Shown piece after piece: positions 1 through 64,000 of a stretch of 64,000 nt of DNA. A program made the position numbers and the translations under genes. The notes under the pieces were generated by a model. That model searched no databases, was not told the origin of the DNA, and was given only the letters and a program-made list of their open reading frames with translations. Positions within the stretch are counted from its first letter, which is position 1, and each line of letters starts with the position of its first letter. This DNA is from Zingiber officinale (lineage: Eukaryota; Streptophyta; Magnoliopsida; Zingiberales; Zingiberaceae): assembly GCF_018446385.1 (NCBI RefSeq), contig NC_055987.1, forward strand, positions 28,836,202-28,900,201. Reading direction: 5' to 3'.

Positions 1-7
1 TAAGTTG

Positions 8-1702
8 TGTTGGTGCAACCTTAGGTCAAGGTTGACCTGGTTGACCCGACTCGAGTTGACCTGACTCGAGTTGTACTTTGATGTTTGACGAGAATAGAAA
101 AGTTGTATCTTGATGTTTGACAAGAATACAAACTTGGGAGATTGTGGGTGCAACCTTCGGTCAAGGTTGACCTGGTTGACCCGACTTGAGTTGACCTGAT
201 TCGGTAAAGTCCAAGTATGGAGACTTGGCACGGGAAAAGTCCAAGTATGGAGACTTGGCACGGAAAAGTCCAAGCATGGAGACATGGCACGGAAAAGTCC
301 AAGCAGGGAGCTTGGCATGGGAAGTCGGAGAGGGCTCGACAGCTCGTTCTCCGGACTAGGTCAGAGAGGGCTGAGCTGCTCTCTGACCGCACAGTCGAGA
401 GGGCTCTGTAGCTCGCTCTCTGGACCGGACGTGGAAGTCGGAGAGGCTCGGTAGCTCGCTCTCCTGACCAGGCGAGAGGGCTCCGGAGCCTGCTCTCCTG
501 GACCGACTAAGAGAGGGCTCGGTAGCTGCTTCTCGGACTAGGCCGAGAGGCCTGTAGCTCGTTCTCCGGACCGGACGAAGTCCGAGAGGGCTCTGTAGCT
601 CGTTCTTCTGACTAGGCCGAGAGGGCCCTGAGCTCGCTCGACCTGATGAAGCCGGAGAGGCTCGGTAGCTCGTTCTCCGCACTCAGGCCGAGAGGGCCTG
701 TGAGCTCGCTCGACCGACATGAGAGAGCTCGTAGCTCGTTCTCCGGACTAGGTCCGAGAGGGCTTAGCTAGTTCTCGGGACCGTGGAGGTTTAGGGCGAG
801 TCTAAACTCGGATCGGTCCCGTGACCGATCCGGATACGTTGATCGACGGCCGGTGACCGATCGGAATCAACAAATGTGTTTCAGGAATTACCCGACGGTC
901 GGTGACCGATCGAATCATCGTGCCGAAGAAGATCGGGAGAAGAAGAGGGGATCGGCCCGGGACCGATCCACTGAGTCTCGATCGTCCACAGACCGACGAG
1001 AGTTCGCAACTCTCGGAGCGTGCTGATCGGTCCGGGACCGATCAAGATAGGTCCCGATCGGTCCCCAAGACCGATCAGAGGTCCGACCGATCGGATGGAG
1101 CCCGATCGTCCAGTGCCCAGCCGCATGCACAACGGCTAGTTTATGTGTCTTCTTCTTCGCAGGTTATATAACAGGTCGAGGGTAGCTACAGTGCTTCTTC
1201 TTCTTCCTTCTCACTGCGATCTGAGCTTGGTTGAGCTCTGTGTTTCTGAAGCTTCGTGTGAGCTTCCCTCGGCTGGTTTGCTGATCAGCTGTTAACATCG
1301 TGAAGTTGCTGCTTCATCGAACTCCAGTCGACGAGAAGGCAAGCAAAGTGTTTTTACATTTATATTGTTCTTGTTTTCTTTCTCTATTTGTTGTACTCCA
1401 TTCTTGCTGTTGCAAGAGAGATTGTGGCGAGGTTTCTCCACCCAGAAGGAGTTCATATTAGTCGGTTATCCGGGGTCTCATACACCGACGGATTGATAGG
1501 CTTCGTCCACCTTACGGACACGCCGAGGAGTTGGAGTATCATCTCCGAACCTCGTTGCATCATCGTGTTTGAGGTTTGATCTTCTCCACTTTCATTTCTA
1601 CATCGTATTTTCGCTGCACTAACTAAAATTGTAGGAAGAAACGCGAATTTGGGATCGGCTATTCACACCCCCCCTCTCTAGCCTCGACCGTCGATCCTAA
1701 CA
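8..1702 (+). repeat. 5' LTR of gag-only element copy 1
   Basis: The LTR is about 1.70 kb. It starts TGTTGGTGCAACC and ends CCTAACA, and it matches 4987-6725. It is modular: a unique head, a roughly 26-bp array (about 205-320), a roughly 30-bp array built on GAGAGGGCTC...CTCGCTCTC (about 320-780), a block of GATCGGTC/GACCGATC palindromes (about 800-1110), a TATA-like TTATATAAC at 1164-1172, and a unique tail. The two LTRs are close to identical in the unique tail but differ by many small indels in the arrays. Confidence 0.92.
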
Positions 1703-1704
1703 AG

Positions 1705-1716
1705 TGGTATCAGAGC
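1705..1716 (+). other. Primer-binding site (initiator tRNA-Met)
   Basis: TGGTATCAGAGC lies 2 bp after the 5' LTR. It is the usual plant LTR-retrotransposon site complementary to the 3' end of initiator methionine tRNA. Its position confirms the LTR end and the plus orientation. Confidence 0.93.
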
Positions 1717-1764
1717 AAGGTTGCTCTTCGTCGGATTAACACCCGGGGGAGTACAAGCTAGAGA

Positions 1765-3240
1765 ATGGATCTACTTGGAGAAGACATCACGATTCCACCC
1801 TTCTACGATCGCGACGACTTCGCGTATTGGAAGGTAAGAATGAAGTATTTTCTTATGACTAACCTAGTGAATTGGAATTGTGTACGAGTAGGTTTTACTC
1901 CTCTGGTGGATAAAAAGGGAGAACCTCTCGAGAAGAAGAAGTGGATAAAGGAACAAATCCACAAATCCACAATCAACGACGAGGTAACGAAAATCCTTGA
2001 ATTTTCATTACCTAATGATATCTTGTGTAAGTTAGGTGGATACAACGATGCCAAGGAGTTGTGGAACAACTTGGCTAAGTTCCATGAGGAGAGCTCCACT
2101 TCAAGTCATGAAGAGGAGTCAAGTGAGCCAAGTAGCTCAAATCATGGAGGAAAGGAATTAGAAGTTGAGGGCTACTCAACATCTAAGGAAGAGGAGGAGG
2201 AGAATTCTTCTTCAAGATTGGAGCAAGAAGAAGAAGCCTCTACTTCCGGAAGGGATGAAGAAGAAAGCATACAACCATCCTCAACCCTAGGTAACTCAAG
2301 CAATTTACTTTCAAGTAAATTACATATAATGTGCTTTGAGTGTAGGGAATTTGGGCATTACAAGAGTAAATGTCCAAAGAGGATTAGGAAGACTCCACCG
2401 GCGCCAAAGGTCAAGGAAGCCGGAGTCCCGATACGCAAGGGCAAGGAGCACGTGGTGTGCTTCCAATGCAAGCAAAGGGGACATTATAGGAGCCAATGTC
2501 CGAGGGGGAGGCAACCTCACAAGGACAAGAGACCAAGCACATCTATGGGGGGAGCTAAGGCAAACCCTAAGGTATCTTTTAAGGCACATTATTGCAATTC
2601 TCATAAGAAACATGCTAGTAGCTTTATTGCAATTGCCAATGAAGATAGGCATGATAACAATAGAAATCAATACATGTGCTTAGGTGCCAAACATGTTAGC
2701 CTAGGTAAGGATAATTCTAGAAATGCTAACCCTAGAATTAACTCATCTAAGGCTAAGGAGAACCTAGGTAGAAATCCCAAAACAACTAGACATATGCCTA
2801 GGAATACCTCAAAGAAAAATGACAAATTAAAACTTGAGGTATTAGAGAAGGAAAATCAAGTCTTGAGGTCAAGACTTGACACCTTAGAAAAGACCCTTAA
2901 GAATTTAGAGAAGTCAACTCTAGGGTCTAAGGGTCAAAAACAAAAGCCCAAGGACATGAGAGGTTTGAGTCACAAACCTAAGTCTCAAGTGGTCAAGCCC
3001 ACTTACCATAATGTTCCATTCGATTATGGAACAAGACCTAGGGCTAGGAAGACTATCACCAAGGTCACAAGGGGAGTCACCCCTAGAGTTGATCTTGATG
3101 AGTCTCAAATGACCAAGGCTTTAAAGCATAGGAGGGTCATTAGGAGGGTTGCTAGGGAAGTCATCCCTAGTGAATATTTAGTGAACCCAATGAGCTCAAA
3201 TAGGTATTGGGTTCCTAGGAGCGTGATTCCATCACGCTAG
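1765..3240 (+). CDS. Retrotransposon Gag polyprotein, Copia-like, intact 491-aa ORF
   Basis: This is the nucleocapsid/capsid-type structural protein of a copia-like retroelement. The N-terminal third carries the pattern typical of plant copia Gag (F-x-YWKVRM, then N-DA-KELWN near residues 95-105). An acidic Ser/Glu-rich linker follows (about 112-175). Two CCHC zinc knuckles of the form C-x2-C-x4-H-x4-C begin near residues 190 and 232. A Lys-rich segment leads to a short coiled coil (about 354-385) and a basic tail. The ATG lies 48 bp after the primer-binding site. It aligns over its length with the ORF at 10793-12244. The protein stops where protease would begin in an autonomous element. The ORF has no internal stop, so it may still be expressed. 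Confidence 0.9.
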   Translation: MDLLGEDITIPPFYDRDDFAYWKVRMKYFLMTNLVNWNCVRVGFTPLVDKKGEPLEKKKWIKEQIHKSTINDEVTKILEFSLPNDILCKLGGYNDAKELWNNLAKFHEESSTSSHEEESSEPSSSNHGGKELEVEGYSTSKEEEEENSSSRLEQEEEASTSGRDEEESIQPSSTLGNSSNLLSSKLHIMCFECREFGHYKSKCPKRIRKTPPAPKVKEAGVPIRKGKEHVVCFQCKQRGHYRSQCPRGRQPHKDKRPSTSMGGAKANPKVSFKAHYCNSHKKHASSFIAIANEDRHDNNRNQYMCLGAKHVSLGKDNSRNANPRINSSKAKENLGRNPKTTRHMPRNTSKKNDKLKLEVLEKENQVLRSRLDTLEKTLKNLEKSTLGSKGQKQKPKDMRGLSHKPKSQVVKPTYHNVPFDYGTRPRARKTITKVTRGVTPRVDLDESQMTKALKHRRVIRRVAREVIPSEYLVNPMSSNRYWVPRSVIPSR

Positions 3241-4986
3241 ATGAATTAGGGTGTGCCAACCTTAATTGAATAGGTAGTTAACCTAATCATGGAAAAAGGT
3301 GGCACTTTAGGAATGTTCAAGGTGTAATCAAGCCTTGAAAATGAGATTAAGAAATTATTCCTAAGGGAATTAGGATGTGCCAACCACACTTGAGGAATTT
3401 TCTAGGGTCAATCTAATTGGCACATAGTGATCTAAAAATCTTTAGTATATGATTTTAGATCTATTACACTTAGGAATATAGAATTTATGGCAAAATGATC
3501 AAAATTATCAAAAATGACAACTAAAGCTAGAATTAGGTATTTTCTATACCTTTATATGTTATTTGCCATATATTGTTTGCCATATGTCATGTCATGACAT
3601 CATATTTAATTTATTATCATTTGAAATGTCATGATAATACTTAGGTTAGCTATATGTCATGCCTTATTTAAGTTTCATACTTTATGCCATGACATCATGA
3701 CATTGGCACATGTTTTTACTTATGATATCATTATATGCCATGTCATCATCTTTTGCATTTATAATCAATTAATTTGATTTAAGGACAAAAACATAATTTG
3801 GCATGGAAATCAAATTGTTGTTTAGAAAATGTATGAGAACTTAGATTAAGATGACCTAAACTATATCTCACATCAAAATTGACTTGGATGTGTTTGATAC
3901 ACCTTAGATGTGTGTGAGATATTAGGATCATGAGTTAGGATCAAGGTGCATAGTTCTTGTACCTAGATGAGCCTAATTCAAAATGGAGGATCATAGGGAA
4001 AGCTTGTGTACAAGTCATGTACATTTAGCCCTAAGATTGTGGTCCTAAATTGAATGGTTTAAAATCATTTCAAAATTGATTTGAAAAACCTTGATAAAGA
4101 TTTTCTAGTGATAGCATTCATCATTGAGCAAGTTGATACAAAGTTGAGGTAAACTTGAACTATTTCAAAGTTTTTAAACTTTGTATCAAGATTTGAAAAT
4201 GGAAGTTATTTTCATAGAAAACTATTTTTCCATGATAGTATATGTTATGAGGAATGTATCCTCAAAATTTTACAATTTTTAGAATTTTCTGTAATTTTTT
4301 AGGGGTTTCTGAATTTCGGGAGGAAAAAATTCAGAACTCTTATCAGAGAGTGGTGGACCGATCAGAGAAGAGCCTGATCGGTCCAGAGTAGTGTGGATCG
4401 GTCACTGGACCAATCCAGGGAAGTCTGATCGGTCTGGTGACCAATCCAGAGGAGTTCTGATCGGTCTGGTGACCGATCAGAGCGTGCCAAAATGCTGATT
4501 TTCGACTGATTGTCTGAAATTTCAGCTTGTATTTTAGATTTCTAAAGGATTGAAACTCTCCAAGACATTGTTGACATTGTTGACATTGTTGGTGCAATGG
4601 TCAAGGGGGAGTTGACCTTTAGGGGGAGTTTTACCTATTGGTCAAGCGGGAGTTGACTTTTAGGGGGAGTTTTTACTCGATTTCTGAGGATGAGTGATAT
4701 GAGATTATCACTATGTTGATTGTTGTGTTTAGTATCAAGGGGGAAATTAAGGGTTTCAATGAAAGGTATGAGACTTTCATTAGGAAGAAACTCTTGACCT
4801 TGATTCACTCTTTTTGATGTGTGTCAAAAAGGGGGAGAATGTTTAGAAAATGTTCAAGGAAGAACATTGGAGTTTGGGGAGAATGCTCAAGGAAGAGCAT
4901 TGGCAAACTATTGGAAAACCTAAGTTAGGTTATCGGGTTAACCTAACTTGATTATGATTTTTGTCAAACATCAAAAAGGGGGAGAT
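3241..4986 (+). other. Non-coding 3' internal region of copy 1
   Basis: This is AT-rich sequence with no retained pol motif and no long ORF. It includes a block of GATCGGTC...GACCGATC palindromes at about 4345-4485 that repeats the LTR module, and a G-rich stretch (GGGGGAGTTGAC repeats) at about 4600-4680. It ends in the polypurine tract just before the 3' LTR. The same region, with similar sequence and order, occurs in reverse at 9039-10792. Confidence 0.75.
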
Positions 4987-6725
4987 TGTTGGTGCAACCT
5001 TAGGTCAAGGTTGACCTGGTTGACCCGACTCGAGTTGACCTGACTCGAGTTGTATTTTGATGTTTGACGAGAATAGAAAAGTTGTATCTTGATGTTTGAC
5101 AAGAATACAAACTTGGGAGATTGTGGGTGCAACCTTCGGTCAAGGTTGACCTGGTTGACCCGACTTGAGTTGACCTGATTCAGAAAGTCCAAGTATGGAG
5201 ACTGCACGGAAAAGTCCAAGTATGGAGACTTGGCACGAAAAGTCCAAGCAGGAGCTTGGCACGGAAAAGTCCAAGTATGGAGACTTGCACGAAAAGTCCA
5301 AGCAGGAGCTTGGCATGGAAGCCTGGAGAGGGCTCCTGCATGCTCTCCGGACTAGGTCGAGAGAGCTCGGGAGCTGCTCTCGACTGCATAAGCGTCCGAG
5401 AGGGCTCGGCACTGTTCTCCGGACTAGGTCGAGAGGGCTGGAGCCTGCTCGACTAGTGTCCGAGAGGCTCGTGAGCTCGCTCCGGACCGGACGTGAAAGC
5501 CTGGAGAGGGCTCGAGCTCGCTCTCCGGACTAGGTCGAGAGGCCTGGAGCTCGCTCGGACCGGACGGTCGGAGAGGGCTCGTAGCTCTCTCCTGACTAGG
5601 CCGAGAGGGCCCTGAGCTCGCTCTCCGGACCGACAAGTCGGAGAGGGCTCGTGAGCTCGTTCTTCGACTCAGGTCGAGAGGGCCTCGTGAGCTCGCTCGG
5701 ACCGGATGAAGTGAGAGGGCCGTAGCTGCCTCCTGACTAGGTCCGAGAGGGCCTCGGTAGCTAGTTCTCGTGACTAGGTAGGGTTTAGGGCCGGAGTTTA
5801 AACCCGGATCGGCCCGTGACCGATCCGGATACGTTGTTGATCGATCGTCCGGTGACCGATCAAGAACCAAACAAAGGTGTTTCAGTGATTACCCGATCGG
5901 TCCCGGTGACCGATCCAGCATCCCAAGAAGATCGGGAGAAGAAAGAGGGGGATCGGTCTGTGGACCGATCCACCTGAGTCCTAATCGGTCCACAGACCGA
6001 TCAGAGAGTTCGGCAACTCTCTGTGAAGCGTGCTGATCGGTCTGGGGACCGATCAGCATAGGTCCTGATCGATCCCCAAGACCGATCAGAGAAGGTATGG
6101 ACCGATCAAGATGGAGCCTGATCGGTCCAGGCCATAGCCGTTGCGACACAACGACTAGTTTATGTGTCTTCTTCTTCGCAGGTTATATAACAGGTCGAGG
6201 GTAGCTACAGTGCTTCTTCTTCTTCCTTCTCACTGCGATCTGAGCTTGGCTGAGCTCTGTGTTTCTGAAGCTTCGTGTGAGCTTCCCTCGGCTGGTTTGC
6301 TGATCAGCTGCTGTTGACATCGTGAAGTTGCTGCTTCATCGAACTCCAGTCGACGAGAAGGCAAGCAAAGTGTTTTTACATTTATATTGTTCTTGTTTTC
6401 TTTCTCTATTTGTTGTACTCCATTCTTGCTGTTGCAAGAGAGATTGTAACAAGGTTTCTCCACCCAGAAGGAGTTCATATTAGCCGGTTATCCGGGGTCT
6501 CATCCACCGACGGATTGATAAGCTTCGTCCACCTTACGGACACGCCGAGGAGTAGGAGTATCATCTCCGAACCTCGTTACATCATCGTGTTTGAGGTTTG
6601 ATCTTCTCCACTTTCATTTCTACATTGTATTTCCGCTGCGCTAACTAAAATTGTAGGAAGAAACGCGAATTTGGGGTCGGCTATTCACACCCCCCCCTCT
6701 CTAGCCTCGACCGTCGATCCTAACA
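4987..6725 (+). repeat. 3' LTR of gag-only element copy 1
   Basis: The LTR is about 1.74 kb with the same modules as the 5' copy: a 26-bp array at about 5185-5310, the GAGAGGGCTC array at about 5320-5780, GATCGGTC palindromes at about 5805-6130, and TTATATAAC at 6183-6191. Its last base is followed at once by the AGTTG duplication. Confidence 0.92.
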
Positions 6726-6828
6726 AGTTGCTCCCGCGTTCTTCAGTCCAAACGACATCACATTGTAGCAGTACGTGCCGTCGGCTGTAACGAAGCTAAC
6801 CTTCTCTTGATCTTCTCGGGCGAGCGGC
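6726..6828 (-). pseudogene. Continuation of the Ty3/gypsy RT after the nested insertion
   Basis: About 100 bp encode the RT segment with GTYCYNVMSFGLKNAG, typical of gypsy RT just after the catalytic region. Its frame continues from 15533 when one copy of the GCGGC duplication is counted. It is cut again at the AGTTG insertion site of copy 1, and the last bases lie at 1-7. Confidence 0.85.
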
Positions 6829-7159
6829 TGTTACGCTCCGCAAGTGTACGGAAATGTCGCAAGTAATATAAAAGATTATCGTATCCACAGGGACTGGAAT
6901 AAGCACTAGAAATGTCTCAATGCGAATTAGCTAAACAACTATCCAATCGTTTCAAATGCAAAGTAAGGGTAAACAAATCTAATATTAAATATCAACAAAC
7001 AAGAGTTTAATGTTTTGGGTTATGATAAAGGAGATTCTAGGAGCTTAGGTTTCTTTGTAAGATTTCTTGAATGTAAATGGTTCACCAATTCTTTTCCCTC
7101 AATTGTCAAACACTTGTAGAAAGTTGCCGGTTCTCTCTTGCAATAGATAACCGGCTAAG

Positions 7160-9038
7160 TGTTAGGATCCTTCGTACGGAGGCTAGAGAGGGGGTGTGAA
7201 TAGCCGACTCCAAATCGTCGTTTCTTTCTACAAAACGTGTTAGCGCAACGGAAAATACAAAGAAACGAAAGAGAAGAAAACCAAACCTTAACACAAGGAT
7301 GTAACGAGGTTCGGAGATTAGGGCTCCTACTCCTCGGCGTGTCCGTAAGGTGGACGAGTCCAGTCAATCCGTCGGTGGATGAGCCCCCGGAGAACCGGCT
7401 AATACAATATACTCCTTGTGGGTGGAGAAACCTCGCCACAAACGTTTGCAACAGCAAACAAAGAGTACAAGAACAGTAAGAAAAGCAATACAATATGAAT
7501 ACAATAGCACTCTACCAATTGCTTGCTTTCTTGTCGACTGGAGGTGAAGCAGCAACTTCACAACCCAAATGCAGCAGCTAGTCGACGACTGGAAGCTCAC
7601 GCGAAGCTTCGGAGGCGAGCTCAATCAAAGCTCAGTTGAAGCAGAAGCTTCAGCAGCAGAAGAACAGAAGTTCTAGTAGCCAAGAAGAAGTAAACAGTAG
7701 CTCCTCAACCCCTTTTATAACCTGCGAAGAAGACACAACAGAAACTAGCCGTTGCTACGCAACAGCTAGGATGTGGACCGAACAGGCTTCATCCTGATCG
7801 GTCCACAAGGGTCCTGATCGGTCACAGGACCGATCAGGACCTTCCCTGATCGGTCATGGTGACCGATTAGGTCCTTCCCTGATCGGTCCCATGACCGATC
7901 AGGGCCTTTCCCTCCTTCTGATCGTCTCCTTCTGATCGTCTCCTGATCGGTCTGCAGACCGATCAGGAACTTCACTGTATGCTACTGATCGATCACTGAT
8001 CGGTCTCCAGTCCGATCAGATAACACACAGAAGCTCACTGTGTGGTTACTGATCGGTCACCAGACCGATCCGGATACCCAGTGTATCACTGGATCGATCC
8101 ACTGATCGATCCAGAGCTTGGTTTTCGCCCAAACCAAGTCTCAAGCCTTCCAAACCAACATCCGGTCAACCTTGACCTGTTGGTACATCATGCTTAGCCT
8201 CCGGTCACTCCCTTGACCTGCTAAGACTCCCCACCAAGTGTCCGGTCAATCCCTTTGACCCACTTGGACTTTTCTCTTCGTGTCAAGTATCCGGTCACTC
8301 CCTTGACCTACTTGACCTTCTCAACACCAGATGTCCGATCACCCTTGATCCATCTGGATTTTCCCTTGCCCGGCTTCACTCACCAGGACTTTCACCTAGC
8401 TTCACTCACCAGGATTTCCACACTGCCTAACATCCCAGTTAGGACTTTCTCACTGCCTCTGCTCACTCACCAGACTTTCCAACCGCCTAACATCCCAGTT
8501 AGGACTTTCCCACCGCCTCGCTTCACTTACTGGACTTTCCACACTGCCTAACATCCCAGTTAGGACTTTCCCACCGCTCGGCTTCACTCACGGGACTTCC
8601 ACTTTCACCTAGCTTCACTCACTAGGATTTTCACCGGTTTCACTCCCAGTTTCACTCACTGGACTTCCACCTTCACTCACTAGGGCTCAGCTTCACTCAC
8701 TGGACTTTTCTCGCCAACTCTGCTTGGACTTCTCCTGCCAAGTCTCCATACTTGGACTTTCCGCCAAGCTACCGCTGGTCTTTTCCCGCCAAGTCTCCGT
8801 TTGGACTTTTCCAGGTCAAGTCTCCATACTTGGACTTTTCGCGTGCCAAGCTCCCTTCTTGGACTTTTCCAATCAGTCAACCTTGACCTAAGGTTGCACC
8901 TACAATCTCCCAAACACCTATTCTTGTCAAACATCAAGAATACAACTCTTCCACGAACGTCAAACATCAAAACACAACTCAAGTCAGTCAACTCGAGTCA
9001 GTCAACCAGGTCAACCTTAACCTAAGGTTGCACCAACA
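7160..9038 (-). repeat. 3' LTR of gag-only element copy 2
   Basis: The LTR is about 1.88 kb and colinear with 12306-14226. The first 400 bp are essentially identical. The minisatellite block (about 8330-8870) has many 1-4 bp deletions relative to the other LTR. A minus-strand TATA (TTATAAAAGG) lies at 7713-7720. Confidence 0.92.
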
Positions 9039-10792
9039 ATCTCCCCTTTTTGATGTTTGACAAAATCCAAAATCAAGTTAGGTTAACCCGATAACCTAAC
9101 TTAGGTTTTCCAATGTTCTTCCTTGAACATTCTTCCAAAACCTACACTCTCCCTTGGGACATCTCTCCCCTTTTGACACACATCAAAAGAGGGAATCAAG
9201 GTCAAGAGTTTCTTCCTAATGAAAGTCCCATACCTTTCATTGAAACCCTTAACTTTCCCCTTGATACTAAAGTCAACACTCAACTTAGTGACAATCCCAT
9301 ATCACTAATCCTCAAAAGTCTTAAGGAGTAAAAACTCCCCCTAAAAGTCAACCCCCCTTGACAATTAGTTAAGACTCCCCCTAAAGGTCAACTCCCCCTT
9401 GACCATTGCACCAACAATGTCTTGGAGAGTTTCAAACCTTTAGAAACCCGAAACTCAACTCCCACAGCTGAAATTTCAGACCACAGCTGAAATTCAGAAA
9501 CTGGCACGCACCGGACCGATCAGGACCCCTCTGGATCGGTCCCCAGACCGATCCAGCCTTCCCTGGATCGGTCCAGTGACCGATCCAACTTTGGACAGAT
9601 TCGAGTTCTGATTTCCTTCTCCCGAAATTCAGAAACTCACAACAAATTCCAGAAAATTCCAAAAATTATGAAATTTTGATTATACACTCCTCATAACATA
9701 TACTATCAAGGAAAAATAGTTTTCTATGAAAATAGATTCCATTTTTCAATCTTGATACAAAGTTCAAAAGACTTTGAAATAGTTCAAAGTTAAGTAAACT
9801 TTATATCACAATGTTCAATGATGAATGCTATCACTAGAATGGCTTCATCAAGATTTTTCAAATCAATTTTGAAATGATTTTAAACCCTTTTAATTTAGGA
9901 CCATAATCTTAGGGCTAAATGTACATGACTTGTACACAAGCTTTCCCTATGATCCTCCATTTCTTGAATTAGGCTCATCTAGGTACAAGAACTATGCACC
10001 TTGATCCTAATTCATGATCCTAATATCTCACACACATCTAAAGTGTATCAAACACATCCATGGTAATTTTGATGTGAGATATGGGTTTAGGTATCTTAGA
10101 CTAAGGTCTCATGCATTTTCTAAACACAAATTTGATCTCAATATCAAAATGTGTTTTTCATCCTTAAATCAATTCAATTGATTATTAATGCAAGAGATGA
10201 TGACATGGCATAAAATGGTATCATAAATGAAAACATGTGCCAATGTCATGATGTCATGGCATAAAGTATGAAACTTAAATAAACATGACATAACAACTAG
10301 CCTAAGCATTATCATGACATTTCAAATGATAATAAAACTAAACATGATGTCATGACTTGTGAGAGCAAACAATCAAGGCAAGATTTAGCATAAATAAATA
10401 TACCTAGATTACCTATCTAAGTATCCTTAACCACTTGGCTAACTTCAAATTTAATCCTAGATTGCCCCAAAATGCCAAAATCCTAATTTTGACACTTCTT
10501 GAACTCTAGATTAATTCATGCCACTTAAAGATCAAATTTATCCTCAAAACTTGGCATGTTTCATTTTTTTTTTTCGAGAGTTCTCTAGATTTTCCCAAAT
10601 TGTGCCAATTGAGATTAAAAATGAAATTTCCAATCTTTAGGCACATTTAACTCTTCCAAGGAGTAAATATTAATGATTGTTCCATTTCATTTTCAAAGGT
10701 TCCCAAAAACCTTGAAAATGCTCCTTGAGTGTCAATTTCCTCAAAGTTGGGTTAACTACCTTTCTAATCGGAGTTGACACTCTCTAACCCAT
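9039..10792 (-). other. Non-coding 3' internal region of copy 2
   Basis: This is colinear with 3241-4986 of copy 1 in reverse orientation, AT-rich and without pol motifs. A GATCGGTCC/GGACCGATC block lies at about 9508-9592. G-rich GGGGGAGTT units appear in reverse at about 9330-9410. Confidence 0.75.
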
Positions 10793-12244
10793 TTATGGGG
10801 TAGAGAAGATGCTCCTAGGAACCCAATACCTATTAGAGCTCATTGGGTTCACTAAATATTCACTAGGGATAACTTCCCTAGCAACCCTCCTAATGACCCT
10901 CTTAGGCTTTAAAGCCTTGGTCATTTGGGTCTCATCAAGGTCAACTATGGGGGTGACTCCCCTTGTGACCTTGGTAATGGTCTTCCTAGCCCTAGGTTTT
11001 GTTCCATAATCGAATGAAACATTATGATAAGTGGGCTTGACCAATTGGGACTTAGGTTTGTGACCCAAACCTTTCTTGTCCTTGGATTTGGGTTTTTGAC
11101 CCTTAAACCCTAGAGATGACTTCTCCAAGTTCTTAAGAGCCTTTTCCAAAGTATCAAGTCTTGACCTCAAGACTTGATTCTCCTTCTCTAATACCTCAAT
11201 TTTTAATTTTCCATTTTTCTTTGAGGTATTCCTAGGCATATGTCTAGATGATTTGGGATTTCTATCTAGGTTTCCCTTAACCTTAGATGAGTTAATCCTA
11301 GGGTTGGTTTTCCTAGTGTTATCCTTATCTAGACTAACATCTTTGGCACCTAAGCACATATATTGGTTCCTAGAATTATCATGCTTATCATTCTTGACAA
11401 TTGCAATAAAACTACTAGCATGAGTCTTATTATTATTGCAAGAGTGTGCCTTAAATGTTACCTTAGGGTTTGCCTTAGCTCCCCCTATCGACGTGCTCGG
11501 TCTCTTGCCCTTGTGAGGTTGCCTCCCCCTCGGACAATGACTCCGATAATGTCCCCTTCGCTTGCATTGGAAGCACACCACGTGCTCCTTGCCCTTGCGT
11601 GTCGGGACTCCGGCTACCTTGACCTTTGGCGCCGGTGGAGTCTTCCTTACCCTCTTTGGACACTTACTCTTGTAATGTCCATGTTTCCTACACTCAAAAC
11701 ACATTATGTGTAATTTGCTTGAAATCACAGTGTTTGAGTTACCTAGAGTTGTGAATGGAGATGAGCTTTCTTCTTCATCCCTTCCGGAGGTAGATGCCTC
11801 TTCTTGCTCCGATCTTGAGCAAGAGCTCTCCTCCTCTTCTTCCTTGGATGTTGAGTAGCCCTCAACTCCCAATTCGCTTCCTCCATGATGTGAGCTACTT
11901 GGCTCACTAGGCTCCTCTTCATGGAATTTTGCAAAATTGTTCCACAACTCCTTGGCGTTGTTGTACCTATCTATCTTGCACAAAACATTATTAGGTAAAG
12001 CAAATTCAATAATTTTTGTTACCTCGTCATTGATTTCGGATTGTCGGATTTGCTCTTTCGTCCACTCCTTCTTCTTGATAGGTTTTACTTCCTCATCCAT
12101 CGGAGGGGAAAACCCTTCTTGTACGCAAAACCAATTTAACATATTAGTCCTAAGAAAATACATCATCCTTACCTTCCAATATGTGAAGTTGTCGTGAGAC
12201 TCGTAGAAGGGTTGAATCGTGACATCTTCTACATAGAGATCCAT
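10793..12244 (-). CDS. Retrotransposon Gag polyprotein, Copia-like, intact 483-aa ORF
   Basis: This is the structural (capsid/nucleocapsid-type) protein of copy 2. I chose the ATG at 12244 because it aligns with the start of the copy 1 Gag; the open frame extends 20 codons upstream only through a GTG inside the primer-binding site. Order: the YWKVRM capsid-like N-terminus, an acidic Ser/Glu linker, two CCHC knuckles (near residues 182 and 224), a Lys-rich region, a coiled coil built on LEVLEKENQVLRSRLDTLEK, and a basic tail ending shortly after the motif NRYWVPRS. It has no stop or frameshift. No protease or RT frame follows. Two intact gag ORFs of one family in a single window suggest selection or recent transposition. 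Confidence 0.9.
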   Translation of the reverse strand: MDLYVEDVTIQPFYESHDNFTYWKVRMMYFLRTNMLNWFCVQEGFSPPMDEEVKPIKKKEWTKEQIRQSEINDEVTKIIEFALPNNVLCKIDRYNNAKELWNNFAKFHEEEPSEPSSSHHGGSELGVEGYSTSKEEEEESSCSRSEQEEASTSGRDEEESSSPFTTLGNSNTVISSKLHIMCFECRKHGHYKSKCPKRVRKTPPAPKVKVAGVPTRKGKEHVVCFQCKRRGHYRSHCPRGRQPHKGKRPSTSIGGAKANPKVTFKAHSCNNNKTHASSFIAIVKNDKHDNSRNQYMCLGAKDVSLDKDNTRKTNPRINSSKVKGNLDRNPKSSRHMPRNTSKKNGKLKIEVLEKENQVLRSRLDTLEKALKNLEKSSLGFKGQKPKSKDKKGLGHKPKSQLVKPTYHNVSFDYGTKPRARKTITKVTRGVTPIVDLDETQMTKALKPKRVIRRVAREVIPSEYLVNPMSSNRYWVPRSIFSTP

Positions 12245-12291
12245 CTCTAGCCCGTGCTCCCCCGGGTGTTGATCCGTCGAAGAGCGGCCTC

Positions 12292-12303
12292 GCTCTGATA
12301 CCA
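12292..12303 (-). other. Primer-binding site (initiator tRNA-Met)
   Basis: The minus strand reads TGGTATCAGAGC 2 bp after the 5' LTR, as in copy 1. Confidence 0.93.
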
Positions 12304-12305
12304 CT

Positions 12306-14226
12306 TGTTAGGATCCTTCGTACGGAGGCTAGAGAGGGGGTGTGAATAGCCGACTCCAAATCGTCGTTTCTTTCTACAAAACGTGTTAGCGCAACGGAAA
12401 ATACAAAGAAACGAAAGAGAAGAAAACCAAACCTTAACACAAGGATGTAACGAGGTTCGGAGATTAGGGCTCCTACTCCTCGGCGTGTCCGTAAGGTGGA
12501 CGAGTCCAGTCAATCCGTCGGTGGATGAGCCCCCGGAGAACCGGCTAATACAATATACTCCTTGTGGGTGGAGAAACCTCGCCACAAACGTTTGCAACAG
12601 CAAACAAAGAGTACAAGAACAGTAAGAAAAGCAATACAATATGAATACAATAGCACTCTACCAATTGCTTGCTTTCTTGTCGACTGGAGGTGAAGCAGCA
12701 ACTTCACAACCCAAACGCAGCAGCTGGTCGACGACTGGAAGCTCACGCGAAGCTTCGGAGGCGAGCTCAATCAAAGCTCAGTTGAAGCAGAAGCTTCAGC
12801 AGCAGAAGAACAGAAGTTCTAGTAGCCAAGAAGAAGTAAACAGTAGCTCCTCAACCCCTTTTATAACCTGCGAAGAAGACACAACAGAAACTAGCCGTTG
12901 CTACGCAACGGCTAGGATGTGGACTGATCAGGCTTCATCCTAATCGGTCCACAAGGGTCCTGATCAGTCACAGGACCGATCAGGACCTTCCCTGATCGGT
13001 CATGGTGACCGATCAGGTCCTTCCCTGATCGGTCCCATGACCGATCAGGGCCTTTCCCTCCTTCTGATCGTCTCCTTCTGATCGTCTCCTGATCGGTCTG
13101 CAGACCGATCAGGAACTTCACTGTATGCTACTGATCGATCACTGATCGGTCTCCAATCCGATCAGATAACACACAGAGGCTCACTGTGTAGTTACTGATC
13201 GGTCACCAGACCGATCCGGATACCCAGTGTATCACTGGATCGATCCACTGATCGATCCAGAGCTTGGTTTTCGCCCAAACCAAGTCTCAAGCCTTCCAAA
13301 CCAACATCCGGTCAACCTTGACCTGTTGGTACATCATGCTTAGCCTCCGGTCACTCCCTTGACCTGCTAAGACTCCCCACCAAGTGTCCGGTCAATCCCT
13401 TTAACCCACTTGGACTTTTCTCTTCGTGTCAAGTATCCGGTCACTCCCTTGACCTACTTGACCTTCTCAACACCAGATGTCTGATCACCCTTGATCCATC
13501 TGGATTTTCCCTTGCCCGGCTTCACTCACCAGGACTTTCACCTGGCTTCACTCACCAGGATTTCCACACTGCCTAACATCCCAGTTAGGACTTTCTCACT
13601 GCCTGGCTTCACTCACCAGGACTTTCCAACTGCCTAACATCCCAGTTAGGACTTTCCCACTGCCTGGCTTCACTTACCAGGACTTTCCACACTGCCTAAC
13701 ATCCCAGTTAGGACTTTCCCACTGCCTGGCTTCACTCACCAGGACTTCCACTTTCACCTAGCTTCACTCACTAGGATTTTCACCTGGTTTCACTCACCAG
13801 GATTTCCATCTGCCTGGCTTCACTCACCAGGACTTCTCCACCGCCTGGCTTCACTCACCGGACTTTTCCTCTGCCAAACTCTGCTTTGGACTTTCCCCGT
13901 GCCAAGTCTCCATACTTGGACTTTCCGCGTGCCAAGCTACTTGCTTGGTCTTTTCCCCGTGCCAAGTCTCCGTACTTGGACTTTTCCAGTGTCAAGTCTC
14001 CATACTTGGACTTTTCGCGTGCCAAGCTCCCTGCTTGGACTTTTCCCAAATCAGGTCAACCTTGACCTAAGGTTGCACCTACAATCTCCCAAACACCTAT
14101 TCTTGTCAAACATCAAGAATACAACTCTCTTCTCGTCAAACATCGTCAAACATCAAAACACAACTCAAGTCAGGTCAACTCGAGTCAGGTCAACCAGGTC
14201 AACCTTGACCTAAGGTTGCACCAACA
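12306..14226 (-). repeat. 5' LTR of gag-only element copy 2
   Basis: The LTR is about 1.92 kb. It contains a minisatellite of CACTCACCAGGACTTTCC and CCTAACATCCCAGTTAGGACTTT units (about 13480-13860), the 26-bp CCAAGTCTCCATACTTGGACTT units (about 13870-14050), GATCGGTC/GACCGATC palindromes (about 12920-13260), and a minus-strand TATA (TTATAAAAG) near 12859-12867. Confidence 0.92.
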
Positions 14227-14944
14227 CTAAGGACCCAGAAATGTATCTAAATATGATCAATTAGATGTGAACCTACGTTGTCCTTACATAGAAGCGCACC
14301 TATTACTATGCCTTCCTCGGATATCAACATAGAAGCCCACAACTTATTAATCTATCAAGATACAAAAAACTAATCACAAAATCCATCCTACTCTCTTGAA
14401 TATTCCTATTTCCTCTTCAAGATTATCTCTCAAACGTCCTTACACGGGCTTGCACCTGTCACGTGGATCCCTCTACAAAGTCCACAAGAAATCCAAACAA
14501 TCAATCAAGAATGAGAATTAAGTACGAATCACCATTAATCATTCAAGATCTAATTGATACAAGCAAGACAATGTCATTGAAACAAGAAAAATGGCAAATC
14601 CATAAGAGATTACATCAATCCATCATACAAATACTCCCTTAATCCTAGAATACAAGATCTACTCCATGAATCGAGGAAGAAAATCCGAAGAAATCAAGAT
14701 TACAAGCATTTCTTAAATCCCCAATCCAAGAAACCAAGAAGAGGGGGAAAGAGAAAACTTATCTACGAAGAAGCCTCGTCTTCGGATCCAATCCTTGCTC
14801 CGGAGTCGAAATCGTCAAGATCTCCCTTAGAATCGCCCAGAAATCCTCCCAAGAATGGGAGGAAACCACCAAATCTTGCCTTCTCCCAAAGGGGGAGAGA
14901 TCCCCTTTTAATTCATGAAGGAAGGTTTAAATAGAGGAGGAAAT

Positions 14945-15305
14945 CGGGCGCCACACGGCCCCACGACACGGCCGTGTGAGATTCACACGGCCATGTCCAG
15001 CCTGCACGGCCGTGTGGTGCCACACGGCCAGGACCCTTCTGCTCTCTGGAAATGCTACACGGTCGTGTGGTGCACACGACCACCACCTGCTTGGTCTCTG
15101 GAAACTTCACACGGTCGTGTGATGCACACGGCCACCACCTGCTTGGCCACTGGAAACCTAACACGGTCGTGTAGATCCACACGGCCATGTAAGGCATCTG
15201 CTCTGATTTCTTCAAATCAAGACACGGCCGTGTGAGATTCACACGGTCATGTCCTCTTCCCTTCCTGTTAAGACTACACGGCCATGTGTGGTACACGGCC
15301 TGATG
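14945..15305. repeat. ACACGGCCGTGT palindrome array inside the solo LTR
   Basis: About a dozen copies of a GC-rich palindromic word (ACACGGCCGTGT and variants with ACGGTCGTGT or ACGGCCATGT) lie 20-40 bp apart. I find no protein-coding sense; the ORFs crossing it arise from the repeated word. Confidence 0.8.
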
Positions 15306-15532
15306 CTCTCTCCCTTCAATTACTTCCAAGCTTGCCCGAGGACGCATAATCTTCACCAATTTCGACTCCTGTGTACAGAAAATGCACAAAAAGCAGATCT
15401 CCGAACCAAAAGAGTAAATATGCTAAAAGGAAAGCTGGAAGTATAAAAATGCATAGATCAAGCATGCTCAAAGTATGTAAATGTGCGTAAAAACATGCAT
15501 AAAAGAGTATATAATCTACGCACATCAGCGGC

Positions 15533-18033
15533 ACTTGATGGTAGCCCTGATAGGCGTCAAGCATGCATATCAACTCGCAGCCGGCTGTGGAGTCCACCAG
15601 TTGATCGATTCGGGGTAAAGGATAAAAATCCTTTGGGCATGCTTTGTTGAGATCCCGGAAATCGATGCAAAATCTCCACTTGTTGCCCGGCTTGGAGACT
15701 AGTACCACGTTCGCCAACCAGCTCGGGAACTGAACCTCGCGTATGTGGCCGGCCTCCAGGAGCTTCTCGACCTCCGCTCGGATGACGGCATTTTGTTCGG
15801 CGCTGAAGTCCCTCTTCCTTTGCTTCACTGGCCGAGCATCTGGTCGGACATGGAGCTCGTGCTTCGCTATACCTGGTGAAATTCCGGGCAGCTCGTGCGT
15901 TGACCAAACGAAGACATCACAATTTCTCTGGAGGCATTTGATTACTTCCTTTTTCTGGCTCGCCTCCAGATCGATCGCAATGAATGTGGTGGCCTCCGAT
16001 CGGGTCGGGTGAATCTGCACTTCCTCTTTTTCTTCATAAACCAAAGAGGGTGGTTTTTCGGTTATAGCGTTCACCTCGATCCGTGGCGTCTTCCGGACGG
16101 CGTTAGCTTTAGCTCGGACCATCTCGACGTAGCATCGCCGAGCTGCCAGCTGGTCTTCTCGTACTTCTCCCACTTTATCTTCCACCGGGAATTTGATTTT
16201 CTGGTGGAAGGTGGAGACGACCGCTCGGAACTCGCTGAGCGCCGGTCACCCCAAAATAACGTTGTATGCTGAGGGAGAGTCGACAACGACGAAGTTTGCA
16301 GTACGCGTCCTTCTAAGCGGCTCCTCTCCCAGCGATATAGCTAGTCGGACCTGTCCGACCGGCAGAACTTCATTGCCCGTAAACCCATAGAGGGGGGTTG
16401 TCATGGGTAGCAGCTCGGCTCGATCAATTTGTAGTTGGTCGAAGGCCTTTTTGAATATGATATTGACCGAGCTTCCTGTATCAATGAAAACGCGGTAAAT
16501 AGTGTAGTTGGCTATTACCGCTTTGATGAGGAGAGCGTTATCATGTGGCACTTCGACTCCCTCTAAGTCCCTGGGCCCGAAACTGATTTCGGGCCCGCTC
16601 GCCCGCTCTTGGCTGCAGCCGACCGCATGGATCTGAAGTTGTCTTACGCTCGCCTTCCTTGCTCTGTTTGAGTCTCCGCCGGTGGGCCCTCCAGCAATGA
16701 TGTTGATTTCGCCTCGGGAAGTGTTACTTCTATTTTCTTCTTCCTGAGCGGACGGCCTAGGTTGCTCCCTAGACCTCCGGGGATTGTCCTCACGCCTCGG
16801 AGTATGATGCCGCTCGGGAGTCTGTCTCTGTCGCCGGTCGGATACCATCCGATCGGCTTCATGATGTCTATGTCGCTGGTCGGATGATGGCGATCGACGG
16901 GGTCCACTCCGGGGAATGGGGTGAGCGATCAGAGGAAGACTTCGGTAGTCTCTTGTATTATGCGTGTCTATCCGGTGAAATGAGCAAAACATTGGGGTCC
17001 ATACATTCTTTTTAGGTTTGGGCCGCTCGGCAGACACTTCTTGAATGGCGTGGGATCTTGCATGTTGCTTGGGGCGGGATGTTTCAGCTCGAGGTCCTCT
17101 GGGCGGCAGATGTGCAGTCTGTGGCTTCCGCTCGGCATGTGGCGTTCGTTCGGTTGGAGTTTCCTTCCTTCGGGCCGCTTGGGCTTCCTCTACATTGATG
17201 TATTTATTGACCCGGTGTAGCATATGATCGTAGTCTCTGGGCGGCTTCCGAATGAGCGAGCGGAAGAAGTCTCCGTCCACGAGGCCTTGCGTGAAAGCAT
17301 TCATCATCGTTTCTGAGGTGGTCGTTGGAATGTCCATAGCCACCTGGTTGAATCGCTGAATATAAGCTCTGAGCGACTCTTTGGGCTCTTGCTTGATGGT
17401 GAACAGGCTGACACTTGTCTTCTGATAACGCCAACTGCTTGCAAAGTGGTGGAGGAAGGCCGTGCGGAAGTCTTTGAAACTTGTGATGGATCCGTCCGGC
17501 AGCCTCCGAAACCACCGTTGAGCCGATCCCGAGAGGGTGGTAAGAAAAACCCGACACTTCACTCCATCTGTGTATTGATAAAGGGTAGTTGTGTTGTCGA
17601 ACTTACCCAAATGATCGTTCGGGTAGGTGGTTCCGTTGTATTCACCGATCGCCGGGGGCACATAGTGCTTTGGCAGAGGGTCTCGTAGAATGACCTCTGA
17701 GAATTGTCGATTGATCCGCTCGGGAGAAGTGTCCGCTCGGGGGGCCTTGCCTTTTCTGCTATCTCGTATTGGTACTTCATCTGATGAAGATCCTCGATCA
17801 CGATTAACTGCTGCGGCTTCAGGAGGCGTTTGGAATAGGGCCCGATGAAATGGAACCGTGGCATGCGGTGCTTCCGCTCGGCCCCCGGATGCTGATGTCG
17901 CTTGCTGCTCAATCCGCTCGGCTTGCGACTTCTGCCTTTGTTGTTCCACAAGCTTAGCTGCTCTTGTCTCGATCAGAGCGTCGAGCTCCTCTGTGGAGAG
18001 CATCACCGAGTGCGGTCGTCCAGCTTCGTCCAT
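15533..18033 (-). pseudogene. gag-protease-RT reading frame of Ty3/gypsy element, one nonsense codon, interrupted in RT
   Basis: This is a retroelement polyprotein. The first 595 codons (18033-16249) hold a retrotransposon Gag domain (roughly residues 110-290, including the QRWFRRLPDGSI and F-NQVAM patterns), a basic Arg/Pro-rich stretch, and an aspartic protease with catalytic DTGSS near residue 515. A TGA at 16248-16246 ends the ORF, but the same frame continues with normal sequence after it. This is most simply a CGA-to-TGA (CpG) transition. RT follows, with WRFCIDFRDLNKACPKD and the LDAYQGYHQ motif, until an insertion cuts it at 15532. RNase H and integrase would lie outside the window. 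Confidence 0.88.
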
Positions 18034-18060
18034 TGCTTCCGATCGGATGCAGGAGCGTTC

Positions 18061-18076
18061 CCACAGACGGCGCCAA
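18061..18076 (-). other. Primer-binding site, TGGCGCC type
   Basis: The minus strand reads TTGGCGCCGTCTGTGG directly after the LTR. This is the form usual in plant Tat/Retand-type gypsy elements. I do not assign the tRNA with confidence. Confidence 0.75.
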
Positions 18077-18078
18077 AT

Positions 18079-18879
18079 TGATCCTGTCCGAACGCTGAAT
18101 CAACGGACGTTGGGCACGTGGCGCTCTCCGAATTGCTGACGTAGATCTTCGACCGGTCGTACGGACCTTTGGCGAACCTGCAAGGAAGTCGGGCCGGGAA
18201 GGGGTTCCCGGCGGCGATCTTCCGACGCTCAAGTCAGGCAAGTGGACAACAAAGAAGTGGCTCTCAATATCGGAGAATGCGTACCTCCGGTGAAGTGTGA
18301 GGCCCTTTATATAGGGCTGTGAAGAGGCTCACACACACATACCGAGGCGAGTACGTGTCCTCAACCCATACCTCAGCATGGGCTTGTCAGAAGAGCTTAC
18401 CTGACACCATACTGCTACGGTCCGAGCACGTCTCCGATGGGACAACGGAACCCTCTGTCATAAGATCCTGCGTATGGCCTAATCGTCGGACATGCTCGCT
18501 GTCAGAAGATGTTCCCTTGTCCTTTTCTCCTTTTACCCCATGCCGAGCGTCCGGCCAGTCGACATGTTCCCTCATGTCCAACCGGTTGTATGTGCTGGTC
18601 CGCTCGGAAGATTCCCGGTCGTGTGCTCCGTGGACTGTTCGCAGTGTTGCTATTATATGTCTTCGGCCGAGCGATCTACCCGATCGGCCCGGCAACCTTG
18701 TTCCTCATGAGCGTCGGAGACCCGACTCCCCGTCGGGCTGTTTTTAATTCTGCTGAGACCCCCTTCTGCCGACCGGCCTTCCCTTCTCCGGTCGACCGTT
18801 TAACCCTTTGATTTCCACGTGACGATGACTTCCCCCAGAGGGGGTCCATGTTCTTACCGCCAGATCACTCCCCATGACA
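18079..18879 (-). repeat. 5' LTR of the Ty3/gypsy element (approximate ends)
   Basis: On the minus strand this begins TGTCATGGGG and ends GGATCA, three bases before the TGGCGCC primer site. A TATA-like TATATAAAG lies at 18305-18313 (minus). The high-coordinate end is an estimate from the TG start, because the 3' LTR is outside the window and cannot be compared. Confidence 0.65.
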
Positions 18880-19785
18880 AATTCATTTTTGACGACATGA
18901 ATACATTAAAAAGACTTATATTAATATATTAATTTTGATTTAAAATAATTTGTATTAATCAGTTAATTTCTTGAGAATGTAAATGAAGCATACTGAATTT
19001 TTTTAGCGAATAAAATAAAATTTTAGATATATATCAAAAGAGAGGAGTATAATGAGAGTGATATTACTTTTGGAATTATAAAAATTAAATACGTGATAAT
19101 ATTAAAACTTTCTCACGTGGATCAATAAAATGCGAAAAGAATAAGAAAACGGAAACGGTGGATTGAGTTCACCCTATTCTAAGTGACTCGAAAATCTGTT
19201 AGAGAGTATCACTTTATCTTTAATCACCTTATTATATATCTTTTTTGTTTGTAAGTCTTTTCTAAATGACACGAAGGGGGACAAATAACAAAATTAACTT
19301 ATAACCGACCATCCAATAATTAGAGATAGAAGAAATTTTTTATCTCTATTTTATTATTTATAACAAATCTGTCATCCTCTAAACTACTACTACTGGATAC
19401 CCCTTGAAAGACATCAATGGATGCTTACTAGCTCTTTTTAATTGACACACTTAACACCTCTATTTATTTGACTTGCATTTTAAAATTAATCTAAATAATT
19501 AAATTTAATTATTGAAATTAGTTCCCATATATCAATCTCTTAATTCTGGATACCTTTCATTACATAATGAAAGTATCTTTGTCTGCGATTACTACAACAT
19601 CCAACTCAGCAAGAGTTCATGAACTCTAAAAGGATACTAGTGAAGCATGAAAACGAAATGTCAAACACAAGCAAATAAGCACTACTAAAAGTAAATTCCA
19701 CTATCAGTCTGACTATTTCATGTCATCCTGGCGCGACTCAGAGGAATAACCCAGGTGTTGAATGCCCTCCCTCTCTGTGTTCTAG
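18880..19785. other. AT-rich intergenic and likely MLO 3' UTR
   Basis: I recognise no gene. The part next to 19786 should include the MLO 3' UTR. A perfect 14-bp palindrome GAGTTCATGAACTC lies at about 19613-19626. Confidence 0.5.
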
Positions 19786-22700
19786 TTAGAGATGAGGTGT
19801 AGTTGTATGGTGCCTTGGTTCGTCGGAATTATCTAGGACAAGCTCCTCCAAAGATGCTCTAGATGAGCAACGAGACAGGGTTCCAGATTCAATTGTATTG
19901 GTCTCGTCGGTCTCGTCTATGGTTGATCCCAGTGAGCAAGTTGATGTAATGGTTCCCGTTCGATAAAGCATTGGGTCACGCTTCGACTTCTCTTCTATGG
20001 TTGATCCCAGTGAGCAAGTTGATGTTATGGTTCCCGCTCGATAAAGCATTGGGTCACGCTGTGACTTCTCTTTCACTCTCCTACACCAGCTATGAAGAGA
20101 CTCCCTTACTCTCTCAGCAAGCAGAGACTTCTTGAATTTGGATCCCATCTGTACTTGCAACAGATATGCAGTTAGATCGCAGTGGAGGTAGTATTACAAG
20201 TGGCAAGTAGCGTAGGTTTATAGAATCTCTCAAATTTAAATTTAAAGAAATAGCAATTTGAAGTTGCAACATGTATGTGCTCGAGTGTGTGTAGTCTTCC
20301 TGGAGCATTAGCACCAAACAAACACTAACTTTACAATGCCGGTTGACATCAATGCTGAATAAAGGAGGAAGAAATCCTAAAGTTTTAGGAAAACCTGACC
20401 TGAGAAATTATCACATTAAGTGGTAATGTGCTGTAGCTGCACCAAAACTGAACTAGTAGCCTGCAAGATGAACCATCTCAGGCAAATCAAAGGCAAACTA
20501 CATGCCGTAGATGCATCTGCATAACATAAGATTCATTCAAGATGTTCATGGGAGCTACTGCATGCATTGATAATTCAGTGTCAAATTTCTGTAACTTTGT
20601 ATAATTGTTTTGGAGAAAAATAAATTTTCAAGTAATTCTCACAGTTGATCATTATAACAATTGGTTTCGTGGCTCAACTTTGTATTTCTACAAAGTTTAG
20701 TTGCATTGAATACGACAGTTACATCGCTTGCAAGTTAGTTGGTATTGGCAATGTCCATAGACGCAGTCAGTTTGAAAAAGAGGTTCACGTCGTACCCCTT
20801 CACCAAAAATAATCCTAGTGAACTGCAGCACAGCTATATTTAAGAACAGAACTTAACCTCATTGAAACATTGGTTGCAAATTGGCTTATTGTTGCAAAAT
20901 GACCTAAATTAGTTATATTTCTTGTATACCCTCATTGAAATATTGAGTTGTTAATGAGATGGAATCCATTTCAAGAACTCCTAAATACCATTCAAGATGC
21001 GACTACAAAAGCAAAAATATCAGAGTTCCCAGTTATATACAAGTGACTATTTGAATCCTTCCCTGACATAGATGATAGAGCACTCCTAAGAGCAATAGCA
21101 ATATTCAGATCAAGGGGTCACTGCACCTTATCTATAATTTTTAGTTCTACCTTCTCAAAATTTCCATCTCTTTCATTACCCATATTTCAACTACCCTTCT
21201 TTTCTTGCTAATCTCAACTTAGAATATGTACTTTAGACCTCGTTTGGAACTTTCATCAAATAAAAATATATGATTGAGATATAGGAAGATACCTTGGCTA
21301 AATAACCTATATTTTGGAAAAGAAATGTGCAGAATGTTACGAAAGAGTTAAATGAGTAATCAGCTTGAAAGCTGAAAGAAAAAAAAGGCATCCCTCCTAA
21401 CAACCACTTAGCAACAGCATGAACCACTTTGTTAAACTACCTTTTAACAAAACACCAAATCCACAAAATAATCTTTGCCTAACACCCCCCCGGTATCCTT
21501 AACTAAAGCTTCATTAAACCAAGCTAGAACATTTCAATTTTCACAGTCAACAGCAAGCAGAGAATTACAGAAAACCTCAAAACAGATGTTGGTACCACAG
21601 TTGAAAATTAATAACATGTTTAGGGTATTTATTGCATAATCAACATACTTACCCTGAAATCAAGCGAATAACAATCATATAATGGTTGTTCATGAAACAT
21701 GATTGTGAACTTAAATCCCACTGCAAAAGGAGTTTCCATGTTAGTAATTTGGTGAGAATGACTAGCATAAAAGTGCAAGAAGCTATGTTCAAATACAATT
21801 ATCAGCACAACAAAGAATCTGAGGAGACAACATAATGAAGAGTTGACTTCTGTTCCTTAATAAAACATATAGATAAGAAAAATGTCATATACGAACCTTT
21901 CAATTATTGTTGCATAATATGGCAATTTGAAACCAGAATCCATCAATTTTTTATGGCATGTGCTGACCGATACTTGGGCAAGTTGATTATGAAAACAAAA
22001 AACCTCGTCTCAACCATTTGGGATTAACCACATGGAACTTATCTCACCATTAAGCTCATGTAAAGGTCATAATACCTATGCCATTTTGTTCTCTTTTATT
22101 ATATCAACAAGAGTTTTCTTTGATCACCTCTTAAACAAGTTAGAAATACATACTACATAAGACACAATAAGTTAGACAATATATTTTCTATCTCCTTACA
22201 ACTCTAGAAAATACCCAAAGGACATACATATTCTATTTACAACAGTTGTAACCCAAAGATTCTACATATGTACGAGTAACTTCAATTAGACAAATAAACG
22301 ACAAATATATATGAAGGTCGTGCTATAAAAAATTATTTAGAGATGTCCAGAAAAGTCAAAACCCATTTTTAGACTAGTTAAATAAAATACATTTACTGAC
22401 ATCTTACCAAAGACCAGATGAATGTTGCCATCTCGAAAGCATTCTGAAAGATTTTTTTTAAAAAAATGTTAGAAAACAGAAACAGAAAATACAAGCAACA
22501 ATGTTTGATTCACCTGAAAGGAAATGAATTGTATCAACCACAATAGTATTTCAGGTTTGCCAAACCAAAAGAGATCATCACGTGGCTTTAGCTGTGTTCC
22601 AATGCATGGATCTGTTGCCCCAGCAACATCGAGAGCTAATTGAGCAACAACTTGTTCAAGTTTGGTTCCCACTAACATTGCCAACTGTGTAATGTCAAAG

Positions 22701-25700
22701 AATGGAAGCTACAAATGGGATACAAAGTAGAAAAAACATTCATATTTTGAGATTAGAAAAGAACATGGAAATGCTTACTATGGCAGGGATGAAAGATAAC
22801 CAGAAGTAGATATTAACCCCTGCAAAATTGAAGACATCAAAGATGTTGTAGAAAAAAAGAAAGGTGTAAGGAACTTATTAAAAAACAATTCTTGCCATGA
22901 ATGTTCACAAGAATACACAATATTGCATATGCCCAAAGTGGCCAGCTGCAACACAAACAAACAAAAGAACTCCAATTAGAACAGCTAATCCAGGTTTGTT
23001 AAACTTCATCAAAATGGAATTGATATTGTGCTAATTTTAAGACAAGATGTAATTAGAAAAAAAAAGAGTAAGAAGTAGAGGTGTCAAACAGGCCACGCAT
23101 AGCGTGGCACTGGCCTAAGCCCAAGTTGGGCAGTATCTTGCTATGCCCAAGGCCACACCCATTATCCAAATAACCCTTCTTTTTATTAACAATCAATTAA
23201 GAGGATGTTTTAGCTCTTTTAAAATATTAATCCTATTTTTCCTTTCTTCAATTACTCATCTCATTCTCTGTATAAAAATTATGAAAGAAAAATATCATAT
23301 TACTTATGCTAATGGAATAACTATTACATAGGTATATATAGGACTTTAGAGTTAATCCTAACCTAAAACACAAACCGCTCCATCAATAACCATATTAATA
23401 CTAATAGTTCTAACACTCCTCAAGCAAGAGCATAGATATTTTCTATGCCCAACTTATACATGAACTAGAGATACCCTAATAACAAGACTATAAATTGCAC
23501 CAAATAACGAAATAAAAATATGACACTTGCATTCAGGTGAAACAAAACTAGGCGATAGGATTGCAAGCATAAGCTACCAATGGGTATGCCCACATTCTCT
23601 TTGATCAAAGGATTTAGGATAAAAGCCTCTCCTCAAGGACAACCTCTGTGAAAAATCTTTTATAACCTTAAACAGGTTGCCATATAGAAATTATGGAAAG
23701 GAAATATTATACAAATAATTAGTATACGGCTATATAAGCCTCTGGTCATGGCCTAAACTAAAAAATACTTGAGTGGGATTCTCACATTCTGCAATTCAAC
23801 TGGAGCTAACTTCATGGAGGTTAGAGCCCCGAGATTGCAACACATCTTATGGCTGCACATATTCTTTTGTCCCGTCTTAAAGTTGAACTAAGCATCTCTT
23901 ATCTAGCTATCTAGATGGCAGCTTTATGGGGGCAATATATCTTCTAGACCAGGTTGGAGCTGAACCAACAACATCCAAACACTCGACAGTTAAAGTTCCA
24001 TACATCAGCAAGCATTCATAGAAAAAACATTTCTTCAACATTCGACAGTTAAAGATTAGAATATGTATCCATTAATTAACATGTTCATATTATAAATATA
24101 TTTAGAATTATAAAAAAAAATTACAGCATAAATCATTAAAAATAATAAAATGGTTTTATGTTATTATATTTTTACGTATTTTGTTTCTTCTCAAACCCAT
24201 AAGTCCCTGGTACAGCCCAATGACATCTCTAGTAAGAAATCCTAGATATTGTAAAGAATATAAATGTCAGATGCAATTAATAGAACAGTATAGAAAAGGC
24301 TCAAAGTGAGAGATGGGCAGATATAGAACTTAGATGCTAGTCAAGATCCTAGAAAGTATATGAATATCTTCAAAGAAGTAACTACTATGTGCTTCCTGAA
24401 CCTAAAATTTAAAAGAATACCAGTAATGGCACTCATCTAAGAGACAGTATTACAAAGAACAAAAAAAGATGAGGGCACAAGGAAAGAGCACATCAACCTA
24501 ATCAGTTTTTACTTTGTTAAAAGAGTACATCAACCTGATCAAATTTGTAGTGAGAACAACCATACACATCAAAAAATTTGAACACATCAGGACATTAAAA
24601 AGTCATGGAGAGGATCTGGTCAAGTAATTAATCTGCCCATATTCTCTACGACTACTAACTATGCCAAGAAATTTAGTAAAAAGGATGTCAACATCAGTGT
24701 CTCATCGTGTAAATAACACACAGTGTCCATATAAGAAATGAAATTTACTGCCATTAAATCATTATACCTCCCTTAAAATGTATCTATCAATATAGATTGG
24801 AAAGACAAATTGAGAATATATCTAGAATCAGAGTAACTAGAGGCTTTCTAGTAATGCTAGGATTTAATGGACCAGTTGATAGTCACACATAGAAACACAG
24901 CTATTATGTCAAAGTAATAGCAGTGCCAAACTATATCAAATTACTTGTAAGTACCTGATACCAACACTTCGATAAAACTCATCTTCCATGCTCCGGACCA
25001 TATATTTGTGAAAATTATAAGAAAGTGGCAATTTGTGATTCTGCAATGCGAAATAGAAGAAATATGTTAGCTAGATCAAACTAATGCAGTGCGCCCCTCA
25101 AAGAAAATTAATATAGTCCATGAATCATTCAGTAGCCATGGTAATGTGGTGTAAGAGATTGATCGGCAAAAAGAGAAGTTGCATGCCACAGGTATGTAGG
25201 AAAGGCTTGTGAAAAAGGTAATGCATCAGCAGCTGTAGATGAAAGTTTCAAATGAGATACTTACAGTGATGAAGCCTAATCGCAGTGCTAGGTAGTCTGA
25301 CTTTGCTATAGAACCCTTGAATTGGCGAATGAAACAAAGCTACAAGGAAGTCGACAACATCAGAACTCAGAATCATGTTTGACACTGCTTACGATGTAAA
25401 TCACCATTAGTAACTGGTTGGTCAAATAAAGATCTTTCAGCTCAAAATATGTTGCTACAGTCCATTCTTTCCCTAACAACCAGTGTATTTGTCATATGGT
25501 TTGTTGAAAGGCCAACCTGGCTATTTGAATTTTACACATCAAATGTTTCTGGCATCTGCAAAGCCTCACTGTTTGGTAAGTTAATATGACACATTAGTAT
25601 CATTTTTTAAACAAAGATTATGAATTGGTTAGAGTGATACACGCTGGCTTTAATCTTTTTCTCATTGGAAGTGTTGTAGAGTGGAATTTGATGAGTTCAA

Positions 25701-28026
25701 GTAGTTGGTCACTTCATAACCTTATTATAATTGTTTATTCTACTACCATTGGAAAATAGAAACGATGATGGCACACATGCTTCGACGAGGGTAAAGATCT
25801 GTATTCTCCAGAAACTAGATTTGTCAACAAAGTCATATTGGTAAGTATCTTAAATGCATAAAGTTACAAAACTGCTGATTTGCAATCTATACATTTTTCA
25901 TTTTAACTTCAGGTACATACTATATAAGAGTGCAGGCAACTTGGTATATAGTAGTCATAATTAATAATACGCCTTAAGCACTAGTAAATATTTTCTTAGC
26001 ATACCCTCAAGCATGTCATAAGTAGATAAAACAAAATTGATAATCATATAGATGAAGCTCGATATCTTTTTCTTACTATTGGTAATATAGAGATTCAATG
26101 TGAACCTTAATCATCACTGGAAAACAATAACAAATTAAAAGGAAGTTGCAATAAGTTTTGAAATAACCTTAATAGCTTATTTCTAAGTATTGTTTAAGTA
26201 ACCAGATGGACCAGTGTAATTCACCAACTTCATAACAGCATAGAAATAGGCCAAGCATATCCAAATAGTTAGAATACACAGCTGGTTTACTGTCAGTGTA
26301 TAGAACAAGCATCTCCAACCCCTATCAATTGAGCAGGTAAATAGTCATTGTCCAAATAAATATATTATTACAAGATAGAGGCAGCAAGTTCACTAAACCA
26401 CATCAACTTTAAGTTTTGAGAATACATTCTCTAAGAAAACGAGAGGATAAAGCATTAAATGTAGTTTGAATCAAATCTCACCATCCAAATAAGAATCTTG
26501 TTCTTGCTCCATGGATGTGATGCATGATGAAATACAAATGTACTCTGTCGCTTCATCATATTTCTTCTCCTTGCTTCAATGAAAAAAGAAGCAGAATTCA
26601 TTTAGATAGCCAAACATATAGCTCTGACAATGATTATTTGAAGAGGAAAAAAAAGGTGAAATAGCTGAAAGTTACATTGCCTTCTCATGCTGGTAGGTTG
26701 AATACTAAAACTATTCACAAAGTAGAACCAATTCATTAGCATATCAACCTCAACCACTAGATAAAAATGCTTGTCTAACTTAGTAGCTCACCCATCTAAC
26801 ATATAAACCCAGCTATTAGCTAACAATTCACCAAGTGCAAGTAAATTAAGATGTCATAATCTTCTCACTTAAGCCTTGATGTCCCAATGAAATCTCATCC
26901 TTTACAACATCTGATACCAATTATCATAACCCACTCAAATAAGGAAACTAAAAGTTAACAGGTTCTTTCGACTCCAAGTTGATAGTAGCTCATTTATGTA
27001 AGTTCATAAATCTCCTTTCTCAGCCCAAGATCCAAATGTGAATAATCACCTACAAAAAAAGAAAATTAATTTACAAGCATTGTGAGTTTACCTTGCAAAT
27101 CCTCAGTAAAAAGTGGATATGCTTGGATCTCCCACTTCCTCCAGCTATAAATCTTCAACTCCAAATGCATACTGATTTACCACTAGTACATATGACATGC
27201 TTGAAGGAGAGAGTACACAAAAAAGCAACGGTACCTTGATCATAGACAAAACAACGGTGACGAAGCTGTACAAAACATGAGTGATTCCAAGAATGAACAG
27301 GAAGCGGTGAAGCTGCTCCAATCCTTCAAACGAGACGAAGGGCTCATAACCCTGAAGACGAAGATCCATCAACCAGAATTCAAAGCAACGAACCAAGCAT
27401 CTCCTAATCATAGCTCACTTCCTGACAATGGTTCGCAGGTGCTTCAAGTAAAGGGTCCCCAGTAATAACAACAGCCGAACGGTTCTGATCCGAGCTGCCA
27501 TCAGTAGCCGCCAAAAGATCGTCAAAATCGGCCTCGGAGCAAATGTAGAAGCGGCTGCTGAAGAGAGACGACGGGACGCAAATATCTGATATCCACCTCG
27601 CTGTCTGGCTCAGCATTAACGAGATGAGCCCCAGCAACATGAGCTCTTCAATTAAAAAAAAAACACGACTTTTGCTCACAAAAGCATAAAAAAAAAATCT
27701 TTTATTATGGAATAGAAATGGAAAAACCGCGAGACTTTATGCAATCACCTTCACGGATCTTCTCGAGGGCGGCGAGCATGGCCTTCCGCTTCGTCTTCCT
27801 CAACCACTGCGGAGCGCAAGAACGCATCAGAAGAAACGAACAATGGGTAGAATAGTGATCTTCTTGTGACGTGTAGAGGACGGAGAGAGAGAGAGAGAAA
27901 AAAAATAATTACCTTTCCGAACCGGTAGATTGATCGCTCAACGACGAAGCAAACGGCGACCATGACGGTGGTGACAGTGGCGACGGACCACGTCGGGGTC
28001 TCGGCGAGAGATCTTCCATCGCCCAT
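19786..28026 (-). CDS. MLO-family seven-transmembrane protein, 15 exons, 539 aa
   Basis: MLO proteins are plasma-membrane seven-pass proteins with a cytosolic calmodulin-binding tail; members act in powdery-mildew susceptibility, pollen-tube reception and root responses, partly as calcium channels. Exons: 28026-27913, 27806-27749, 27645-27419, 27351-27235, 27152-27092, 26573-26482, 25339-25265, 25040-24955, 22945-22896, 22819-22779, 22684-22514, 22443-22408, 21720-21653, 20460-20400, 20148-19786. They join to one 1620-nt frame. Family marks are [15 protein letters not shown] at the N-terminus, [16 protein letters not shown] in exon 4, TLPLNVI before the tail, and an amphipathic calmodulin-binding helix with [10 protein letters not shown] in exon 15. 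The tail MGSKFKK...ESLHSW resembles the AtMLO4/11/14 clade (inference). Intron 9 has a GC donor. A 78-bp in-frame duplication follows the calmodulin-binding helix. No disruption is seen. Confidence 0.93.
19912..20067 (-). repeat. 78-bp tandem duplication in the MLO last exon
   Basis: Two adjacent 26-codon units (20067-19990 and 19989-19912) encode nearly the same peptide ([19 protein letters not shown] and so on), residues about 447-472 and 473-498. The duplication is in frame and just C-terminal to the calmodulin-binding helix. Confidence 0.93.
23076..24231. mobile_element. Small non-autonomous hAT-like element in MLO intron 8
   Basis: The ends form an inverted repeat, TAGAGGTGTCA and (reversed) TAGAGATGTCA. 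The flanks GTAAGAAG (23068-23075) and GTAAGAAA (24232-24239) look like an 8-bp target duplication with one difference. It is 1156 bp and has no transposase ORF. TAG ends with 8-bp duplications are typical of hAT elements. Confidence 0.68.
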
Positions 28027-29099
28027 ATCCCTTCCTCCTCTCTCTCGCTCTTTGCTCGACCAATCCCGATCTCGCCATGTCTTGAAGCGGGTCGAGTGAT
28101 GCGAGGAGAAAGTTTTTTTTTTCACTCTTTTTTAATTGCGGCGCATTTCGGGAATTCAGTGGAGGAAAGCGAACGGGTGGAGGACCTCCGAGTCTCCGAC
28201 ATCCCCGTTCGCACAAGGTTGAAGGAAATAAATGACGTCCATATTTTAAGGGACACAACGTCTCGTACACAAAGTTACCGGACCTCACAAGACATGGTCT
28301 GATGGGGCCAAATTAGCCGTATCTCTGGAGCGCTGAATGGGCTATCTGACTTTGCGTACCTTGAATTTTTCCATTTTTGAAGGGGAGGCAGTTTCAAGGA
28401 AACGAGCGAAGTAAGGTGTTGACTAGAGAGCGACATTAGATCACACGGTCTCTAAAGCATGCGGTGTCGAGCTTAAAAGAAGAATTCATTTACATTTTAT
28501 GTTGGGGTGGCACTCATAGAAAGCCCGACCACGTGATTGCACGTGGGGGGTGTGACATACGAAACGGGCTGGGTCGCCTCGGGGCTCAGTGTCAATCGTG
28601 CGCTGGCCCAACCTGGATTGCCGGGATTTTTTAATATAATTTCCAGTTTTATGTTCTATTTTAAAAAATATTTTTTTATAAATTTAAGATCATTTTTAAT
28701 AATTTTTTGTAAAATTTTTTTTAAAAAAAAATCACTATCTTAGACCAAATTCCTGTAGCTTCACCCTGAATAAATTTATCAATTAAAATAATAATAAATT
28801 AATTACAGAGTCCATTAAAATAAATAAGAATCAGGATTGTATTATCAATATTTAGTTTCAATTCTAAATTGAATATGAATATAATTGATAATGTTTGTTT
28901 TGAATTAATATAAATAATGGAAATCAAATAAATTTTCAATTTTATCTTATGAGTTAATGTATTAAAAATATTTAAAAATAAATTTTTTTTCTTTTTTAAA
29001 TAAAATAAATGTTACTTTAAAATTACAAGGCATTTTAGTTTTTTTTCCATTTTAATTTGTTTAGGTATTCCACCTATTCTATTATTAATTTATTTTCCA
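28027..29099. other. MLO upstream region and intergenic DNA
   Basis: The MLO promoter must lie here, reading to the left. I see no clear TATA box and no gene. 28500-28630 is GC-richer and contains CACGTG-like words (ACCACGTGATTGCACGTGGGG at about 28530). 28640-29095 is very AT-rich. Confidence 0.45.
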
Positions 29100-29739
29100 T
29101 TACCAGTGCATACAATCAAGACTACCTAACATGCCAGGGAAGTCATGTCTCTCATCATACATTTGAAGAAGATGTTGAATATCATCAGCATTTGACCTTC
29201 TCAAGTACCTATCACCAAATATTTCAACCACATATTCACAGAACTTGAAAAGACACCTGATGGCAGTTGATTCACCCATATGTAGGTACTCATCAAGATG
29301 ATCGGCAGGGACTCCGTAAGCCAGTTGACGAATCGTAGTGATGCATTTTTGTAGTAGTGACAATCCTTTTCTTCGTACAGCATCATCCCTATATTGAAAA
29401 AATGTTGAATGATTCTCTAATGCATTCACTATGTAGAGGAATAACTCTCTTCGTATTCGAAATATTTTATCGTGGTACACTTGGTTTATAGAGAAATAAT
29501 CATTGATGAGTCTCTCATGCTCGGCTTCACGATTTCTTTGGACGAACCTTCTTCTGCGTGTGCCCTTCCTCTAATATGCTTCCGTAAGTTGTTGGTGTTG
29601 TTGAAGAACCAATAACATCAGTTCTTCACCCGGATCATAAGCTTGCTTATCGATTTCAACATGGACTTTGTCTTCGCTTGTCGAGCTGGAATTTGAGCTA
29701 GAGTTGTATGTAGAATGAGACAATTTTGGAGGAAACATG
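29100..29739 (-). pseudogene. PIF/Harbinger transposase, N-terminal half, broken
   Basis: This is a DDE transposase of the Harbinger (DDE_Tnp_4) family that would cut and paste its element. The frame begins at ATG 29739. It has a TAG where A-Y-stop-R-K-G is read (near 29572) and continues in frame with the family helix-rich domain (CITTIRQLAYGVPADHLDEY, RCLFKFCEYVVEIFGDRYLR). The last recognisable piece is FPGMLGSLDCMHW, which carries the first catalytic Asp; then the homology stops at about 29100, so the remaining DDE residues are missing. A tandem array of about 14 bp lies in its upstream region. It pairs with the SANT-like ORF at 30104-30932. Confidence 0.82.
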
Positions 29740-29829
29740 TTTTAGTATACATGTTTAAGAAATAGTATGATTATGGAATGAAAATCTCGTAGCACAACAT
29801 GTCTATATATATTATTTTTCTCATGTAAT

Positions 29830-29995
29830 GTCTAGTTTGCAATGGCTAGTTTGCAACGTCTAGTTGCAATGACTAATTTGCAACGATTAGTTTGCAACGG
29901 CTAATTTGTAACGCCTAGTTTGCAACGGCTAGTTTCCAATGACTAGTTGCAACCGCTAGTTTCCAACGGCTAGTTTACAATGACTATTTTGTAAA
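29830..29995. repeat. GCAACGGCTAGTTT tandem array
   Basis: About ten degenerate copies of a 14-bp unit (GCAACGGCTAGTTT) lie between the transposase and the ORF1 pseudogene. They could be transposase-binding repeats; that is a guess. Confidence 0.7.
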
Positions 29996-30103
29996 ATTAT
30001 AATCATTGGAAATCACATTAATTGAAATGAAAAATACAATAATTAAAAATCACAATCACTTGAAAATATAATAACGCTAGAAAATGAACGTTGAGTAAAC
30101 AAT

Positions 30104-30932
30104 TTAGATATTCCATCTCGACCTAATATCCTGGCATAAACATTCATGTATGATAAGTTGCTCCTTTGTCATCTGCGAGGTATCTTTGTTCAATATTTCG
30201 TAATCCTTCAACTTCAAGCGATGATTCTTTGCTTTTGATTTGGACAAGACAGTTTTTGCCTTAATCTCCTTTACTTCGAGTTGTTTTTGTTTCAGATCGA
30301 CTTCGGACTTCTTCACGCTTGTGTACTCAGTGAACTTTGTGATAATATTGTTGTAGTTTACTGTCAGATCTTCCATGGTTGATTTTATTTTGTCTTTTTC
30401 CTTTCTTTTTGTTGCATTTTGTCCCATTGGACGAGTATCTTCATCATCCAAGTCTATACTCACATCTTGGTTGGAGGATATGTTACTTGCTCCTGACTCT
30501 GAGGTCCTCGTCTTATTTGTGGCCTCAAAGTGATTAGCGGACTGTGGAGTAAATATAGGACGATTTTTGATAATTCTCCACACATGTTCATACGCAAACC
30601 TCAATATATCTTCGTTACTGTGACCACTTCGATATGAACTGTAAACACTATTGTAATTTGCATTTGAATCGATATACCTTCTTTTGGATTGTAGTGTGCC
30701 AATGTGACCGTATAACATTTGCACTTCTAGTGTTTGAACCTAGGCGAAGATTCTCATTGTAGTAGCTTGCAACACGTCCCCAAAAAGCATATGCCTTTTG
30801 ATCATTGTCGATTATTGGATCATTGCTAATAGTGACAAAACTTTTCGCTAAGACCTCATCTTCAACCTTTGTCCAACTTGAATGCTTTCTTGTACCCTCA
30901 GCATTTGAAACCGTTTTTTCAAAATTGACCAC
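30104..30932 (-). pseudogene. PIF/Harbinger ORF1 (Myb/SANT-like DNA-binding protein), frameshifted
   Basis: Harbinger elements encode a second, SANT/Myb-like protein that helps the transposase enter the nucleus and bind the ends. The N-terminal part (30932-30660) has the SANT-type pattern SSWTKVEDEVLAKSFV and FWGRVASYYNE. One frameshift near 30665 separates it from the C-terminal part (30724-30104), which has a serine-rich linker, a basic stretch and a NAM-associated C-terminal coiled coil (LKQKQLEVKEIKAKTVLSK) ending in CLCQDIRSRWNI. It shares orientation with the transposase fragment, as expected for one decayed element. Its terminal repeats were not found. Confidence 0.78.
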
Positions 30933-31937
30933 CTCAATTAGGGATTAATGGTCATAAAGTTGAGTCTCCGGGACAAAAGTCAGAGTTGCAGGTTCATTCG
31001 ACATCAAAGGAGTGAAAGACATACCAGTTGTGTGTGGGGTACCATATCCATGAACAACCGATGTCGTGAAATATGGATGACTCATGTTTTGCCAATATTC
31101 AGTTGGAAGCGGTTAATATGGACCTCGAGGGACATAATTCGGATGATTCATAGAATTTTCAAAACCTTAGAATTTTTGAAGATTTTGTGGAGGAAATAAC
31201 ATATTTGGAAATGGATGTGGGTATTGATAATTTGGTGGAATTTGTGGATTTTAGGAAGATGAATATTCTTGTGAGTTGGTTGTAGAATTCAAGAAATGTG
31301 TAAAAAATGTTTATTATTTTCATCCATTTCGGATAGAAAATAAGCTGGTAGGAACTTAAAAAAAAATGGGGAAAATATTTAGAGAGTAGAATTGAAAGAG
31401 TAGTAAGTTGGAATGAAAATATGTGTACATATTGATGGATATTTATAGATGAAATTTTGAACTAGCCGTTAAAAAATAGCCATTAAAAAACTAACCATTT
31501 TAACTTAATTTTTAATTTAAAAATTTATAATTTTTTTAATAAATAAATTTTTAAAAAATATACACATGCATGTTTGCTTGAATGCGTTCAAGCATAGGGG
31601 TATTATAATACCCCCTCCACAACGTCGATTAATGCACAGTTGGATTATAACATTACATTAACAACTGCGTTGCAGATGACCTAATATACATAGCTAATTC
31701 AAAGAGGGCTAAAATAATAATAATAAAAAACTTATAGGAGAGCTGCGGCTGACAAAGAGTGTTGCAACTTACGAAGGTGGGATGCGGTCAACAGAGGTGG
31801 GCTACAGCCGACGAAGGTGGGGCTATAGCTAACGGAGGAGATGGGAGAGAAGGAAGAGTTGCGACTACGGATGCAGCTGACAGAGGAGGATTGCGGCTGT
31901 GACTGACGGAGAAGGGCTGCCGCTGTGACCAATGGAG
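30933..31937. other. Remnant DNA between Harbinger and hAT elements
   Basis: No gene was recognised. A perfect 18-bp palindrome GGGGTATTATAATACCCC lies at about 31597-31614. 31735-31930 is an imperfect tandem repeat built on GCGGCTGACGGAGG-like words; ORFs there are repeat-driven. Confidence 0.5.
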
Positions 31938-34804
31938 TAGACCCGACCCCGGGCCGGGTCCGGCCCGGACCCGGCCCGGGCCCGTAACCGGGTCAACGGG
32001 CCGGTTCCGGTTCATTAGATGTAAAAACCGGTGAACCGCCGGTTAACCGGCGGGTTGAACCGGCGGTTCAACCGCAAAAAAAAATTTTTTTTTTTAAAAC
32101 GGCTTGAACCGCCGGTTAACCGGCGGTTCATAGCCGTTAGAACCGCCGGTTAATCGGCGGTTCGTAGCCGTTGGGAGGGTTTTTTAGGTATTTTTTTTTT
32201 CAACGGTTAGGATCATTTGACCGTTTTTTGATCAATGGCTATGATTTAGTGTCTGTTACCATCAAAACTCTATAAATAGAGAGCTCATTTCATCATTTTT
32301 CACACACATCTTCTCTACTCTTAATCTCATTTTCGTATTCTCTAATCTCTACGCGCTTTCATTTTCAATTACAATGGAAGGAGGCCGCGGAGGTGCATCA
32401 TCTCGAGCTCGGAAGGGAAAGCAAATAATGAATCCGCGGGAGGAGGACCCCAACATTCAATCTACCGATGATGAGATCGAGCATCTTCCGAATCCGACAC
32501 CCGAAACACAAGGAAGTACCGATGCAATTACTTCTAAGGTTCGGGAACTTCCTCCTCTAAAGTCTTCTATTTTTACTAAACATTTTGAGAATGTCACTCT
32601 CGGGAGAAATGCGTGCAAAATGTAAGCACTGCAATGCTTCCTACAAATTCCAAGCCGGCGGCGGCTATGGGTCGTTGAAACGACATGTAGAAACGAAGCA
32701 CCCGACGGAATATGGACTCGACCGTTCTCAAACACAATTATCAAGATTTTCTTCAACTAGCGGTAGTACCGATTCCGGTTTATTTTTATATTCGGATAAT
32801 AAATTAAGAGAATCATTAGCTAAATTTGTTTCGTAGAACATCTTTCTTTTAGTTTTGGATCTAAATGCACATTTGAAGATTTTTGTAAAGAATCTCTTAA
32901 TCCATGTGCTAAACGTGTTCCTAGGACTACACTTACTCGTACAATTAAAAAATTAGTAAAACAAGGAAAAAAGAATTTAATTGATGAATTTAGTAAATTA
33001 GATAATAAAGTTTCTTTATGTTCCGATATTTGGAGTGATCATTGGCAAACACATTCGTATATGGGTGTGACTTGCCATTGGATCGATAACTCTTGGAACC
33101 TCCAAAAAAGATTATTAGCTTATAGAGTTTTTGATGAATCACATAATGCTCATAATATCGCACAATTATTATGTTTAATTTTAGAAGAATATGGTTTAAC
33201 TCATAAAATATTTTCAATATCATTAGATAATGCTAGTTCTAATACCGCTTGTATAGATGATCTAAAATTTGTTTGTCAACTTATTATTGGAGGTTTATTT
33301 TTTCATATTCGTTGTGCATGCCATGTTTTAAATTTATGTGTTCAAGATGGTTTAAAAATTTTAGAAAGTTATATTAAACCAATTAGAATTGCAATTTCTT
33401 ATTTATGGTCTCATCCATCTATAATGAAACAATGGGGTAGGTTTTGTAAAATTAATGGAATGAGACCTAAAAAATTTCCACGTGATGTACCAACACGTTG
33501 GAATTCAACATACCAATTATTACAAGATTCATTTCAATATAAAGAATTATTATGTTTATTTTTTGCACAAAACACTAATACTAATATATATTTATTTTCA
33601 CAACAATGGAATATTTGTAGTAGTATTTGTGAAATTTTAAAAGTATTTAATGATGCAACCGAACAACTTTCCGGTGTTTATTATCCCACTGCTCAATTAG
33701 TTTTAGAAAATTTTTCTAATATAGTATTAGTTTTAAATGAACATATTAATAATGAATCTTTATCTCCTTGCATCTTAGCTATGAAAACTAAATGGGAAAA
33801 ATATTTTTATTTAATTCCTGAAATTTATTTAATTGCATTTGCTTTAGATCCTAGATTTAAATTAGAAGTTTTACAAGAAATGTTAACTTTATATTATGAT
33901 GCTTTAATTCTAATTAAAGATTCTTCTTCCCCTGATCCAGCTAATATTATATATAATGTTAGAATTTATTTATATGATATTTATAATCAATATTATGCAA
34001 AATATGGAACACAAATTAATATTTCTGAAATTCAATAAACTACTAGTAGTAATTTAAAACTTACAAAAGCACAACTCTTATTAAAAGAACGGACAAAACG
34101 TCCACGGGGATCCTCAAGTTCCACACAGGAACTTGAGAATTATTTTACGACTTCTTTTGATTTTAATGAAGCAGATAGCGAAAACTTCGATATCTTAAAA
34201 TGGTGGTCACATAAGGCTCAAAGTTTTCCCGTTCTCTCCGTGATCGCAAAAGAAATTTTAGTTTGTCCAGTGTCAACTGTTGTTGTGGAGCAGACGTTCA
34301 GTGCCGGCGGCAACATATTAGATGAACGACGATCAACTTTGTCTCCCGACTCCTTGGAAGCCCAAGCATTACTGGACGATTGGACCAGAGCGGAGAAAAG
34401 AATCCAAGGAATGCAACTTTTAGATGACGAAGTTGAAGATTTTGATACTGAAGGAACAAATACGACAGGAACAGGAAATGGAAGTGAATGAAAATGTAAA
34501 AGAACTACGTGGGCTTTGATTCCCCTAAAGGGATACGTAAACAACTTAAATAAGTGCAAGCCCTTTGTTTAATAAATTTTAATTTCTAATTTTTAATGTT
34601 TAATGTTTAATGTTTAATTTTTAATTTTTTTAACATATTAATCTTGAACCGTGACGAACCGTGAACCGAACCGTGAACCGGCGGTTCTGAACCGTGAACC
34701 GTAACCGTCTTGGGCGGTTAAGGTTAAGGGTCGACCTGCCTGGAACCGTCGAACCGGCGGTTCTGAACCGTCGAACCGTCGATTTCGAACCGTGGTCAGG
34801 TCTA
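31938..34804 (+). mobile_element. hAT DNA transposon, nearly complete, transposase broken
   Basis: The 2867-bp element has terminal inverted repeats TAGACCCGACCCCGG (left) and, reversed, TAGACCTGACCACGG (right). It is flanked by an 8-bp duplication with one change: CAATGGAG at 31930-31937 and CAACGGAG at 34805-34812. Long subterminal regions are packed with AACCGCCGGTT/AACCGGCGGTT palindromes (32025-32170 and 34640-34800). It carries a BED-zinc-finger transposase reading frame with several disruptions. Confidence 0.88.
32374..34491 (+). pseudogene. hAT transposase with BED zinc finger, two frameshifts and one nonsense
   Basis: This is the enzyme of a hAT cut-and-paste transposon. The start is ATG 32374, MEGGRGGASSRARKGKQ. 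A frameshift near 32600 moves to the frame with the BED finger (CKHC...LKRHVETKH, about 32609-32700). A second frameshift at about 32836 moves to the frame of the RNase H-like core. That core has the SDIWSDHWQ segment, SISLDNASSN, CACHVLNL and DVPTRWNSTY. A TAA at 34036-34038 interrupts before the C-terminal hAT dimerisation domain (LKWWSHKAQSFPVLS, VSTVVVEQTFSAGG) that ends at the stop 34491. Each break is a point event, so the copy decayed recently. It has no introns. Confidence 0.88.
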
Positions 34805-34812
34805 CAACGGAG

Positions 34813-35160
34813 GAGGGATGTGGATGTGGATGCGGATGCAACTACGATTGACAAAAGGAAGTGTAGAAGAAGAAGAAGACATTTGTAGTAGAAAAAATGG
34901 AGAAGGGAATTAGGTCAAGGTCATTTTTAATATTAAGAGAAAATTTTGATGACTAAAAATAAAATAATAATTGATTAAAAGGGATACAAGAATTAGTATA
35001 AAGATTTATTCCCTCGTTTATATTCTATTCTTGTAATTCAAACAACAATAATGATAAATCATTTATTTTCATTATCATTTCCCATTGTTATTCCCTTAAA
35101 CTAAATGTCTCTTGAACTAAATGCCCTCTTAGTTTTCTGGTTTTATCCGCACCCATTATC
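34813..35160. other. Intergenic, no gene seen
   Basis: A short purine-rich repeat (GGATGTGGATGTGGATGCGGATGC, GAAGAAGAAGAAG) is followed by AT-rich DNA. Nothing else is recognised. Confidence 0.4.
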
Positions 35161-35396
35161 GAGTAAGAAGCCCACCTAGAATATTCGCCAGTATATCCAC
35201 CGAATGGATAAGTTGATTAAGTCCAACATGGTTAATGGGCCATAGATCGGAGCCCAAATGAACACTGCCAATCTTTTCCCGATAAATTTAGCCCACAGGA
35301 ATTAGGGCAACGTAGTCGCATATATCAATCTCCTCGCCAGAGCCGTGAGAAGAGGAAGAGACAGGTCCCTGATTAGGGCTAATCGAAGAATCTGCA
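35160..35396 (+). promoter_or_regulatory. Promoter/5' UTR of the COX7C-like gene with four Site II motifs
   Basis: TGGGCC/TGGGCT words occur at 35169-35174, 35236-35241, 35251-35256 and 35290-35295, the last about 100 bp before the ATG. TGGGCY (Site II, TCP-bound) elements are known to be enriched in promoters of plant nuclear genes for respiratory-chain subunits, which fits this gene. No convincing TATA box is seen. Confidence 0.6.
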
Positions 35397-37835
35397 ATGG
35401 CGTTGAGACGCGGTGTTCAATCGGGGTTGATGGCTTTGTCGCACTCTGAAGCTGGCTTGGCCAGATCAGGCAAGTTCCTGTGCTTCCTTTCGAATCCGAA
35501 GTAGATAGAATTCATACCTAGCGATTGATTCGTTTATTTAGGTTGTAAGCTCTCTGATCTCTGACTAGAATTGGCGTGTTAATCAGATGCGTTCGTTTGA
35601 TGGTTTTGTTCCATGATAACTTTTTTTTTTTATTTCACCGTACAAAGATAGCTTAATTTTGTTTAGTTCGAAGAGTAAGATGAATGTTGAGGCCACCGAT
35701 CGTGTGATCTGCTGCTTTTGGACGGTAACCTTGTCATATTATTCAAATATGAATGATAGCTCATTGTCATCTTGAAGCCGTTTCTGGCTATTGATCATAT
35801 CTCACAGATCAAATTAAGTATTCAATATCGTTTTTCCTCACAAAAAGAATAACTTGGAGATCTTCAGCGTCGCTCTTAGCCAGCATTTGATTGCTAGATC
35901 ATATTGGTTTTCATGAAAATTAGAAAGAGAACCCTTCTCCAGGATCTTGCCAAACCTTGCTTTTTTCCTATTGTGATTTCTAGATGTTTCCTCATCTATA
36001 ATATTTTGCTGTTAATGTTAGAATTACAAAATTTCCAAATCACAACGGTTGTTGCTACAATCCTGCGATTTGGGATTTATATCCTCCTCACTAAAACAAT
36101 ATGTATCATATATCTGATTATGAATATAATAATTGTGATTAACCAATTTGATTCACAGTGAATCATATTTTTACACAATTCTGAAATTAAATTTAACCTA
36201 TTAAAATTAGACCCAACCCAACATATTAAATCAACTCATCAGAAATTGAATCTTACCTCCTACATAATGGAATTTAAAAAATGCATCTTCTGGTAAACTA
36301 CAAGTGGTGAGGGTTGATGGTGAGGGTAGAGTCTGACAATGTTTTTCCTGTTGTCAAAAGCAAATTGGTGATGAGATGTCCTTTTGTCCATTTCATTTAA
36401 ATTAAAAAAAAAAAAGAAAATAGGCAATATATTGTGATTTCTTTTATCAAAGAAATGGTTTTATTTTTATCTTTATGCTCAAGCTATGACTTAAATTATA
36501 TTTTTTACCTTTATTAGTAATATGTGCTAGGCTACGTGTGAAATATGCATTGCATAATACAGATAATAATATCAGATCTGAATTGTTGTTGAAAGGAATG
36601 CATGTTGTGAATGAATTTTATCGTTTAGCATGTCTTTGACTATATATATATATATATAGTCAACTGTCCAAACTGTCTCCGACCATTTCTGTTACTTTTA
36701 GGATTCCTTAGATCAGATGAAAATTGTTTTGCCTGTGTTTAACTATATGTTAAGGCTAAATTTTATTAGAAAGTGGCTCATGAAAACTGCTGAATTTTTT
36801 GAGAACTCATAGTGCATTCTTAAATAGTAAATACTTTTGACTATCCAAAGAAACAAATTTCAGTAACATGTAAAAGTTACTTACCCTTCCATAGCAAGTC
36901 TGAAATCTTGACACACTTCAGTCAGAGACTCTGCAAAGATGTTTTACTTTTCTTAAGAGAAACTGAAAAATCACTTGAAACCAACTAAGTTTATTCAAAA
37001 CAAATTGGTTGTATCCTTTTGAGATTAGCTCTTTTGTTAGTGATTTTTTATTTGTGATGATTATGCTTCATTCCCTACCAAGTTGACTGATAGTGTGGAT
37101 GTAAACAAATAGCTTGTGCTTATGTTAGTGTTTTTTTTTTATCTGTGATGATAATGTTTCATTTCCTACCGAGTCAATAGGTAATGTGGATGTTCACCAT
37201 GAGGTGATGAGGAAAATAGAGACATGCAATTCATATCCAAAATAAGTTATTAGAAGATTCAACAATATGCCAAAAAGGCATGACTGTTTTTTAGGGCAAA
37301 TGAATGTTCTCAAGGTTAATGTACTGTAAAGCAGAGAAGACATGAACTCGTGACAAACTTGTGCAGTTTGCAAGGAACTTGTAGCATACTAATTTTTCTA
37401 CATTCTTCTCATTTGACCAAGAAATGGTTTTCATTTTCAAAAATACCTGTTATGTTTTCTTCTACTATAAGTACTAACAGTTGTTGAAGCTCAACTAAAT
37501 TTTTCTTGCATGTTGAAGTTTCCCGTTTTCTTTGTCTAACCATCTGGCACAATACTCTTTTCAAAAGATTTTGTATTATTGGACTTGTCTATTTATTGAT
37601 AGTCATTTGACATGTTACAGTAGCTCGTGAATTTCATGCAACTACTGCAAAGAGAATGGGAGGGCACGGTTATGAGGAGCCCCATTATGTTCATGCTAAG
37701 CACATGTATAACCTTGACCGTATGAAACATCGACCTTTGAAAATGACTCTAGCCGTGCTATCTGGGTTCAGCTTTGGGGTGGTGGTTCCACTCTTCGCAA
37801 TGTACTTCCAGCAGAAGAAGACTAGCTCTCAATGA
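35397..37835 (+). CDS. Cytochrome c oxidase subunit 7C-like mitochondrial protein, 2 exons, 95 aa
   Basis: Complex IV of the mitochondrial inner membrane includes a one-pass subunit, COX7C (yeast Cox8). Exon 1 is 35397-35469 and exon 2 is 37621-37835; together they give one 288-nt frame. The N-terminus is Arg/Ser/Ala-rich with few acids, like a mitochondrial presequence, and the arginine-bearing ARSVAREFHATTAKR stretch suggests cleavage near residue 30-35. A single membrane helix spans about residues 66-87. The C-terminal pattern G-F-x2-G-x2-VP-F/L-A-x-Y-x-Q-x-KK matches the COX7C/Cox8 family. The exon 1 donor is GC (CAG^GCAAGT) with a normal AG acceptor, and only this joint keeps the frame. 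The intron is 2151 bp. Another small inner-membrane protein is possible but less likely. Confidence 0.8.
36634..36664. repeat. TA-rich perfect hairpin in the COX7C-like intron
   Basis: TTGACTATATATATATATAT... forms a self-complementary stretch flanked by TTGACTA and TAGTCAA. It is a simple TA microsatellite within an inverted repeat. Confidence 0.6.
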
Positions 37836-38462
37836 GCCATCATTGTGATTTGGAAAAGGAATAATAAGACTTTTGCATGGTACACTCTAGTACTTGTTTG
37901 CTAGAGGCGTTTGATAAGTTTCATCAAATTTCTGACAATCTAGTATTAAACCAACTTGGAAGTTCATCGTTTCCCTTTGGATTGCTTATTTGTTTGTATT
38001 CAGCTTGGCTTAATGCAAAAGCTCCGTTTTCCATTTCTTGGGTCTATGCTTGCGTGTGAATGTAATATACCTGGAATTGTTTTCTGTGCATGATATTATT
38101 AGTGCATTTCTTCCTTAGAATCAGCGATGGTATCTTTTGGGATAAGGCATGAAAGTGGACCTCAACCTAGCGAATTGGCTGAAGGTCCCGAGACATGAAT
38201 TTGATGCATTTGATGTGGTACTAACCAATCTAAAATTGAAATTGTAAGGGGTGTTTGGTATGTATTTTTTAGGTTGTTTTCTATTTTAATTTTTTGAAAA
38301 AAAATAGAAAATACGTTTGGTTTGTATTTTTCTGGTTCATTTTCAAGAAAAAAAAAGTATTTTTTTTAAGAAAATGAAAAATGTGAAAAAAAATATTTTT
38401 AAAAAAATAAAAAAAATATGATTTTTTTGGAAAATGAAATGAAAATGTAAACATATGCATCC
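37836..38462. other. COX7C-like 3' UTR and AT-rich intergenic DNA
   Basis: The 3' UTR of the gene must begin here. From about 38246 the sequence GGGGTGTTTGGTATGTATTTTT, followed by A/T runs, resembles one end of a Tourist-type MITE, but I could not find the matching other end. Confidence 0.4.
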
Positions 38463-38848
38463 TAGAGATGTAATCGAGCCGAGTCGAATTTTTGAATGTT
38501 TGAACTTGGCTTGTTTATAATCGAGCCGAGTTCGAGTTTTATTTAACGAATATATTTAGACAAAAATTATAATATTATTATTAAAATTTATAATTTTATT
38601 CTAATAAATAAATTTAATATATTTATCTATATTTTTTATAAGTATAGTATAAAATCTATAAATTCAATATCAAAATTATTATTTTTTTATTTAAAAGTTG
38701 CTTAATGAATTTAATGAACAAGTCGAATATTGCGAAGATTGAGCTTGATTTATTTATTTTAACGAGTCTCATTAAACGAGCTCAAATGAGTTTTCATCGA
38801 ATTGAGATTTGAATAGTTCGCGAATGGTTTGATTCATTTACACCCCTA
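38463..38848. mobile_element. Small hAT-like MITE (tentative)
   Basis: It starts TAGAGATGTAATCGAGCCGAG and ends, reversed, TAGGGGTGTAAATGAATC, giving the shared terminus TAGRGRTGTAA. The flanks ATGCATCC and ATATATTC agree in only 5 of 8 positions, all differences being transitions, so the duplication is weak. Internal CGAGCCGAGT and AACGAGCTC words are typical of these repeats. Confidence 0.5.
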
Positions 38849-39862
38849 ATATATTCTAAAAATTAATGAATTGTAAAAATGGATGGACAGAGGCTCTTCA
38901 TGGGTTTCGATTTTGATTAATAAGGCTATATTGTAGCATAATAATTCTAGGGGTTAGGACATTCTTTCTTGTAAATTAAAGGTATGGTATTTAATAGTGC
39001 TCCCTGTAATTTTTGAGCACTTGTATCATATTTATTCTGTCATATGTACTCCAATTCATTACCTCATATACTACGATTTTAAAACTTCTCATCTATGTAA
39101 TTTCTAAACTCAAATATTAAGATTCTTTAAACAATTTACTTTGAAACGAATCGTTGAAACAGATATCAGGCATCTTCTATAATGATCTTACATGGAAGTG
39201 AAACTGTACTCCTTTGTAGCATATCAAAACTGTGAAAAAATGCCATGAAAATTATATTTTTAACATTTCGACTATTTTTCACATCATTTCGAATGAGATA
39301 AACTCCTATAAAGAAAATAAAATTATCTCTTTTTTTTCACAATCATTTAATTAGATCAAAATAATAAAAGGTTTTTTGTAGCATTACTCGAAGAGATTCC
39401 TCTTTACGGTGGGTATAAAAACTGTCTCGTGAAAAATCAAACCGTATGCATTGAACTATACTCAATTGGAAGAGAAAGCCGCCCAATCCAATTTAACTTT
39501 CTTGTGCAATCACTTTATGAGAGTCACGATCTAAATTAATTGTCAACTAAATCCTCAAATCTGAGTCTGAACAAAATTGGTAGACTATACTCAGCATCAT
39601 CAAAGAATGGCATTTTCATTATTATCTTCTAAGCATTTTCCCCCCAAACGCCAAATGACTCAAAAACACTTGACGAAATGAATTTCATGTAGAAATTATC
39701 TCCTATTGTTACAGACGAAATGAAGTAAAATCCTTGCACCCGGAAGTGATGGCAGAACCTTATGCATTCCTCTCCAACCCAATATAAATCAAAGAATCAA
39801 CACGAATAGCACAGGCAACAAGAGACTTGATGGATTAATTTTTCCTGTTGAGGTCTGCTACA
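38849..39862. other. Intergenic and CSTF64 3' UTR
   Basis: No gene was recognised. The CSTF64 3' UTR must lie at the right end of this stretch, on the minus strand. Confidence 0.4.
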
Positions 39863-42800
39863 CTATTTGTGAGCTGATAACATCTTTTGGAGCTGAATAA
39901 TTTGTTGCTGCTGTTCTAGAGGTAATGAGCTCAGCTGTTCTGGTGTTAGACTTAGTACTTGCTGTAACAAAGCTGACTCTACATCGGGCAGAAGCTGCAA
40001 TAGAAATGTGGATGATGAATCAGAAAAAAAACAAACATGGTCACTAATTAAAAAATGGAATAACACCATACATGATGGAAACTCTTTTAACCAACATTCA
40101 CAAATCTGGAATTAACCCTATTCCATATCTTACAATGTCAAGTTGAGCCAGAGTATTTGTGGGAATACCAAGCATTTGTAAAGAATACCATTTTTTTTCA
40201 CAATGCAAAGTCAAACAGTCATAACAGCTATAAATACATCTCGAGCAATTCCGAAATATATCTTCATTATATTGAGTTTAAAAAACAAAGCATTTCTGTA
40301 TTGTAGCATGAGCATGCGTAGATTTAGAACTTGAGATGAGTTGTGAAAAAAGTAACTTTAAAGTTATGACTTAAGACTGACCCATCTAGAGAATGAATTG
40401 TGCAGGCATAGCTACAACAATTATTCATCAACGAAGACATACAAGATTCTGGTCATAAAGGCCAAAGAAAAAGAACTACAAAAACTTAAGATTTAGTTTG
40501 TGCTGGTGGTATATGTACTGTATGACATAATGCATGAGTTGTCGCTCACTCTCCTATTAGTAAGGAAACTAATTACCACGTTTAGAATAAGTATCTGAAA
40601 GTTCAAACCTTTGGCTACCAAAAAACCAGGGTTGATAAGATATCTAGGAGAAAATAATACCTGAGGCATTGATTTCTCAGAATGAACTACATCTGCTGTG
40701 ACCTGACCCATAGCAACAGTGCTGGTGCCATGTTTTTTAATTGAAGCAGTATTAACTGCAGAATTACTAACTCTTTGGAAGGCACCAGTTCCATCGTCTA
40801 ACCTTTGGAACTTTATGGGATAACTATTTTGTTCTGATAAATTGCCTGACATTCGGCTTTGATCTGCAAACCCAACATCTAAACCTCGTTTATTGAATGC
40901 AGAAGGCCAGGTAGAACCTTGAACAGAAGTTGATGTCGAAACCTGCGGCAGACCACTTGATGAGCCAGGCTACCCAAAGAACACGGACATTGTTAGTACA
41001 TCCAAGTGCAATAGTCACATACTTGTAGAACAATGCATAAATACTTGAAGCAGCGTAGGAAGAAATGTGAACTACTACAAGTTTTCACATATTGATTTTT
41101 CATTAGGTCAAGATCATCACTCAGTAACATTTTAGGATTTTGTGACTGACAAATAAGAATATGCAGAGTAGATTGATATCTTCTATTAAAAAAAACTAAC
41201 ATAAGGAAGCATTTCAAGCATGCAAGTAATCTCACAAATAAGTTTCTATAAAAGGCCTAATAACAGAAAATGCACAAGAGAGAATTGGCCAGTTACTTGC
41301 AATCATCATACCTATGTCAAACTTCCATGACTTGAAGTCCTAGCTATAGAAGAAAGATGATGAATTAGGACAGGTGGAGAAAATTTTGCCAGAATCATAG
41401 CTGCATGCAGGATTAGGGAGATTTTCCGATCTAATGCAATAACATTTGTGATACTAGTAGATTAATCTCTATAGCCTATAGTCAAGGAATTGAACAGTAT
41501 ATTATTTAATGAAATTCAACCTGTGAAGTAAGAGGAGGTATCAAGTTTGACTGTTGCAGAGTCACATTTGGAAGGGCTAGAGGAGAATTATGTGCTATAT
41601 TTGCAATAGCAGTGGGCACTGGCAACTGGGGAAGAGTGGGTTGTCTCTGCAATATTTGCTGAGGTTGAACTGGAAGACTGCCAATAGATTGAGGCCATCT
41701 TGATGGTACTGCAGTCACTCCGAATTTGTCTGCTGCATTTGCCACTGATACTTGATTTTGAGGCAGTGGTGGTAGCTGATATTGAGGCTGAACACGGATT
41801 TGTTGAAGAGGTAGCATAGCCTGTTGGAGGTGTCCAGAAGTGTGTGATGTAACCGGAAGCTGATTTTCATGTCCTTTGGATAACTGCCCACTTGGCGCCA
41901 GTGAAGAAGTCTGTCCACTACCAGCAATCTTCATCTGCAATAATATCAGTTACAAGCATTCCATGTTTGCAAAAACATCTCTATTGACTATACAAAGCAT
42001 AGAATACATACCATCTGAGGTGTAACCATGCCTAGTATTACCTGTGCCTGTACAACAAATATAGCGTCAGATTATAGATTCAGATAATTACATAATGAAA
42101 TAACTACATAGTAGGAGACAGTTATACATAGAATAGAATTCACAAATAGTGACATATGTTACATTTACGATTGGCATATAAAATGATAGAGCTGTTACAT
42201 ATGAATCAGAATATAAAAGAACCATGATGATTCAGTTTAGTTTCAATAAGATTTGATGTAAATCTTATTTAATATTCTAAGCCGACCCCACCTAGTGGAA
42301 TAACGTTTGTTATTGTTGTCGTCTTATTTAATATTTTAAGAATAAGAAATAAACCCTATTAAAAGTGAGATTCAACCAAGTAAAATTAAATTTAATCAAT
42401 TGAGGCATCAAATTAAACCCAACATTATACAAGAAAGAAAGGATGAATCTTATATCACACAATAAAAATATAGTGGAATTTCAAATCCAACAATGACATA
42501 GGAAAATTTTGGTCACATGAAGTACAGACTTGATGATAGCCAAGATAGACTCAATACTAAGAAATTATTGAGAAACACAAGTGTTGTCATACAATACAGG
42601 AAATGAAAATGAAGGCAAAGTGGACAGTGACTTATAAGTTATGTTGTTAAACTCATGTTCCATCCTCTCAATGTAGCATGGCCATCACATATCTCTAATC
42701 TTTAATTGTGTTAATACTAACAAGACTAGAAATCCAATGTCATAGAGCCAATAAAATTTTTTCTATGCCTCGAAACATTTGATAATGAAATATCATATTG

Positions 42801-45800
42801 TTCATTTTATTTCTCAGTGAATGGAATAAACAATTTTTTTGTACAATCATTTACTTTTGTTATGAATCAACACCATCATTATCCTATAATAGTATCCTAT
42901 TAAATAGAATATTATATTATATAACTGATTTTAGGATATCAAAATTAATTTGATAACAACAACAACTACCAAGCCTTTTCCCACTAGGTGGGGTCGGCTG
43001 TATGAATCCTTTTACGCTATTGAGCTCTATCTCCTATTATATCATCATCTATATTTAAATAAATTTTATCTTGTTTTATTGTTGCTAACCAAGTCTTTTT
43101 TGGTCTTCCTCTTCCTCGTTTGATATGCATGTTTATCATAATTTCACATCGCCTAACTGGAACATTTATTGGTCGTCTAAGTACATGCCCGTACCATCTT
43201 AAACGTGTCTCTCGGAGTGTGTCCTCAATAGATACAACTCCGACTTTCTCTCTAATGCTCTCATTCCTTATTTTGTCCATCTTCGTATGTCCACACATCC
43301 ACCTTAACATCCTCATTTCTGCAACTCTCATCTTATGCTCATGTGCTCGAGTCATAGCCCAACATTTAACTCCATATAACATAGCAGGTCTAACAGCGGT
43401 TTTATAGAACTTACCTTTAAGTTTAAGAGGTACTTTACGGTCACATAAAACACCCGACGCTCCCCTCCATTTCACCCATCCTACTTGTATTCTATGTAAG
43501 ACGTCTCTCTCAATCCCTCTATCATTTTGTAAAAATGATCCTAAATATTTAAATCTCTCGGTTCCGGGCAACTCGTCCTCTCCTATCTTAACAATTGTTT
43601 CATTACTTCTAATATTGCTAAACTTAAATTCCATATATTCTGTCTTTAATCTACTAAGCTTAAAACATTTCCCTTCTAGTGTTTCCCTCCAAGATTCTAG
43701 CTTAGCATTTACTCCTTCACGTGTCTCATCTACCAAAATAATATCATCTGCAAACAACATGCACCACGGTACTGTGTCCTGAATGTGCGCAGTGAGTTCG
43801 TCCATAATTAGTGTAAAAAGATAGGGACTTAGGGTTGATCCTTAATGTTACCCTATCTTTATTGGAAATGCTTCAGTTACTCCGCCTGAAGTCTTTACTC
43901 TGGTCGTTACATCCTCATACATATCCTTAATTAGTTCAATATATGTTACGCTAACGCCTCTCTTTTCTAAAATTCTCCATATAATTTCTCTTGGGACTCT
44001 ATCATAAGCTTTTTTTAAGTCAATGAATACCATGTGTAGATCTTGTTTTTGCTCCCGATATTTTTCAATTAATTGTCTAAGGAGATGTATAGCTTCTATT
44101 ATCGACCTTCCAGGCATGACCCAAATTAATTTTCTGTCACTGTGGTCTTCTTAATCTTTTTTCTATTACTTTTTCCCAAAGTTTCATAGTATGACTCATT
44201 AGTTTAATACCCATATAATTTGCACAATTTTGTATGTCTCCCTTGTTCTTATATAAGGGAACTAGAGTACTTCTCCTCCATTGATCAGACATTCTTTTCG
44301 TTTTCAATATCATGTTAAATAATTTTGTAAGTCATTCAATACCTTGTTTCCCTAAGCACTTCCATACCTCTATCGGAATATCATCTGGTCCAACGGCTTT
44401 TCCATTGTGCATCTCATTTAAAGTTTGTTTTACTTCTGAAGTTTGAATTATACGATAAAAATTAAAATTTCTATGCTCATTTGACCTAATTAAATTACCT
44501 AAGTTAAGTTGGTCACCTAAACCTTCATTAAAAAACTGATGAAAATACCTCTTCCACCGCTCTTTTATTTCTCCATCATTTACTAATACCCTATTACATT
44601 CATCTTTAATACATTTTATTTGGCTAAGATCTCTTGTTTTCCTTTCTCTTACTTTAGCTATTTATGTCTCTTTCCCCTTCTTTTGTATCCAATTTTCGAT
44701 ATAACCGTCCAAAAGTTTCATTTTTTACTTCACTTACTACTTTCTTAGCTTCTTTCTTGGCTATTGTATATTTTTTAAAATTTTCCTCGTTTTTACAAAT
44801 ATATAATTCCTTATAAGCTATTCGTTTTTCCTTCACTTTCTCTTGTACTTTCTCATTCCACCACCAAGATTCTTTACTTAATGGTGCATGTCCCTTTGAC
44901 TCACCGAGTACACTCTTAGCTACTATTTTCAACTTTGATACCATCTTATCCCATGTTGTATTAGAGTTATCGTATATTTCACCTAATGCTTGTACTTCTA
45001 CCTTCTCCTTAAATATATTTTGTTTCCCATCTTTTAACTTCTACCACTTAATTCTAGGAATTGTATATATTTTCTTTCTATTGATATTATGTTTGAGGCG
45101 TATATCCAACACTACTACCCTATGTTGGGTAGTTAAGCTTTCTCCAGGAATGACTTTGCAATCTTTACAAATCTTTCTATCCTTCTCCCTAACCATAAGA
45201 AAGTTAATTTGCGATTTATTATTCCCACTTTTGAATGTGACTAAGTGTTCTTCTCTTTTATTAAAAAACGTATTAGCTAATATAAGGTCATATGCTATCG
45301 CAAAATCTAATATAGTTTTCCCTTCCTCATTCCTCGTTCCAAACCCATAACTCTCATGTACTCTCTCATATTCCTCATTTTTCACTCCGACATGCCTATT
45401 TAGATCACCTCCTATTAAAATCATTTCATTTGGTGAAATATTTTGTAATATTTCATCTAAGTCCTCCCAAAACCTTGATTTGGTAGCTTCATCTAATCCT
45501 ACTTGTGGTGCATATACGCTAATTATGTTAATAGTTTCATTCGCCACTATTATCTTAAGGACTATAATTCTATCCCCTTTTCTAACTACTCCTACAACTT
45601 CATCCTTTAACAAATTATCTACAATGATACCCACTCCATTTCTTGCTTTACTCTTTCCAGTGTACCATAACTTAAAACCTGAGTTCTCTATTATCTTTGC
45701 CTTCTCGCCTATCCATTTTGTCTCTTGTACACACAAAATACTAATTTTTCTCCTAATCATCATATCTACTACCTCCATTGATTTACCAGTGAGAGTTCCT

Positions 45801-48800
45801 ATATTCCATGTTCCAAATCTTAGATTATTAGTTTTCCTATCATATTTATTCTTATCTAATCTATGGTGTGAGAACTTTTGCCTATTTAACACTACACCCA
45901 AGTTCTCATGGAGATGTAGCGGTCCTTGCTGAGACGTTACAGTTGGACCCTGTAACGCGAACTCTTGCATATTTATCACTACACCCGAGTTCTGGAGATG
46001 TAGCGGTCCTTGCCAAGACATTACAATCGGATCCTGCAACGCGTTCATTCCGGGGAACAACCTAGCATTAGCACAATAGTTTAATGGATTCATTCATTGA
46101 ATATTTGTCATAGTTTGACGCTGGCTAGCAACCTAACGCAACCCTCCTCCTTTATCTGGGCTTGGGACCGGCCATGACCGGTCATCATGGGCGGAGTTTC
46201 AAAATTAATTTGAATAAAATAAAATTCTTTTTCAATATATGATATAACCTTTTATCTGAATCTTACATTTATTACATATATGATTTGATACAATTCACGA
46301 TTCAGAAATTCATAAAGTGATTCATGAAAAATCGTGATTTGACCACCTTAACTCCATTGAAGGAGATGAAATGAAGAGAAAAAACATCTTGGAACCACAT
46401 CCTATTAGGAAATGAATCATTACCAAAGAAAGCAGCACATGTCCTACAACATCTTGAAAGTAAACACTCCAACAATGCTAACTAAAACAACCATGGCAGT
46501 AAGACCTTCCAGGAAACAGTTGTAGTACAATGGTGAAACTCTCATACTGGTTAGCTGCAGCACTATTTGTGGAAACACAGAACATTCTACATGATCCGTC
46601 AAACTGAGAACAGGATAGCAGGAACTAAAGCAAACTAAAATAGTCCACACTCACAAGAACCATACGACACATCAAAAAAAATGCAAAATATATAGATGGA
46701 AATTAACTTGTTATACTCACAATGCTCATAAGGGATAAGTTAACTTGATTATAATCAATAAACCCAGTGACAGATAAATTAAATAAAAAATTTGCAGAAT
46801 CAACCTGACGAGAAGATCTAGGTGAGGTGTGCTCTTTGGTGTTATAGGATCCATAAAGTGAAGTTTTGATTAGCAATTAGAAATATACAGGACCTTTAAA
46901 AAAGCATCCTATATGTTAATAACTTAAAACAATACACAACTTTTGGGAAAATTATCTTGGTACTCTCATATGGAATTTAAGTTTAACAATATTAGACCTA
47001 ATGAGATAATTGTTAAAATAGGAGATGATGAGTTGTTTGGAAACTTTAAGTATTTAGGTTTATTTTTACAAAATGATCGAGGGATTGAGAAAGATGTACA
47101 TAGAATACAAGCAGGACCCCTAAAACTTAAAGGAAAGTTCTATAAAATGACAGTTAGATCTACTATGTTATATGGAGCTAAATGTTGACTATGACTCGAA
47201 CACATGAGAAGATAAGAGTGAGTTGCAGAGATGACGATGTTAAGGTGGGTAGGTGGACATACGATAATGGGCAGGTTAAGAAATAAGAACATTAAAGAGA
47301 AAGTCAAGGTTACATCTATTGAGGGAAAACTTGAAGAGACAAGTTTAAGATGGTACAAACATGTATTTAGATGACCAATGAATACTTAAGTTAAGCGATG
47401 TGAAACTATGACACATCAAACGAGGAAGATCAAAAAGACTTGGTTAGCAACAATAAAATAAGATAAAATTTATTTAAATATAGATGATGATATAGTAAGG
47501 GATAAAACACAATGTCGTAGAAGGATTCATATAGCCGACCCCACCTAATGGGATAAGGCTTGGTTGTTATTATTGTTGTATGAATTGCTAGAATAAAGTT
47601 TTGGAGTGTAGGTTGTTCTTTAAATTCTTCTAGAATATAGACACTAGAATGAGCAATTTAAAAAGTGGCAATTAGAAGAGACATTCTAACCTCAGGATTC
47701 TACATAAATGTGGATGCTAGCACTCAACACTCTGCCTTTGCCCATTTAATATGGGGGAAAGTAATGGCTCACATTCTTTTGATTTCACTTGCTATATTCC
47801 ATAGATTTTAGAACTGTATGGAATTTGCATTTTGGTAAGGATTTGCATTGTCCTTTTATCAAATTAATTTAAGGAAAACTTATCATGCCTGAAGTTCTTG
47901 ACATATCACATGTTTTGATGAATGATCCACCAACCAAACATCATTAGTCATTTGAGTAGGAGTCAACAATCCACCCATTAACTGATTAACCATACAATTT
48001 TTAGGCTCCGTTTACTTGGGAGGACGGATTTAAAAACTGAGGAAAATTTTCCGTGAAGAAATTTTTCTACTGTTTACTTCATGAGGAAGGATGGATTAAT
48101 CATTCTTTCTATTGTTTACTTCTTATTAAATAATGGATGGATGGATACTTAATCCATTAATGGATCATTTTTTGACGTTTATTCATCCTCCCAAAATCGG
48201 ACAGAAAACCCATGTCCGTCCTCTGCTCGCGCGTGTTGGCATCATCTAGGCCACAGCAGGTGAGCAGCAAGCGGGGAGCCTCAGCAGGTGAGCAGGGGAG
48301 GGGCCTCCCACTCGCCTGCGAACAACAGGACGACCTCATGCTGGCCTCCCTACTCGGTCTTCGTACAGGGGTGAGCGGCGGTAAAAACCTAGAACATATT
48401 CCTTTTCCATTCCATTCTTGTTAGCCTCTCACTCTTTGATGCTCTATCACGATGAAGAAGACGACGGTTACATGGACTGATGCTCCTTCGTTCCATTCAT
48501 CGTTGGCAACTTGGCGTTGAAGGTTCTTGTGCCATCGACACCCCTGCCTCTCCCTGCTTCGAACAGGCAAGTTCCCTCACCAGATTGTCAACATCCCTAT
48601 CCTCGCTTCTGGCGAAACCTCCATCGCAGACATCTCGATTCCCGTCGCCGCCTCGTTTCACCTCTCCAAGGATGATCTTGATCGAATCACTAGAAAGTAT
48701 TCGCTTTTCGCCTACTCCACCAGCCGCGCGAAGCTCAAGGTTTCCATCTACACCGGTGCATTAGGGAGTTCCTTCTAGTGGAGCCCTAGGAATCTCATCG

Positions 48801-51800
48801 GCAAGTTCAGGATACGGCTGGATTTGAAGGGTTTTGTAAAGGACGACGGCGCGATGGAGTTCCACAGCAAGTGGGTTGCCATCGGCATGAAGAGGGGCAT
48901 GGATCAACAACATCTAATGATGAAGGCCGAGCCTGATGCTCGATTTGTGTTCGAGTTCGACGGTGTGACAGAATGTAACCTACAGGTTTTGATGGCAACA
49001 TGAAGTAACATGTATTCACCTACAAATTTAGTTGTCACAATGTCGCTGTCTTTTTTATCCTCTTTCTTCTCCTCTATTCTGTCTTCCTTTATGCAAGGAC
49101 TTGTTATTCATCCTTGATTTTATTTTCCTTTCTCTTCCTTGGCTTTGAAGGATAGAGATTCTTTTCCTTTCTCTATCCATGCCTGAGAGTAAACATAGCA
49201 TTAGTCCCAACAACTTCTTGGCTATCTAACATAATTGGAGGACAAACAAGACTAGGAGTGAAATTACTGTTGTCACTTCTATACCATCAACCAGAAGGTT
49301 GTCCAATTATTTTTTTACCTGTTTCCACAATTTTTCGTTTATAAACAAAATTATTTCACTACCTCAAACAATTGTTAAAGAACATAAACATATTCTTTTA
49401 GTTGTTTACATTATCCACTGAACCAAAATGAAATGACTGTATATAACAGAGATTATGTAACAAAAAATTGCAAATGAGCACATCTCTTCATCGTCAAAGG
49501 ATCAAAACAATAAAAGATTGAATTAGTACAATTTCTCAGAACACAACATTGCCCCTTTTTTATTCAATAAAACATTCCTAGAGAGATAAATAAGAAATCA
49601 TATCGGATTAAGGAATAGAGATCTATAAATGAAAATGTAAGAACTGATGCTACCTTACGATGTTCAACTGCATAAAATTTTTACCTGAAAGAGAGCTTTT
49701 GTTAACTGTGGGCTTGATTGCAGGAGTTGTCGCACTAGTGGCTTGTTCTGAGTAGTCAGGGTCTGTCATCAAAAACAATATTATTTCATTCATAAAAATA
49801 TAGGAAATAATGAGCAGATCAAGAAGAAATAACCTTCATCTCTGACATAATCTCAAGCAATTGATGTCTAGATAGTCTAGACAGATAGTGAGTTAAGGAA
49901 TCATTTCCATTTCCAGAGTGGTTATGTAACATATTTTGTGTGTTGGAAGTCTGAGCACCACCTAAAGCTGCTGCCATGGCATTCGCAGCAGTTGCAGCGA
50001 AAGGGAAGCCAATTGGTTGATGCAGAGGATCAACTAAATTAGGGGCTCCAGAAGGTTGTTTTTGAACATCTGTGAAGATTAAATCACATGTTAACAGACA
50101 AACCGTTATGGTCCTGTAAGAATCAGATGTAAGGACCTCAAAAACCAAATGGAATTGAAAAAACTAAGAAAGACAACCAGCCCTAGATGCCAACCCTGGT
50201 CCACCACGACCCTGCAAACCAATACTCCATTACTATCAATCGAAAAATGTATGAAAAGATTGTTAGGGAAACAAAATCACAATTATTTTTACAGACCATT
50301 CTAAAGATGTGCAATATAGAAATAGTTGTATAAAAATGCATCTTTTGCCTTGTTTGCAGTAACAAGTTCAATTTGTAGCTGCATGACCATCATTAGAAAG
50401 GATACATACATATATCTTTCAAACAAAAGCATCAAAAACAGATCACAAATCGAAAAAGATAAGTTCTGGTGATGAAGACACATGTCAAAGATAGGTTGCT
50501 AAAGAATAACTATCACATGCATACATTTGTTACAAGGAAACATTTATGGTGAAAAATATATATAACCACGATGAAACAACACGTATAATACAAACACCAA
50601 AAAAATCTGCTTCGCACAAATAAGAATAATTTGGCAGGGAAATGAATGCTTCTAGAAAGAAACCAGATAAAGTGTGTTAACCTGTTCTCTATTTCGGTCA
50701 GCATTTTTATCATTTTCAGCAAAATCAACTCTTAACTGACGGCCATTTATTTCATAGCCTTGAAGATTTCGGCGAGCACTAAGAGCTGTCTCTTCATCCT
50801 TATATTCACAAAAGCCATATCCTTTAGGCTTTCCAGTTTCTCTATCAGAGACTAACCTGCATCAGTGTAACTTATTGCTATTAAGTAGAATACAATGACA
50901 AATATTATTACCTACATATATAAGAAGCTAGTCCAAGTAATGGCAATCAAAACCTATGGCATGAAAATGGAATTTACTATAACAAATTAAGGAAATAAAG
51001 AATCATAATCATGAAAGATATTCAGTCGAGTGAATTGAATAACCTAAACCATGAACAAATATTGAACCTGCTGCTGAACTAGGGCCAAAATACCTTCTCT
51101 GAACCTACATCAAATATATTGTCTAGGATTACAAACAATAATACTGCAGCCAGTGCTTCACAAGCCGATGCTAAATAAATCTACAAATATAAGCAGGAGG
51201 GCTGAACTGTAAAAAAAACTGCAATTAATTCAAAGCACGATAGATAAGATGATGAGCACCATGTATGCCCATGCATAAATCAATTACATTAAATCAAAGT
51301 TTCTTCACTTTAATCAAATTATAAATCAACTATTGTTGCATGATTGCTAGCGTGGATTTGAGCCCAACATTTATATGAAGGTTTTATCTAACAGATTGAA
51401 GTTCTAAGCCATTTAACCACTGGTCTAAGGATCATTCCTCTAGTAAGATAAATCATCAAAATAGCCATTAACCAAAGAAGGGATTATTAAGTTTCAAAGA
51501 ACTATGTATAGTCAATAAAGGTTACACTAAATGTGTGACATGATTGCTCATTTGTTAGCAAAGACAACTGATATCTTCTAATATTTTACAAAGTAAGTTC
51601 AGAAGTTGAACTAGCTTAAGTCTGCAAAAATGACAGAGGTAATAAATAAACAAAAAAAAAAAAAGCAAGTGAAAAATCAACTAAGTGGCTTGAAAGATGC
51701 CAGATGACTAAATGGTTATTCTATTATGCTTTCTCAACATATGTCCTCAATCCCTAACTCATATCCCATCATGTCCAAGAAAGAGGAACGTGAAGAGGAT

Positions 51801-54800
51801 ATCTGAACCTACCTTTCTAATAAAAGGAGAATAAAATAAATCACGTAGATATTCAAATCCTATATAATGAGAATTTTCATATAATTTCAAGGGTGCATGT
51901 GCTCTTTTTCCTCTAAAAATCCAAATATGATAGAAGAGCACACTTCTACTAGTCTTGTGGTTAGGATAAACATACCATAACCCACATATGAGAGTGATCT
52001 TACTGAAATGCTCAAACAAGTAACCTCCGAGGTTAACTTCATAGAAGTAAAATTTTTGCTGGCTTTAGCATCATAATGCGATGTTTCTTCCAATAACTCA
52101 TGAGAAACCCCATAATCAATTCAACACTGGCCGAGTTGGAGAGATATTCACAAGCAACTAATTTTTGCATTAACTCAAGCTTTCATCTGTTATAACATTT
52201 CAATTTTCTTCCTCTATCCAACATTTATATTAATATTCATGGTTTGGGGTGGTCTGGTCTGGTTGGTGATTTAGTTAAATTGGCCATAGTGATTAGTTGA
52301 GATGGTTCAAGTTTAGGTGAGCAAACCTGTGAACAACCAAAAGGGTCGAATCCAAGGGGATGAAGTCTGACAACCCCCAAAACCAACAGCAGAGAATCCT
52401 GGTGTAGTTACTCTAACTCATCATGAGCCAAGTAGTTAAGTGATCGTAAGCACAAGTGTTTGGAAGATCTCAGAGACATGACTTCGATGCTCCTTGTTAG
52501 ATAACTGATTTATCAATCCATGCCACAACATAAGGGAAAAGAATGCTTCTTTGTCCTCGTCCAACTAGAGCATTTAATGCATTGTGATAGATCACATTGA
52601 ATGTGTGATGTAGCACGAGAGGAGATTGAGTGTTGGGCAGTTTGGGGAGTAGAAATCTGGAATAAAGTGGTAAGGAATGTAAAAACTTAGGTATCACACC
52701 TAAGGGTTCCTAAGCATCACACCATAGGAGGATTGTATCACACAACCAAAGAGAACTCGCAAAATATTGATATCTATTTTCTATCCCAGCATTACAACAG
52801 TATACACATTTATACTAAGACTCGCAAAGAACTCAAATAACATAAATGCTAATAGATAGACTCATTGAAAACACAAAAGACTCTAAAAGACACAGGAAAC
52901 TTAAAAGACTCACACATAGGAAACTTAAAGACTCATAAATATGCTACAATTTTCCAAGCATGAGAAATTAAAGCATATTGGAATTGTTGGTCATTTAATG
53001 CTGACTTTTGACTTCAACCCTTAGGAATTGATGAACTTTATATCATTTCCCAAGTAGGTTTATTATCTTCCAAGACATGTCAAAGTAATAGTGGAGTTTA
53101 GAATCTCCATTTCTGCACTTGTAGACTTTTAATGGAGTTTGTCACTTGTCTCCATCAATGTGTGATGACCCATCACATTTAATGTATTATCCGTCTTGTG
53201 TCCCTTAGTAGTAGATGTTGTCAATCGAAGGGTCTCCAGCTTACCATGATCCCGACAGTTGGTACCTCTTGAGGTGGGCTTGGGAGTTGAGTACTTTGTT
53301 AACTAGAGAAGAAGGAGAGTTTATGTGTCGCAGGTCCAATTACGGACCTGTTTCAATTGAGATCACATGGGCTAGTAGAAGATGGACAAACTTGAGTCAA
53401 TCACATGAACTAATGGTCAATCCTATAGCATTCCACATTGAATATGAGAGTCCCTTCGACTGGTGACATTAGCGACTAACTAATCTACGACACACGCATT
53501 AATGCGACAGGTCACCACACATTTAATGTTCTCCATCTCATGGCATTAAATGGCCACGTTGAGCGAGGATGGAGAGGCATCATCTACCCATTGCTGTATT
53601 GGTCGACCATGTCGACTTTTGCCGAAGAGCATCAAGGCCATACCAACCTATAGTGAGGTCACCTACTAGCTCAAAGTAATGTCTCCAAAACCACTAAAAT
53701 TTAGCTCACTTGAATTCCAACTAATTTGAACATCAAGAGTGTTTGTGCTGAGAATTCAAGTGCCAATGTTGGAAATTCAAAGGTTATATATTACACTCTT
53801 CATCTCCTCATATTCAGTCGTAATGAGACAATTATTAATATAGGAGATGACGAGTTGACTGGAACTTGAGAACTTTAAATATTTGGGATCATTTTTACAA
53901 AACGATGAAAGGATTGAGAAAGATATCTTACATAGAATACAAGCAGGATGGTCGAAATGGAGAACATCGAGTGTTTTATGTGATCGTAAAGTGCCTCTAA
54001 AACTTAAAGGAAAATTCTACAAAATTGTAATTCAACCTGCTATATTATATGGAGTTGAATGTTGGACTTTACTAGAGTACATGGGTAGAAAATAAGAGTT
54101 GTAGAAATGAGGATGTTAAGGTGGATGTGTTACATACGAGGATAAAAAAAATGACAATATTAGAGAGAAATCAAAATAGCATCTATTGAAAGAAAACTCT
54201 GATAGACATGTTTAAGATGGTATAGACATGTATTTAGATAATCAATAAATGCTCCAGTTAGGCGATGTGAAACTATAACAAACACACACATCAAACGAGG
54301 AAGACCAAAAAAGACAATTAGCAACAATACAACAAGATAAAATTTATTTAAGTATAGATGATGATATAGTAGACGATAGAGCCCAATGGCGTAAAAGGAT
54401 CCATATAGCCGATCCCAGTAAGTGGGATAAGACTTAGTTGTTGTTGTTGTATCTCCTCATATTCAACCCCTTTGACATTGCTCAAGCATTCTTGCCAAAA
54501 TCAAACCATTTTCTCATCCAATCACTAAAGTCAACTAAACCAACTTGCCCAACCGGATTAGACCATACACAAATCACGAGCATCAACAATGTAAGTACCA
54601 CATAAAGTTCCTAGATTATGGTATTGGAACTTCCCATTAGCAAAGCTGAACAAAGAGATGCAAAGGCATATAACCACCTAATATTTTCTATTTTTTCAGG
54701 TGTACAGTCAACGGCTTACATCAACCTTAGATATTCACCCTCTCAATTTCTTTTGACACCATAGAATTAACCAGACATGCATCAGGTAGGATATTAAGAC

Positions 54801-55289
54801 GAATGTACAACAAATTTAAACATCTCGAATACAAAGTTTATATAGCCGCTCAACCAATCAAGAGAACAGAGAGAGGATTAAAGGAAGGCACAAAAAGAAT
54901 TAACAAATTTCAGATAAAAAAAAAAGCATACATCCAAACACACGAAGATGATAAGACTAAGAACCTGAAAGACACCACAGGGCCGACTTCCTCGCATATC
55001 TGGACGAGCTGCTCCTCCGTAGCATCATAAGGAATATTCCCAACTGCAACAATTCCAAATTATACCCAATGTTGGCACAAAAACAAATACTCTAGGAAAA
55101 TAACTTGTAAGCGTGGATCTTAAAAAGGCAATAATTTTAACAAAACATTTCAAAGCACAAAGCACGGGAAGCTGTGAGACAAAAAGAACAAAGTAGGTTA
55201 AAAAAAGGGCGAAATTAAATAGATGCACGGCAAGGTCAATCAAACCGACCGAAGACGCATCGATGCTGAGAGCCAACGGAGGCGGCCAT
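39863..55289 (-). CDS. CSTF64: Cleavage stimulation factor 64-kDa subunit (CstF64/CSTF2), 10 exons, 510 aa
   Basis: This nuclear RNA-binding subunit of the CstF complex recognises the U/GU-rich element downstream of the poly(A) site and promotes 3'-end cleavage. Exons: 55289-55250, 55043-54965, 50856-50682, 50211-50178, 50069-49834, 49762-49685, 42047-42012, 41934-41521, 40969-40661, 39994-39863; they sum to 1533 nt in one frame. The RRM spans residues about 11-88 with RNP2 CVFVGNIPYD and RNP1 KGYGFCEY. The hinge domain that binds CstF77 spans about 115-214 ([37 protein letters not shown]). A Gln/Pro-rich region fills exon 8. The C-terminal three-helix CSTF_C domain is exon 10 ([18 protein letters not shown]). 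I chose this start because it gives a short MAAS leader before the RRM as in plant relatives. Introns 2 and 6 are swollen by transposons; all exons are intact. Confidence 0.94.
42281..42321 (+). mobile_element. Minimal 41-bp RTE 3'-end insertion
   Basis: GCCGACCCCACCTAGTGGAA plus a (TTG)-like tail is the same 3' terminus as the RTE LINEs in this gene. It is flanked by an 18-bp duplication TCTTATTTAATATTCTAA (42263-42280) and TCTTATTTAATATTTTAA (42322-42339), one mismatch. It is an extremely 5'-truncated insertion in CSTF64 intron 6. Confidence 0.85.
42954..46198 (-). mobile_element. Full-length RTE-type LINE in CSTF64 intron 6
   Basis: The element runs from the 5' end (46198, GC-rich leader with GACCGGTCATGGCCGGTCCC) to a 3' terminus of GCCGACCCCACCTAGTGGGA followed by a short (TTG)n tail at 42954. 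A perfect 15-bp target duplication TCAAAATTAATTTGA lies at 42939-42953 and 46199-46213. It has the same orientation as the host gene. It encodes a broken endonuclease-RT frame. The short microsatellite tail instead of poly(A), and the single-ORF layout, fit the plant RTE clade. Confidence 0.92.
43017..46093 (-). pseudogene. RTE LINE ORF (AP endonuclease plus reverse transcriptase), multiply broken
   Basis: The AP-like endonuclease occupies 46093-45041, with [27 protein letters not shown] and [10 protein letters not shown] stop follows after RIKW; the frame resumes through 44944-44654, where more stops and shifts occur. RT motifs follow: [15 protein letters not shown] with the first catalytic Asp (about 44030), and the FADD active-site motif in [12 protein letters not shown] (about 43750). 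A stop separates the two RT pieces near 43845. The C-terminal part has the RTE-typical [15 protein letters not shown] and [19 protein letters not shown], ending at 43017. Several nonsense codons and shifts make it inactive. It is sense-oriented in the host transcript but removed with the intron. Confidence 0.9.
46970..47579 (+). mobile_element. 5'-truncated RTE LINE fragment
   Basis: This plus-strand copy of the last ~600 bp of the RTE covers the [29 protein letters not shown] and [18 protein letters not shown] segments with deletions. It ends in GCCGACCCCACCTAATGGGA and TTG/TTA repeats. It is antisense to CSTF64. I could not find a clear target duplication. Confidence 0.85.
48004..49200. mobile_element. 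PIF/Harbinger-type non-autonomous element carrying a host gene fragment
   Basis: Its ends are imperfect inverted repeats (left GGCTCCGTTTACTTGGGAGG; right, reversed, TGCTATGTTTACTCTCAGGC). They are flanked by a TTA duplication at 48001-48003 and 49201-49203, as in Tourist/Harbinger elements. Inside, 48475-49003 encodes a degraded DUF1005-like protein fragment. It lies in CSTF64 intron 6. Confidence 0.72.
48475..49003 (+). pseudogene. Captured DUF1005-family gene fragment
   Basis: DUF1005 is a plant-specific family of unknown function. Three frames give consecutive family pieces: [15 protein letters not shown] at about 48480 (the family N-terminus), then [20 protein letters not shown]...[20 protein letters not shown] (48580-48778), then [20 protein letters not shown] and [19 protein letters not shown] up to about 48990. 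Frameshifts and a stop near 48777 separate them. It has no introns within the fragment. It lies between the terminal repeats of a Harbinger-type element, which points to gene capture. Confidence 0.75.
50857..53801 (-). other. CSTF64 intron 2, distal part, no recognised gene
   Basis: This is intronic DNA between exon 3 and the RTE fragment. The sequence around 52300-53800 is less AT-rich and looks like an old insertion, with repeated ACACAT/CATTTAATG words, but I find no coding motif or clean ends. Confidence 0.4.
53817..54450 (+). mobile_element. 5'-truncated RTE LINE fragment with target duplication
   Basis: The last 634 bp of an RTE element lie in plus orientation ([40 protein letters not shown]), ending GCCGATCCCAGTAAGTGGGA and (TTG)n. 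A perfect 15-bp duplication ATCTCCTCATATTCA flanks it (53802-53816 and 54451-54465). It is antisense to CSTF64, in intron 2. Confidence 0.9.
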
Positions 55290-56160
55290 GCCGCAGCGAA
55301 GGGAGACCTTCCTGTCGCACCAACTCTCTTTCTCCAGATAAACAGTCTAGGCAGAAGAAGCTGCGCGGTTCAAACACAGACTCGAAGCGGGCAGGAGAGA
55401 TCCAAATCCTGGAGCTCTGAGTCCCTAAGACTTTATCTAGTTCCTCAGCGATTTAGGGCGTCGTCGGCGCGTCCAGACGGCGGCGGCCTGGTCTGGAAGG
55501 GCAGAAAGAAACGAGGGAATCGTTACGTTTCCAGAAATGAGGTCGGAATTGGGCATGTGGTTCGCCACGTTTTTCTTAGGAGCGATATTTATCTTCGGCG
55601 AGCCAATATACAATACGATTATTATCTAACATCTAAATACTAAATACCGGAATGTATATAATCTTTTCCCAAATATTACACTCGAACAAATTCAATTAGA
55701 TTTGGAACACTAGAATAGTAACTACCTTTAATGCTAAATTTGCACAGATAAATTTGCTTTATTTAATAATATGAAAAATAATAAATATTAAAAAAATAGA
55801 AATAAAATAAAATATTTTGAAAAAAAAAAATCAAAAGTATTGATTTAAATCGTTGGAATTAAGATGGATAACTGTAACATCGTTATCGCTGAAGCTGAGA
55901 GCCCGGTGCAGAAGTCAAAGTCACACGCATGGAAAAAAAAAAAATGATAATTTATCAAAGGGGTACGTAGAAATTTAAATTTATCAAAATGTATATATTA
56001 TTTTGATATTTATCAAAGAACGTATTTTGTTAAATGCATTTTCTATTTTACCCTCCTGACAACTTGACTTTTTCTCTTGTTTTTTTTTTCTACTATATTT
56101 CTCTCTTCTCTTTTTTGTATCGACATACAGAACATATAAATAATATTAGTTTATTTTTAA
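55290..56160. other. CSTF64 5' UTR/promoter and AT-rich intergenic DNA
   Basis: The CSTF64 transcript must start here on the minus strand; 55290-55510 is the GC-richer part expected for its 5' UTR. No TATA box was clear. The rest is AT-rich with no gene. Confidence 0.45.
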
Positions 56161-56416
56161 TAACATTTTAATACATTTGAAGAAGCAAAAATAAACAATG
56201 AATAACATATTTGAACTCCTTGTAATTCAAGAAATCCACTGAAACTAAAATGAATATAATCGGAACTCTCTAGATCGATCAGTGGGTTTCGATCAAAATT
56301 CACTGATGGACCTAGAGAGCTCCGATTGCACCCATTTAAGTTTCTATGGATTTCTGAAATTACAAGGAGTTCAAATATATTGTCCATTATTTATTTTGGC
56401 TTTTCATAAATGTTAA
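56161..56416. repeat. Foldback (long inverted repeat) A
   Basis: Two arms of roughly 115 bp are near reverse complements around a ~16-bp loop at about 56285-56300 (GTGGGTTTCGATCAAAATTC). Arm landmarks are TTTGAACTCCTTGTAATT (left) and AATTACAAGGAGTTCAAA (right). ORFs read on both strands because of the symmetry; they are not genes. Confidence 0.85.
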
Positions 56417-56450
56417 CATGAAAAATGAAAAAATCGCAAAAACGCTCACG

Positions 56451-56584
56451 TTGGGCCTGATATGGAATCATATTAGGCCTAACATGGGTCTGATATCATT
56501 CCATATCAAGCCCAATGTGGGTCTGATATCATTCCATATCAGGCCCACGTTGGGTCTAATATGAGTCTATATCAGACCCAACGT
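56451..56584. repeat. Palindromic array TTGGGCCTGATATGG...
   Basis: Several tandem units of about 33 bp contain GGCCTGATATGGAATCATAT and variants; each unit is itself nearly palindromic. Confidence 0.8.
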
Positions 56585-56589
56585 GAGTT

Positions 56590-56890
56590 TTTTTTGCTGA
56601 TTCTTTGATTTTATATATTAACATCTATGAAAAAATGAAATAAATAATGGACATCATATTTGAACTCTTTGCAATATCAGAAATCTATAGGAACCGAAAT
56701 GAATGCAATCGGAGCTCCCTAGGTTCATCAGTGGGTTTCAGTCAAAACTCACTGATGAACCTAGAGAGCTCCGATTGCACCTATTTCAGTTCCTATGAAT
56801 TTCTGATGTTGCAAGGAGCTCAAATATGGTGTCCATTATTTATTTTGACTTTTCATAGATATTAATATATAAAATCAAATAATCGTCAAA
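56590..56890. repeat. Foldback (long inverted repeat) B, related to A
   Basis: This is a second copy with the same architecture and clear sequence similarity to 56161-56416 (TTTGAACTC...TTTGCAATATCAGAAATC arms; loop GTGGGTTTCAGTCAAAACTC). Its arms extend further, through TGATTTTATATATTAA on both sides. Confidence 0.85.
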
Positions 56891-56900
56891 AAAATTCACA

Positions 56901-57001
56901 TTGGGCCTGATATGGAATCATATCACGTCCAACGTGGGCCTGATATGAAATCATATCAGGCCCAGCGTAAACCTGATATGAAATCATATCAGGCCCAACT
57001 T
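56901..57001. repeat. Palindromic array, second block
   Basis: Three units of CCTGATATGAAATCATATCAGG-type palindromes repeat the block at 56451-56584 on the other side of foldback B. Confidence 0.8.
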
Positions 57002-57293
57002 GGAAAGCCAAGTTATGATACATTAGTGCAAAGCATACTTTGAACTGTATATTGGATCAGTCATTGTGGAAGCCGAAAAGGGAAATTTTCAGTAGAAGTT
57101 ATAAAAATGTATTGGTTTTTTCAATATTGCAATACATTTATCACAAGATAATAAACTTTTTAGGAAATTCCATTATTTAAAGGTTGATTTACCCTAATAG
57201 AAGAAATACATATTGAACCATGAAAATGCTTTATAGAATGACTATCTAGTGTTTTCAAATGATTAAAATGAAACACAGATTTAATGATCTACC

Positions 57294-58312
57294 TGTTGGT
57301 GCGGTTAGCACTAACGATTTAACCCAGGTTTTGATGAATGACAAATCAGGTTAAGTTAGTTTGTTATTGTCTGACACTTTGATCAAGTGTGCAGGAGAAG
57401 CCCAGACAGGTCGACGGGCTGACCGGATGTCTGGCACGAAGTCCAGCTAGGTCGACGGGCTGACCGGATAGCTGGCGAGAAGTCAAGCGGTCGTCAGGCG
57501 CTGGTCGAGCCACGCCAGCAAGCTGTCGGCGGGGTCCGGGACGCTTGCGAGAAGTCAGACGGTCGACGGCCGACCGGACGTCTGGCGGTAAGTGAGGTAA
57601 GTCACCGGAGGACTGTCAGGACGCGTTCCGGGAAGGAACATTAGGCGTCGATCCGGCTTAGATCCATTTCGGATGTCTAAGTCGAGATCGTGACTAGATT
57701 CCGGTCTCGAAAGACGGAATCTAAGTCATACTCTTGTTATCCAACTGTTGAACTATGCTAACACATTTCTTATATTCATATTATGTTGCCTCGGACTAAC
57801 TTTGTTTTGCGGAAAAGGAGTTTTAGAAACAAGGTGGTCCGGCGCGGAGGTCAGCGCGGAAGGCAAATTTTATCCAGCCGAGTCGCCGCCACGTGGAGCA
57901 TCATGGTTTGTCGATTCGTCACATTCGTGCGCCTGAAGGATCCAGCGCGAACGCAAGATATAAAAGAAGCCCCGGGCAGGAGCTTGAATCAATCAATTGC
58001 CGAGAATTCTTCTCACGGTCTTCACGCTCAACGTTCGCATGCGCCTTGACAAAGCTCGACACTCGCTCCATTCTTTTCCTTCTTGTCGGTATTTTTTTTT
58101 TAGTTTTCATTAGCATTCCTTAGTTCTTTTGTAATCATTATTTGAATTGCTAGTGATTGCCCAACGAAAGTGGTCGAGGACCACGAGCCTTCGAGTAGGA
58201 GTCGTCACAGCTCCGAACGAAGTAAAACAACCGTGTCTATTTTACTTTTCCGCCGCCTTATACTCTTGTTTTGAATCGATATTCACCCCCTATCGAATCT
58301 AACGGTCCAACA
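57294..58312 (+). repeat. 5' LTR of the third LTR element
   Basis: It is 1019 bp, TGTTGGTGCGG...GGTCCAACA. It has a repeated GGTCGACGGGCTGACCGGAT unit near 57408-57560 and a TATA box TATAAAAG at 57959-57966. No second LTR is available for comparison. Confidence 0.8.
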
Positions 58313-58314
58313 AG

Positions 58315-58325
58315 TGGTATCGAGC
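58315..58325 (+). other. Primer-binding site (initiator tRNA-Met-like, one base missing)
   Basis: TGGTATCGAGC lies two bases after the LTR. Compared with the sites at 1705 and 12292 (TGGTATCAGAGC) it lacks an A, which would weaken tRNA pairing. Confidence 0.8.
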
Positions 58326-58502
58326 AGGTACCCTCTGATTTGGTGCAACCACCAATCGAGGGGTGATTTTTGGTTTTCGTTTTACACTCAAAACTTGTTT
58401 ATCATTTTTTGCAATATCAATCTAGATTTTTTTACTATTTTTCTTTCACTACTAATCCAAGACCAAGTCTTGGGATATTTTTCGGTTATTTCCGTGCACA
58501 TA

Positions 58503-60121
58503 ATGTCCCAACAAGAAGGATTTAGTACAGTTCGACCTCCACTCTTCAACGGGACGACTTCCCGTCTTTGGAAGAAGCGCGGAGGTCTACCTCAAAAGCA
58601 GACTTGACCAGGTGGATGAGCATTCGAGACCCTACAAAATTCCGGTGACAACGCCGACAATCTAGTAGATCCTGAAGACTGGACAGATCCAAGAAAAAAC
58701 ATCAAAGAAAATAAGGCGATCAACACTCTACAATGTGGATTGACAAGAGAAGAACTGAGCAGTGGCCACACAAAAACGCTAAAGAGCTATGGGACAAGTT
58801 GATCGAAATGCACGAGGGAACCGACGCCAAGGTAACAAAATGACCTTCTCTTAAATAAAATTTTAATATAAAATGCAAGAAGGTGAAGCAGTGAATCAAC
58901 TACACGCGAGGATCAAGGACATCCTCAACGGGCTTCACATGATAGGCCCGGATGGAGAACGGAGACTTAATAAGGTGCGCGTTAAACGCCTTTCCACGTA
59001 ATAGTTGTGGGCATCAATAGTAGATGCCTACAAAATTTCTAAGAATCTTTCTAACTTAAAATTAGATGAGCTTTTACGTGAATTAGAATTACATGAACAA
59101 ACTAATGGAGCCGAGAAAGGTATAGCTCTATTTCGGGTTCCTCGAAAAAGAAAAGCAAGCACCGAAAATGAAGATGAATCGACCAAGACTCAGAGACGAA
59201 GAACACCGTGAACTTGGTAAGAAAAATGTTCACCAGAGAAAGAGGAGCTTCAGCAGAAAATCAGCTCTCCCTCGGAGCAAAGAGCGTGACTTGCTACTGC
59301 TGCAATAAAAGGGACACTACAAGAACGCCCAAAACTGAAGTTCGACAAACCAAAGCCAACCAAAAAGAAAGCACTTGAAAGCAACGTGGGACGACTCCTC
59401 GGACGAATCAAGAAGAAGAAGCGAACATCGAGCCACCTCATGCCGATGGCCCGGGTCAAATGTAAGACAGCAGTCGGAAGATGAAGACGGGTCTGAACCT
59501 CAAACAAGCCACGAGTCCGTACTCGTTTCCGAAGGCTCGAATGAGGTATACTTTAATTTAAACAAAAAATTTTTTAGAATCATCTCCTGTTTGAATAGTA
59601 AATTAACTAAAGTTGAAAATGAAAATAAATCACTTCTTGAGGAAAATCAAAACCTCAAGGAACAATTAAAAAATTCGAATCCAACTCAAGATCTAACACT
59701 TGAAGAGGAAAATCTATCGTTAAAAAATGATGTTAAAAATTTAAAAGAATTACTAGAAAAATTTACAACAAGATCAAAAAATCTAGACTTAATCCTAAAT
59801 AATCAAAAAGCATGTTATAATAAAACCGGACTGGGATATAAGTCGAATTCAAATAAAACCTTCAACTCATTAATAACCCAATACAAATCAACCAATCTAG
59901 CTTGGGTTCCGAAAGCGTGTCTGACCACGCAAGTAGGACTTAATCAATATTATATACCTAAAGAAAAAATACATTATATAAAATCGAATAAACCAAACCA
60001 AAATCCAAAATACAAACCTAAATCAAATTCAAAATCTAAACAGTTTGAAAATCAACAAAATTATCACCAAGTTAATCATAACTATAAAAAGAATCGACAC
60101 AAGCCTAAAATCAAAACTTAA
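58503..60121 (+). pseudogene. Copia-type gag, multiply frameshifted
   Basis: It begins MSQQEGFSTVRPPLFNGT, a start common in plant copia Gag, then shifts frame within 40 codons. Later pieces show NAKELWDKLIEMHEGT (about 58790), the LHARIKDILNGLHMIGPDG segment (about 58900), a damaged zinc knuckle (CYCCNKRGHY at about 59300), and then a clean 248-codon frame (59375-60121). That frame has ATWDDSSDES, a Glu/Asn-rich coiled coil (VENENKSLLEENQNLKEQL), TNLAWVPKACL and a Lys/Asn-rich tail. The last part is intact while the first is broken in several places. As in the other two gag genes here, the frame ends without protease. Confidence 0.82.
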
Positions 60122-61085
60122 ATTAATGGCCAATGATTCAGGGGGACCTCCAAAACTAACTTACCCGACAGGGTAACCCAAAACTAACAAACCCGGCAGG
60201 GCAATTAGAATTAGAGACCAAGTTTAACTTGAATCATGGTATTGGTGAAATTTTTGGATGATAGTACGTTAGGGAAACTTGGGCATCGCATGTCTAGAAA
60301 GATATGGTTTCGATCTGGTGCATTTGGCCAAGTGGAACTGACCGAAGCTACCCTTAAACGAATCCTAACCAGTTAGACCAAGATTTAGTACTAAGTTCCG
60401 TGGATAGGACTATTCGGAAAACCTCGAAAGGTTGGTTACTTTTAATGATGTCCTTGTGACTCACCAAGCTTAGAAGTTTATCCGAAGAATGCCTATTTGT
60501 AGAAACCAAAGCTAAGTCTAAATCTAACACAAGTTAAACCAAAACTCTGTAATCAAACTAATTTCATCTCACAAAATCATAGGATTCCCTGATTGATAAT
60601 ATAGATCGGGTGAGATGAATAAGACTTAAATTTTAATTTTAAAGTTTTTTTTACTTAAAAATTATTTTCAAAATTTTAATTTTAAACTTAAAAATTTTAA
60701 TTTTAACTTAAAAATTAATTTCAAAAATTTTAATTTTAAACTTAAAAATTAATTTCAAAAATTTTAATTTTAAACTTAAAAATTAATTTTAAAATTTTAA
60801 ACTTAAAAATTAATTTCAAAATTTTAATTTTAAACTTAAAAATTATTTTCAAAATTTTAATTTTAAACTTAAAAATTAATTTCAAAATTTAATTTTAAAC
60901 TTAAAAATTAATTTCAAAATTTTAATTTTAAACTTAAAAATTAATTTTAAAATTTTAAAACTTAAAAATTTATTTCAAAATTTTAAACTTAAAAATTAAT
61001 TTCAAAATTTTAATTTTAAACTTAATTTCAAAATTTTATTCAAACTCAAAACTTAACTTCAAACCTAATTTCAAAAAAAAAAAAA
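60122..61085 (+). repeat. Spacer with a ~33-bp AT-rich tandem array
   Basis: 60122-60610 is non-coding remnant. From about 60640 to 61040 there are about a dozen copies of a ~33-bp unit (AATTTTAAACTTAAAAATTA plus ATTTCAAAATTTT). A 19-A run lies at about 61074-61091. Confidence 0.8.
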
Positions 61086-61097
61086 AAAAAGGTAAAA

Positions 61098-61218
61098 AAC
61101 CAGGGGCGGGCGCCCCTGGTATTCCCCTCCGGGGCGCCCGGAAGGGGTTCCGGGCGCCCCGCCCTAGCAACCCCGGGCGCCCGGAAGGGATCCGGGCGCC
61201 CGGAGTCCCCTATAAATA
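61098..61218 (+). promoter_or_regulatory. GC-palindrome block followed by a TATA box
   Basis: Four or more copies of CCGGGCGCCCGG-type palindromes with GGAAGGG(A/T)TCC spacers end in CCCCTATAAATAAGGGGC, a TATA box (61211-61218) about 160 bp before the ORF start. The block looks like a promoter for the next ORF, separate from the LTR promoter. That is an inference from layout. Confidence 0.6.
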
Positions 61219-61372
61219 AGGGGCAGCAGGCGCCCCCAACCTTTGCCCCACCAATTCTCACTTTTGCCAAGGTTCACTTTGAACCTCAGTGCGAAAGTAC
61301 TCTAAATCAAAATTTTCTTGCGGTGAAGACGCTGTTGCGATTCAACCGAGGTCGTCAAATCTATATTTTTCG

Positions 61373-62597
61373 ATGGCTCCTCGGTAAATAAAATACTTCC
61401 CCTCTCTAAAATCTTATTAGAATTTGTCTTCTCAAATTTTTTTTCTTAGAATATTCTTGTATTTATATACAGTAGAAAACGAACAAATACTGGTGCTGGA
61501 CCCTCCAATGCTAGTACAGACCCTAGGTTTCCCACAGACGAACTTAGGATTAAGTTTGAATCCACCATTTATAAGGCCATTAGGACTACCTGCATAGATA
61601 GATCGTTCTTTCTAAGATCATGTCCCTCTGCTTTAGAGGTTATAGGCCACTATAACTTAACGAACCTTGTCGAATGTACCAGTCCAATAAACATAAGTCT
61701 GTGTGCCGAATTTTGCAATAACCTAGTAAAAGTAGACGATTTCACCTATACCACTAGGGCAGCAGGTACTGATATCGTATTTTCCCCTACGACTATCCGA
61801 GAGTTTTTAGAGTTAAGTCACCTTGCTCCTTTTTGTGCTATCCTCCGAGGGATCTACCGCTCAAGATCCCTACTCACATATTACTCTCGATACGATTTAT
61901 TCGTATTTTTTGAGGACCATCGTGAGTTTAGGTCAGTAGAACTTCGAGTCCAGGACTACGCTCTTTATAGGGTTGTAGTCCTTTGCATTTTACCACTGAC
62001 TACTCGGGACATCGCTGTGATGCGCTCATTCCATTCGTTCTTACTTTATGCCCTGATTCATAGGTTAGACATTGACATCAGCCTACATATCTTCTCCACC
62101 ATCATCTATTCAATTGGATTTGTGACTGACGATCGAGTCCATATACCATTTGGTCACATTCCATATATGTCCTCGTTGCACATTGATGTCACTAGGGAGA
62201 CGTTGCCCATACGACCGAGTTCGATGTTATAGCCGCTCGGAACTTTTCCCTAGCCGGCATCCAGATAGAGATAACGGGACTATGTCTTGGCGGAGGGGGC
62301 ACAGCACCAGCCGCACAGGTGGACGAGTTCATGCTCGCACTATTTCCAGAGGAAGCCGCACCAGCTCCACCACCACCCCCAGCTCGAGCACCACGACACG
62401 CTCCCCGCACTCTAGCCGACCGTATGACCGGACTAGAGAGAGCTATAGCGAGTCTCCAGCAGGAGAACTCTGATTTTCATCGGGACATACGGCGAGAGGT
62501 TGCCGAGTTACGAGCTGCCGGAGACACCCGACACACTGAGCTGATGGCACTTATTCGATCCTTGGGATCTGGACCACCCCCTTCATCATCTCAGTAG
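61373..62597 (+). pseudogene. Putative plant transposon protein-like ORF, two exons, one frameshift
   Basis: I propose an 11-nt first exon, ATGGCTCCTCG (61373-61383), an 87-bp GT-AG intron, and exon 2 from 61473; this gives a basic MAPRRKRTNTG start. The frame runs open to a stop at 62232 and continues one base off from about 62200 to the stop at 62597, so a single indel near 62200 separates the two parts. The middle (ECTSPINISLCAEFCNNLVK, DIVFSPTTIREFLELS, then VQDYALYRVVV, FLLYALIHR, VHIPFGHI) has the layout of the putative plant transposon protein (Transposase_32) family, whose function is unknown. The C-terminus is Ala/Pro-rich then coiled coil (LADRMTGLERAIASLQQENSD). I cannot assign an activity. 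The indel may be a sequencing error. Confidence 0.62.
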
Positions 62598-63237
62598 CTT
62601 TAGTGATGACCTACTTCTGTAGCTACACTACTTGTAAAATATTTTGGATTTATCTAGTGATATTTCAAACCTACATTAATTATGTTTTATCTCGGTAGAC
62701 TATAATTTTTCTAAAAACTAGTTTTTTTTAACTTATAAGTTAAAACTGTATGTTTTCAAAAAACTTACCATTTTTAGATTTTCAAAAACAGTTTTGGCCT
62801 TAGACTAGTTTTGAATCCTTAGAAAGCATGTACCCATAGGACTAGTTTTTGAGCATCTCACCAACACCCTAGGTTTACCTTGCTTGTGTTTGACAAACAT
62901 AGAAAGGGGTGAGATGCATAGGCCAACTGTCTGGACTTAAGATGCTTATTTTAGTGCATCAACATAAGTCTGGACGTTAAATACAACTCAGATATTAATC
63001 AGATTAAAGTTATTCAGTCAAGTCAAAAAAACTGACTGCTTGTAATCAACTTAATCTGACTAACCATGTGAAAGCTACTATCTTCTGATAGCTAGTTAGT
63101 ACCTAAGTGGTTAGACAGCTGGTTAAAGTTAAGTATCAAATTAAGGGGGAGGTTTATTTTTTAATTATCTCCTTAAGTGCTATTTTTTGATCTTCTCTTT
63201 CAAATCTCTCTAGAAAATTCTATCTCAATTTTTAAAA

Positions 63238-63277
<40 letters not shown>

Positions 63278-64000
63278 ACTTTGAATATTTTTAGCAAATA
63301 TTTTCAAATTTCATGTCGGGTTCAGGGGGAGGAACTAATTAAAAATTTCCCTTTATATAAAATATTTTAAATTTTGTTTGAAAAATATTTTCTTAAAAAT
63401 TTCTTAAACCTACTTTTGAAAACTAACTCTTATAAAACTAAGTTGTTTTTAAGAATTGGGTTTTACTTTTTATTGAAAATCGATTTTGAAAATTAGATTT
63501 AACTTAGTTTTGAAAATTATGGAAATTAGATTTTTCAAAACTTAAGTTTACAAACTAAGCTTCTCTAAATCAACTCAAAATTGTTTGTTTTAAATCACAA
63601 ACTTTTTATCCTTTTTACTTAGTCCTTGAAAACTCAACTTTTCAAGTATTTTAAACCATGATTTTGAAACTAGTACTTTTGAACTTTAAAATTTTGATTT
63701 TTGAAAATTAGATTTAATTATTTTACTTTATCAAAATTAGTTCTACCAAACTCCTTTGAAAACTAAAAGTAAAGTTCAAAATCAATTTGATTTGCAAAAA
63801 CTCAGTGTTGCAAATTATGAAAGTTAGATTTTTCAAACTTAAATTAAATCGTTTACAAACTTAGTGTTGAAAAATAAATCAGTTTTTGGAAAAATAAATT
63901 TTTCAAACTTAGTTTTGGAATTTTGGTGTTTGAAAACTTATGTTTGTAAATGAAACTATCTAAACTTAGCTAGCTTTCTAAAAGCTAAAAGCTAATGCTT
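62598..64000 (+). other. Non-coding remainder of the third LTR element
   Basis: This is AT-rich sequence with frequent TTTTGAAAACT-like words and a (TA)n microsatellite at about 63246-63276. Purine-rich stretches AAGGGGGAGG (about 63144) and CAGGGGGAGGA (about 63325) resemble polypurine tracts, but no LTR follows either. No gene is seen. Confidence 0.5.

Follow-up and report, generated by a model that had tools for sequence, protein, structure and literature searches.

A probable non-autonomous Sirevirus of ginger that lacks pol and combines gag with a putatively intron-containing env-like gene

TR-GAG elements are LTR elements with gag as their only coding region. Other plant elements carry an additional ORF next to a complete polyprotein. 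A 3' eORF is reported for 74% of SIRE elements (PMC6317226), and, in the one paper of the literature searched that names PF20167, a PF20167-like aORF for an Athila element of sunflower (PMC11728184), in the parts of these papers drawn on here. The Sireviruses are recognised by polypurine-tract (PPT) features and by a repeated palindromic motif upstream of the env-like gene, and for this gene an internal promoter is favoured without having been conclusively identified; spliced env-like mRNAs and stop-codon suppression are named as expression modes in other plant elements (Bousios et al. 2010, PMC2829016, in the sections consulted). The MASiVEdb description (PMC3414828, likewise in part) gives stop-codon suppression and an internal promoter as the expression modes.

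Here we analyse a stretch of 64,000 nucleotides of Zingiber officinale (C2:28836202-28900201; hereafter the window) against the genome of 3.09 Gb in 211 contigs. The element at its end is probably a complete non-autonomous Sirevirus (SIRE-type Ty1/copia) that has lost pol and kept gag and a 3' env-like gene, the latter as a second transcription unit. It shares with Sireviruses a PPT octamer located 10 bp ahead of the 3' LTR, multiple PPTs downstream of the env-like gene, palindromic boxes upstream of this gene and, followed by a TATA box, in the LTRs of siblings, LTRs of 1 kb, and an env-like ORF that lies between pol and the 3' LTR in two gag-pol relatives (L028 and L029) and follows gag in the window element. 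The Sirevirus assignment is based on junction motifs and gene homology, the window element itself being without RT. Unlike Sireviruses it has no pol, and unlike those described in the sections of PMC2829016 consulted, its env-like gene has a TATA box and a short putative phase-2 intron. With TR-GAG elements it has in common intact LTRs and a gag without pol; it differs in having a second ORF, full-length in one sibling and apparently under selection, so that gag is not its sole coding region, as we take the TR-GAG definition to demand. The eORF and aORF elements resemble it in their extra 3' or PF20167-like ORF, but they have a polyprotein, and the parts of PMC6317226 and PMC11728184 drawn on mention neither an intron nor an internal promoter for the extra ORF.

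Limits and layout of the element

The features are as follows (3' LTR in window-equivalent numbering).

57294..58312, + strand: 5' LTR, 1019 bp, TG..CA ends, from self-comparison
57959, + strand: TATA box of the LTR (TATAAAAG), within the 5' LTR
58313..58330, + strand: primer-binding site, AGTGGTATCGAGCAGG in the window copy
58456..60121, + strand: gag, copia type, broken by many small indels in the window copy
60122..60640, + strand: non-coding spacer at the place expected for pol, present in seven of eight sibling regions (not in c15a)
60631..61067, + strand: AT-rich tandem array, 93% AT
61097..61205, no strand: GC-rich palindromic boxes, with five GGGCGCCC at 61108-61201
61211..61219, + strand: TATA box, TATAAATAA in the window element at 61211
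61373..61383, + strand: exon 1 (ATGGCTCCTCG), 11 nt, putative start of the env-like protein
61384..61472, + strand: putative phase-2 intron, 89 nt, 79% AT
61473..62597, + strand: exon 2, PF20167-like (Transposase_32) env-like ORF, frame-broken in the window copy
63144..63151, + strand: polypurine octamer AGGGGGAG, first of four copies
63324..63331, + strand: polypurine octamer AGGGGGAG, second of four copies, the other two lying beyond the window
64275-65291: 3' LTR, ending 1.3 kb past the window end

The two LTRs are 85.4% identical (self-comparison, reading beyond the window), and the target duplication CTACC is found at both flanks of the element. The matching site on contig C1 (L068), presumably on the homologous chromosome, is empty: CTAC(T) occurs once there, and no element separates the flanks; the 2491-bp upstream flank has a 91% match on this contig, ending at the insertion point, and the downstream flank is 96% identical. 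The empty site and the CTACC duplications imply that 7998 bp, the ORF among them, were inserted as a single unit from LTR to LTR. The first-pass annotation, made from the window alone, had proposed a single non-autonomous element with a 3' LTR to be sought beyond 64000 and with gag, AT array, GC palindromes, TATA box, intron and ORF in this order; all these features, among them a candidate intron, were found, the 3' LTR has its matching target duplication, the ORF travels with the element, and no pol domain or remnant was detected.

The primer-binding site, which we take to be of the Met-tRNA type, is AGTGGTATCAGAGC in six of the eight siblings, adjoining the LTR, with variants in c19 and in the window copy and none in c15a. 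The AT array varies in length from about 268 to 1211 bp among the eight copies measured. All four AGGGGGAG octamers of the window element lie after the ORF, and the last begins precisely 10 bp ahead of the 3' LTR (17265 versus 17275 for the LTR), a spacing that is exact in eight of nine regions, with c19 as the exception.

Gag identity was confirmed in sibling c9a, where gag matches PF14223 and is open for 572 aa. The wrecked gag start noted before is thus a property of the window copy, in which 25 private indels were counted against 0-13 in the seven other aligned copies, and not of its siblings. Profile search and tblastn revealed no pol domain or remnant in the window element, and the pol proteins of L028 and L029 gave no tblastn match at E 1e-3 to any of the nine window-family elements. 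The gag proteins of the same two relatives matched eight of the nine (up to 52%; the rearranged region c15a had no gag match), and their env-like proteins all nine (about 30-43% in the longer hits). The spacer behind gag also occurs upstream of the intact ORF copy L057 (locus L063), and four further stretches, taken from positions 850-1500 bp upstream of ORF copies, are array-like with 92-93% AT. No pol was found upstream of the ORF in any of 14 places of the window family (nine regions and five short stretches), sampled from some 2847 first-look ORF candidates. Nor was a pol-bearing partner with the LTR of the window element found: in a genome search with the LTR, which scored 40 of 9004 first-look candidates, no pair among the LTRs listed, the window's own pair aside, would frame such a partner. 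A genome search with RVT_2 gave 120,716 first-look candidates, of which 150 were scored. The window also contains two further gag-only elements, in which neither pol nor the env-like ORF was matched, which indicates that the ORF is dispensable for such elements.

Origin and state of the env-like ORF

The ORF had been assigned to the putative plant transposon protein type, and a resemblance to PF20167 was indeed found, at E 1.1e-7 and 32.4 bits, below the curated Pfam cut-off of 45; the L057 ORF, with 35.8 bits, is likewise under this cut-off. The ORFs of L028 and L029 score above it and are homologous to the window ORF, which aligns along the PF20167 domain and is 35% identical to that of L029. 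In both of these loci the order is gag (PF14223), pol (RVT_2, rve) and then the PF20167 ORF. A genome search with PF20167 yielded 7315 first-look candidates, of which the best 150 were scored and 15 of these fetched; the 15 fetched fall into two groups distinct from the window family, A with 11 loci and B with 4, and 12 of them have a pol-end motif upstream of the ORF. The homologues behind pol and the alignment over the length of the domain identify the window ORF as the 3' env-like ORF of Sireviruses. The accessory gene is therefore not peculiar to this element, as had been supposed, and an origin as the element's own invention is ruled out by the post-pol homologues in the two further groups.

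The window ORF, earlier described as open for more than 250 codons before one indel, has several frame breaks. Relative to its siblings it is out of frame from about 61815 to 61925, between indels, and frame is lost again ahead of a stop at 62232; a separate open frame, 62196-62597, covers the C-terminal part. Genome copies with both gag and the ORF, which were to be sought, do exist, and the arrangement is common to eight of the nine regions read at length (c15a is rearranged), but only one of the 29 copies read, taken from the 40 best listed of 2847 first-look candidates, has an ORF that stays open as far as the natural end (385 aa).

The env-like proteins have a basic start (RKR, RKKQKV or RQKR). 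Transmembrane and coiled-coil domains have been reported for Sirevirus env-like genes (PMC3414828, in the part consulted); hydropathy plots of three of the present proteins gave no clear membrane segment, with a maximum 19-residue hydropathy of 1.50-1.73, and a C-terminal stretch without Pro or Gly may be helical. An intracellular accessory role is no less likely than a function as an envelope. An AlphaFold model of the L029 ORF had a mean pLDDT of 41.9; a profile search of the PDB gave no matches, and a search of viral_contigs no relative.

A candidate promoter and first exon upstream of the ORF

The five GGGCGCCC boxes compare with an expected number of 0.19, and none of 100 shuffled sequences reached five. 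In the window element the boxes are followed by TATAAATAA, a leader, ATGGCTCCTCG with GTAAAT at the junction, the intron and exon 2. A corresponding order is seen after pol in L029, with CAGTCGACTG palindromes, TATATAAGC, a leader, ATGGAGCGTCG with GTAATA at the junction, intron and exon 2, and in L028, with ATCGATC-type palindromes, a leader without clear TATA, a first exon of 26 nt, intron and exon 2. The TATA box has the form CTATAAATAAG in eight of the nine window-family regions, c9a being the exception; the search pattern detected no TATA box in the 11 group A loci and none in one of the four group B loci.

Similar modules occur in the LTRs themselves. Sibling c14 has CCGGGCGCCCGG boxes both in the linker and in the LTR, there upstream of the LTR TATA; in L029 a CAGTCGACTG block is common to LTR and linker (63 bp at 90%), each copy running into TATATAA; and in c15b and c9b palindromic boxes are also common to LTR and linker. 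No such match was found at the threshold used in c2b, c20 and the window copy, and the exact palindromic box was not found in the window 5' LTR. The boxes are alike within a family and different between the c14 and L029 families. Likeness within a family would be expected if the same factors act on LTR and linker. Judged from these sequence features, the env-like gene may well be transcribed separately, from the internal TATA box.

A short first exon was looked for in the window and 15 other loci as an ATG exon with an in-frame GTA donor. A common short ATG exon with a phase-2 GTA donor is present in 13 of these 16 loci, from three divergent groups, and absent in L030, L039 and L041; several loci also pass with another ATG, donor or acceptor, and the common arrangement was picked after inspection. 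The exon is 11, 20 or 26 nt long, and the junction falls in the same codon, for Arg or, in L035, Lys. For group B and for the window there is a choice of two acceptors, separated by a few bases. For the window, the splice sites are those proposed before (61383/61473), and the intron between them has a length of 89 nt, not 87. Shuffled upstream sequence passes a looser test at 44-126 per 1000 in the eight loci tested; the rate of 72 per 1000 for the window makes the evidence from a single locus weak, but for one representative of each of the three groups (72, 126 and 122 per 1000) the combined rate, assuming independence, comes to about 1 in 1000.

Of the 29 window-family copies, 27 retain the donor GT (one copy is truncated at this place) and 28 the acceptor AG; 27 have no in-frame ATG between the upstream stop and residue 60 of exon 2 that might stand in for exon 1. 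Over the same 29 copies, gap events per 100 nt amount to 29.4 in the intron, 2.8 in the leader plus exon 1 and 1.5 over the initial 342 nt of exon 2; since the repetitive stretch of the ORF is equally gap-rich (28.5, with 11.9 and 6.3 in the remaining ORF), indel density alone proves nothing for the intron. The recurring arrangement lends comparative support to a putative intron in the env-like gene. None of the 28 copies spanning it is intron-less, so that reverse transcription apparently uses unspliced RNA.

Selection, alternative explanations and proposed mechanism

Variants were counted by codon position, a shared variant being one in which the second commonest letter occurs in at least two copies. 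In 29 ORF copies (61474-61815, 61946-62190 and 62400-62594, leaving out the repetitive stretch and 62191-62399), shared variants at positions 1/2/3 number 16/16/44 (chi-square p 3e-5, n 76) and singletons 41/29/52 (p 0.04); some copies may have been counted in both haplotypes, but such double counting would weaken a codon bias and not create one. In eight gag copies, with the first 150 nt left out, the numbers are 23/11/104 and 99/65/141, respectively. Pairwise differences among nine ORF copies over 61474-61815 are 82/74/126, and 71/64/76 without the window copy. The third-position signal of the ORF is clear only in the larger sample, and is weaker than that of gag. The excess of shared variants at third positions suggests that gag and ORF have both been kept while pol is gone, as these variants should mostly post-date the common ancestor of the copies, and this ancestor was pol-less if spacer and array mark one loss.

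The earlier suggestion that the accessory gene was kept longer than gag finds no support, as constraint on gag is the stronger across copies (23/11/104 versus 16/16/44). The impression of a wrecked gag beside a preserved ORF stems from damage specific to the window copy and should not be taken as a sign of a longer life of the ORF. In spacer, leader and ORF this copy differs by 1-7% from five siblings (two sibling pairs, 0.5-5.6%), in gag by 10-19% with 28-33 gaps (sibling pairs, 4-5%), and in the LTRs by 11-24% (sibling pairs, 7-14%). The K2P distance between its LTRs is 0.151, versus 0.022-0.060 in three siblings; the differences are patchy, ranging from 0.7% to 27% per 150-column window, and transversions (86) outnumber transitions (49). 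Dating the window copy by LTR divergence was rejected because of this patchiness, the transversion excess and the empty C1 site with its 96% identical downstream flank. Age is an unlikely cause of the damage to gag and LTRs, given the normal divergence of spacer, leader and ORF and the empty site; a local sequence error, or chimeric or mixed ancestry, is possible.

RNA initiated in the LTR might instead be the sole source of env-like expression, through internal initiation or through a splice between an upstream donor and the acceptor of exon 2, with the TATA box and exon 1 being incidental. Other plant elements are reported to use spliced env-like mRNAs and stop-codon suppression (PMC2829016, sections consulted), which would agree with this mode, as would the absence of a TATA box by the search pattern from all 11 group A loci. 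We consider this mode unlikely, as the tiny exon, its phase and its donor recur in three divergent groups, palindrome-TATA modules are common to LTR and linker in two families, and in 27 of 29 copies the beginning of exon 2 offers no in-frame ATG. It appears rather improbable that ORF and leader are relics without role or expression in a TR-GAG-like element: at least one full-length ORF exists, and the codon bias of shared variants (16/16/44, p 3e-5, against 41/29/52, p 0.04, for singletons in the 29 copies) speaks against a dead passenger, shared variants being expected to come mostly from transposing lineages. Such a reading could nevertheless appeal to the 28 of 29 copies that are not open to the natural end, to the 71/64/76 distribution in the nine-copy look without the window copy, and to the two gag-only elements in the window that do without the ORF.

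A later insertion of ORF and promoter into a gag-only element, as a separate mobile element or a captured host gene, is hardly tenable, for all that TATA box, leader and intron look gene-like. The arrangement is common to eight of nine regions, 27 of 29 ORF copies have the same donor, and a homologous ORF occupies the same place behind pol in gag-pol elements, by which this explanation is largely refuted; as an origin for the ORF, later insertion was rejected on the common sibling arrangement and the empty site for the whole element.

For the favoured reading, a pol-less Sirevirus with two transcription units, we propose that genomic RNA would start in the 5' LTR and yield Gag, which would package that RNA, and that pol enzymes from a gag-pol relative would copy it. 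The palindromic boxes and TATA box would drive a separate env-like mRNA, for which the short first exon would supply the ATG and from which the phase-2 intron would be removed, the unspliced RNA apparently being the form that is reverse-transcribed. The chances seem about even that an intron-containing second gene, with a promoter of its own made of the palindrome-TATA module found in the LTR of the respective family, is an old Sirevirus trait, and that a pol-less two-gene lineage has multiplied with both genes under selection. The conserved putative intron and the pol-less gag/env-like lineage look new within the literature searched, in which no report of an intron in a Sirevirus env-like gene or of such a lineage was found.

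If both genes of the pol-less lineage have indeed been kept under selection, it would be a parasite equipped with a coat and an accessory protein of its own. The palindrome-TATA-exon-intron layout offers exact coordinates for the question of env-like expression left by Bousios et al. 2010 (PMC2829016, sections consulted). Finally, the loss of pol with retention of the env-like gene suggests that its protein helps the element that encodes it, in a role separable from pol.

Uneven divergence of the pol-less Sirevirus, and a repeat block upstream

The LTR and gag sequences of the pol-less Sirevirus (57294-60121 and the 3' LTR) are far more divergent than its own ORF and spacer. This divergence is patchy, and transversions outnumber transitions between the 5' and 3' LTRs. 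Despite the high divergence, the matching site on contig C1 lacks the insertion. The divergent LTR and gag sequences could possibly stem from sequence error or a chimeric origin.

Upstream, window 56183-57003 contains nested inverted and direct repeats with many GGGCCTGATATGG-type palindromes, and belongs to a family present in the genome at high copy number. Searching with window 54800-57290 gave 5146 first-look candidates, most of the matches listed covering 56183-57003. This block is perhaps a foldback or MITE-like element.

Putative gag-only elements at the window start

Window 8-6728, + strand: LTR element, LTRs 8-1705/4987-6728, 86.6% identical
Window 7160-14226, - strand: LTR element, LTRs 7160-9038/12306-14226, 95.4% identical

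Both have gag matches, primer sites adjoining the LTRs and clustered AGGGGGAG; neither pol nor the env-like ORF matched either element. The two appear to be gag-only derivatives of Sireviruses.

Paired ORFs on other contigs

C15:60306800-60323800 (L014, L015): tandem duplication, unit ~4.1 kb
C12:69284044/69293199, same strand: PF20167 ORF pair; L028, a gag-pol copia element with this ORF after pol, overlies 69293199
C7:43970036/43979305, same strand: PF20167 ORF pair
C7:159688438/159697585, same strand: PF20167 ORF pair

The C15 units, 96.7% identical to each other, hold the AT array, predicted promoter and env-like ORF, and are accompanied by inverted LTR fragments. Spacing within the three pairs is 9.15-9.27 kb, which, with the shared strand, suggests tandem LTR elements with one LTR in common.
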